A stretch of 38,331 nucleotides of DNA from a virus. Under the pieces are notes generated by a model. The model did no database searches, was not told the origin of the DNA, and was given only the letters and a program-made list of their open reading frames with translations. Position 1 is the stretch's first letter. The number at the start of each line of letters is the position of its first letter. A program made the translations under genes and the position numbers. The stretch spans positions 1 to 38,331 of IMG/VR virus record IMGVR_UViG_3300002514_000084; one strand, written 5' to 3'. Positions 1 to 38,331 of the stretch are shown in pieces.

Positions 1-236
1 CTCATAATAGCGCGAACTTCGTCCGCAGTATATTCTTCAAGGACGCTAAGAAAGGATTCTTCTATGTCGACTTGCGAACTCATCCACTCCTCAACCTCTT
101 TGATCGTAACACCACTGTGTCCGGCGTGTTTTTTTAAAAACGCGCGCATCTTCTCTTCGCGAGATGGCTTTTTCTTTTCTTTTTTTTCTTTGGGAGATTT
201 TAAAAAATCTCGCCAGCCTTCCATTATAAGGTCCAC
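1..236 (-). CDS. Charged protein of unknown function, N-terminal part only
   Basis: This is an open frame that begins at GTG 236-234 and continues through the left edge of the window, so about 78 N-terminal residues are visible. A GGAGAA ribosome site at 246-241 lies a few bases before the GTG. An ATG at 224-222 (MEGWRDFL) is the alternative start but is farther from the site. The visible protein has a Trp-Arg-x-Phe-Leu motif near its start, then a very Lys/Glu-rich stretch (KEKKEKKKPSREEK) and a second acidic helical segment (VEEWMSSQVDIEES). No domain is recognised. Short proteins beginning with a WRxFL-type motif occur in marine phages, but that is recollection and not evidence of function. 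It follows the membrane peptide gene with no space, so it probably belongs to the same transcript. Confidence 0.7.
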   Translation of the reverse strand, partial: MDLIMEGWRDFLKSPKEKKEKKKPSREEKMRAFLKKHAGHSGVTIKEVEEWMSSQVDIEESFLSVLEEYTADEVRAIM

Positions 237-245
237 AATTTTCTC

Positions 246-386
246 CTACAGAAGCGATCCGACGATAACACCGACTGCGAAGGCGCCGGTGCCCTTCAGT
301 GCCAAGAGAACATACATCTCTCGTTGTCCCTTTAATAATAAAAGGTCCTTGCCTAAAGCTAGGCTATCCAATAATAACTGTTTCAT
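246..386 (-). CDS. 46-aa small membrane protein
   Basis: The reading frame is also open farther upstream, but the start chosen is ATG 386-384, because AAGGA sits about ten bases before it (around 401-397), overlapping the end of the primase gene. The product begins MKQLLLDSLALGKDLLLLKG, has a short charged middle (QREM), and ends in a hydrophobic stretch rich in Gly, Ala and Val (about residues 26-46), which looks like one transmembrane helix reaching the C-terminus. No family is recognised. Its position between the primase gene and the next small gene makes it part of the same operon. A small membrane peptide could act in lysis or superinfection exclusion, but nothing in the sequence decides this. 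Because it is short, the chance of a false call is real. Confidence 0.6.
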   Translation of the reverse strand: MKQLLLDSLALGKDLLLLKGQREMYVLLALKGTGAFAVGVIVGSLL

Positions 387-400
387 TTTAAATGATTCCT

Positions 401-1336
401 TTACACTGACATTGCTAGTGTCAACAGTAAATAGTTGTCTGAAGTGATAAGGGTTGCATTTTCCAGGCATTTCTGGAAGTGTTCTTTATTCATCGAGCCT
501 ACGTCTTCGTTGTCGCCGATATTGACCTTCCAAACTTCGATGTCAAAATCCAATAAAGTCTTGATAATCTCAAGTTCTTTTTTCTTGGCATCTGGGTCGA
601 GTGCCACGTAAACACCTGCGTCCTCTTTAACGATCTTGCGAAGCAGGACAGAGTTCTGATTTAGCGTAGAACCGAGAATAGGAACCGCATTACGACCAGC
701 ATTAATCGCATCAAAAAGTCCCTCCACCAGAACAATATCCGAACTCCAATCCACAAATAAATCATTAAAGATGATGTTCTTGCTAGCTACGGGATTTTTA
801 TACTTCGGATAATAAGCGCGATCATACGAACGCGAAACAAAATAATTCAGATCGCCCTCTTCATCAAATGAAGGGATAATAATGCGACCTTCGTACTCGC
901 CACCGGCACAATATCCCATCTTCCACCAAACAATGTCTTGCTTGCTGATATTTCTTTTCCTTAAATAATTTCTTGCGGCGAAGCCGGTGGGAGGGACATC
1001 CCTGTTTGCCAGAGAAATAAACCCTTCGGGCATCTCAAGTATCTGTTTTTCTTCTATTTTCTCGGCGAATAAATCTTCGAGCTTATCAAAATCAATCTCG
1101 GAAGTGAAGTCTCGCCACTGTGACTTATCATGGTTCGTGCCGAAACGGCGAACGACACGATAGATATTCTTGCCTCGGGTGTCGCACACCCAGCATTTGT
1201 AGTAACCCTTTTCAAGGTTGACGGAGAATTTGCGTTTGTGGTGTTCGCAGTAGGGGCATTTAAAAAGATACTCGTTGTTGGTCCGGTATGGGGACCCCAA
1301 CACATTAGTCAGTATCTTTAGCTTCTTCTCTTTCAC
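401..1336 (-). CDS. DNA primase, gp61/DnaG type (zinc ribbon plus TOPRIM)
   Basis: The protein would make RNA primers for lagging-strand synthesis at the phage replication fork. It has a zinc ribbon with Cys27-x2-Cys30 and Cys48-x2-Cys51. A core segment around residues 150-170 (GRIIIPSFDEEGDL) precedes a TOPRIM domain with the acidic residues Glu205 in VEGLFDA and Asp247/Asp249 in ALDPDA. At 311 aa it is slightly shorter than T4 gp61. The start is uncertain: GTG at 1336 overlaps the resolvase gene by 32 bases and has no good ribosome site, while GTG at 1303, just after the resolvase stop, would remove eleven residues. The longer form keeps a run (LKILTNVLG) before the zinc ribbon that looks like protein sequence. 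No helicase gene is in the window; in T4 the primase works with the gp41 helicase. Confidence 0.88.
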   Translation of the reverse strand: MKEKKLKILTNVLGSPYRTNNEYLFKCPYCEHHKRKFSVNLEKGYYKCWVCDTRGKNIYRVVRRFGTNHDKSQWRDFTSEIDFDKLEDLFAEKIEEKQILEMPEGFISLANRDVPPTGFAARNYLRKRNISKQDIVWWKMGYCAGGEYEGRIIIPSFDEEGDLNYFVSRSYDRAYYPKYKNPVASKNIIFNDLFVDWSSDIVLVEGLFDAINAGRNAVPILGSTLNQNSVLLRKIVKEDAGVYVALDPDAKKKELEIIKTLLDFDIEVWKVNIGDNEDVGSMNKEHFQKCLENATLITSDNYLLLTLAMSV

Positions 1337-1838
1337 GGATCCAGCCTGCCTTTGCGATTACATAGCTGTCCGACCGGTCAGCATAACCAGCCTTGGGATT
1401 TCCATGTCTAGTGTATTGTACCTCAAACCCCGGCACGTTGTCAACAACAAACTGTAAAGAAACAGCTTTTGCCTTCTGTCCCTTGGGGACCTTTATTCCG
1501 CATAGTTTGCGGGCGGATGTGGCGGCGAGATACTTGGGTTCATCGTAAAACATATTATAACACAACCACGAAACAATACCATTTATTTTTGACAAAAGCG
1601 ATAAGGTTTGTGCTGATGAGAACCCGGAGCGGAAAGACTGGAGTGACTGTTCGACATACACCTGCTCTATAGGATATTCGCCCTCTAAGTCCTCCAGGCA
1701 CTTTCTCACAATTTGTATTTTCTTAAAGAAGTTCTTTTCTTTTCGCAAGTCAATGTGGTCGCAGGCAAGGATATTGCCGCCGTGGTCCAATACTGTATAG
1801 CCAGTTATGCTGGTTGATATATCTAAACCTAAAATCAC
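1305..1838 (-). CDS. RuvC-like Holliday junction resolvase
   Basis: A 177-aa protein with an RNase H-like nuclease fold of the RuvC type. The acidic residues that bind metal in this family are present in the right order: Asp6 in the opening LGLDIS, Glu63 in VYVEQS, and Asp154 and Asp157 in the C-terminal ADRSD motif. It would cut branched DNA formed by recombination and replication before packaging, the job done in T4 by the unrelated endonuclease VII (gp49). The start is GTG 1838-1836, which directly follows the stop of the 466-aa gene (TAG then GTG), with GGA about seven bases upstream. Its end overlaps the primase gene by 32 bases, so the two are probably translated from one message. The length is close to bacterial RuvC. 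Confidence 0.87.
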   Translation of the reverse strand: MILGLDISTSITGYTVLDHGGNILACDHIDLRKEKNFFKKIQIVRKCLEDLEGEYPIEQVYVEQSLQSFRSGFSSAQTLSLLSKINGIVSWLCYNMFYDEPKYLAATSARKLCGIKVPKGQKAKAVSLQFVVDNVPGFEVQYTRHGNPKAGYADRSDSYVIAKAGWIREREEAKDTD

Positions 1839-3239
1839 CTATATGTCCAGTTCAATCTTAAACGTGAAATCACGATTTGCAACTTTCTTGATAGGAGTGG
1901 CCGGCTTTGCGATGGCGACCAAATTCATATCCTTGTCATATATTCCAACTTTAGAAATATAAGTTGTTCTCTCGAAAGATGCAGTAGGACTATTATATGA
2001 TGAACTAACAATATTTTTAATACCAATATTCTGATTTTGCATATAACCATCACTACTAACGCCAGCAAAGGCGCCTGAAACGAAGTTGATGAAGGTGGGG
2101 TTATTTGACTGGTTTAGCTCTCCCTTAGGCGCAGTAGCAAACATCGTGATATTTTCTACTTTTGACGTGCCACTCATTTCCAACAAGAATGAAGAGTTCG
2201 GCGCCACAATAGAGCCAGAAATTGATTGACCAAAATAGGTCCAAGCCGGGGCGACAGGAACGCCCAGGGTTACATAAGCCTCTGTGTGGGTACCGTTAGA
2301 AATATCCCAACTCCCCGTAAGTACTATGAATCCTTCGCTGTATAGGGCAATGCCGGCAACGCTGCCAGAACCATTTGAGCCAGCAGGAGCCGTTTGATAT
2401 AGGACTCCATTTTGATTTTTATCTTCAAGGCGCCCAATTAGTGTTCCTGTGACATAAAAATCCAACTTCATTGTGCCCGGCTTGATACGAGTACCATAAA
2501 AAATTGTTGGAATGCTGATGAGTCCAACGTCGCAAATATCGAAATCGCGTACTATGGGTTCAACACTAGAAGAATATGAAAAATGCGGACTAATATAATC
2601 ATAATGGTTTATTGTATTTTTAAGCGCCCTCAGGTGCGTTACAGAGCCTGGGTAGGTAACAGTTAATTCATCAGTTGCAGCTTCAGGGGATGGCTCAGCG
2701 ATAATAGGACTCGTGTAGCGTGCCAGCGCTGCAGGATAAAGTTCCTTAGTAATTTTCGAAGTATAAGGAAAGCTTCCTATGAATACTTCTCCGAGAACTC
2801 CGGCAGAGAACTTACCGGACGTTACGGAGTTAAAGGATAGCCGAGTTGCGTCTTTTACCATATATTGATAAATGAGACCTGTGTTAGCCACAGACTTGAG
2901 GGGATCGGCAGGATCTGCGTACCAGCTCGCGGTTAGTTGATCAGTTACATCATCAGAGAACGCCGTAATATATCCGTTCACCATAGTTTGAGTAATTGTC
3001 TCGCCGTTGCGGTCGAAGGTGTCTATCTCTGTACAGGGCTCTGCGCGCCGGTCAATATTTAATTCATATAAATTTATGCTGCCGGGGTCTGTGAGCCGGA
3101 TTGAGCTGGTAACGGAGCCAGATATATCAGGGGTGTTATTATAATACGCTGATCCATTATAGATAAAATATTTTACCTCTGGATGAGTCTTCAACGTGTT
3201 TATATAAACATCGTTTTTCTTAAATTTATAAACTGACAT
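1839..3239 (-). CDS. Virion structural protein, paralogue of the 372-aa gene
   Basis: A 466-aa protein rich in Ser, Thr, Gly and aromatic residues, as expected for a beta-rich tail or fibre component. No catalytic motif is seen. Its second half matches the 372-aa product encoded at 3292-4410: a segment with IKPGTMKLDFYV parallels IKKGSFTITLNV, AGIALYSEGFIVLTGSW parallels AGLLYYQAGIAVVTASV, and the C-terminal block VGIYDKDMNLVAIAKPATPI parallels VGLYSADSELLAVAKLSEPL. The two are therefore diverged copies of one architecture with different N-terminal parts. ATG 3239 has an AGAGG ribosome site, and a 52-base gap upstream carries an AT-rich palindrome. It is the last structural gene before the replication genes. 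The exact place in the virion is unknown; a distal fibre or decoration protein fits best. Confidence 0.8.
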   Translation of the reverse strand: MSVYKFKKNDVYINTLKTHPEVKYFIYNGSAYYNNTPDISGSVTSSIRLTDPGSINLYELNIDRRAEPCTEIDTFDRNGETITQTMVNGYITAFSDDVTDQLTASWYADPADPLKSVANTGLIYQYMVKDATRLSFNSVTSGKFSAGVLGEVFIGSFPYTSKITKELYPAALARYTSPIIAEPSPEAATDELTVTYPGSVTHLRALKNTINHYDYISPHFSYSSSVEPIVRDFDICDVGLISIPTIFYGTRIKPGTMKLDFYVTGTLIGRLEDKNQNGVLYQTAPAGSNGSGSVAGIALYSEGFIVLTGSWDISNGTHTEAYVTLGVPVAPAWTYFGQSISGSIVAPNSSFLLEMSGTSKVENITMFATAPKGELNQSNNPTFINFVSGAFAGVSSDGYMQNQNIGIKNIVSSSYNSPTASFERTTYISKVGIYDKDMNLVAIAKPATPIKKVANRDFTFKIELDI

Positions 3240-3248
3240 GTTAGACCT

Positions 3249-3265
3249 CTACTATTATAAATAGT
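3249..3265 (-). promoter_or_regulatory. AT-rich palindrome with ACTATTTATA, possible late promoter or leader element
   Basis: The 52-base gap between the 372-aa and 466-aa genes holds the perfect inverted repeat ACTATTATAAATAGT (3251-3265, plus strand). Read on the coding strand it contains ACTATTTATA, ending 16 bases before the ATG of the 466-aa gene. The same ten bases lie at the same distance before the 328-aa gene. On the plus strand the sequence reads TATAAATA, the T4 late promoter consensus, but in the direction away from the gene. It may be a diverged late promoter or a short mRNA hairpin just before the ribosome site. No experiment supports either. Confidence 0.35.
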
Positions 3266-3291
3266 TTGATCCAATTTTTAAGAATTCTATG

Positions 3292-4410
3292 TTAGTAATC
3301 TAAGCGAACCCGTAATGTAAATTCGGTCGATGGATCTTTCTTAAGCGGTTCTGATAGTTTAGCAACTGCCAATAATTCGCTGTCTGCCGAGTACAAACCA
3401 ACCGTAGTAGCATAACTGACGGGAGAGTCTGTGGAATTATTCTTTACTACAAGCTTACTGGCGCTTAAGTAAGTTGGGTTGGAAGAATAATTGAAATCAT
3501 TATGATTTGCTCTGCAGAAATAAATCGTAGAATTCAATTCCGTAGTATTGTTAAACTGGATATTGTTAATGCGATGTCTAAAGTCGTCGCAGGCGCCTGA
3601 AATTGCCGAACCCGTTAGGACCCCCTCGATACTGAGAAGGTTGGTCGACGGCGGTAATGCCGCGGGACTGGCTGTACTCATGGTGCAGGGAGTAGACAGG
3701 AGATTTCCGAAAACCGATGCGGTTACAACTGCAATTCCAGCCTGGTAATACAGCAAACCAGCAGCTACATAGCCATTGGGTCCAAAATTAGGATTCTCTG
3801 CGGGGATTCCCGTTTCCAAGGCTGAGCCAGTAGCATACAAGATGCCATACTCGCCAGCTGGCGAATTTACTTTATACCCTGTGGATCCACTCTTATCGGT
3901 CAGGTTAATCACTTTTGTGTTGAATGCACTAGCACCGGTTGGATCGTAATCTTCACCCACATTAAGGGTAATAGTGAAGCTGCCCTTCTTGATCTCGTCT
4001 TTTGCCAGGAGGCGCGTAAAGTTAATGAAGCATGCCTCATCAATTTTAGTGCCACCGGTAAGATCACCGTCTTCATCAAATCGTCGCACAGCGTTCGACT
4101 GATCAAACCCAGCAAGTATTTGAGCCATCTCATTGTAAATGTTGATCTTCTTGGCATTCTGAGTGTTAGAAGATGCAGATAATCCTGAGGAGTTGGCATA
4201 TCCAACGGTAAAATCGATAATGTGGTTTGCTGATGAACTCAAGTACGGATAGTCGTATGTAGACTGAAACATTCCGTGGGAAAAGTTTTTGATATTTGCG
4301 TCCGCATACGTTCCGGATAAAATTGATCCGGTGATTGGGATCGCCTCGTGAAGCATATTCCTGGTGGAAACAACGTCCTTCGGGTTAATCGTCTTAAATG
4401 AAGTTGCCAT
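3292..4410 (-). CDS. Virion structural protein, paralogue of the 466-aa gene
   Basis: A 372-aa protein starting MATSFKTINPKDVVSTRNML. It is Ser/Thr/Asn rich, with many short alternating polar-hydrophobic runs that suggest beta structure. The last two thirds share the architecture of the 466-aa neighbour: an IKKGSFTITLNV segment, an AGLLYYQAGIAVVTASV strand pair and a C-terminal VGLYSADSELLAVAKLSEPL block ending in an acidic RVRLDY tail. The N-terminal third (CDEDGDLTGGTKIDEACF-like region excluded) does not match the paralogue. The start is ATG 4410-4408 with AAGGA about nine bases upstream, and the gap to the upstream gene is 12 bases. No enzyme motif is visible. A role as a fibre or baseplate-decorating protein is inferred from context and from the paralogy. 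Confidence 0.8.
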   Translation of the reverse strand: MATSFKTINPKDVVSTRNMLHEAIPITGSILSGTYADANIKNFSHGMFQSTYDYPYLSSSANHIIDFTVGYANSSGLSASSNTQNAKKINIYNEMAQILAGFDQSNAVRRFDEDGDLTGGTKIDEACFINFTRLLAKDEIKKGSFTITLNVGEDYDPTGASAFNTKVINLTDKSGSTGYKVNSPAGEYGILYATGSALETGIPAENPNFGPNGYVAAGLLYYQAGIAVVTASVFGNLLSTPCTMSTASPAALPPSTNLLSIEGVLTGSAISGACDDFRHRINNIQFNNTTELNSTIYFCRANHNDFNYSSNPTYLSASKLVVKNNSTDSPVSYATTVGLYSADSELLAVAKLSEPLKKDPSTEFTLRVRLDY

Positions 4411-4422
4411 TATCTATAATCC

Positions 4423-5409
4423 TTATGAGCTAAGCTTAACAAACCTAATTGGTATATCAACACTATATCCGGTATTAACACCAGATATTCTAATTGTCGA
4501 ATCAATAAACTTGTATGCGTTTGTCCCGGGTACTAAAGCAGCGCCGGAATCCGCTGAGTTTGCAATTGTTGCGGTGCCGATGGTGCCGAGTTGATCAAAC
4601 AAAAATTCACTATTTCTCAACTCTAAACTTGCACCTAGTCGGAAAGCGATCTTAGTTCCACGTGGACCTAAAATAGAGGACGCATCCTCGGCGCCCAAGT
4701 TACTAACATAGCCCCGGCCGGAGTTGCCGGAGATGAAATAATAGTTAGCAATCCCATCATCATCCAAAAAGGAGTAAGATGCCGGGGAGAGCTGCACATT
4801 CGATGCTGCGTTTTTGGCTGACTTGGCTGATGCATTGCCGGCATCAGGAAAGATTTGCCCCAGTCGGTTGTCAATCTGAATGATGTACTGAGTTTCAACG
4901 AGCTGGTCTTCGAGAGGTTCTTCTTTTGGCTTTTCATCAGTGTTCAGTCCCTGTTGAAGCTCGATGCGTGAGACATCGTTTCCGGGGCGATAGCCGTTTA
5001 ATATGCCGGCGCCAAGGAAAGATCCGAAGCCGGTTTCCACCGTACTTTTGTCGACCGGAACAACAAATGAACCATTAGCGTTCAATTCCGAGCCTTGTCC
5101 AGACTCCGTGAAGAGCTTAACGACTGGTAAATATAACAAATCATTGTTATTTACCGTTAGAAGACGAGACTTCATGCTCGACATATTGTTGGTAAATGCC
5201 TCTAGAACCGGTGTTTGTAGCACTGTCAGATCATAATATGCTGATCCGTTAGCATTGTTTTTGTCATAGAGACCATAGTCGATCTCGTCGTCGCCTAAAG
5301 CGAACTTATCGATCTTGAAACTACCGTCCCCCTTGGCTAAGCGAAGCCTCCCGGCGTCCGTAAGGACTGCGTCAAGTATAATGTCTCCTGAATTGTCTAA
5401 GAATCCCAT
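4423..5409 (-). CDS. Virion structural protein with tail-fibre-like N-terminus
   Basis: A 328-aa protein. Its N-terminus (about residues 10-50) has the pattern VLTDAGRLRLAKG, then FALGDDEIDYGLYD. This recalls the N-terminal attachment domain of phage tail fibre proteins, where 'LT.AG...L' is followed by 'A.GDG'. The product encoded at 12485-13462 carries the same pattern (LTEYGKHMLSLG, then AFFDDEILY), so the two proteins may attach to similar sites. The rest is Asn/Ser/Gly rich with no recognised domain. The start is ATG 5409-5407, preceded by an AGAGAGGA ribosome site and by the ACTATTTATA element in a 45-base gap. It is most likely a baseplate or fibre-attachment protein; the function is inferred. 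Confidence 0.8.
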   Translation of the reverse strand: MGFLDNSGDIILDAVLTDAGRLRLAKGDGSFKIDKFALGDDEIDYGLYDKNNANGSAYYDLTVLQTPVLEAFTNNMSSMKSRLLTVNNNDLLYLPVVKLFTESGQGSELNANGSFVVPVDKSTVETGFGSFLGAGILNGYRPGNDVSRIELQQGLNTDEKPKEEPLEDQLVETQYIIQIDNRLGQIFPDAGNASAKSAKNAASNVQLSPASYSFLDDDGIANYYFISGNSGRGYVSNLGAEDASSILGPRGTKIAFRLGASLELRNSEFLFDQLGTIGTATIANSADSGAALVPGTNAYKFIDSTIRISGVNTGYSVDIPIRFVKLSS

Positions 5410-5417
5410 CTTTTGTT

Positions 5418-5436
5418 CCTCTCTCTATAAATAGTA
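5418..5436 (-). promoter_or_regulatory. ACTATTTATA element upstream of the 328-aa gene
   Basis: The 45-base gap between the 425-aa and 328-aa genes contains, on the coding strand, ACTATTTATA followed by GAGAGAGGA. The ten-base element ends 16 bases before the ATG, exactly as it does in front of the 466-aa gene. The plus strand again reads TATAAATAG (5426-5434). A repeated position relative to the start codon suggests a shared regulatory role, but the element is short and AT-rich. Two copies could also reflect duplication of the leader. Confidence 0.35.
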
Positions 5437-5454
5437 GTAATAATTAGTTATTTC

Positions 5455-6732
5455 CTAAGGAGTTATAACTCCTGTGTTTTTAAATGTTAAGTTCAAATCA
5501 ATTTTTCTTCCAGTCTTCTTACTAATCACTCTAATTTTGAATTGTTTTTCCCATACACTATCAACGCCTGACTGACCTAAAATTGCAGAAGTGCCGCCTG
5601 GTTCAGAGCCGATGGCGATCGCGCCTATGTTATTCGCCTGAATAGAATTAGGGTCATATACAGTTTGTGACAGTCGGGGTCTAATAGCCATATATTTTCT
5701 ACCAGACTTCTGATAAGGAGGGGTAGCTGTTGTTATTGAGAATGGTTTTGTTGTTAAATACATCTGACCGTGATTGTCAATCATTTCAACTTCAAATATA
5801 TAAGTTGGATTAGAAATATTTTGATGTACATCCATCGAGCGCGCACAATACCAGTATTTCTTATTTGGAATTATAGTGTCTACAAAATGCGCAGCAGTAG
5901 AAGATTTATCTGGGCCCACGATAGATTGCAGGGGCGCCTCGGTCAGACTTTTGCCACGAAAATTGGGGTATAAACTACTGCCCACCAATTCAGGCTTTGT
6001 ATTTACTCTAAAAAGTTCATATGCCTTTATCGGGTCATCGTTTTTGTACTCTAGAAGGGGAGTGTTGGGGTCGCTTAGGCTGGCTTCTGTGTCGACAGTT
6101 ATACCATGCTGTGACGCGTATTCCGTCTGTATGAGCCCTAAATCGTTATCTTGTAATACAATTGGCTTCTCTAGTTTTTCTCCTGAGTTCGAGTTCAACA
6201 TTATCAAAACTTTATTGTTAACACCCTTATAAGGAACAAAAGTGATTTCCGGGGGTGTCGGTGGGCGATCTGTTATCGTTGACTCTATTGAGCAGTAATC
6301 CGTTTCAAAAGAAACTATATCCCTGTTGTTCACAACTGTAATCTCTGCTGCCGGGGGATTTGCCATTAGCGGCGGTGTTGTATCAGAGGTGAACCTAATA
6401 GTGAAGGGGGTACTGTCGCTATTGGTTATGCGGTAACTAATATCTAGCTCACCGTTGTCCATGGCAGCGGTCAGTATTGCTGTGTCAGGCGATGATGCAT
6501 CGATTTGTGCGGCATTAGAAACCGGGACGATGCGGGCATCTATCTCATACTGCCGTGGCGCGCGGTCTTCGACAAAAGCGTCATCAAATGCTTGTTGAAC
6601 TCGAGCGATTAGTTGGCTAACAGTGAGCGGCTGCCCGCCATCATGAGACGGGTCAAATACTATTGGGCCGGCTATGAAAGAGTGTCCAGTATCCTGCTCC
6701 TCGATATCAATATTCCAGTAAAATGACGTCAT
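5455..6732 (-). CDS. Virion structural protein with fibronectin III-like segment
   Basis: A 425-aa protein starting MTSFYWNIDIEEQDTGHSF. No full domain can be named with certainty. Residues of about 155-340 include PPEITFVPYKGVNNKVLIML, and later a segment with KKYWYCARSMDVHQNISNP followed by TYIFEVEM. This resembles an Ig or fibronectin type III beta-sandwich, in which an aromatic strand (YWYCARS) precedes an 'N.S.PS.. Y.. EV' strand. The upstream 912-aa product has a similar strand pattern. The start is ATG 6732-6730 with AGGA about ten bases upstream, overlapping the stop of the 912-aa gene. No catalytic motif is seen. Its place between two other virion-type genes suggests a baseplate-associated or fibre protein. 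Confidence 0.75.
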   Translation of the reverse strand: MTSFYWNIDIEEQDTGHSFIAGPIVFDPSHDGGQPLTVSQLIARVQQAFDDAFVEDRAPRQYEIDARIVPVSNAAQIDASSPDTAILTAAMDNGELDISYRITNSDSTPFTIRFTSDTTPPLMANPPAAEITVVNNRDIVSFETDYCSIESTITDRPPTPPEITFVPYKGVNNKVLIMLNSNSGEKLEKPIVLQDNDLGLIQTEYASQHGITVDTEASLSDPNTPLLEYKNDDPIKAYELFRVNTKPELVGSSLYPNFRGKSLTEAPLQSIVGPDKSSTAAHFVDTIIPNKKYWYCARSMDVHQNISNPTYIFEVEMIDNHGQMYLTTKPFSITTATPPYQKSGRKYMAIRPRLSQTVYDPNSIQANNIGAIAIGSEPGGTSAILGQSGVDSVWEKQFKIRVISKKTGRKIDLNLTFKNTGVITP

Positions 6733-6744
6733 TATTCTGTATTC

Positions 6745-9483
6745 CTATTTGGAACTATATCCCCATCCTATCGGCAAGACTGGTAGGGTTGTGCTTGTTT
6801 GAGATTGGGCTGCTCCTTTGCCAGAGCCGATCGCCACGCCAGAGCCGCCGCCGGCGGATAAAGGGCTAGCCTGAGGTGCGGATCCGGCAGCAGGTAAACC
6901 AGAGCCGGGATATTGAGATTGGGCGGCTCCTTTGGGAGAGCCGATCGCCACTCCGGATCCGGCAGCAGGTAAACCAGAGCCGGGATATTGAGATTGGGCG
7001 GCTCCTTTGGGAGAGCCGATCGCCACTCCGGATCCAGCGGTCGGTGTCGGGTCGCTTTTCGGCCCAGGATCCTGAGCGAGTGGTGGAAGTGGATCCTGAG
7101 CCGGCGCGGTCTGGGACAGAATAGCATCCGGGATTAATTGGAGAGAGATACCCTCAGCGCCGTCGGGGTAAACATCCACATCAATATAATGAAAAATATA
7201 GTCAGCGTTTATCGCAGTCGGACTGGTTACCTCGCCGGTCCAGTCGGTGCCAGCATTAAACAAGGTGTTATATTGATGTTGGTTTGCCATGGTGCTGGTT
7301 GGTTGGAATATAAAATGTCCGGTCTGGGTGGCGGCATTGTCGGGATCATCGTTGGTGGTTGTATACTCTTGTACACCACTATTAACAACATCGTCTAATA
7401 CAATGGTCGTCTCGGATGGTCTATAAAAGCCCAAAGCATTCGCTATGCCCAATCCGGGGGACGGCGTTGTATCTGTATAAAAAATCTTTAAATCTTCATA
7501 TTGATAAATGTTACCGAACACAAGTCTTATCTGTTTAATATCATACCTGTATTTTTCTCCATATTTAACCTGAGAATCAATATAAGTGATTTGCTTTTGA
7601 TACCAATCCGATTCGCGGGCGCTAATAAAGAAGGTCTGAACTAATGTGTTGTTGGAAGGATTATATTTATCAATCTTATACAAAACCGGCTCGCTATAAC
7701 ATGTTGAGCCCGCCATAACCTCGTCAAAGTTTCTGATGGGATAGTCAATGTCTTCAGCAATATCTAATTGCTTAACTTCCTCTATATATGAGGTATCAAC
7801 ATCCACTACGCCGTCTTCTGTATTATAGTTCCTTAATAAAATATAATTATCACTATCATTAGAGCTTACGTTCCCGTTTATCCGGGTGGCCAAAGATTGA
7901 TGGCTTGTGTTGTACAAAAACTCATCCCAATTAAAATGGTGCTCGATGAACTGATGATCATCAAGAGTGCGTGATGTGACACTAGCATTACCCGCATCCG
8001 TCTTGATAGTTGTAAGATTGGCATAGCTACCATAACCCTCATGAGCCGAACTGAAAGACCCGTCGCCCATGCTCGTGCCGGCTGGATCGTTATTTGTTAT
8101 TTTATCAATAATATATAACTGAAGCATGTCCATGAAGGGTGAAAAGTTCTCTGGTCCTCCAAGTTCAGCCGATAAATGCCTAAAAAAGTTTCCGTCGTCC
8201 CAGGCGCTCGATACGGCATTATGATCATAGCCAATTGTTATCGTATTGTAAAAAGGAAGATTTGTAAGACCTGCAGGGGTTGGGTCACTGACTACTAGTT
8301 TGTTGAGTCCTTCAAGGTCTGAGCATAAAATAACATAATTTTTATATCTGGTCTTGAATATCTCTCTGATATCAGCAAGGTTAGGGCTAATGGAAACTCC
8401 CTTGCTATACAACGAATAAAACTCAGAGGTAGTGCTCTCACTCATTTGCCCGCCGGCCTCTATATTAACGAACCATGGGTCGACCTCATCATCGTTATCC
8501 ATATTAACAGTCTGGAGTACAGTGCCCAAAGTTATCTGTTGAAAGTAATCCTGGGAATTAACGGTCGTGCCGGTGTTTCTTAATTCAGACTGCAAACAAT
8601 AGTAATTGGTGATCATCGGCTCCGATACATCTGCCAATATGTTCTCATAGGGTGGTGTGGTGTCGGCATAAAAATTATATTTGGACTCTACCTTGACGGT
8701 CATCCCGCTCGCTTCGCGAATTGCAGGGTCATTGGAGGGCTTTAAGTAGGTGTTGGTGTGATCGTGAAAGGGACCCGAATTAGCAAACACCGCGGTGTTA
8801 TCTTCCAACAGTGGGTCGAGCGGAGTGTGTGAATTGCCCCCTTTTAGATAATCTTTCCAATTTGGATCGCCCTCATAGACCCCATCGATATCAATATCTT
8901 GTCTTAAGAGGTCCTCTGTGTTTAGTTCATAGCTTGCTGCATTCCATTTATTGTTATCGAGATGAATATAATACTTATAACCAGGTAATTGTGAAACCAG
9001 CAGTGGCGAATTCTGATCGGGGATGAAGCCGGGATCGGCGAGCATCACCCATCCGTCTGAGCTATGGGCACTAAGGTACAGCTTACGTATGACTGATCGG
9101 AAGGTGTCCGAGGACGTCCAATTATTCCTGATATACGCATTCCCCGCCGATCCTGCGGGATGGGTCCTAGGATTGAAATCAATAACCATATTAGCATTAA
9201 CCAACAATACTTCGTCTTTAAAGGCATTGTATCCGGCGTAGACGTGGTCGATGCCCGGTCCGGGTCCGGCGAGACCGGGGCTCATGCCCGGTCCGGGTCC
9301 GGAGCCGCCGCCGTCCATGGACGGGTCAGATCCGAAGCCGCCGCCGCCGCCGAGCGGTCCGAAGCCGCCGCCGCCGCCCATGCCCGGGTCAGTCGGATCG
9401 AAGCCGCCGGGCGGTCCGAAGCCGCCGGGCGGTCCGAAGCCGCCGCCGCCGAGCGGTGCGAAATGGATTTGATTATTAGCCAT
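6745..9483 (-). CDS. Large virion protein with Gly/Pro-rich head and repeated tail
   Basis: A 912-aa protein with unusual ends. Residues of about 9-79 are almost entirely Gly, Pro, Phe, Asp and Met in short repeats such as GFGPPGGFGPPGGF and GPGPGMSPGLAGPGPG. The central 750 residues are ordinary, Asn/Asp/Tyr-rich sequence, with a fibronectin III-like stretch near residues 590-670 (VKYGEKYRYDIKQIRLVFGN). The C-terminal 125 residues carry three copies of a 25-residue unit beginning GSGVAIGSPKGAAQSQYPG, two of them identical at DNA level and one degenerate. The start codon overlaps the stop of the upstream gene (TGATG). No enzyme motif is seen. The flexible ends suggest a linker or extended virion component. 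Its GC-rich head region contrasts with the surrounding AT-rich genes. Confidence 0.8.
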   Translation of the reverse strand: MANNQIHFAPLGGGGFGPPGGFGPPGGFDPTDPGMGGGGGFGPLGGGGGFGSDPSMDGGGSGPGPGMSPGLAGPGPGIDHVYAGYNAFKDEVLLVNANMVIDFNPRTHPAGSAGNAYIRNNWTSSDTFRSVIRKLYLSAHSSDGWVMLADPGFIPDQNSPLLVSQLPGYKYYIHLDNNKWNAASYELNTEDLLRQDIDIDGVYEGDPNWKDYLKGGNSHTPLDPLLEDNTAVFANSGPFHDHTNTYLKPSNDPAIREASGMTVKVESKYNFYADTTPPYENILADVSEPMITNYYCLQSELRNTGTTVNSQDYFQQITLGTVLQTVNMDNDDEVDPWFVNIEAGGQMSESTTSEFYSLYSKGVSISPNLADIREIFKTRYKNYVILCSDLEGLNKLVVSDPTPAGLTNLPFYNTITIGYDHNAVSSAWDDGNFFRHLSAELGGPENFSPFMDMLQLYIIDKITNNDPAGTSMGDGSFSSAHEGYGSYANLTTIKTDAGNASVTSRTLDDHQFIEHHFNWDEFLYNTSHQSLATRINGNVSSNDSDNYILLRNYNTEDGVVDVDTSYIEEVKQLDIAEDIDYPIRNFDEVMAGSTCYSEPVLYKIDKYNPSNNTLVQTFFISARESDWYQKQITYIDSQVKYGEKYRYDIKQIRLVFGNIYQYEDLKIFYTDTTPSPGLGIANALGFYRPSETTIVLDDVVNSGVQEYTTTNDDPDNAATQTGHFIFQPTSTMANQHQYNTLFNAGTDWTGEVTSPTAINADYIFHYIDVDVYPDGAEGISLQLIPDAILSQTAPAQDPLPPLAQDPGPKSDPTPTAGSGVAIGSPKGAAQSQYPGSGLPAAGSGVAIGSPKGAAQSQYPGSGLPAAGSAPQASPLSAGGGSGVAIGSGKGAAQSQTSTTLPVLPIGWGYSSK
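6801..7030. repeat. 75-bp tandem repeat, two identical copies plus one degenerate copy
   Basis: Two adjacent 75-base units, 6881-6955 and 6956-7030, match at every base by eye. A third, diverged piece with the same core lies at about 6801-6845, and a truncated start of another follows 7030. The unit is a multiple of three and encodes 25 residues within the C-terminus of the 912-aa protein. Complete identity, including third codon positions, points to a recent duplication or gene conversion. Confidence 0.95.
9246..9456. repeat. GC-rich low-complexity repeat encoding Gly/Pro-rich segment
   Basis: This stretch is made of short units rich in CCGCCG and GGTCCG, including two adjacent identical 18-base units at 9400-9417 and 9418-9435. 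On the coding strand it gives the Gly/Pro/Phe repeats at the start of the 912-aa protein. It stands out by base composition from the flanking sequence. The unit length keeps the reading frame. Confidence 0.85.
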
Positions 9484-12400
9484 CAGTATCCACCCCCCTT
9501 CTTGCTGCTCGTCTTAGCGGGGGATGCTTTCGTGGCGCGCGAAGATCTACTTGGCGCTCGGGTGGCAACTCGTCGTGGTGCCGGTAGGGGCTTCGCTTTA
9601 ACTTGAACTGGTAAGGAAGTATAGGTGTTTTCAACATTTGCGGCTGCGCTCTCTATATTTAGCGATACATTCTTATTTTCGTTCTTACTTTTCTTAGCAA
9701 TATTAGCTATTACGCTCGTATAGGTACTGGGATTTACATTTTTGGTAGCTGCTGGCTTATTGCCCAGCACAAAAAGGCTGTCATACTCTGGTAACTTATA
9801 GTTGTTCGGTGCCACGACGGCGTTATTAAGCTCTACAGTTCTACATAAAACCTGTTTTCCGGAGTTCTTCATCTGTTTAAACTGCTGTTCTGTCATAGTT
9901 TTCCATACTTTATCATTCAAGTTTGTCACTTCACCAGTCACTCGATGGCCGGCATAATATTGTATTTCAGTCGAGGAGTTATAATTCATAGTCATCTCAA
10001 GGTTATTTTCTGTCTGTGGTGCTACCACTTTTGCATCTTTGGCGGCATACTTAGATTTCGAAGCTAAAGATTGCGCAGCAAGAGAAGGCGTAGCGGAAGG
10101 TTCTATCTTAACGGGTGGCTTTCGCTTAAAGTTAATTGCACTAGAATTTACTATGGACTGCACAAGTCTAGACTTTTTCATATCCATAACTCGCGATGTG
10201 CTGCGATTTTTATCGATATCACTCTCTTGAGAACCGCTAGCGGCGGCTTTGGCATCAAGAATATTTTTATTAAACGCGCTATTGGCTGATAGATAAAAGG
10301 TGGAGTCCACCGTCTCCTTCATGGACGCGGCAGGTTTATTCATTAAGCTTACCAACGGTTGACGCAGTGGAACAGCACTTACATCGGCAAGATTTAGCAA
10401 AGAATCAATTTGCATCGAGAATATCTTATCAGATTTATTCGAAGCAATTGGTTGTAAGCCAGTGGTGGCTGGGTTCTTTACTGCTGCCAGGATTCCGTTG
10501 CCTTTCGACTGGGGGATCGAGGTACTGTTTGTGTCGATTATGACCCCTTTTCCAAGCAGCCTTCGAGGGCTTAGGTAGCCAAATTTATTAACATTTTCAA
10601 TATTTATCAACGGTGTGTTATACTTTTTCACTTCATCATTGATTCTCTTATTAAATTTTCCAAAAGATAGGCTTGTAAAGTTATCCTCGTTATCGCGCAC
10701 TGCAGTTACATCTAAATAATCTGTTCCGTCCAAGGGGGTGCTGTCTTTTTTGTAACGAGTAGCAAAAACATGTTCTAATATAGTTTTTCTTTTGGGGGCA
10801 CCTTGAGACCCAGCCTTAGAAGATACTTTAAAGGAAGCTGAACTTCCTTGTGAGGTCGTTCCTTTATACATCCTTAGCAGGTTGGTATTAAAATCTTCTA
10901 TGATCTCAGCCACTTGCTTTATATTTTTCATGCTTCCGTTATCCGGGTTTGCCATGGCAAATAAAGTTTTTTTCCATGTTAGTGAAGAGTATTCCGTAAA
11001 AGGCGCGGACCCAAAAACAAATTTCACGGCTGTCATGTAGTCGTCAATTAGTATACGCCAAGTGTTATTCGATGCTTTGATATTCCTCTTATTCGCCTTC
11101 ATATACGCTTTAAGCGCTTTGCCGCTACCTTTAGAGGTGCCTTTACGGGATCGGGCTTCAATACTCATTATATAACTATCATATCGTGACAGTCCTATCG
11201 TCAGGCGACGAGAAAGTTCCGCAGCAGCACTTGTCGACTGATCTATCATGTCAATATAAATCTTATACTGGTATGTCCCCATATCATCATCGGAGATATT
11301 GTTATCAGTTATAACAAAATTAAGTATATTTGTATCCGCGGCGCCCAGGTCAACAGCTTTAACACCGGATTTCTTTAAAGATGCTATGAGTTTACCAGTA
11401 CTGAGAGTGCTATTACCTCCACAAATATTTATTTTCCCGGGTGTCAGAGCATTCGGAGTAGCGCTCGGTGTTGTACGGGTTCTGTAAACCTGGACGTCTT
11501 CAATTTGTAGGGTGCTAACAAGGGCGTCTTGATTTAAAATCAAATTTCCTAGTTTGGTATTCTGCATTACAAGCCGCATATGATCGACCGAAAATAAAAT
11601 CTTCAAGGCGCCGGATGAAGTTCTTGAGTATTGCGCGTCAGAGATGGGGGAAGGTGGTGATGCGATCTTCTTAACTGTGTCGGCATGCTTTCTTTCTAAT
11701 TGTGATGAACTTTGAGGGTCACTATTGTTAAACGGCAGTCGATTGGCCCAGTTCAAGAACCTCATGTCTAATATTTTCTGACTTGATACCACAGTTTTTT
11801 CGACCCGCGGGTGAGCCACAGTACTGTGTTGTTTACCAGCCATCAGTATGCCTTTGAACTCGTGAATTGGTCCGGACCAGATGGAGCCCTTATTACCATA
11901 TCCCTTTACGCTGTCCATTAATGTGTATACAACGCCTGTATTGCTGGTGACGCCATTGACCATTATTGTTTCTATTGTTGGTGCGCTGATGCGCATTGCT
12001 TTAATATTTGTATCTACACCGGATTTAATGAGCGACTGTGGATTGATGGCATACGCTGTCGCATATATGTGCAAGTCTCTAAGCTCCGAGACGTCAAATT
12101 CTTCAACAAACGTCAGTGATTTTTTAACTATTTTCACATTACCCGAAGCAGATCCCTTTTCATCAAAGCCATCTGGTCTAACATGTTGTTTTAAATATAC
12201 TTTTCTTATACCATCATCTCTGGCTGAATTTCGAATTATGTCTTTGGCAGCCGAATCACGTCTTATCATACGACTAATTTGTTCTTCTGTTGTGGCTAGC
12301 CCAACAAATATTCTATATGGCAACATTCGCGACCTGGGTTGCTTCTGCACTGAAAGGGTGACTTCTACTTTTTGCTTTTGAGTCGTAAAGTCCGTTTCTA

Positions 12401-12485
12401 ATATTTTCACTTTTTCTATAAAAACCAAGGGAAGACTAATTCCGAATAATGCGGACGTAAGCTTGGCGGGAGTGCGAGTAGCCAT
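9483..12485 (-). CDS. Large virion structural protein with basic C-terminal tail
   Basis: A 1000-aa protein starting MATRTPAKLTSALFGISLPL. The start chosen is ATG 12485-12483, which overlaps the stop of the upstream gene (TAATG) and has GAGGA about nine bases before it; a TTG two codons earlier is unlikely. No named domain is recognised. The N-terminal 200 residues have alternating strands (PYRIFVGLATTEEQ, LRDLHIYATAYAINP), and a GPIHEFKGILMAGKQHS segment lies near residue 205. The middle is long and mixed, without membrane segments. From about residue 700 the sequence becomes Ala/Ser/Lys/Asn rich, and the final 40 residues form a strongly basic Pro/Ala/Ser/Lys tail (RRVATRAPSRSSRATKASPA, then SSKKGGGY). 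It lies among baseplate and tail genes, so a virion role is likely. Confidence 0.8.
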   Translation of the reverse strand: MATRTPAKLTSALFGISLPLVFIEKVKILETDFTTQKQKVEVTLSVQKQPRSRMLPYRIFVGLATTEEQISRMIRRDSAAKDIIRNSARDDGIRKVYLKQHVRPDGFDEKGSASGNVKIVKKSLTFVEEFDVSELRDLHIYATAYAINPQSLIKSGVDTNIKAMRISAPTIETIMVNGVTSNTGVVYTLMDSVKGYGNKGSIWSGPIHEFKGILMAGKQHSTVAHPRVEKTVVSSQKILDMRFLNWANRLPFNNSDPQSSSQLERKHADTVKKIASPPSPISDAQYSRTSSGALKILFSVDHMRLVMQNTKLGNLILNQDALVSTLQIEDVQVYRTRTTPSATPNALTPGKINICGGNSTLSTGKLIASLKKSGVKAVDLGAADTNILNFVITDNNISDDDMGTYQYKIYIDMIDQSTSAAAELSRRLTIGLSRYDSYIMSIEARSRKGTSKGSGKALKAYMKANKRNIKASNNTWRILIDDYMTAVKFVFGSAPFTEYSSLTWKKTLFAMANPDNGSMKNIKQVAEIIEDFNTNLLRMYKGTTSQGSSASFKVSSKAGSQGAPKRKTILEHVFATRYKKDSTPLDGTDYLDVTAVRDNEDNFTSLSFGKFNKRINDEVKKYNTPLINIENVNKFGYLSPRRLLGKGVIIDTNSTSIPQSKGNGILAAVKNPATTGLQPIASNKSDKIFSMQIDSLLNLADVSAVPLRQPLVSLMNKPAASMKETVDSTFYLSANSAFNKNILDAKAAASGSQESDIDKNRSTSRVMDMKKSRLVQSIVNSSAINFKRKPPVKIEPSATPSLAAQSLASKSKYAAKDAKVVAPQTENNLEMTMNYNSSTEIQYYAGHRVTGEVTNLNDKVWKTMTEQQFKQMKNSGKQVLCRTVELNNAVVAPNNYKLPEYDSLFVLGNKPAATKNVNPSTYTSVIANIAKKSKNENKNVSLNIESAAANVENTYTSLPVQVKAKPLPAPRRVATRAPSRSSRATKASPAKTSSKKGGGY

Positions 12486-13462
12486 TAGCAAGCGTCCTCA
12501 TCAAGAGTCTGGTATAGATCCCTATTTAATCTGAAGCGATTTGCATTAGAAGCCATTGCTCGATCTGTTATACCAGCATCTTGAATAATCTCGATCGGTA
12601 TCTCATTGTCAACATATAAGTTGAAATAGTATTCAACATCTCCAGAGCCGTTCTCGATCTTTCGAGGAACTGGGATGCTTGTGGTATCAGAATTAAGAAA
12701 AGTCATTTGTTGTAGAGTACCGTCGACATAGTATACCTCTATATCAAAATTATCTTTTTGCTGCTCAGTATTTTCTTCTGCTATCTCTAGTACTAAATAA
12801 TCCTCTTTCAAAGAAAGATATATGTTACTAGTCGTTCCATTGACACTTAAATAATCACTTATAGCATATTCTGATTTCTCCCCCTCTTGAAAAAAGGCTT
12901 GATAATCCATCGTGATGTTTAGCTGCGGGATTCTCTTTATGACGCCGTCTTGAAGGCCCGCTGTGCTGCTGCTTGGGTTTGTTACGATGTATTCTTCAGC
13001 CGACTCAATCTTATTTTTCAAAGTTTTAATTGACCATGCCGCAGTTTTATCAGTCGTTTGCGCGCCGTTGCCCAATGGATATGATGAAAAATTTACCTTT
13101 TCTGTAAAGTATTGCTGTTGGAATGCTTCGGCGTTATCGGCGGGGTCTGAATTAATACTGACTGGCAACGCGCCACTAACTGCTTGGATAAACCGAGCAA
13201 CTCTATCCTCGACGCCGCTGCGCGTGGGAATGACTTTAAGGTTTGGAGTATTAAATCTAATTCTGCGATCTGCATCGTTTTGATTTTCCGATAGCCTACT
13301 GCCTGTACTAGCAGACGGTGCATATTCTGTATTATATAAAATTTCGTCATCGAAAAAAGCATAATAAGTGGGATCGAGCTGACCTAGAGATAGCATGTGT
13401 TTACCGTACTCGGTAAGCTGCACCTCCAACATTTCTTCTTTTTTATTAAAAAATTCTACCAT
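12485..13462 (-). CDS. Virion structural protein sharing a motif with the 328-aa protein
   Basis: A 325-aa protein starting MVEFFNKKEEMLEVQLTEYG. Residues of about 14-45 contain LTEYGKHMLSLG followed by YYAFFDDEILYN, matching in spacing and key residues the LTDAGRLRLAKG...FALGDDEIDY region of the 328-aa protein encoded at 4423-5409. This recalls the attachment domain at the N-terminus of tail fibre proteins. The C-terminal half contains strand-like runs (YLVLEIAEENTEQQKDNFDI, VEYYFNLYVDNEIPIEII). The start is ATG 13462, four bases after the stop of the 3277-aa gene, with a weak AGAGA ribosome site. Its last codon overlaps the next gene's start. It probably links a fibre or decoration protein to the baseplate, but this is inference. 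Confidence 0.8.
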   Translation of the reverse strand: MVEFFNKKEEMLEVQLTEYGKHMLSLGQLDPTYYAFFDDEILYNTEYAPSASTGSRLSENQNDADRRIRFNTPNLKVIPTRSGVEDRVARFIQAVSGALPVSINSDPADNAEAFQQQYFTEKVNFSSYPLGNGAQTTDKTAAWSIKTLKNKIESAEEYIVTNPSSSTAGLQDGVIKRIPQLNITMDYQAFFQEGEKSEYAISDYLSVNGTTSNIYLSLKEDYLVLEIAEENTEQQKDNFDIEVYYVDGTLQQMTFLNSDTTSIPVPRKIENGSGDVEYYFNLYVDNEIPIEIIQDAGITDRAMASNANRFRLNRDLYQTLDEDAC

Positions 13463-13465
13463 TTT

Positions 13466-16400
13466 TTATCTCTTTTTGCGTGATGATCCTTTGCGTTTTG
13501 AAGTTGCTGTCTTGGTGCTTACAGAGGATTTGGTAGCCCTCTTGCTGGCAGCGGCGGAGGAGGGCTTCGTTGTACCCTCAAACGGTACATCGATAACCGC
13601 AGCCCTTGGAGCTATGCTCAAACTCATATCCTTTGTGGCGGGAATGAATTCTCTTAATTTCTCCTTAACTGGTGTCTCCTCAACTTCTTCATCAAATAAA
13701 TCTTCGGTTGCGTATACAACATCTGCTCCGATTTTAATTAGCTCGACGAATGAGAAATAATCGTATGGCCAATTGTAAGAATAGGGAGAGTTGATCGAAG
13801 GCTGGACTATCGGCGTTCCTCCTCCCAGGTTTTTATGTGTAAGAATATTATAATCCTTCTCGGCTCTTCTCTTAACCTTGAAAACCATCCACTGTAAATC
13901 TTCGTCATTATCAAGAAGACGATCCACCAGATTACGTATCTTGATTGTCGATGTCTTTTTCTCAAATTTAGTACTTGACGACGGTGGTAGGTTTTGCCAA
14001 ATATTAACGAGATCGTCCTGGGATAAAACCAGATCGAATTCAAAGGCATAAAACGCTATTGGGTTCACATCTTGATTTGTCAGAAAATCAAATGTTGGTG
14101 GGAAAATGTATTTATTCAACAGCGCCAACTGCGTCAGATACTCTTGAGAGTCTTTTTCTACGTTGAAATACTTTCGTTCGCCGCGGCTTGTTAAAAACGG
14201 TATGCACACGATGGCTTCTTCAACCTTCTTGCTCTCAGCAAAGTCACCGATGCGCTTCTGGTTTGTATCAAATCCAACAATTTTTGATAATGATTCTACG
14301 GCAATATTTCCATAGGTTGAAGAACTCATTTTTGTCGGTAGCTCGGCGACTGAAAGATATAAGCCTTCCGATCCTGATACTTTATTGCCGTATTGATGCC
14401 ACATGCCCCTGATCACCATGCCGTCGGTGCCTTTTTGACCGTACGATCCGGTGGCTATATATGGCGCTGCAGCGGGGAGATCGTAAGGCGCGTCAACATT
14501 ATAAAAATTCAGCACCGGAGTTTCAAACTTGGGGCGGATCATCCAGCGCGCCTTTTGGGTCGTGGTTCCTTCCGGGACGACGAGATGCTTCTCGAATAAG
14601 TCGACGCTTGAATCGATTTGAGCTTGGATTACGGAGCGGTCTGGAAGGTCTAGGGTTTCCACAATACGTGGGTCATTGCCGTTGTAGAGAGATTTTTTAT
14701 TATATTCTATTACAGCACTAGCCAGCAGCTCATCTATAGACGCTTTTCCTGAATATTTCGACTTAACAATGATATTAGCCATAGCTTCTCCGTAATATGA
14801 AGGAGGTAGAACATGCTCGTAGGATGCCCACATATTTGCTTCTTGTGTATATGGGGAGACTAATTGGTATCCAGTTCCCTGTTTATTGGTACCTGACAAT
14901 ATTAGTGGCGCGCCGAAAGCTGAGGCGCGGCTGTACATACCGAAGGTGGTTGGGATACCTAATCCAGTATAATAAGAACTAACCGGAACGGTCGACTGTG
15001 CTAAACGTACTTGCAATCCATAATACTTATCCTTCTCGACCGCCAAGAAGTTGTCTTCCTCCTTAGAGAGGAATGTTGTTTTCTCTGTAGATCCCAAGAA
15101 AAAATTATAAGTCTCACACAAGAAGTTATCCATACCAAGCTTATACATATTAGATTTGCTCTTACCGCTATAGCGCAACCAACATTTTCTTCCTTCATAT
15201 GAATTGTCGGTCGCGCCGGCATAACCATCCATAGCAGTATCCAAGCTAGCGCTTCCTATCCCGGTATCAAAGAACCTACCGCCCGGAATCGCAGAGAAGC
15301 CAAGATGTTTATCGGGGTCTCGGAGCGCTTCGAAAGGTATCTTATGCATGTAATATCCATTATGATGGGTATCCGCCGACGCTGAGCCGGCAATATTTAA
15401 ACAAGGATTCCACTCATTGTTATATGGTGCACCGACAGGTCCATCGCCGGTCGCGCCCTTGAACACTACAAACGCCGGGTCGCCGGGGTCAACGTATTGG
15501 GTGTTGAGTGGTCCCAATGTAGCCTCTGTTAACCCAAAAATCCCCCCGGCGCCGCCGTTATTCCAGTTGCCAATATATTTCGTAGTCGTGGTGGTATCTA
15601 AATCATAAGTTGGATATCCGTTTACAACCGCAAGATTGCTCTTTACTCCAGTATAGGGGTCTGTATTCACCACCACAAAGTTACTGCAAGCAATTCCGGA
15701 TTTTATCGTATTGAAAAGAATTCCGGGACTTATTAGCGGCTCGTAAATGATTCTCCTCATTACCGACTCTTTTTGATTATACGATTCGAAAACTGCAATC
15801 TCTCCCAAAGATTGAGAAAGGAGCGCGCCGAGTTCTTGTGTTCTTTCGGCTGGATAAAAACCCTTGTACGGTAAAAACTGCAATAGTGCGTCACAAGCCA
15901 ACTCTATCGAGTGGCGTGCGAGCCTCGTGCCGGACCCATTTGCTTTGTCCGCAAGGTCATCGTCGACAACTTTAAAGTATTTCATAAAATCGGCGGTGGA
16001 GTAAACATTATAAAACTCACTCTGTGAACTATCTGGAATTGATGCTCCTGTTAAATTAAATATATTATCCAATTTAGCCAAGAAATCGGAGCCCCTATTA
16101 AGTTCATATTCGGCAATGTGCTCGCTAATCCTAAACTCTGGTATTATCGACATGTCTTTGCCTATAACTCGAATATTCTGTGCGTAGTCTAAATATGGCT
16201 GATATGGGGAAATCCCTGCTTGCTCAGCCGCAACATAAGTCGGTGCAGTTAAAATATAAGGTGACCAGCCCAGACTGCCGTACCCGATCGTGGAATCGCC
16301 ATATTGAAGAGGCATCACATAAGTGGCAGATGCCGTCACCTGCTTAGCACCGGGGACACTGAACCTGCTATAAGGGTTCATTAGTTCACCCGCTCCGCTG

Positions 16401-19400
16401 CCAGTGCCGGGAAGTCCACTGTTATAGATAAATGAATCCAAGGGCCATATACTGGCACTCGGATCTTGATCTCCCTGTGAATTTATGCTGCCGAAGACAA
16501 GTGGAAGTATTCCATCCGGAACAGAGCGCAATGTACGAGCGTCATTCCAAATATTTGAAATATCATAATTTTCTCTGGTACGTGTTCTTGTTCGGAATGT
16601 ATTTTCAGCTGCAGGGTAAATCTTTTGACCGTATTTTACGACGGTGCTCAAATTAGACTGAAGAGTGAAGTCAGTAAGTGTATTATATACATTTCCATCT
16701 TCTGGATTGACTTTAAGGTTTAGGCGGCTATTGAGACCTGTGTTAGTAAAATAATCTAAATTATTCTGGAATGATGCTTTAACGAGCACGTTATTGCTGG
16801 CGTCCGGGAAGTCTGTGTTGTCTTCGAAAGCAAACACGACTGGTTGCGCGCTGTCAGCAATTGGCGCTTCAATATATTCTGTCACTTCAGTTGGATAGAG
16901 AGCTTGCTCTAGCCCATAAGTGCCTTTGAGCATCTGCGGAGGCTTGACTTGACCTATCTTATTCTCCGATCTTAGTTTGCGTGCGACCGGTCCTTCACCA
17001 ACTCGAATTTGCTTCCAAGTTGGGTATCCGTAAGGTCCATTCCGATTGAGCATCAAAGTGTTGAAAGTGTCGACGATTTCTTTATAATTATTAGGATCAT
17101 AGGTAGCCGCGTTAGCCAAGCGGTTATAAGAGGTTGTGGAACCGCCCAAAGGAAAGCCCAAATTATATAATTCATGGAGGGGGTAGCCCAAAGTACGATC
17201 GCCACCAGTGGGGACGCTGTATTTTGTAACTACACAATCAGTTTTTGAGTTCGCTGCATATCCTGTAAAGTCATCGAGATTGATCATCGTCGGATACGAA
17301 CCGTACCAGCTGTAGTACGCTCTAACGCCCAGATTATCCAGCGATCCAGAGACGGTCATTTGGTTGTAAATGGTGCTGGGAATGTCCGACTCGCCGTCGC
17401 CCATTCGGTACCATCCGACAAGGTTTTCGCGGGCACTCACTCTTCTAGTCGGCTCGATTCTCGAAGGTGCGTACCGCTTCACGTTTAAAGGCGAGTAGCC
17501 GTATACTGCATCAACCTCCCCTGGACTCATTGCTACATTATACCACTGAATATCAGATATGTATCCGGTGAGACCGTACTTGGTTCCTTTTGAGATGTTG
17601 ACGACGTCGCCCGGAGTCCAATTGCCGGTGCCGGAAGGCGGATGGGCGTACGTCGTCATCTCCAATGGGGCGCCATTAATGTAAACCTGTGAAGAGGCAG
17701 TGCCAGGAACAGACCAATCATTGACCATGGTTACATGAGCCCAGGAATACAACGGCATTAAGTCCCAGATCCCGGACGACGTCGCGTACCAGCCGGTGGA
17801 GCCGATTCTAGTGAAGATCATATCACTGCTGGCATATAACGAATGATCGCCGTAGAGAAGGTACCAGCCCCAGGTGATGCTCGCAGGAAGCACCCACCAC
17901 ATGATTGTCTCTGATTGATTAGTATTCAACTCGGCTGAACCGGTAAAAGCATAGTACAGCGGGGCGCTGTCGCTCTTCGTGAACAGCACGCATTTATTAT
18001 TCGTAACCTTAAGGGGCTCTGGCAGGTCTGCCAGTCCCGCCGAGACTGGGTCGGTGACTAGTGATCGCAATCCAACAAAATCGCCAGGAATTCTATCGGT
18101 AGTCGGCAGGTTATCGGCGCCAACGAACAACATCGAGTTTGATCCAGTTATCAACATATCCAAACTAGAAGCACTCACGCAAGTGGGGGTTTGAAGTCCG
18201 TAAATGGTCTTGTCTTCTGCTAGAGATGCCGTCACCCACGCATACTGTTGAGTCGAGCGAGGGATCTGATGCTGCACATATAGGTTATCATAAACGGTGC
18301 CCGTTACATACCCCGCAGAAGCGCTCTCAATGCGCTTCTTTGCGTTTCTATTGGTCTTGTGGTATGACGGGGTGGTTACGTAGGTTAACTCCGGCACAGA
18401 GCCGTACGCGGCGTCTGAGCCAAAGGGACCTGCATGCAGTGTTGCACGTTGGTTGAGCCCCCGCGGTTTGTCAATTTGATCCTGTACGCGGATGGTGTTA
18501 GATAAAGTTGGGTCAACTGAAGCAGATCCCGAGAGTCCGTAATCCAATACGCTCAGATTTCGATAGGGGAGCGCGTTATAGACTGATAACTCTTCATGTG
18601 CTGGGTCCATGTAGCCACGAGACTGGACGGTATACCCGCCTGGAGAACTAAATCGGTTTACTATAATGGTTTGATTTGAGTTTGTGCCTGTGCGGTTGGG
18701 CAGTGTGTAGTCCAGATTTCCGCTGATATTAGCTGTGGAGGTGGCATCGAGTGGGAACTTGCCGCGGGTGGCAAGTGTCTCGGGGGTTAAAGCAAAGTCA
18801 AAGGACTGATCGTTGAAGAAAGGATCGTTGGCTGTACGCCCAGCAGACTGAACGACCTGGTAATTCTTCTCATAGTTACCGATGGCCACAGTTCCAGTAA
18901 CCGTCTGAATGTTTCGTATATTGACCGGGCGCTTGATGCCGACATTGCGAAGTCGATGGGCGACGGGAATATCCTTGTCATAACCAAGTGTTTCTGCTGC
19001 GGCATAGTTAGGTGGAACGATTGCCATGGCGCCGCCGGCGGACGAGGAGAATCCATCAAACTCGATTTTCCATGCCTCGGGGCGGTTAGTAGCATCGTCG
19101 TCGCCTGTATTTAACGCGATGTGCCGATGTTCACGACCGCCTACATGTTGATCAGCAAACGGGCTCTGCAGCGACATGTCACTATCGTATACCAAATCCG
19201 CGTGCATATTTGTAATAGAAATGCTGGGCGCGTAATTATCTATAACTTGCTGGTTGTATCCGGTGGCTATAGAAGATGAGTAAACACTAAAGGGCGCCAA
19301 CAGATTACCATCGTTTCTGTTTTTATTATCATTATTTCTGTGAATGTCCGGATCTACCTCAAAACCAAGTCTTTGGTGGTAGGCAGGATGATAATCATCG

Positions 19401-22400
19401 GCTGTGTCCAACAGCTGCTCCACACCGGAGCCTGACGCCAGCATCATATTAACTGGTTTATTGGTGCCTGCCGCTAGTGCGCTAAATGGCTGCGTTGCAT
19501 TATATACAAAATCAATCTTTTTATTTATATTGAACCCTATACCGCCTAAAGTTGAGTTGCCATCCATGGTAAATTTATAAGGTGCTTGTTGTGCTCTGGT
19601 GTCAGATAGTTTTTTTGTATTAAGCACAGTCTGCTTGTCGCTGTTGACCGGAGCAGCGCTACTAGAAAGGTCTGCTTCCCATCTTTCCGCGCGGTTTTGC
19701 CACCAAAGACTGTTTTCCCGCTGTGAGAGACCAATCGGTGCATGTGTGCGACTCCAGCGTGTTATATTCGATGGCTGGGAAGTTCCAACCTGTCTCTTCG
19801 TTGTGGCGTTTGCGGAGTAAAACCCGGTTCCTGTAGGATCATCCTCTGGTGAGTTCCCGTCAGTGCTGGTGTCCGTGTTACCTTGGGCTGTACCTTCGGG
19901 GTCGGAGTCCTGCTTCTTAACATTCTGAAACTTGTGCTGGTACTTGCTTCGTTCCAGCATATGGCTCTCGATTATTGTACGTACATTTTCAGCAAAATCC
20001 GCCGATGCTGGTATCAGCTGTTGCAACATTATTGTTAATGACGAGTCAAACCACTTATAAAACTCATAGAACTTTTCGAAATCAATTTCACTATTGCTCA
20101 CCTTATCAAAAAAGCGCGCCCGCAGAAGCTTAAGTCCCTTGTATTCGGGTCTATACCGGTTAACGGGAGCTCCGATAAGAGTATTAATATCTTTCAATGT
20201 AGCAAAGTAGTTTATCATCTCGGATGAGACTGCCTGTGCCATACTCTTTTCAAAAGCGAAGAAGTAGTCTACTGGTCTAGAATCTCTGTTGTATACATTC
20301 TGTTCTTCCAAATTTAAAACTGTGACCATATCACTAGATTGGACATTTTCCGGTAGCTGGAGTTTAGAAGATACCTGAAAGTCTTTATCAACTGCCGAGG
20401 TTGAGGACGCGGCGAACTCATAACCGGCGCCGGAATACTGTTTACTTAAAAATGGACCGAGCCAGCCGAATCTAGATGCTGCAGTTGCCGCAGAACCAGA
20501 TGACATATCGATAACTGTGAACTCACCAGAAGCGTTAGAACCTGTATTCTGCGAGAACTCCCAATTAAGCGCCAAGGTGTCTGTTTTCAATACTTCTGCT
20601 GAACCAGTAGCCCGGGGATTAAACGGGTAAGCATAGAAATGAGGCTTCAAAGATCCATAGTTTGTAGTATCGTGGGCATGCCCTCTTAAGGTATCGTCTT
20701 CTAAATAATCAAACCAATACCTAGCAGAGTTAATCTTTACATCAGTCTGTTGTAATAGACTACCAGTGAAGTTAGTACGGTGGGCGCCGATATAAACACG
20801 TTTGCTCCCTGTCACAAAGCCTGCCGGCGTGGGAGCGCCAGAGCGAGCATCGCCACTAAGCGTGAATTCATTCTGTACAACACCAGCATCAACTTGAACT
20901 CCATGAAGTTCTACCGTATAGACGCCCTGGTCGGCGCCGGCGACCTGATAAGAAAGCGGATACTTATCCGGCTTAATCCTGACTGCCAGATTCCAATGGG
21001 TATCTTGATAGGCGCCTTCATATAGGTCAGATTCGAGGGAAGGCACGAAGCCGCCGGCGGTTCCAGTAAGAACAAAACGTACGTTATCTGATTCTAATTC
21101 ATCCCTGACAGCATAAACCTGAAAGTTTGGTGCGTCGGTTGTGTCCCAAGTGGTGTCCGATTCAGTTTCGTTAACCCCATGGACACCAAACAGAGAGGCA
21201 CTAATTGTATTCGTGTCTGCATAATAAGAAGCGTTTACTGCAATTTTGGTGGGGAAGTCAACATCTATTTCGAAGGTCTGGGCATATCCCCCTGTTAATC
21301 TAGTATTGGCAGCAAAGTATCCCGTGGTGTTGGTTGTATCGGTAGGATCTTGGAGTTGATATACTGTTGCGTCAACATTGTCACCAGTATTAAAATTAAC
21401 AAATCTATCTGCGACTGCTACATTACGACGATTTTCTCTTATTTCATATTCTATATTTGAAGCGTACATGTTGAGCTTAACCAACTCATCATCAATTCCA
21501 AAACATCTAATTAAGTTTCTAAAAGACTTTTCTGTTCCTTTAGTTTTGTAGATATACACCAAGTTGTTATAAATGTTCTGGTATATTGTGTTCTTTATTT
21601 CTTCTAATGGTTTCTCGTACACTCGATCTTCGCTGCGATCAGCTAATTTCTCTAACACATCCGCATCTATAAACAGATTAGGAGATACTAGACCAGTTGA
21701 GGATAATAATTTTTCAGCAAAAGGAAGCGGCTTGTTGCTACCGGTATTGTAGGTTATATTTTTAAGTTGTGAGAGTGACTCTATCTGAAGATGTAGGGTG
21801 TCAAAATAACTTGACATTATTTGTGTCAGGTAACGCAGTTGTTCGTGGCCCTCGGCGTCCTCTTCTGTGATCCAAGAGGGTAAAAGATAATACATCGAGG
21901 CATTGTTGTTCGCATCGTAGTTGGAACCTGTGAGCTGCAGATTGTTCGATAAAGCCTCTACGTCCGGATGGAATGAATAAATAATAGGATCTTTGAACTC
22001 TTTAATAGCGGCGCCGGAGTCTACGATGGCTGATCCTACATTACGAGAGTTGCTTGTATATCCCGTCCAAGCACCGTTTGAAACGCGTCCGGAGAAATCC
22101 AATACCACTGAGTCAGTCGTTGTAACTCCAGTGATGCCCTCATTAAACTTATAGTAGACGCCCAAATCTGTATTGACCGTCTCGGTCGTAGTAATAAATG
22201 GGGTGGGGTCATCGTTGGTGCCTCCCCCGATCTGAGTAAACCAAAATCGTCCGATATCACGACCTGTGCGCTGTGATTTCCAGTACCGGAATTCATCCAG
22301 AGAGCCAGACAGTTTACCCGCGGTGGCGGCGATGGCAGCCGAGCTAGTTGGAGAAGAAATCAAAGCACCCACATATGCGCGCAGGGTGCCGGTGACCTCA

Positions 22401-23299
22401 TTAATCCCAACTGTCCCCAATGTTACAGTGTTATTCAGGGTACCATCAACATAAAAATCAGAATTTATTCCGGATGACCCCGACTTAAGAGTAAGGGCGT
22501 AATGATGCCAGTTTCCATCTGTGACCGTTTCGCTGGTAATATTGCTATCAGCAATCGATTGCATTTCAAAACCTACGGTACCAGAGAATACAGTCGCACG
22601 GAAGCAATCGGCGCCGGAGGCACCAGTTAGTTCTAGCCTAAAGCGCCCATAAGATGTTGATCCTGAGGTTTCGCCATTCCAAAGATCGAATATAACTTCT
22701 TTTTCTGTTTTCGTAAGATCAAACGCATCTTTCTTCAGCCAAAATTCTACGGAGGCTCCGTTATCCTGCAGATCAAATTTTAAATTGCTTTCACGGTTCT
22801 TGTTCGTTTCGTAAACATTAGATCCCGTAAATTGAATTGCGTAAGAGGCGCCTGTATCTGAATTGGGGTGCGGTCCGCCCTTCAGATATATGTACTCAGG
22901 AGTGGCAGGGAGACCATAGCCATCTGTAAGTGTGGAAGAACCATATCCATCAGCTGAGAAATTAATATAGCCGTTTGTGCGCGGGTAATCTTTCTCGAAG
23001 ATATGAAGGTCTAAGTAGGTAGAGTTATTCTCCCACTCTATCTTCTCTTTCAGGGAGCCATCATACGGATAATCCTCATAAATCCTCTTTAAGGCTTGAC
23101 TATAATATTCGGCCGCGGAACCATAGCGAGCAAAATTCCCAGGTAGAGAATAATCTACTCGCGGGATGAAGCGTTCTTCGCGGATGATGTCTTGCTCATG
23201 ATACCCAACCGACTCTATCTCAGAAGCTATTTCTTCTGCTGATTTGTTAGATAATGCTTGGAGCGAAGCCGCTTTATTAAAATAGTCTTTTAAGCTCAT
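13466..23299 (-). CDS. Giant baseplate/tail protein with LamG-like modules and gpI/gp7-like module
   Basis: At 3277 aa this gene takes a quarter of the window. A LamG/concanavalin-like module lies near residues 150-345 (ASVEFWLKK, GNWHHYALTL, DFYVDGTLN, GSLDEFRYW). A segment near 470-605 resembles the P2 gpI/T4 gp7 wedge family: LLPSWI, then YKTKGTEKSFRNLIRCFGID. A second LamG-like module spans about 660-880 (HWNLAVRIKP, RVYIGAHR, INSARYWFDY), and a third about 1780-1940 (SWAHVTMV, QVYINGAPL, GYISDIQWYN). The remaining parts show no known domain. The last 36 residues are very basic (TKTATSKRKGSSRKKR). The gene follows gp25 and gp6 homologues, the place of gpI/gp7 in P2 and T4. The ATG at 23299 has AGGA only two bases before it, so reinitiation after the upstream stop ten bases away is likely. 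Surface glycan binding is inferred. Confidence 0.85.
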   Translation of the reverse strand: MSLKDYFNKAASLQALSNKSAEEIASEIESVGYHEQDIIREERFIPRVDYSLPGNFARYGSAAEYYSQALKRIYEDYPYDGSLKEKIEWENNSTYLDLHIFEKDYPRTNGYINFSADGYGSSTLTDGYGLPATPEYIYLKGGPHPNSDTGASYAIQFTGSNVYETNKNRESNLKFDLQDNGASVEFWLKKDAFDLTKTEKEVIFDLWNGETSGSTSYGRFRLELTGASGADCFRATVFSGTVGFEMQSIADSNITSETVTDGNWHHYALTLKSGSSGINSDFYVDGTLNNTVTLGTVGINEVTGTLRAYVGALISSPTSSAAIAATAGKLSGSLDEFRYWKSQRTGRDIGRFWFTQIGGGTNDDPTPFITTTETVNTDLGVYYKFNEGITGVTTTDSVVLDFSGRVSNGAWTGYTSNSRNVGSAIVDSGAAIKEFKDPIIYSFHPDVEALSNNLQLTGSNYDANNNASMYYLLPSWITEEDAEGHEQLRYLTQIMSSYFDTLHLQIESLSQLKNITYNTGSNKPLPFAEKLLSSTGLVSPNLFIDADVLEKLADRSEDRVYEKPLEEIKNTIYQNIYNNLVYIYKTKGTEKSFRNLIRCFGIDDELVKLNMYASNIEYEIRENRRNVAVADRFVNFNTGDNVDATVYQLQDPTDTTNTTGYFAANTRLTGGYAQTFEIDVDFPTKIAVNASYYADTNTISASLFGVHGVNETESDTTWDTTDAPNFQVYAVRDELESDNVRFVLTGTAGGFVPSLESDLYEGAYQDTHWNLAVRIKPDKYPLSYQVAGADQGVYTVELHGVQVDAGVVQNEFTLSGDARSGAPTPAGFVTGSKRVYIGAHRTNFTGSLLQQTDVKINSARYWFDYLEDDTLRGHAHDTTNYGSLKPHFYAYPFNPRATGSAEVLKTDTLALNWEFSQNTGSNASGEFTVIDMSSGSAATAASRFGWLGPFLSKQYSGAGYEFAASSTSAVDKDFQVSSKLQLPENVQSSDMVTVLNLEEQNVYNRDSRPVDYFFAFEKSMAQAVSSEMINYFATLKDINTLIGAPVNRYRPEYKGLKLLRARFFDKVSNSEIDFEKFYEFYKWFDSSLTIMLQQLIPASADFAENVRTIIESHMLERSKYQHKFQNVKKQDSDPEGTAQGNTDTSTDGNSPEDDPTGTGFYSANATTKRQVGTSQPSNITRWSRTHAPIGLSQRENSLWWQNRAERWEADLSSSAAPVNSDKQTVLNTKKLSDTRAQQAPYKFTMDGNSTLGGIGFNINKKIDFVYNATQPFSALAAGTNKPVNMMLASGSGVEQLLDTADDYHPAYHQRLGFEVDPDIHRNNDNKNRNDGNLLAPFSVYSSSIATGYNQQVIDNYAPSISITNMHADLVYDSDMSLQSPFADQHVGGREHRHIALNTGDDDATNRPEAWKIEFDGFSSSAGGAMAIVPPNYAAAETLGYDKDIPVAHRLRNVGIKRPVNIRNIQTVTGTVAIGNYEKNYQVVQSAGRTANDPFFNDQSFDFALTPETLATRGKFPLDATSTANISGNLDYTLPNRTGTNSNQTIIVNRFSSPGGYTVQSRGYMDPAHEELSVYNALPYRNLSVLDYGLSGSASVDPTLSNTIRVQDQIDKPRGLNQRATLHAGPFGSDAAYGSVPELTYVTTPSYHKTNRNAKKRIESASAGYVTGTVYDNLYVQHQIPRSTQQYAWVTASLAEDKTIYGLQTPTCVSASSLDMLITGSNSMLFVGADNLPTTDRIPGDFVGLRSLVTDPVSAGLADLPEPLKVTNNKCVLFTKSDSAPLYYAFTGSAELNTNQSETIMWWVLPASITWGWYLLYGDHSLYASSDMIFTRIGSTGWYATSSGIWDLMPLYSWAHVTMVNDWSVPGTASSQVYINGAPLEMTTYAHPPSGTGNWTPGDVVNISKGTKYGLTGYISDIQWYNVAMSPGEVDAVYGYSPLNVKRYAPSRIEPTRRVSARENLVGWYRMGDGESDIPSTIYNQMTVSGSLDNLGVRAYYSWYGSYPTMINLDDFTGYAANSKTDCVVTKYSVPTGGDRTLGYPLHELYNLGFPLGGSTTSYNRLANAATYDPNNYKEIVDTFNTLMLNRNGPYGYPTWKQIRVGEGPVARKLRSENKIGQVKPPQMLKGTYGLEQALYPTEVTEYIEAPIADSAQPVVFAFEDNTDFPDASNNVLVKASFQNNLDYFTNTGLNSRLNLKVNPEDGNVYNTLTDFTLQSNLSTVVKYGQKIYPAAENTFRTRTRTRENYDISNIWNDARTLRSVPDGILPLVFGSINSQGDQDPSASIWPLDSFIYNSGLPGTGSGAGELMNPYSRFSVPGAKQVTASATYVMPLQYGDSTIGYGSLGWSPYILTAPTYVAAEQAGISPYQPYLDYAQNIRVIGKDMSIIPEFRISEHIAEYELNRGSDFLAKLDNIFNLTGASIPDSSQSEFYNVYSTADFMKYFKVVDDDLADKANGSGTRLARHSIELACDALLQFLPYKGFYPAERTQELGALLSQSLGEIAVFESYNQKESVMRRIIYEPLISPGILFNTIKSGIACSNFVVVNTDPYTGVKSNLAVVNGYPTYDLDTTTTTKYIGNWNNGGAGGIFGLTEATLGPLNTQYVDPGDPAFVVFKGATGDGPVGAPYNNEWNPCLNIAGSASADTHHNGYYMHKIPFEALRDPDKHLGFSAIPGGRFFDTGIGSASLDTAMDGYAGATDNSYEGRKCWLRYSGKSKSNMYKLGMDNFLCETYNFFLGSTEKTTFLSKEEDNFLAVEKDKYYGLQVRLAQSTVPVSSYYTGLGIPTTFGMYSRASAFGAPLILSGTNKQGTGYQLVSPYTQEANMWASYEHVLPPSYYGEAMANIIVKSKYSGKASIDELLASAVIEYNKKSLYNGNDPRIVETLDLPDRSVIQAQIDSSVDLFEKHLVVPEGTTTQKARWMIRPKFETPVLNFYNVDAPYDLPAAAPYIATGSYGQKGTDGMVIRGMWHQYGNKVSGSEGLYLSVAELPTKMSSSTYGNIAVESLSKIVGFDTNQKRIGDFAESKKVEEAIVCIPFLTSRGERKYFNVEKDSQEYLTQLALLNKYIFPPTFDFLTNQDVNPIAFYAFEFDLVLSQDDLVNIWQNLPPSSSTKFEKKTSTIKIRNLVDRLLDNDEDLQWMVFKVKRRAEKDYNILTHKNLGGGTPIVQPSINSPYSYNWPYDYFSFVELIKIGADVVYATEDLFDEEVEETPVKEKLREFIPATKDMSLSIAPRAAVIDVPFEGTTKPSSAAASKRATKSSVSTKTATSKRKGSSRKKR

Positions 23300-23309
23300 A
23301 TCCTAAATA

Positions 23310-24827
23310 TCATTCAACTCTAAATTTAAACGTTTGTGGTTGTTCTTGCCAGGTGCCTATGCTATCGTTATAATAGGATAATTTAATTTCATACATGTAA
23401 CCGCCTTGAAGCAGTGACATGTCAAAATCAAAATAATTTCCATCCTTATCGTAGGACAAATACGTACTATAATTCGACCCAGTTCCATACTGAACAGCTG
23501 TATAATTATCTGTCACGCGTGAGATGGAGTAAGATGCACTGGGGATTATATCCGTTGGGTTATTAGAGGTTGCCTTAACATAGATGGTTGGGTTCCAATT
23601 GCGATCACGAACGAAGAATCGAAATCTCGCTTTATCGGACGTAGTATATGACTTTTTAAGGTTCTTGCAACTTGTAATCCTCGTAAACGTGGGAGCAGCC
23701 TCATAAGTAGGCATCTTCTCAGGATAAGAAGATCCAGTAAAATATTGAGTAGTACCGCTATGCCAAACATCATAAAGAACTTGCAAAGGAGTTGCGGCTG
23801 CTGTTATGGCTAATGAAGCCGAATAAATACCAGTACTTACATAACCGCCGGTTAAGTTTAAATTACCATCATAGAGTGTTAATGCAGTTCCCGTAGGAGC
23901 AGTCGACCCAGAATACAGTGAAACCAATATCCCCCCAGTACCCACTGCAGGAATATTAACCAGACGTCCTCTAATATAATTATAGAGATAGAGGGTGTTT
24001 AAGTTATCGGCGGCAGGAGCTAATGAGCTAGAATAATAAAAGTTTTCGCGGTCATCGGATACCCTAGAATCCCAGCGCGCTTCGATGGTTGGGCGCTTAA
24101 AAAAGAATTCACTCGAACGAGAGAAGAATTTCTTTATGTAATAAGAGTCGCGGGCACCCTGGGGATTATTTATTAAAACAGAGGTGTCTTGACCGGTAGA
24201 GCTGGAGAAGTACCCCTCTTGGCTAGCAGTTAATCGAATTCCAAAACCGTAGTTTTTAATAACCCCGGGTGAGGCTGTGGTGTCAATATCAGTTATCCAC
24301 TGTTCAACAATCTGACTTACGTCCAATTCTATATCTTCATACCCCTGATCAAAGTAAACGTTGTAGTTCGAAGCGGTCAGGTAATCTCCTCCAATAGAAG
24401 TCCATGACGTATTCGAGTTTGGCTTCATCCAGTTAGAAGAACCCAGGTCCTTATACTCATCCATATCCAGCCCTGTGCCTTCCACCCAAGATTGGGAAAT
24501 AGGGGCAACAACTAGATTAAACGACTGAGGCAGTGTGAAGGGTGTCTCGGCATTGTGCATTTTAAGGTGAAACGACATGCTGCCGCTGCTCGGAAGCACA
24601 CCAGCAGTACGATCCGTGACGATTGATTCAATTGGGAATTTTATAAGGGCGCGGGATAACTCCTGGGTCTGCCCTATAACGGAGCCCGAAGACTGCCCAT
24701 AAATGGAAAATATTGCCATCGAGTCCGCGTACCCCATATTAGAGCCTGTGCCGCGGGTGGACAAGCCGGCTTCGAATGCATTAGTTATGGTTGTGTCCGC
24801 ACTAGCGGTATATCTTAAAATGGCCAC
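23310..24827 (-). CDS. Structural protein with DNRLRE-like N-terminal domain
   Basis: A 505-aa protein. Its first 200 residues follow the pattern of the DNRLRE family: YTASADTTITNAF, then a 'G..NMGYADSMAIF' stretch, ELSRALIKFPIES, a strand-rich middle, SWVEGTGLD, and a later IVEQWITD segment before FGIRLTASQEG. DNRLRE domains are beta-sandwiches found in extracellular proteins and some are thought to bind carbohydrate; the match here is by eye. The C-terminal 250 residues include PTFTRITSCKNLKKSYTTSD and RFFVRDRNWNPTIYV and look beta-rich. The start is GTG 24827, overlapping the gp6 stop as TAGTG, with AAGGA about eleven bases upstream. It is inserted between the gp6 gene and the gp7-like gene, which are adjacent in P2 and T4. 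It may be a wedge-bound fibre network or decoration protein. Confidence 0.75.
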   Translation of the reverse strand: MAILRYTASADTTITNAFEAGLSTRGTGSNMGYADSMAIFSIYGQSSGSVIGQTQELSRALIKFPIESIVTDRTAGVLPSSGSMSFHLKMHNAETPFTLPQSFNLVVAPISQSWVEGTGLDMDEYKDLGSSNWMKPNSNTSWTSIGGDYLTASNYNVYFDQGYEDIELDVSQIVEQWITDIDTTASPGVIKNYGFGIRLTASQEGYFSSSTGQDTSVLINNPQGARDSYYIKKFFSRSSEFFFKRPTIEARWDSRVSDDRENFYYSSSLAPAADNLNTLYLYNYIRGRLVNIPAVGTGGILVSLYSGSTAPTGTALTLYDGNLNLTGGYVSTGIYSASLAITAAATPLQVLYDVWHSGTTQYFTGSSYPEKMPTYEAAPTFTRITSCKNLKKSYTTSDKARFRFFVRDRNWNPTIYVKATSNNPTDIIPSASYSISRVTDNYTAVQYGTGSNYSTYLSYDKDGNYFDFDMSLLQGGYMYEIKLSYYNDSIGTWQEQPQTFKFRVE

Positions 24828-26623
24828 TATCTTATAGATCCTTTAATATCAACATTTGGAAACTTGAGTTCAAATATAATTCTTTCATTTGCAACGATCA
24901 TATTACCGTCTGCAGATAAGTTTCCGTAAACATCATAATTACTATTTGAGTATAACCCTCCGGTCTTTTCTACGATTTCGACGCTATAAACATCCAAAAT
25001 ACCCTTAACCTTTTGAAGCTCTCGATGAATATCCGTTATTTGAATAGATTCTCCTATATCAAACTGATTGGCGTTATAAAAGTTTACCAATTGTCTATTA
25101 GCTCGATTAATAACAGTATATCTGCTACTATTCGCGTCGAGACTTATAATATAGTTAATCCCAAAATTAACAATTTCGGTGTCTAAAATATCAACCGTAT
25201 CGTTAATCATTTTATATTGTGATATCCAAGTTTTAAGGTTATTTTTTAATACAGTATTGGAGGGTGTCAGCTTTCCGCTGCTATCCTTAGAAACAACATA
25301 CAGATTCAAATTCCTCTGCGAGTCTTTAAAATCTTTCACTATCTGTGCCCTATGGACAGCGCCAAATTTTCCAGGCATCCCATATATAATAGCTTGATAA
25401 TCCTGAACGGTTACGGCGCGGTTCTGGGCTGCAAAGTACGACATTGTGCGTTGCTTGATTTCTTCGGAAGATGGCATCGATATATTTCCGACAAAGGGAG
25501 CTTCGTTAGTAAGCTCCAGGGAACTCTGGACACTGTTGCGGGTTGCCAAACTTAAAGTTGCTTGTTGCGAAAACTTGAAAGATGGCGATTGAGGCACGGT
25601 AATAGTTCCGATGGCAGCATTGACATCACGACCAGTATTATATCGATAGTTTATTCGTAGTTTTGTATTTGCCGGAGCTACTCCAAACTTATCCGTACTG
25701 ATAAGTTTTACTGGGTCAAAGTCTAAATCACTAATATAATTTTTGCCATTTAAATCTAATATCAAGTCAGATGGGTCTAATACAGGATTACTCAGTAACT
25801 CTGAGTCTGATCCGTAACCGAATTGCAAGAAGGATTCATTTCCGCGTTGTTCGAGTACAAACCGGCGAGGGACAGGCACCGCTTTCAATAAGTTGGGAAC
25901 AGTGGAACTATTAGTTCCACCATTACGAATTGCTTTATAAATAATGTTTTGTGATAGATTCTCAACCTGATAATATTGATGACCTTCGGTATCTGTTACA
26001 CTTAGAACATCTGTGATATTAATTCTTGAAAGTGGTACTTTTAAAAATCTCTGGAATTCGCCGACAGTGACCTCCTCTGTGCTGGTGCGTCCGGACATGG
26101 CTCTGCCTAAAGCGCGAATAATGTACGATTGTGGGGCTCCAGTGGTGGAGTTTGCGGCTGCTACAACAACTTGATTATTGATCGAAGCAAAGTTGACATC
26201 TTCCAGAAGTGTGTAAAGTCCTCCGGCTGAAGATGCAAAATCTGAACCTGCGCGTAAAGTTGGTGCAAAATCAAGGTCAGGACCGGCGCCTGCAGACGCC
26301 ACTGGAACCTTAATATAAAAAGTTAACGTACCAAATGACGCTGGGCTTGCCGGGAGGCGGAAGCCAAACTGACGAGAGAGGCTCACTACATTGTCATACT
26401 GGATTGCTGTATCAAGGAAGCCCTCGTTTGCCTGATAATCAACATAAAATGAAAGAATGTCTCCGATATAGGAAACAGTATCCAGCATTAAAGAACCAAA
26501 CGATGCCTCGCTAAAGTCTTGATAGGTGTTGGGATAATATCTTTTGGCGTATGTTTCGAGATCCCGGCGGATGGAATCGAAGTCGCGGCTGGTATAGTTT
26601 ATGGCTTGTTGTTTCTTGGGCAT
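24827..26623 (-). CDS. Baseplate wedge protein, gp6/J-like
   Basis: A 598-aa protein that would form part of the inner ring of baseplate wedges around the hub. The N-terminus has the family pattern INYTSRDFDSIRRDLETYA, followed by a 'YYPNTYQDFSEASFGSLMLD' type stretch and FYVDYQANEGFLDTAI, as in T4 gp6. The middle includes QRTMSYFAAQNRAVTVQDYQ and IIYGMPGKFGAVHRAQ, typical of the baseplate J domain, and the C-terminal part carries the DIHRELQKVKGILDVYSVEI segment seen in this group. The length is close to T4 gp6 (660 aa). The start ATG 26623 has TGGAG about eight bases upstream, and the gp25-like gene ends 20 bases earlier. Together with gp25 this pair is the most reliable evidence for a contractile tail. 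Confidence 0.93.
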   Translation of the reverse strand: MPKKQQAINYTSRDFDSIRRDLETYAKRYYPNTYQDFSEASFGSLMLDTVSYIGDILSFYVDYQANEGFLDTAIQYDNVVSLSRQFGFRLPASPASFGTLTFYIKVPVASAGAGPDLDFAPTLRAGSDFASSAGGLYTLLEDVNFASINNQVVVAAANSTTGAPQSYIIRALGRAMSGRTSTEEVTVGEFQRFLKVPLSRINITDVLSVTDTEGHQYYQVENLSQNIIYKAIRNGGTNSSTVPNLLKAVPVPRRFVLEQRGNESFLQFGYGSDSELLSNPVLDPSDLILDLNGKNYISDLDFDPVKLISTDKFGVAPANTKLRINYRYNTGRDVNAAIGTITVPQSPSFKFSQQATLSLATRNSVQSSLELTNEAPFVGNISMPSSEEIKQRTMSYFAAQNRAVTVQDYQAIIYGMPGKFGAVHRAQIVKDFKDSQRNLNLYVVSKDSSGKLTPSNTVLKNNLKTWISQYKMINDTVDILDTEIVNFGINYIISLDANSSRYTVINRANRQLVNFYNANQFDIGESIQITDIHRELQKVKGILDVYSVEIVEKTGGLYSNSNYDVYGNLSADGNMIVANERIIFELKFPNVDIKGSIR

Positions 26624-26643
26624 TAATATAACTCCACCAATAA

Positions 26644-27036
26644 TTAGTTCTCAAAATCAATTTGAAGCATAGTTGTCTTGCGCAGGGGCACAATTGTAAA
26701 ATGTATCCACACCGAGATGGTGGACGGAAAAAGGTCTGGGTTGTCTTCGGGTACTTTAAAGTCGATCTTATTAATCTCGATATAGTCCATATATCTTTTT
26801 GTTTGGGCTAAAATTTTATCATTTATCTCACCGTATACTGCTGGGGAATTCATCTCAAAGAAATATGTTTTTAGCCCTATCCCGAAATCTGGATTCATAA
26901 CACGTTCGCCAGGCGCGGTCAGCAGCAACATCTTAAAATTTTGTCTGGCTAACTCAACATAATCTGTTATGAGCCCATACGGACCGAATTCGTCGCTTTC
27001 CAAGAGTGGTAATCTAACTGCTATTCCTGAGGCCAT
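26644..27036 (-). CDS. Baseplate wedge protein, gp25/W-like
   Basis: A 130-aa protein of the GPW/gp25 family. The signature is clear: LARQNFKMLLLTAPGERVMN, then PDFGIGLKTYFFE, and a C-terminal strand with the IHFTIVPLRKTTMLQIDFE pattern. In contractile tails this small protein sits in the wedge core and contacts both gp6 and the sheath, starting sheath assembly. The length agrees with T4 gp25 (132 aa). The start ATG 27036 is the first Met after the stop of the 1993-aa gene and has AAAGGG about eleven bases before it. The next gene is the gp6 homologue, which is the usual order. Despite the family's older 'lysozyme' label in databases, enzyme activity is not expected. Confidence 0.95.
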   Translation of the reverse strand: MASGIAVRLPLLESDEFGPYGLITDYVELARQNFKMLLLTAPGERVMNPDFGIGLKTYFFEMNSPAVYGEINDKILAQTKRYMDYIEINKIDFKVPEDNPDLFPSTISVWIHFTIVPLRKTTMLQIDFEN

Positions 27037-27060
27037 CTTATTGTTTTCCCTTTATTATAA

Positions 27061-30000
27061 CTAGCATTCGCTAGGCGGAGTTTCCTCGCTGACATCTATG
27101 ATATCGTCACCCAGTTCATCAGGTAGTTCTCTCTTAAGTAGCATCAACAGCAAATATAATAACCCTAGAGGTGTTATAGGAAGCATAAATATTCCCGGGA
27201 CAGTTCCTTTAAAGTCAACCCCCTGGTAACTGATACGTGGTGTTAACTGTACATCGTCCATACCGGGAGGTCTGGGCGCGTTCGCAACAGCTTCGTCTAA
27301 ACCCTTTTGGAGTCCACAAAGCAACAGTTTCATAGCGCCTTCGCCGGTGATACCCGGCGCAATCCCCGGAACGGTCGAGCCTTCGGGGGCATTCGGTGCC
27401 GGATTCGGTAGTGGACCTTTAAGAGGTGTTAACACCGGAGACTTTTCGATTGCCTCTCCCATTGCATAGAACGCAGTACCTGTTATAGTTTTAATCAGTT
27501 TAGAGATTGCAATGTGTGGGTCTACCAATTCAGCCAGAGAACGAAGGATCTCGATAGGTGTTTCAATAAGCATTCTTAAAATAAAGTCTCTTGCTGAAAG
27601 GCTTAGATTATCAAACTGTGGAGTGTCAGGACCTGGAGGAGGCAATGCGCGTTGTCGTGGGGAAGGAGTATGATTATTTTGATTGGCTATAGTATCTTTA
27701 AATATGTCAATGCAACGGAGTTTCGGCGCTAGAAAGCGACCATCAGCTTGTGGAAACTGCGAATCCGTTAAATAGAAATTGTATAGTATAGGAATAAAAG
27801 TTATTAATTCGGAATTGAAAGCTTTCTGGAAAAAGTCCTGATATGTCGGGTCGGCTGATATAGCTGCAAACTCAGTATCTGTTATAGAAGAAGAGGTGTA
27901 AGTTTCCAATTGTTGTGTGAAGAGAGTATCCCCTGTAGAAATTGTTCCTATAGTTGTTTCTGCGTCCAGTTCCTTTAATACATACCTGTGGAGGGTGCCC
28001 TCCTGGGTGCCGAGATGAAAGCGATTCTTCTCTTTTAGCGCTGCGGCGGCGCGATGCGCATCGTAAAACAAGCCGGAATCGTCGTCGCCGGTATCGGTTG
28101 TACCGTCGGGGCTGAGGGAATGTGCCGCTGCTACGGGGGATTCGTACGGTAAGTAATACACAATACGATATTTAATACGAAGATTGTCAAAACGAAGAGG
28201 TCCTGATGAGTCAAGCTCTCGCCCGGGGATTAATCCCCTATTTATCCAGGATCCTGGGACTAAAACATCCTTAAAAATACTAGTCTCCATTCCATATGCT
28301 GAGCCGCTAGTGTCTGTTAAGACAGGTGGTGTGTTTGCTAGTATGAGCGCGGCGACTTCCGGCTTTGAAAGTCCAGTTGCCATGGTGGACATGGGTCGAA
28401 CATCATCCCATACCGCAACTCTTTCTAGCGCGAGCTTTCCATATCCCAAGTTCATATTATTGTTTATATATTCAGATAGTTCTCTCCTAAGCTCGTCTCG
28501 ATGATGCCTGACACTCCCCGGCGCGCCGCCGAGGAGACGATAGCTAGGAGTTGCGGTTTCCGAATTAACATCTAGATATATTCTACCTCGCAATTTGGCG
28601 CCCCCTAACCAAGAAGGCTGCACCGTTAATATATCTTCAATGAAAATTCTATCTGTAGATTTCGATGTTGAGCCCGGGGTTGTTTTTGCCAACGCATTCG
28701 CAACAGCTGTGCGTGACTGAGCGACACGAAGCATAACCATATAGTCGATAATATCCGGCATATTTTCAGATGTGAAAGAAACATCTGAGGCAAATACTAT
28801 ATCGCCGAGAGCATCTTTAAGCCCTCCCGTTCCAGTTTTAGCGGTGCGCGTGATCTTCTTGTTCATATATTTTAGAATTGTTTCTGAAACGAGAGGCTCT
28901 CTATCTAAAAGAGCAGTCATCTGATTTCGAATGGTTGAAGCCAGCAAACCTTGAACAGCTTCCGATTCCATAAAACTTTTTATATTAAACGCCGATAGTA
29001 CAAAGATATTCTTAATTACGAATTGAGCAATGTGAATCTGAATTAACAACATAAAGACACCATAACGTATAACATCTCTTATTTTTGCGCCCATGGGATT
29101 GATTTCGCCAGGGGTTGACTCATCAAAACACAGTGCATCAAGCATTTCGTCTTGTAATATTGCCAGAATGCCGTCGGCATCTAGAAAATCGGCGACGTCT
29201 TCCGGTAAACAATTTGCATTATCGTGGAAAAAGTTAACTTTATCCAGTTTATCAGTTGTAAAGATTCCTTCTCTCTGGATATAATCAAATGTGTTTTCTA
29301 CCAAACCCGTGAATGCGCCGGGAAACAAAACACTTTCAGCTTCTCTCGTATATTGGTTTCTTCTAGTATCGTTTAGAGATATATCTTCGAATTCAACTTG
29401 ACTTATTAGGGGATCTGAGAATATGCTGACATATGGGTTAACATCCGACGTATTGGTATACCCGGAGCTAGGTAATGATGAGCCCCCGATATCAAAATCA
29501 GCATCTACATAATTTGAGGAAATAAGGGTCGAGTTTAAGGTAATATCAACAAAGTTGGATGTTTGTCCAGTACTATAGGAAGGATAACTAATTGAAATCG
29601 TGTCAGCTTCCGCGGTGGTCATAGGACGCAAGTAAGCATTACTTCCTGATTGTTGAAAATACCGCTGCTGGGAGATCGTTAGAGCGCGCAGGTCGTCTCT
29701 TCCGGTCTGATCGATGGTACCAGCGCGGTCTGCGTCCCATAAAACAGCGTACGCGCTTTGATTGTCTGCGTCCCACTGATAAGGGCTTGGAGAACCAACT
29801 GGCTCAGTATATTCACTATCCCCTGGTTGGTAAAAATCCCAAATCTTTCCTCGTGGCGCGCCAGAGGACTGATTCGTACTTCCCAGCATGAATGTCAATT
29901 GCATGTTCTCGTAGCCATAGAGGGGCGTGTTGGTTCCGTTAGAAGAGAATCGAGGACCCGCTGAGACTTTGTTAGTGTGTGCTGACGTGAAGACCGCGGT

Positions 30001-33000
30001 ATTGGGGAGGTAATTATTCCATTTATGCGCGAATTTACGGGGGAACTGATAGGTGACAGCGGGTGATGAGCCGGATTCGTCTTCCGAAGCATTCGAGAGA
30101 ATTTCTGACATGTCAGTAATACCGTTGATGAACTCGGGATCGTTCACCATCTCTACCAGGATTTTCATCACTGTATCAAATACCTCCACAGCCGTATCAG
30201 CCTCGGTCCCCAAGATATCTGCCAAGTCTAAATTACAACTTTCAAGATCAGCCAGATGATCCGAGATGGTCTCAAATACGTCGGCAACCTTCTTTAATAC
30301 ATCCTTCGCATCTGTATCCGTTTCAGTGGTCAATTGTGCGCCTCCGGCGGCCTCGACGTTTTGATTGACTGAGATAGTTCCCGGGGTTGAGGCAAACGTT
30401 GGCTCTTTAAGAATCGAGGTGAGTGAACTGATAGAGTTCACAAACTCCATCTCCACCACTTCAACAATATTATTTAACAAACTTGGAATGGTATCACTGA
30501 CTAGTGGGTTTCTTATATAATCCGGGCGCTTAGGGCAATCTAAGTTGATCTCGGCTAGTGGATTGGTTAAATTGATACCATTCTCAATCATATCTTGCAA
30601 GATCTGGTTGATTGCATCGGGGGCGGCTTCTTCTATTAAACATATATTATCATAATTTAGGTTGTAAAGTTCGTTGGCTATCTGGTTGCAAAATTCTGTT
30701 ATGTCGGTAAATCGAGATATATCAGCAAAAAATCCCAAGATGGCGCCATGGCTATTCAGGGTATTTCGTACCTGGATGTCTTCGTATGCTAAATTGAACC
30801 TTAAGATTTTTTCTAATGTCTCATATGTCACCTCGGAGCGGCTAGTAAACAAAAAGCAGATCTCCATTGAACTCAAAATAGACGATACAGCACTAAGATA
30901 TTGCTGCATCTGTTCGTCGGACAACCCTCTTTTTGCTGCAATTTGGGTCAGCGGTCCCGGACCGACGATGCCCGGGGAATGATCCACCAAGTCAGCCATG
31001 TCCGTGGCGCCGTAGTCTTCAGCGCGAGGATTTGATAGTTTGCACAGCTCTGATATGAGCTTAGCGAGACCCTTAACAATCTCCAGGACAGCCTTCTGGA
31101 GTGAGTCGATCATTGCTTTAAGCATCTTTTTCCATAATTCGCCATCGATAGTATAAATGCCTTTCAGCTGTTTCTGTATAGATCCCAAAGAGGGAACAGT
31201 AAGTCCTACTCCATTATCTGAGGGTTCCATATACAGTTGCATCCCAACAGTATTGATTGCGTTTGCAGCTGCCCCAACGACGCGAGAGATGGCTGTGGGG
31301 AGTCCGAAAGTACGGCAGAGCAGTGCTTCCTTAACAAGTTGATCAATCCCGATGGATCTCAGGAGCATGTCTAGCTTGGAGCCCTTTTTCACTCCCGGCA
31401 TTGAACCATTTAGGAACGAGTTGATTGTCTTCACCACATCTGCACTGGTTTTGAGGGCTTTTTTCTTATTAGCCATGGCAACTTTCTTATAGACCTCTGG
31501 GTTCTCCCGTACCTTTTCACGCAGCTCTTTCAACTGCGCCGGTGACAATGAGGCGACGAAGCCTTTTTCTATTTTCTTTGTTTCGGATAAATCAATAAGA
31601 CCCATTTCTGCAGCTGCTTTAATATATTCATTATTGATATTGAGATCTGCAGCCGATGGAAGATCTGGTATTACCCAGTTATCCATGTTGGTAACTCCGA
31701 AGTCGGCGGGATTTGAATCCCGATAAAAATCAGTAAAAGAAAAGGTTGTCTGGTTAGCCCAATCAGGTGTGGCGGTGTTGCCCAGGGCGAAGTCTGATAA
31801 AGATCCAAAAAAGTCTGCCTGCTTGGAGGCTGTTTCTGCTTCTTCTTCAGCTCTCTCATCAGCACGAAGTATGCTCTCTCTTGATTTAAGGATAGCTAAA
31901 GTGTTTCCATCTCTAAACGCATTATTATACTTAGAGTTTGAGAGATACCCAATCTTTAAAACGAACTCTTCAACACCCGTCGAGGGGTGTCCAACTGAGT
32001 ATTCTATGATGCCAACGGCAGGTGCTTCTCGTGGCGATCCAGGCGCGGTATTTGCAGGATCATAGCCTGGTGGAGTGCGAGTGCCAAAGGTGATACTAAA
32101 ATTACCAAAAATTCTAGAGCCACTATATCCCTCCGGTGCGAAGGCGCTAAGGTCTATATCATCCATGGGAGGATTGCCAGCAGCAAACTTCGCTCCAGTG
32201 ATTTCCTCCAAGATGCTGGCCAATATAACACCATTTAAAATCTGAGGGATTGTAGAGCGCACTGATTCGAAATCAACATCGACTGGCATAATGCCAGCTG
32301 CCAGCTTCCCGGATTGCTGTGCAAACCGGTTTAGAATTTCATCAAATCTGATACTCTCTTCTGAGTATGTTTCTAGTGATAACTGGAGAGTTTTGCCTAA
32401 AGTATCGATACCCTCGTCATGGTTAAACTGTACCAGGGATTCTCCAAACGGCGGCAAAAGACCCAAGATCTCCAAAATTTCCCTTATTTCGGATGGGTCT
32501 ATGACGCTTATCTCTAAACCAGTGGGAGAATCCAGGGGCAAAAGGTGCACCTTGTCGTATATTTTATCAGTGGGATCAACTCCTACCTTTAATATCTGTA
32601 TTTGTTCATTAGTAAGCGATAATTCTAAAACGCTTATGTTGCCGATAATAATGCTTTTATTCTCCGACTGTAGTTGGGGGTCAGTGGGGTCATAATAGCC
32701 GATAGAAAGAGCATTCTGGACCATAGTTCGAACTGTTTGATAAAAATTGAATTGGTCTGTTGTCTCAACCAAAGTGGCGTCTCTCAAATAAATATAATAT
32801 TCTGGATAGTAGTGAAGTATAAATCGGTCTGTTAGAATCTGGCTTATTGCTGCAGCATTAGTAGACAGCGCTGCAGCGTCCTGAATCTTATCATACGTGA
32901 TTTTTATCTTTACCGAGTCGTCGGACAGATTATAAAACGGAATATCCATTTTTGCCGATCGGTAGCCCGTTTTCTCGTCAATAGGTCCAACTAGGTTATA

Positions 33001-33042
33001 TCTGGCTGGTTGACTCGGGATGGGTATTTCTATGCCTGGCAT
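27061..33042 (-). CDS. Giant virion protein of unknown function (1993 aa)
   Basis: No domain is recognised in this 1993-aa product. It begins MPGIEIPIPSQPARYNLVGP and the N-terminal 600 residues mix helices and strands. A Lys-rich helical zone lies near residues 490-600 (LKELREKVRENPEVYKKVAM). The middle holds several helical, amphipathic stretches (IPSLLNNIVEVVEMEFVNSI; VLKKVADVFETISDHLADLE). A hydrophobic run occurs near residues 1325-1360 (YGVFMLLIQIHIAQFVIKNI) and another near 1950-1975 (PITPLGLLYLLLMLLKREL), followed by an acidic end. It lies between the spike-like gene and gp25, where P2 and T4 have no such gene. Candidates are an enlarged hub or baseplate component or a membrane-interacting protein; tape measure is less likely because the sequence is not uniformly helical. 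The ATG at 33042 has only a weak GGA ribosome site. Confidence 0.85.
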   Translation of the reverse strand: MPGIEIPIPSQPARYNLVGPIDEKTGYRSAKMDIPFYNLSDDSVKIKITYDKIQDAAALSTNAAAISQILTDRFILHYYPEYYIYLRDATLVETTDQFNFYQTVRTMVQNALSIGYYDPTDPQLQSENKSIIIGNISVLELSLTNEQIQILKVGVDPTDKIYDKVHLLPLDSPTGLEISVIDPSEIREILEILGLLPPFGESLVQFNHDEGIDTLGKTLQLSLETYSEESIRFDEILNRFAQQSGKLAAGIMPVDVDFESVRSTIPQILNGVILASILEEITGAKFAAGNPPMDDIDLSAFAPEGYSGSRIFGNFSITFGTRTPPGYDPANTAPGSPREAPAVGIIEYSVGHPSTGVEEFVLKIGYLSNSKYNNAFRDGNTLAILKSRESILRADERAEEEAETASKQADFFGSLSDFALGNTATPDWANQTTFSFTDFYRDSNPADFGVTNMDNWVIPDLPSAADLNINNEYIKAAAEMGLIDLSETKKIEKGFVASLSPAQLKELREKVRENPEVYKKVAMANKKKALKTSADVVKTINSFLNGSMPGVKKGSKLDMLLRSIGIDQLVKEALLCRTFGLPTAISRVVGAAANAINTVGMQLYMEPSDNGVGLTVPSLGSIQKQLKGIYTIDGELWKKMLKAMIDSLQKAVLEIVKGLAKLISELCKLSNPRAEDYGATDMADLVDHSPGIVGPGPLTQIAAKRGLSDEQMQQYLSAVSSILSSMEICFLFTSRSEVTYETLEKILRFNLAYEDIQVRNTLNSHGAILGFFADISRFTDITEFCNQIANELYNLNYDNICLIEEAAPDAINQILQDMIENGINLTNPLAEINLDCPKRPDYIRNPLVSDTIPSLLNNIVEVVEMEFVNSISSLTSILKEPTFASTPGTISVNQNVEAAGGAQLTTETDTDAKDVLKKVADVFETISDHLADLESCNLDLADILGTEADTAVEVFDTVMKILVEMVNDPEFINGITDMSEILSNASEDESGSSPAVTYQFPRKFAHKWNNYLPNTAVFTSAHTNKVSAGPRFSSNGTNTPLYGYENMQLTFMLGSTNQSSGAPRGKIWDFYQPGDSEYTEPVGSPSPYQWDADNQSAYAVLWDADRAGTIDQTGRDDLRALTISQQRYFQQSGSNAYLRPMTTAEADTISISYPSYSTGQTSNFVDITLNSTLISSNYVDADFDIGGSSLPSSGYTNTSDVNPYVSIFSDPLISQVEFEDISLNDTRRNQYTREAESVLFPGAFTGLVENTFDYIQREGIFTTDKLDKVNFFHDNANCLPEDVADFLDADGILAILQDEMLDALCFDESTPGEINPMGAKIRDVIRYGVFMLLIQIHIAQFVIKNIFVLSAFNIKSFMESEAVQGLLASTIRNQMTALLDREPLVSETILKYMNKKITRTAKTGTGGLKDALGDIVFASDVSFTSENMPDIIDYMVMLRVAQSRTAVANALAKTTPGSTSKSTDRIFIEDILTVQPSWLGGAKLRGRIYLDVNSETATPSYRLLGGAPGSVRHHRDELRRELSEYINNNMNLGYGKLALERVAVWDDVRPMSTMATGLSKPEVAALILANTPPVLTDTSGSAYGMETSIFKDVLVPGSWINRGLIPGRELDSSGPLRFDNLRIKYRIVYYLPYESPVAAAHSLSPDGTTDTGDDDSGLFYDAHRAAAALKEKNRFHLGTQEGTLHRYVLKELDAETTIGTISTGDTLFTQQLETYTSSSITDTEFAAISADPTYQDFFQKAFNSELITFIPILYNFYLTDSQFPQADGRFLAPKLRCIDIFKDTIANQNNHTPSPRQRALPPPGPDTPQFDNLSLSARDFILRMLIETPIEILRSLAELVDPHIAISKLIKTITGTAFYAMGEAIEKSPVLTPLKGPLPNPAPNAPEGSTVPGIAPGITGEGAMKLLLCGLQKGLDEAVANAPRPPGMDDVQLTPRISYQGVDFKGTVPGIFMLPITPLGLLYLLLMLLKRELPDELGDDIIDVSEETPPSEC

Positions 33043-33056
33043 TTATTCATTATCCA

Positions 33057-34076
33057 TTAATTGGTGGTGTTATACTCACTTAAGATGTACTTTGTACCCA
33101 CGCAGTCTTCGTTGTCACCGATGTCGATGAATTTAATTCCGCCCGGGGTCATCAGGTATTCTAGGATCAATTGATTGTATGCAAAATTATTGAATTGTAT
33201 TCCCACGTCTACATTGGTGACATTATTGATCAAAGTAGAAATTGACTTTGGCAGAGTCTCCGCAAAATCTGGTGCGCTGCTAGACCCCAAGAATGCGCCA
33301 TGGTGAGTGTGCTTCATTAGCGCTCCGAATAATTTACGATTTTGCTGCACGTACGTTCCCACAATGGACTGAGTTTTCTGTACCTGTTGAATAAGCGTCA
33401 CCAAAAACTCTGTCAATGCTTGACCCCTGACCAAGGGTTGTTGTCCACCCCGTCCGTTCATTGCCATCAGGTCAATCCCGTATATAGACTTAATGCCATC
33501 ATCCAGTATGGCGCCCTGGGAGTTCATATTATCGGTACGAGTGACAAGCTTTATATTCTCCCGGGCGACCATTCTCACTGTATCCGCTTTCATAACTACA
33601 GTCGAGCGCGGCTGGTTGGTGCTAGTGTTACCAACAACACCGGGATTAATCCGGAAATACCCATCAGGATCTGAGCGTTGGCTAACATATACTCGAGCGG
33701 CGTCCGCAACGAAGTCAGTATTTGCCTTCTTTATAACACCCCTTTTCTTGGTTCGCTTGCCGGCAAAAAACCCTTTGCGACCGGCGACTATATCAATTGC
33801 GCCGCAGTGGCTCGCATGCTGACCGCCGAATCCAGAAGTGACCCCACCTTCTCGGTCGCGTCCATACACTATAAAAGCGTTACCTTGGCTAACAACCTTT
33901 TCCCATGGTGCTGCTTCAAATTCCGGGACGTCAAAATCTAACAGAGTGTTGGTGCCATAGCCGAGCCATTCTATCCGGGCATCTTCTGAAAGTGAATCAT
34001 AGTAAGCGCGCTGAGCGTTTGTCATAGCGCTGAGATCTATGAGTGGACGGCTTTTTTGTGGTGTTGGATCTGTCAT
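33057..34076 (-). CDS. Putative baseplate spike or hub-associated protein
   Basis: A 339-aa protein. The core has FIVYGRDREGGVTSGFGGQH, then CGAIDIVAGRKG, and near residues 160-185 VVMKADTVRMVARENIKLVT. The last motif resembles repeated short strands seen in gp5/VgrG-type spikes ('.. KAD.IR..A..NI.L.T'), where a triple-stranded beta-structure forms the needle. The C-terminal third is helical, then ends in GGIKFIDIGDNEDCVGTKYI. The start codon overlaps the stop of the upstream hydrolase gene (TAATG) and no ribosome site is visible, so translation is probably coupled. The tight pairing suggests that the two proteins act together at the tail tip. The spike assignment is inference; no structural family could be tested here. 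Confidence 0.65.
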   Translation of the reverse strand: MTDPTPQKSRPLIDLSAMTNAQRAYYDSLSEDARIEWLGYGTNTLLDFDVPEFEAAPWEKVVSQGNAFIVYGRDREGGVTSGFGGQHASHCGAIDIVAGRKGFFAGKRTKKRGVIKKANTDFVADAARVYVSQRSDPDGYFRINPGVVGNTSTNQPRSTVVMKADTVRMVARENIKLVTRTDNMNSQGAILDDGIKSIYGIDLMAMNGRGGQQPLVRGQALTEFLVTLIQQVQKTQSIVGTYVQQNRKLFGALMKHTHHGAFLGSSSAPDFAETLPKSISTLINNVTNVDVGIQFNNFAYNQLILEYLMTPGGIKFIDIGDNEDCVGTKYILSEYNTTN

Positions 34077-35284
34077 TATGTTGTAGTACCAGTCGATACT
34101 ATTCTACCCGCCTTTTTTAAAACAACAATGTAGGCACCCAGATTGTTATAATAACCAGAAGCATCTACCGAGAGAGTTATATTCGTCTTTAGCGTATCGC
34201 CGATATTGCCGCCTGCCAAGAAGGCTGTGTTCGATGTACCCGGGGTACCTGGGTCAATCTTATACACTACATCGCCGTGTGTAGCTTTTGGGTTCTTGGG
34301 GTCATCGCGGAGTTTTACGAAAATATCCCCCACTTGAGCTTTAATTTTTCCAGCTCCAGATGTTTGGAAAAGAGACCATCCCCCCTTCTTTCTTTTCGCC
34401 GAGACGGCATAATCGTAATGCGAGAAAGATTTTGGAAATTCGGGGTCGACCTGATTCATTACATACGAAATAAACGCAGCACTCCACGGCACACTGGGTG
34501 ACTGCGTTTGCGCTAAATTATCCCAATATGCTTTAAGACGGGGCGCAACTTCGGTGTCCGTCTCTACCTTTCCGTCCCAGTGAGAAACCTCAGCGTTGAC
34601 TGTGGTCCGGATGGTGCCGGGGTTAGGAGGAGCAGAAGACTCGATTACCTGACCTTCCTCGGCTCGTGGTGTTCCGTCTAATAGTTGCACGATTGCGGAT
34701 CGCTCTATGGGCTTCGGTTCGTTCTGCGACCATATATCTTGCAAGCTCATCATCATGCCGGTCATGTCTCCCCACCCTAAATCTATTACTGGACCTTCCT
34801 GTACAATTCTACCCCCCTTCAAGTGATCGTCGGAATGGTAATCTAATTGGACCAGCATCCCAATCGGTAGTGCTTGTGTGGCGTTGACTGCATCAAAATC
34901 CGGATAATGTAACAGTATCGGGTCGCGATATGATATTGGATACGGAAGAGGATTGAGTATGATGTTAACCACCTTATAAATATTGAGACTTTCAAAAGTA
35001 TCGTCAAACCCCTCCCAGCCAACCAATTCGCCTTCGACCGCGCTGGTGGGGATCCCGGGGACGACTGCCTTGTTGGCGGCGATGGGGCTCATGTTGTTCG
35101 CCGCGCGTACGCTGACAATAATCCCCGGATATAATCCCGGGAGTCGATTTTTGGCGTACGCCATCGTGACCGCACTGTACAAATAATCATAAGAACTATC
35201 TCGTATAGGGTCGCCAGCTTTGGTTTTAGTTGTTTCTGGCGCTGCTGCGGCATTATAAGTCAAGTCTTTAAAATCAAAAGCCAT
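34076..35284 (-). CDS. Baseplate protein with C-terminal DUF2272-type peptidoglycan hydrolase domain
   Basis: A 402-aa protein. The C-terminal domain (about residues 245-395) matches the DUF2272 pattern, a group related to NlpC/P60 hydrolases: APRLKAYWDNLA, VPWSAAFISYVMNQ (267-276 core), HYDYAVSA with His289, VGDIFVKLRD near 319, THGDVVYKI near 335, and AGGNIGDTL near 358. The N-terminal 170 residues (LPGLYPGIIVSVRAANN, LPIGMLVQLDYHSDDHLKGG) look like a beta-barrel and could be an OB-like hub domain. A 60-residue Pro/Ser/Glu-rich linker joins them. At a tail tip it would locally open the cell wall during DNA delivery, as the lysozyme domain of T4 gp5 does. The start ATG 35284 has a strong GAGGAG ribosome site. 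The Cys of classical NlpC/P60 enzymes is not at the WSAAF position, so the catalytic residues are uncertain. Confidence 0.75.
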   Translation of the reverse strand: MAFDFKDLTYNAAAAPETTKTKAGDPIRDSSYDYLYSAVTMAYAKNRLPGLYPGIIVSVRAANNMSPIAANKAVVPGIPTSAVEGELVGWEGFDDTFESLNIYKVVNIILNPLPYPISYRDPILLHYPDFDAVNATQALPIGMLVQLDYHSDDHLKGGRIVQEGPVIDLGWGDMTGMMMSLQDIWSQNEPKPIERSAIVQLLDGTPRAEEGQVIESSAPPNPGTIRTTVNAEVSHWDGKVETDTEVAPRLKAYWDNLAQTQSPSVPWSAAFISYVMNQVDPEFPKSFSHYDYAVSAKRKKGGWSLFQTSGAGKIKAQVGDIFVKLRDDPKNPKATHGDVVYKIDPGTPGTSNTAFLAGGNIGDTLKTNITLSVDASGYYNNLGAYIVVLKKAGRIVSTGTTT

Positions 35285-35286
35285 GA

Positions 35287-35592
35287 TTACTCCTCTAGTG
35301 ACTCATTTAGCAAATCATACAATTGCTCTTTATCGTCCGCAGTTAATCCAAGCTGACTGGAATTTTGTTTTTGAAGTAGTCCGGTAAGTTTAACCATTTG
35401 TTCATTAGAGCGTTGGAGGTTTTCTACGTATTTTGCTGCTATAGATCCGAGTTCGCGTCGGGCTACATCCGAGGTTTTCATATCGCTGATAGCATCCATG
35501 AGCAGCGATTTGGCCATGGCGCGGTCTTCTCGAATATTTGTTGTCGATTCTTCTATGTAATCTTCTAGTTTTAGATTTCGCCGCTTTCCCAT
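35287..35592 (-). CDS. 101-aa helical protein of unknown function
   Basis: The product begins MGKRRNLKLEDYIEESTTNI and is almost wholly charged and helical in appearance. A coiled-coil-like stretch near residues 45-80 reads LGSIAAKYVENLQRSNEQMV followed by KLTGLLQKQ. The C-terminus is acidic (ADDKEQLYDLLNESLEE). There is no zinc or catalytic motif. The start ATG 35592 lies inside the sigma factor gene, overlapping it by 22 bases, with AAGG about 13 bases upstream; the overlap implies coupled expression. A small DNA- or protein-binding partner, for example a small terminase subunit or a transcription cofactor for the sigma factor, could look like this, but the sequence does not decide. Confidence 0.8.
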   Translation of the reverse strand: MGKRRNLKLEDYIEESTTNIREDRAMAKSLLMDAISDMKTSDVARRELGSIAAKYVENLQRSNEQMVKLTGLLQKQNSSQLGLTADDKEQLYDLLNESLEE

Positions 35593-36275
35593 TTGTTTTT
35601 AAATACCTTATATCTTTTTCTTAACTTGTTTAAGTTATTCACAACTTGTTTGGTGTTAAGCCCAGTGATCTCGCGTAGATATAAATAAATAGCCTTTTTA
35701 TTAAAAATTTCTATTGTATCGGCTGAATCTAATAGAATACGCACAGCCATCAAAACCTTTTTTTCGTTTTCTTTGAGCATAAACGTATTCCAGGTATCAA
35801 TCTCCTGATTCAGTGATTGCCAGAATTCTAATTCTGTTCTTTTTTCTTCGTATGTCGGACTCTCAGATACCAGGTCCTCATCTAATTCATTTAGAATATC
35901 TTCCATGAAAACTTCAGTTCGATTTCTTTTCTGAGTTTTTTTGACTTTATGAATAAACCAGTTTTTTGTTACAACAGAAAAATAAGAAAATGCCTTTGAT
36001 CCCTTATTAGGATCGTATTTATTTAAAATGGTGGTAAGCCAGACCTTACAATCATCCTTAAGATAATCAATGTTTGGAAGAGTAGTAAATCTATAGGTAT
36101 AAATTATCTTGTCAACCATCTGATCGAATGCTGGCTGAATATATTCTATATACAGCTTGGTACGGAGACCGAGATCATCTGTATTAGCATATTTTACAAT
36201 TGCATCTTCATGCACTTTTGTAAAGTAGTGGTTCTTTGTTCTTGCTCTACGCTTCTTCTTCGTCTTCAATGTCAT
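35571..36275 (-). CDS. Late-transcription sigma factor, T4 gp55-like
   Basis: A 234-aa protein that would bind host RNA polymerase core and direct it to phage late promoters. Residues of about 75-120 look like sigma region 2: DCKVWLTTILNKYDPNKGSK, then AFSYFSVVTKNWFIHKVKK and a basic QKRNR. This is the part retained in T4 gp55. The C-terminal 45 residues (IYLYLREITGLNTKQVVNNL, then NKLRKRYKVF) resemble a helix-turn-helix of the region 4 type, which T4 gp55 (185 aa) lacks. The start ATG 36275 has GAGGA eight bases upstream, lying within the end of the preceding gene. Its position just ahead of the structural genes fits a late regulator. Assignment to the gp55 group is by pattern, not by search. 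Confidence 0.85.
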   Translation of the reverse strand: MTLKTKKKRRARTKNHYFTKVHEDAIVKYANTDDLGLRTKLYIEYIQPAFDQMVDKIIYTYRFTTLPNIDYLKDDCKVWLTTILNKYDPNKGSKAFSYFSVVTKNWFIHKVKKTQKRNRTEVFMEDILNELDEDLVSESPTYEEKRTELEFWQSLNQEIDTWNTFMLKENEKKVLMAVRILLDSADTIEIFNKKAIYLYLREITGLNTKQVVNNLNKLRKRYKVFKNKWESGEI

Positions 36276-36564
36276 TTAATTCATCCTCTAATTCTTCGTC
36301 TATTGTCGGCTCAAATATTTCTCTAAAATTTTCTATTTCTGCATTTACTTCTTTTATCCGAATGATCAATTCTTGTACCATCGGCTCCCCATGATAACTG
36401 TCCATGCTGTAAAGCGATTTGACAAATACTTGGAATGCTTTTACTGTAAGAAAAAGATCGGATAGATTCTCTGAGATAAACAGGAACTTTTTAAGGAGCC
36501 CAATAAGATACCACCCCAATAATATGTTTACTGATAAAGAAACAATAATTGTAAGTGTTAACAT
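36247..36564 (-). CDS. 105-aa membrane-anchored protein with acidic tail
   Basis: The N-terminal residues 1-27 (MLTLTIIVSLSVNILLGWYL and on) form one clear hydrophobic helix, followed by LKKFLF, so the chain is probably anchored with its C-terminal part in the cytoplasm. A helical middle (KAFQVFVKSLYSMDSYHGEP, then MVQELIIRIKEVN) leads to a very acidic end (EELEDELNDIEDEEEA). No family is recognised. The start codon overlaps the stop of the zinc ribbon gene (TAATG), and its end overlaps the sigma gene by 29 bases, so all three are likely translated from one message. A membrane-linked assembly or host-interaction role is possible but unsupported. Confidence 0.82.
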   Translation of the reverse strand: MLTLTIIVSLSVNILLGWYLIGLLKKFLFISENLSDLFLTVKAFQVFVKSLYSMDSYHGEPMVQELIIRIKEVNAEIENFREIFEPTIDEELEDELNDIEDEEEA

Positions 36565-36812
36565 TATCGATCATTCTCAAGTTGTTGTTTTTGTTGAGAT
36601 AGGTGTTCCTGAACCTCTTTGATGTGACTCTCCGTTAAATCGCCAATTTTATGTTTCACTGTGGTGTTTCTCTTAGTAGTAAATGAAGTTAGAACTTTTA
36701 CTAACGATTTTGGCGCGGCGCACAATGTACAGTCTGTGACTGTCTCATCAAATAAGTGGAATATATCTAGATGCTTATTACAACTCGTGCACCGGTATGA
36801 ATATCTTGGCAC
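36564..36812 (-). CDS. FmdB-like zinc ribbon protein
   Basis: An 82-aa protein starting MPRYSYRCTSCNKHLDIFHL, the typical opening of FmdB-family zinc ribbons (MP.Y.Y.C..C). The second pair, Cys28 and Cys31 (DCTLC), completes a four-Cys metal site. The rest is basic, then turns into a helical Gln/Glu-rich tail (HIKEVQEHLSQQKQQLENDR). FmdB was first named as a regulator of formamidase genes, but the family is broad and its role in phages is not established. The start is GTG 36812 with AGGA about five bases before it; this site overlaps the stop of the upstream gene. A nucleic-acid-binding role is likely from the ribbon and the basic centre. Confidence 0.85.
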   Translation of the reverse strand: MPRYSYRCTSCNKHLDIFHLFDETVTDCTLCAAPKSLVKVLTSFTTKRNTTVKHKIGDLTESHIKEVQEHLSQQKQQLENDR

Positions 36813-36818
36813 GTATTC

Positions 36819-37034
36819 CTATTCGTCGTCAGGGAAGGCATGTTTTACGCCTCTGAGAGATACAACCGGCGGGTTGTTAACTACTAGCTCGCCGTTCTTG
36901 CCTCCCCATCGCTTCGAGTCCGGACCTTTATCAAAGTCCATGCTGGCCAGAACAGGAACGATGTCGCTCTGCTCCATTAATGATTTTTGAAGAGCCATCA
37001 TTAGGGCTCCAATTGCTTGATTAGATAATTTCAT
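36819..37034 (-). CDS. 71-aa conserved-type phage protein of unknown function
   Basis: The product reads MKLSNQAIGALMMALQKSLM at its start, then EQSDIVPVLASMDF and a C-terminal GELVVNNPPVVSLRG. Proteins with this arrangement (a helical 'LSN.A.GA.M.ALQ..L' start and a short 'L.V.NPP.V' end) are remembered from marine T4-like phages, where they have no assigned function; that recollection could not be checked. The start ATG 37034 has a strong AAAGGAG ribosome site about six bases away, which overlaps the end of the gmd gene. No metal site, membrane helix or catalytic motif is present. Confidence 0.8.
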   Translation of the reverse strand: MKLSNQAIGALMMALQKSLMEQSDIVPVLASMDFDKGPDSKRWGGKNGELVVNNPPVVSLRGVKHAFPDDE

Positions 37035-37035
37035 T

Positions 37036-38007
37036 TTATTCTCCTTTAATTAATTGTAAATCAGCGTCATACATCATAGCTGCTAGTTCTTCAAACGAAA
37101 CCTTGGGCTCCCAACCTAGGTGACGCTTAGCCTTTTGGGCATCTCCCAGCAGATATGGTACTTCGTGAGGTCTAAAATAGCGCGCGTCTATCTTTACATA
37201 ATCCTCATAGCTTCCGAGACCTGCATATTTAAAAACAGTGTCTAGGAACTCGCGCACAGTGTGCGATTCACCAGTAGCTACAACGTAGTCATCTGGCTTC
37301 TTTTGCTGTAGCATCAACCACATCGCCTCGACATAATCCCCTGCAAATCCCCAATCTCGTTTGGCGTCTAGATTGCCTAAATGTAACTCTTCCTGTAATC
37401 CCAATTTTATACGGGCTGCCGCTAAGGTGATTTTTCTTGTTACGAAGGTTTCGCCGCGGCGCGGTGATTCGTGATTGAACAGAATGCCACTAGACGCATG
37501 CATGTTGTATGATTCTCTATAGTTTCTTACTAGATTGTGAGCAAATAGTTTGGCACAAGCATAAGGAGACGCCGGCATCATCGAGGATTCCTCTGTAAAC
37601 GGAACTAAAGGATTATCTCCATACATTTCAGATGAGGAGGCTTGGTAAAATCGTACGTCTGGTACTATTGCGCGGCAGGCGTTCATCAGCCGCAGCGTGC
37701 CCATTGCGATGGAGTCTACTGTTTCTTCCGGAACATCAAAAGATACCCGGACATGCGATTGTGCAGCTAAATTGTACACCTCATCCGGTACGTACCGTAG
37801 CATAAGGGAATAGAAAGAGGAGGGGTCGTGTAGGCTACCATATTCTAGAACAAAATTCGGATGTGCATATATCCCATCGACTCGCTCGGTGTTGATGAGA
37901 GAGGTGCGGCGCTTTATGCCTACAACCCTATACCCCTTATCTAATAGAAATTCTGCTAGATAAGAGCCGTCTTGCCCAGTAACGCCTGTAATGAGTGCTG
38001 TTTTCAT
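37036..38007 (-). CDS. gmd: GDP-mannose 4,6-dehydratase
   Basis: A 323-aa short-chain dehydrogenase that converts GDP-D-mannose to GDP-4-keto-6-deoxymannose, using NADP(H). The nucleotide site is GVTGQDG (residues 8-14), with IKRRTS (32-37) where the family binds the NADP phosphate. The catalytic residues are present: Ser126-Glu127 in SSSEMYG and the Tyr149-x3-Lys153 pair in SPYACAK. The family motifs NHESPRRGE (178-186), [14 protein letters not shown] (217-230) and the C-terminal [12 protein letters not shown] are intact. The start chosen is ATG 38007, which overlaps the stop of the upstream gene as TGATG and has GAGGA just before it; a TTG one codon earlier is unlikely. At 323 aa it is shorter than E. 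coli Gmd (373 aa) but within the family's range. No damage is visible, so it is probably active. Confidence 0.95.
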
Positions 38008-38331
38008 CAAATTCCTCTCACTTGTGGATAGTTTATTTTAAACCATTTGCAGCTCTTTATTAAGCCCGCTTTTAGAGGAGTATAGTCTTCCACCTTCCAT
38101 CCCAAATCGAGCAACTTTTTATTACTACTGGGTTTTCGAACTTGACCAGTTGGCTGAAACGTGTCCCAAATAATTTCCCCATCATACTCTAACAACTCAC
38201 ATAAAATATTTGCCACTTCTTTGATGGAGTGTTCTTCTGTGTTCCCTATATTAATAGGTGTTGCCTCATCGTAGTTCTTGGCAAGAAAAAGCAGAATACT
38301 AGCAATATCGGGGGCATAAGTAAATTCCCTG
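38007..38331 (-). CDS. fcl: GDP-L-fucose synthase, C-terminal part (cut by window edge)
   Basis: The open frame continues through the right edge; 107 residues of the C-terminal domain are visible. The segment [10 protein letters not shown], then [20 protein letters not shown], then [20 protein letters not shown] and LLDLGWKV, matches the substrate-domain motifs of GDP-L-fucose synthase (PINIG, SI.E.A, the D..P.G..RK stretch, LGW). The enzyme epimerises and reduces the product of Gmd to GDP-L-fucose. The stop codon overlaps the gmd start, so the two genes form a translationally coupled pair. The nucleotide-binding half and start lie outside the window. A GTG at 38216 is only an internal codon. 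The protein could instead act on a related GDP-sugar, but the pairing with gmd favours fucose. Confidence 0.9.

Follow-up and report, generated by a model that had tools for sequence, protein, structure and literature searches.

In contractile phages, fibres and spikes are where receptor recognition is usually looked for, and the locus described here raises the question of whether a wedge protein of the baseplate can also take part in it. The window under analysis is the entire virus record (IMGVR_UViG_3300002514_000084; 38,331 bases). Positions 13466-23299 of its minus strand form a single open reading frame (ORF) of 3277 aa, in which residue r begins at window base 23299-3(r-1), reading downwards. 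The initial annotation had described this gene as a fusion of LamG lectin modules with a gpI/gp7-like baseplate segment. Comparison with related sequences suggests that it most likely encodes a wedge scaffold of the gp7 class that bears interchangeable lectin modules, for which sugar binding is predicted.

The ORF itself was borne out. A first scan returned 68 loci with relatives of the 3277-aa protein, and later, larger scans returned several hundred relatives. Many independent contigs carry the ORF in this gene neighbourhood, and given this recurrence both are beyond chance. Full-length relatives range from 2782 to 4274 aa (36 non-redundant IMG/VR sequences, the window protein counted in), and residues 1-1120 are kept in all of them. 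The C-terminal region (residues 2081-3200; 13700-17059, minus strand) is conserved and belongs to no known family. When the whole protein was searched against Pfam and PHROGs, LamG was the sole family found and there was no PHROG match. Sequence-profile searches of the PDB with residues 1-1140, with the segment around the KGT motif described below, and with the C-terminus gave no relevant match; matches to CooA and to WD-repeat proteins in these profile searches were judged to be due to chance. The LamG-bearing relatives stem from metagenomic contigs, of which some are truncated. Matches in bacterial genome contigs were rejected as bacterial loci at least for L170 and L172, which have phage-like neighbours and runs of N. 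In L170 (CP070664.1), a WOR-3 "chromosome" assembled from a metagenome, the wedge gene stops at a run of N amid phage-like ORFs, a picture that suggests misassembly or contamination.

The proposed position of the gene downstream of W/gp25 and J/gp6 homologues was likewise confirmed. The gp25/W-like baseplate wedge protein is encoded at 26644-27036 (minus strand; Pfam GPW_gp25, 2.8e-9) and the gp6/J-like baseplate wedge protein at 24827-26623 (minus strand; PHROG 6, baseplate wedge, 7.8e-21). A 505-aa gene that the initial annotation had left out (23310-24827, minus strand) lies between the gp6 homologue and the 3277-aa gene, directly upstream of the latter. It had no family match in Pfam or PHROGs, and 184 of 188 relatives of this type have it at the corresponding position. 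Adjacency to gp6/J and gp25/W, which marks the gpI/gp7 class, is found here with this one gene intervening. Among the relatives, a gp6 homologue stands upstream in 304 of the 306 loci with room for one. A tail sheath is encoded in 5 of 14 larger contigs of the group, which argues that these phages have contractile tails. Adjoining the gp25 gene is a 1993-aa protein (27061-33042, minus strand), for which a convincing Pfam or PHROG match was absent, and a 402-aa protein with a DUF2272 domain (2.3e-9) is encoded near the baseplate genes at 34076-35284 (minus strand).

Three LamG-like modules had been proposed in the protein; the first and the third, near residue 1850, were recovered by Pfam, whereas the middle one was found by fold only and not by sequence. 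Laminin_G_3 matched the whole 3277-aa protein with 62.3 bits (7.6e-17). LamG1, which is conserved in the family, has its Pfam stretch at residues 176-349 (7.6e-17) within a fold spanning residues 108-434 (21998-22978, minus strand), and its structural match was to pentraxin and LamG folds (Z 18.3). LamG3 at residues 1786-1929 scored 33.2 bits against a Laminin_G_3 cut-off of 27.6, so that both modules lie above the curated Pfam threshold. AlphaFold2 was run on residues 1-1140 with an alignment of 44 sequences. Of the expected jelly-roll folds, LamG1 (pLDDT ~88) and residues 624-980 (20360-21430, minus strand; pLDDT ~85 at 624-862) were predicted to form beta-sandwiches, although the latter carried no LamG sequence signal: Pfam gave no match, and hhalign to the LamG modules gave P 0.23. 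In the structure search this second sandwich aligned solely as the partner domain of two-LG-domain chains, and we provisionally regard it as LamG/ConA-like at the level of the predicted fold. No LamG signal was found at residues 1001-1200 or 2001-3277. The first two sandwiches are kept in nearly all full-length relatives. Since their conservation is about that of the remaining protein (the chassis), they may be scaffold and not receptor-binding. The third belongs to an exchangeable set of modules.

These exchangeable modules occupy five slots between residues 1187 and 2075 that carry inserts in relatives; where each slot starts and ends is set by the alignment and could differ by tens of residues. 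Four slots are empty in the window protein, all coordinates being on the minus strand: slot 1 after residue 1187 (19736-19741), which holds a LamG in 7 relatives; slot 2 at residues 1397-1423 (19031-19111); slot 3 around residue 1517 (18710-18772), the slot filled most often in relatives; and slot 4 around residue 1660 (18275-18337). Slot 5, at residues 1761-2075 (17075-18019), is filled by LamG3 and is occupied in only a minority of full-length relatives. The window protein thus has one filled slot, and the shortest relatives have none. Large inserts were mostly LamG, as judged by Pfam and a profile built from the inserts, and a few were other small domains. Modules in the same slot can be far more alike than the proteins that carry them. 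Those of L039 and L052 are 85% identical against 52% for the chassis, and those of L013 and L042 are 84% identical against 54%. At the DNA level, L039 and L052 share 682 bases at 90% within the module, compared with 64-77% in the aligned chassis segments before it, and L013 and L042 share 1442 bases at 84%, spanning the module and some flank. Mapped onto a tree built from 45 modules, the slot labels require 15 changes against a minimum of 4, yet they are more clustered than shuffled labels. These results indicate that modules mostly keep their slot but have sometimes moved to another slot or another phage.

Exchange of this kind also bears on a different role for the modules. On the same gp7-class scaffold they could be structural, docking tail fibres or neighbouring wedges, with their turnover following partner proteins and not glycans. 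The conservation of LamG1 and the second sandwich along with the chassis would fit such a role, as would two known baseplates: in AlgoCIS, tail fibres are contacted by the part of Alg12 that resembles gp7 (PMC8894135), and XM1 gp17 anchors tail spikes (PMC10457771). However, the slot modules are wholly absent in some relatives whose protein is otherwise complete, and they are swapped as blocks between distant chassis. We consider a structural role rather unlikely for the slot modules and favour lectin modules with predicted sugar binding.

The assignment of the scaffold to the gp7 class depends on residues 445-612 (21464-21967, minus strand), which carry the motif YKTKGTEKSFRNLI (KGT motif) at residues 584-597. 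As proposed, this segment lies between two beta-sandwiches. Its gpI/gp7-like character reached no curated cut-off, and the structural Z for the core of a compact relative was at most 4.3. TIGR02242 recurred below its cut-off: 17 of 30 and 10 of 72 members gave a match to it, no other NCBIfam model was matched by more than 3, and the matches in the 17 of 30 fall at the KGT position. On the window segment it scored 12.4 bits, below the curated NCBIfam cut-off of 51.85 bits. Comparison with P2 gpI, T4 gp7 and Tail_P2_I profiles had been suggested as a check, and its outcome was mixed. The gpI and gp7 profiles align on the KGT motif, with P values of 0.0064 for gpI, 0.015 for T4 gp7 and 0.011 for cyanophage gp7, and column shuffles scored as high in 1/200, 1/200 and 0/200 cases, respectively. 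This profile test has little power, since the accepted pair of gpI and T4 gp7 reached a P of only 0.37 in it. By contrast, Tail_P2_I (PF09684) matched neither the window protein nor the segment in Pfam, and among 72 relatives it matched 2, with a best E of 0.14. A profile built from compact relatives only was not better than shuffles against T4 gp7 and cyanophage gp7, and hhalign against single T4 gp7 or P2 gpI sequences was not significant.

In the structural comparison, the KGT stretch of the window protein has an AlphaFold2 pLDDT of 33-50 over much of its length, and Foldseek of the predicted core of a compact relative gave no significant PDB match and BFVD matches mainly to uncharacterised relatives. 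VIA matches covering the KGT-to-PA part of the compact core were to baseplate chains of A-1(L), P1, phi812 and a Streptomyces injection system. The top one for a compact relative was a weak match to the A-1(L) wedge protein gp32 (Z 4.3, 107 residues aligned); VIA matches with Z below 8 were not taken as proof, and these baseplate matches lend the gp7 class support that falls short of proof. Sequence and fold evidence, each below cut-off, converge, and gene order adds weight, so that residues 445-612 are most likely a divergent gpI/gp7-like segment.

Compact relatives indicate how this segment relates to the rest of the core. The sole cultured-phage match to the first 1433 residues, over residues 461-613, is gp162 of Flavobacterium phage vB_FspM_immuto (QQO91841.1), which shares the KGT segment (profile alignment E 2e-35), the PA helix, and a gene placed after those for gp25 and gp6. 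Unlike the window protein, it has 1265 aa and no LamG, and its core parts are close together. A conserved "PA" helix lies downstream in 295 of 336 ORFs carrying the KGT segment, a count that takes in related sequences and some contigs fetched more than once. In the window protein it corresponds to the helices at residues 1009-1120 with the "IPAS" helix (19940-20275, minus strand). The KGT-to-PA spacing is bimodal: it is below 200 aa in 87 compact ORFs (most 87-150) and at least 350 aa in 205 ORFs (most 400-490), with the second sandwich occupying the long linker. Toward the N-terminus, AlphaFold2 predicted helices at residues 31-110 (22970-23209, minus strand), and residues 46-65 within them resemble an element near the KGT segment of compact relatives (hhalign P 9.5e-4; reversed control 0.3). 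LamG1 sits between residues 46-65 and the KGT segment. On the grounds of this likeness and of the spacing of the core parts relative to compact relatives, the gpI/gp7-like core of the window protein appears to be split by LamG1 and the second sandwich.

Some relatives of immuto gp162 carry other domains. In L192:3837-7652 and L194:2883-6074 a Fib_succ_major domain was found (Pfam 2.8e-42 and 3.1e-40), which in L192 lies between the KGT segment and the PA helix, the place of the second sandwich in the window protein. At L190:3837-7982 a Hint-type (intein-like) domain (residues 1219-1367) ends an immuto-like wedge protein C-terminally.

Another reading is that the 3277-aa protein is a different peripheral tail protein, such as a tail fibre or a gp10/gp8-type protein, with a KGT-like motif by chance. 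It would account for the low structural Z and for the lack of any curated family score above cut-off, and it draws on the 505-aa gene, which occupies the place of T4 gp7 directly after gp6. Nevertheless, the KGT motif was found independently against three gp7/gpI families, the PA helix follows it in the same order as in gpI, baseplate chains head the structural list, and the gene order is conserved. We therefore regard a peripheral tail protein as improbable and retain the gp7-class assignment.

Taken as a whole, the explanation that we hold to be reasonably probable is that of a gp7/gpI-class wedge protein of a contractile-tailed marine phage, with a split core and slot modules that bind host glycans and help trigger contraction. 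The conserved core would pack against the gp6-like protein, the two making up the wedge. LamG1 and the ConA-like sandwich, both conserved, interrupt this core, and behind it lie the five slots, where phages gain, lose and swap LamG modules. If each wedge held one copy, as the analogy with (gp6)2-gp7 suggests, the baseplate would be ringed by six sets of modules. Displayed at the baseplate rim, the slot modules may hold host-surface glycans during adsorption while the wedge rearranges, and glycan binding relayed through the wedge could help to trigger sheath contraction. Part of host recognition may then sit in the baseplate itself. It is a more tentative proposal that, in an abundant uncultured group of marine myophages, the wedge protein itself is the adaptable host-recognition protein, a constant scaffold whose five slots receive lectin modules swapped through recombination, and host range lies partly in the wedge and not in the fibres. 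If true, a wedge scaffold with fixed slots and swapped LamG modules would amount to natural, modular recognition at the contraction trigger point, and it might serve to mark host range in metagenomes. That the modules instead hold virions close to particles by binding marine polysaccharides, free or gel-forming, with no part in receptor recognition, would agree with their diversity and their absence in the shortest relatives, yet it is very improbable, as the baseplate would suit such binding less than the head.

Known systems share some features with this proposed wedge protein. P2 gpI and the Tail_P2_I and TIGR02242 families have the KGT motif followed by a helix with a K/P-type motif in the same order, and W and J as neighbours; they differ in their size of ~180-250 aa and the lack of lectin modules, and the window protein stays below their curated cut-offs. 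In T4 gp7 and in gp7 of Synechococcus phage SynMITS9220M01, the motifs YSTKGIEASYKFLF and YSTRGTESSFKILF, respectively, align to KTKGTEKSFRNLI, and the gene adjoins gp6, whereas the domain order is different. Giant gp7 proteins do exist, since the cyanophage protein has 4067 aa, a size comparable to that of the window protein; Pfam found no LamG in it. This protein (L370:3389-15592), annotated as "baseplate wedge initiator", has its KGT motif near the N-terminus and carries a YHYH domain.

A precedent for cell-binding carbohydrate modules on a wedge protein is Vp4 Gp119, baseplate wedge 3 of a Bacillus cereus myophage, which has carbohydrate-binding-module (CBM) folds that are missing from a close homologue and which binds cells; its authors were aware of no earlier report of CBM in myophages (PMC11406892). 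Gp119 differs in having 831 aa and CBM instead of LamG, in being a third wedge protein and not of the gp7 class, and in that no slot system was described. In AlgoCIS, Alg12 is fused to a gp6-like part and touches tail fibres; its gp7-like part is called a hotspot of re-engineering, and LamG modules are not reported in the available part of that paper (PMC8894135). Our literature search, which covered few subscription journals, found no description of LamG modules in a gp7-class wedge protein; new in this work are the scaffold of the gp7 class, its split core and its system of slots.

Two further regions of the window were noted. The neighbouring proteins encoded at 1839-3239 and 3292-4410 (minus strand) had no family match in PHROGs; their C-terminal ends are alike by eye, and they are possible paralogues. 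At 37036-38010 (minus strand) this phage contig encodes a GDP-mannose 4,6-dehydratase (Pfam 3.8e-130), a sugar-nucleotide enzyme.
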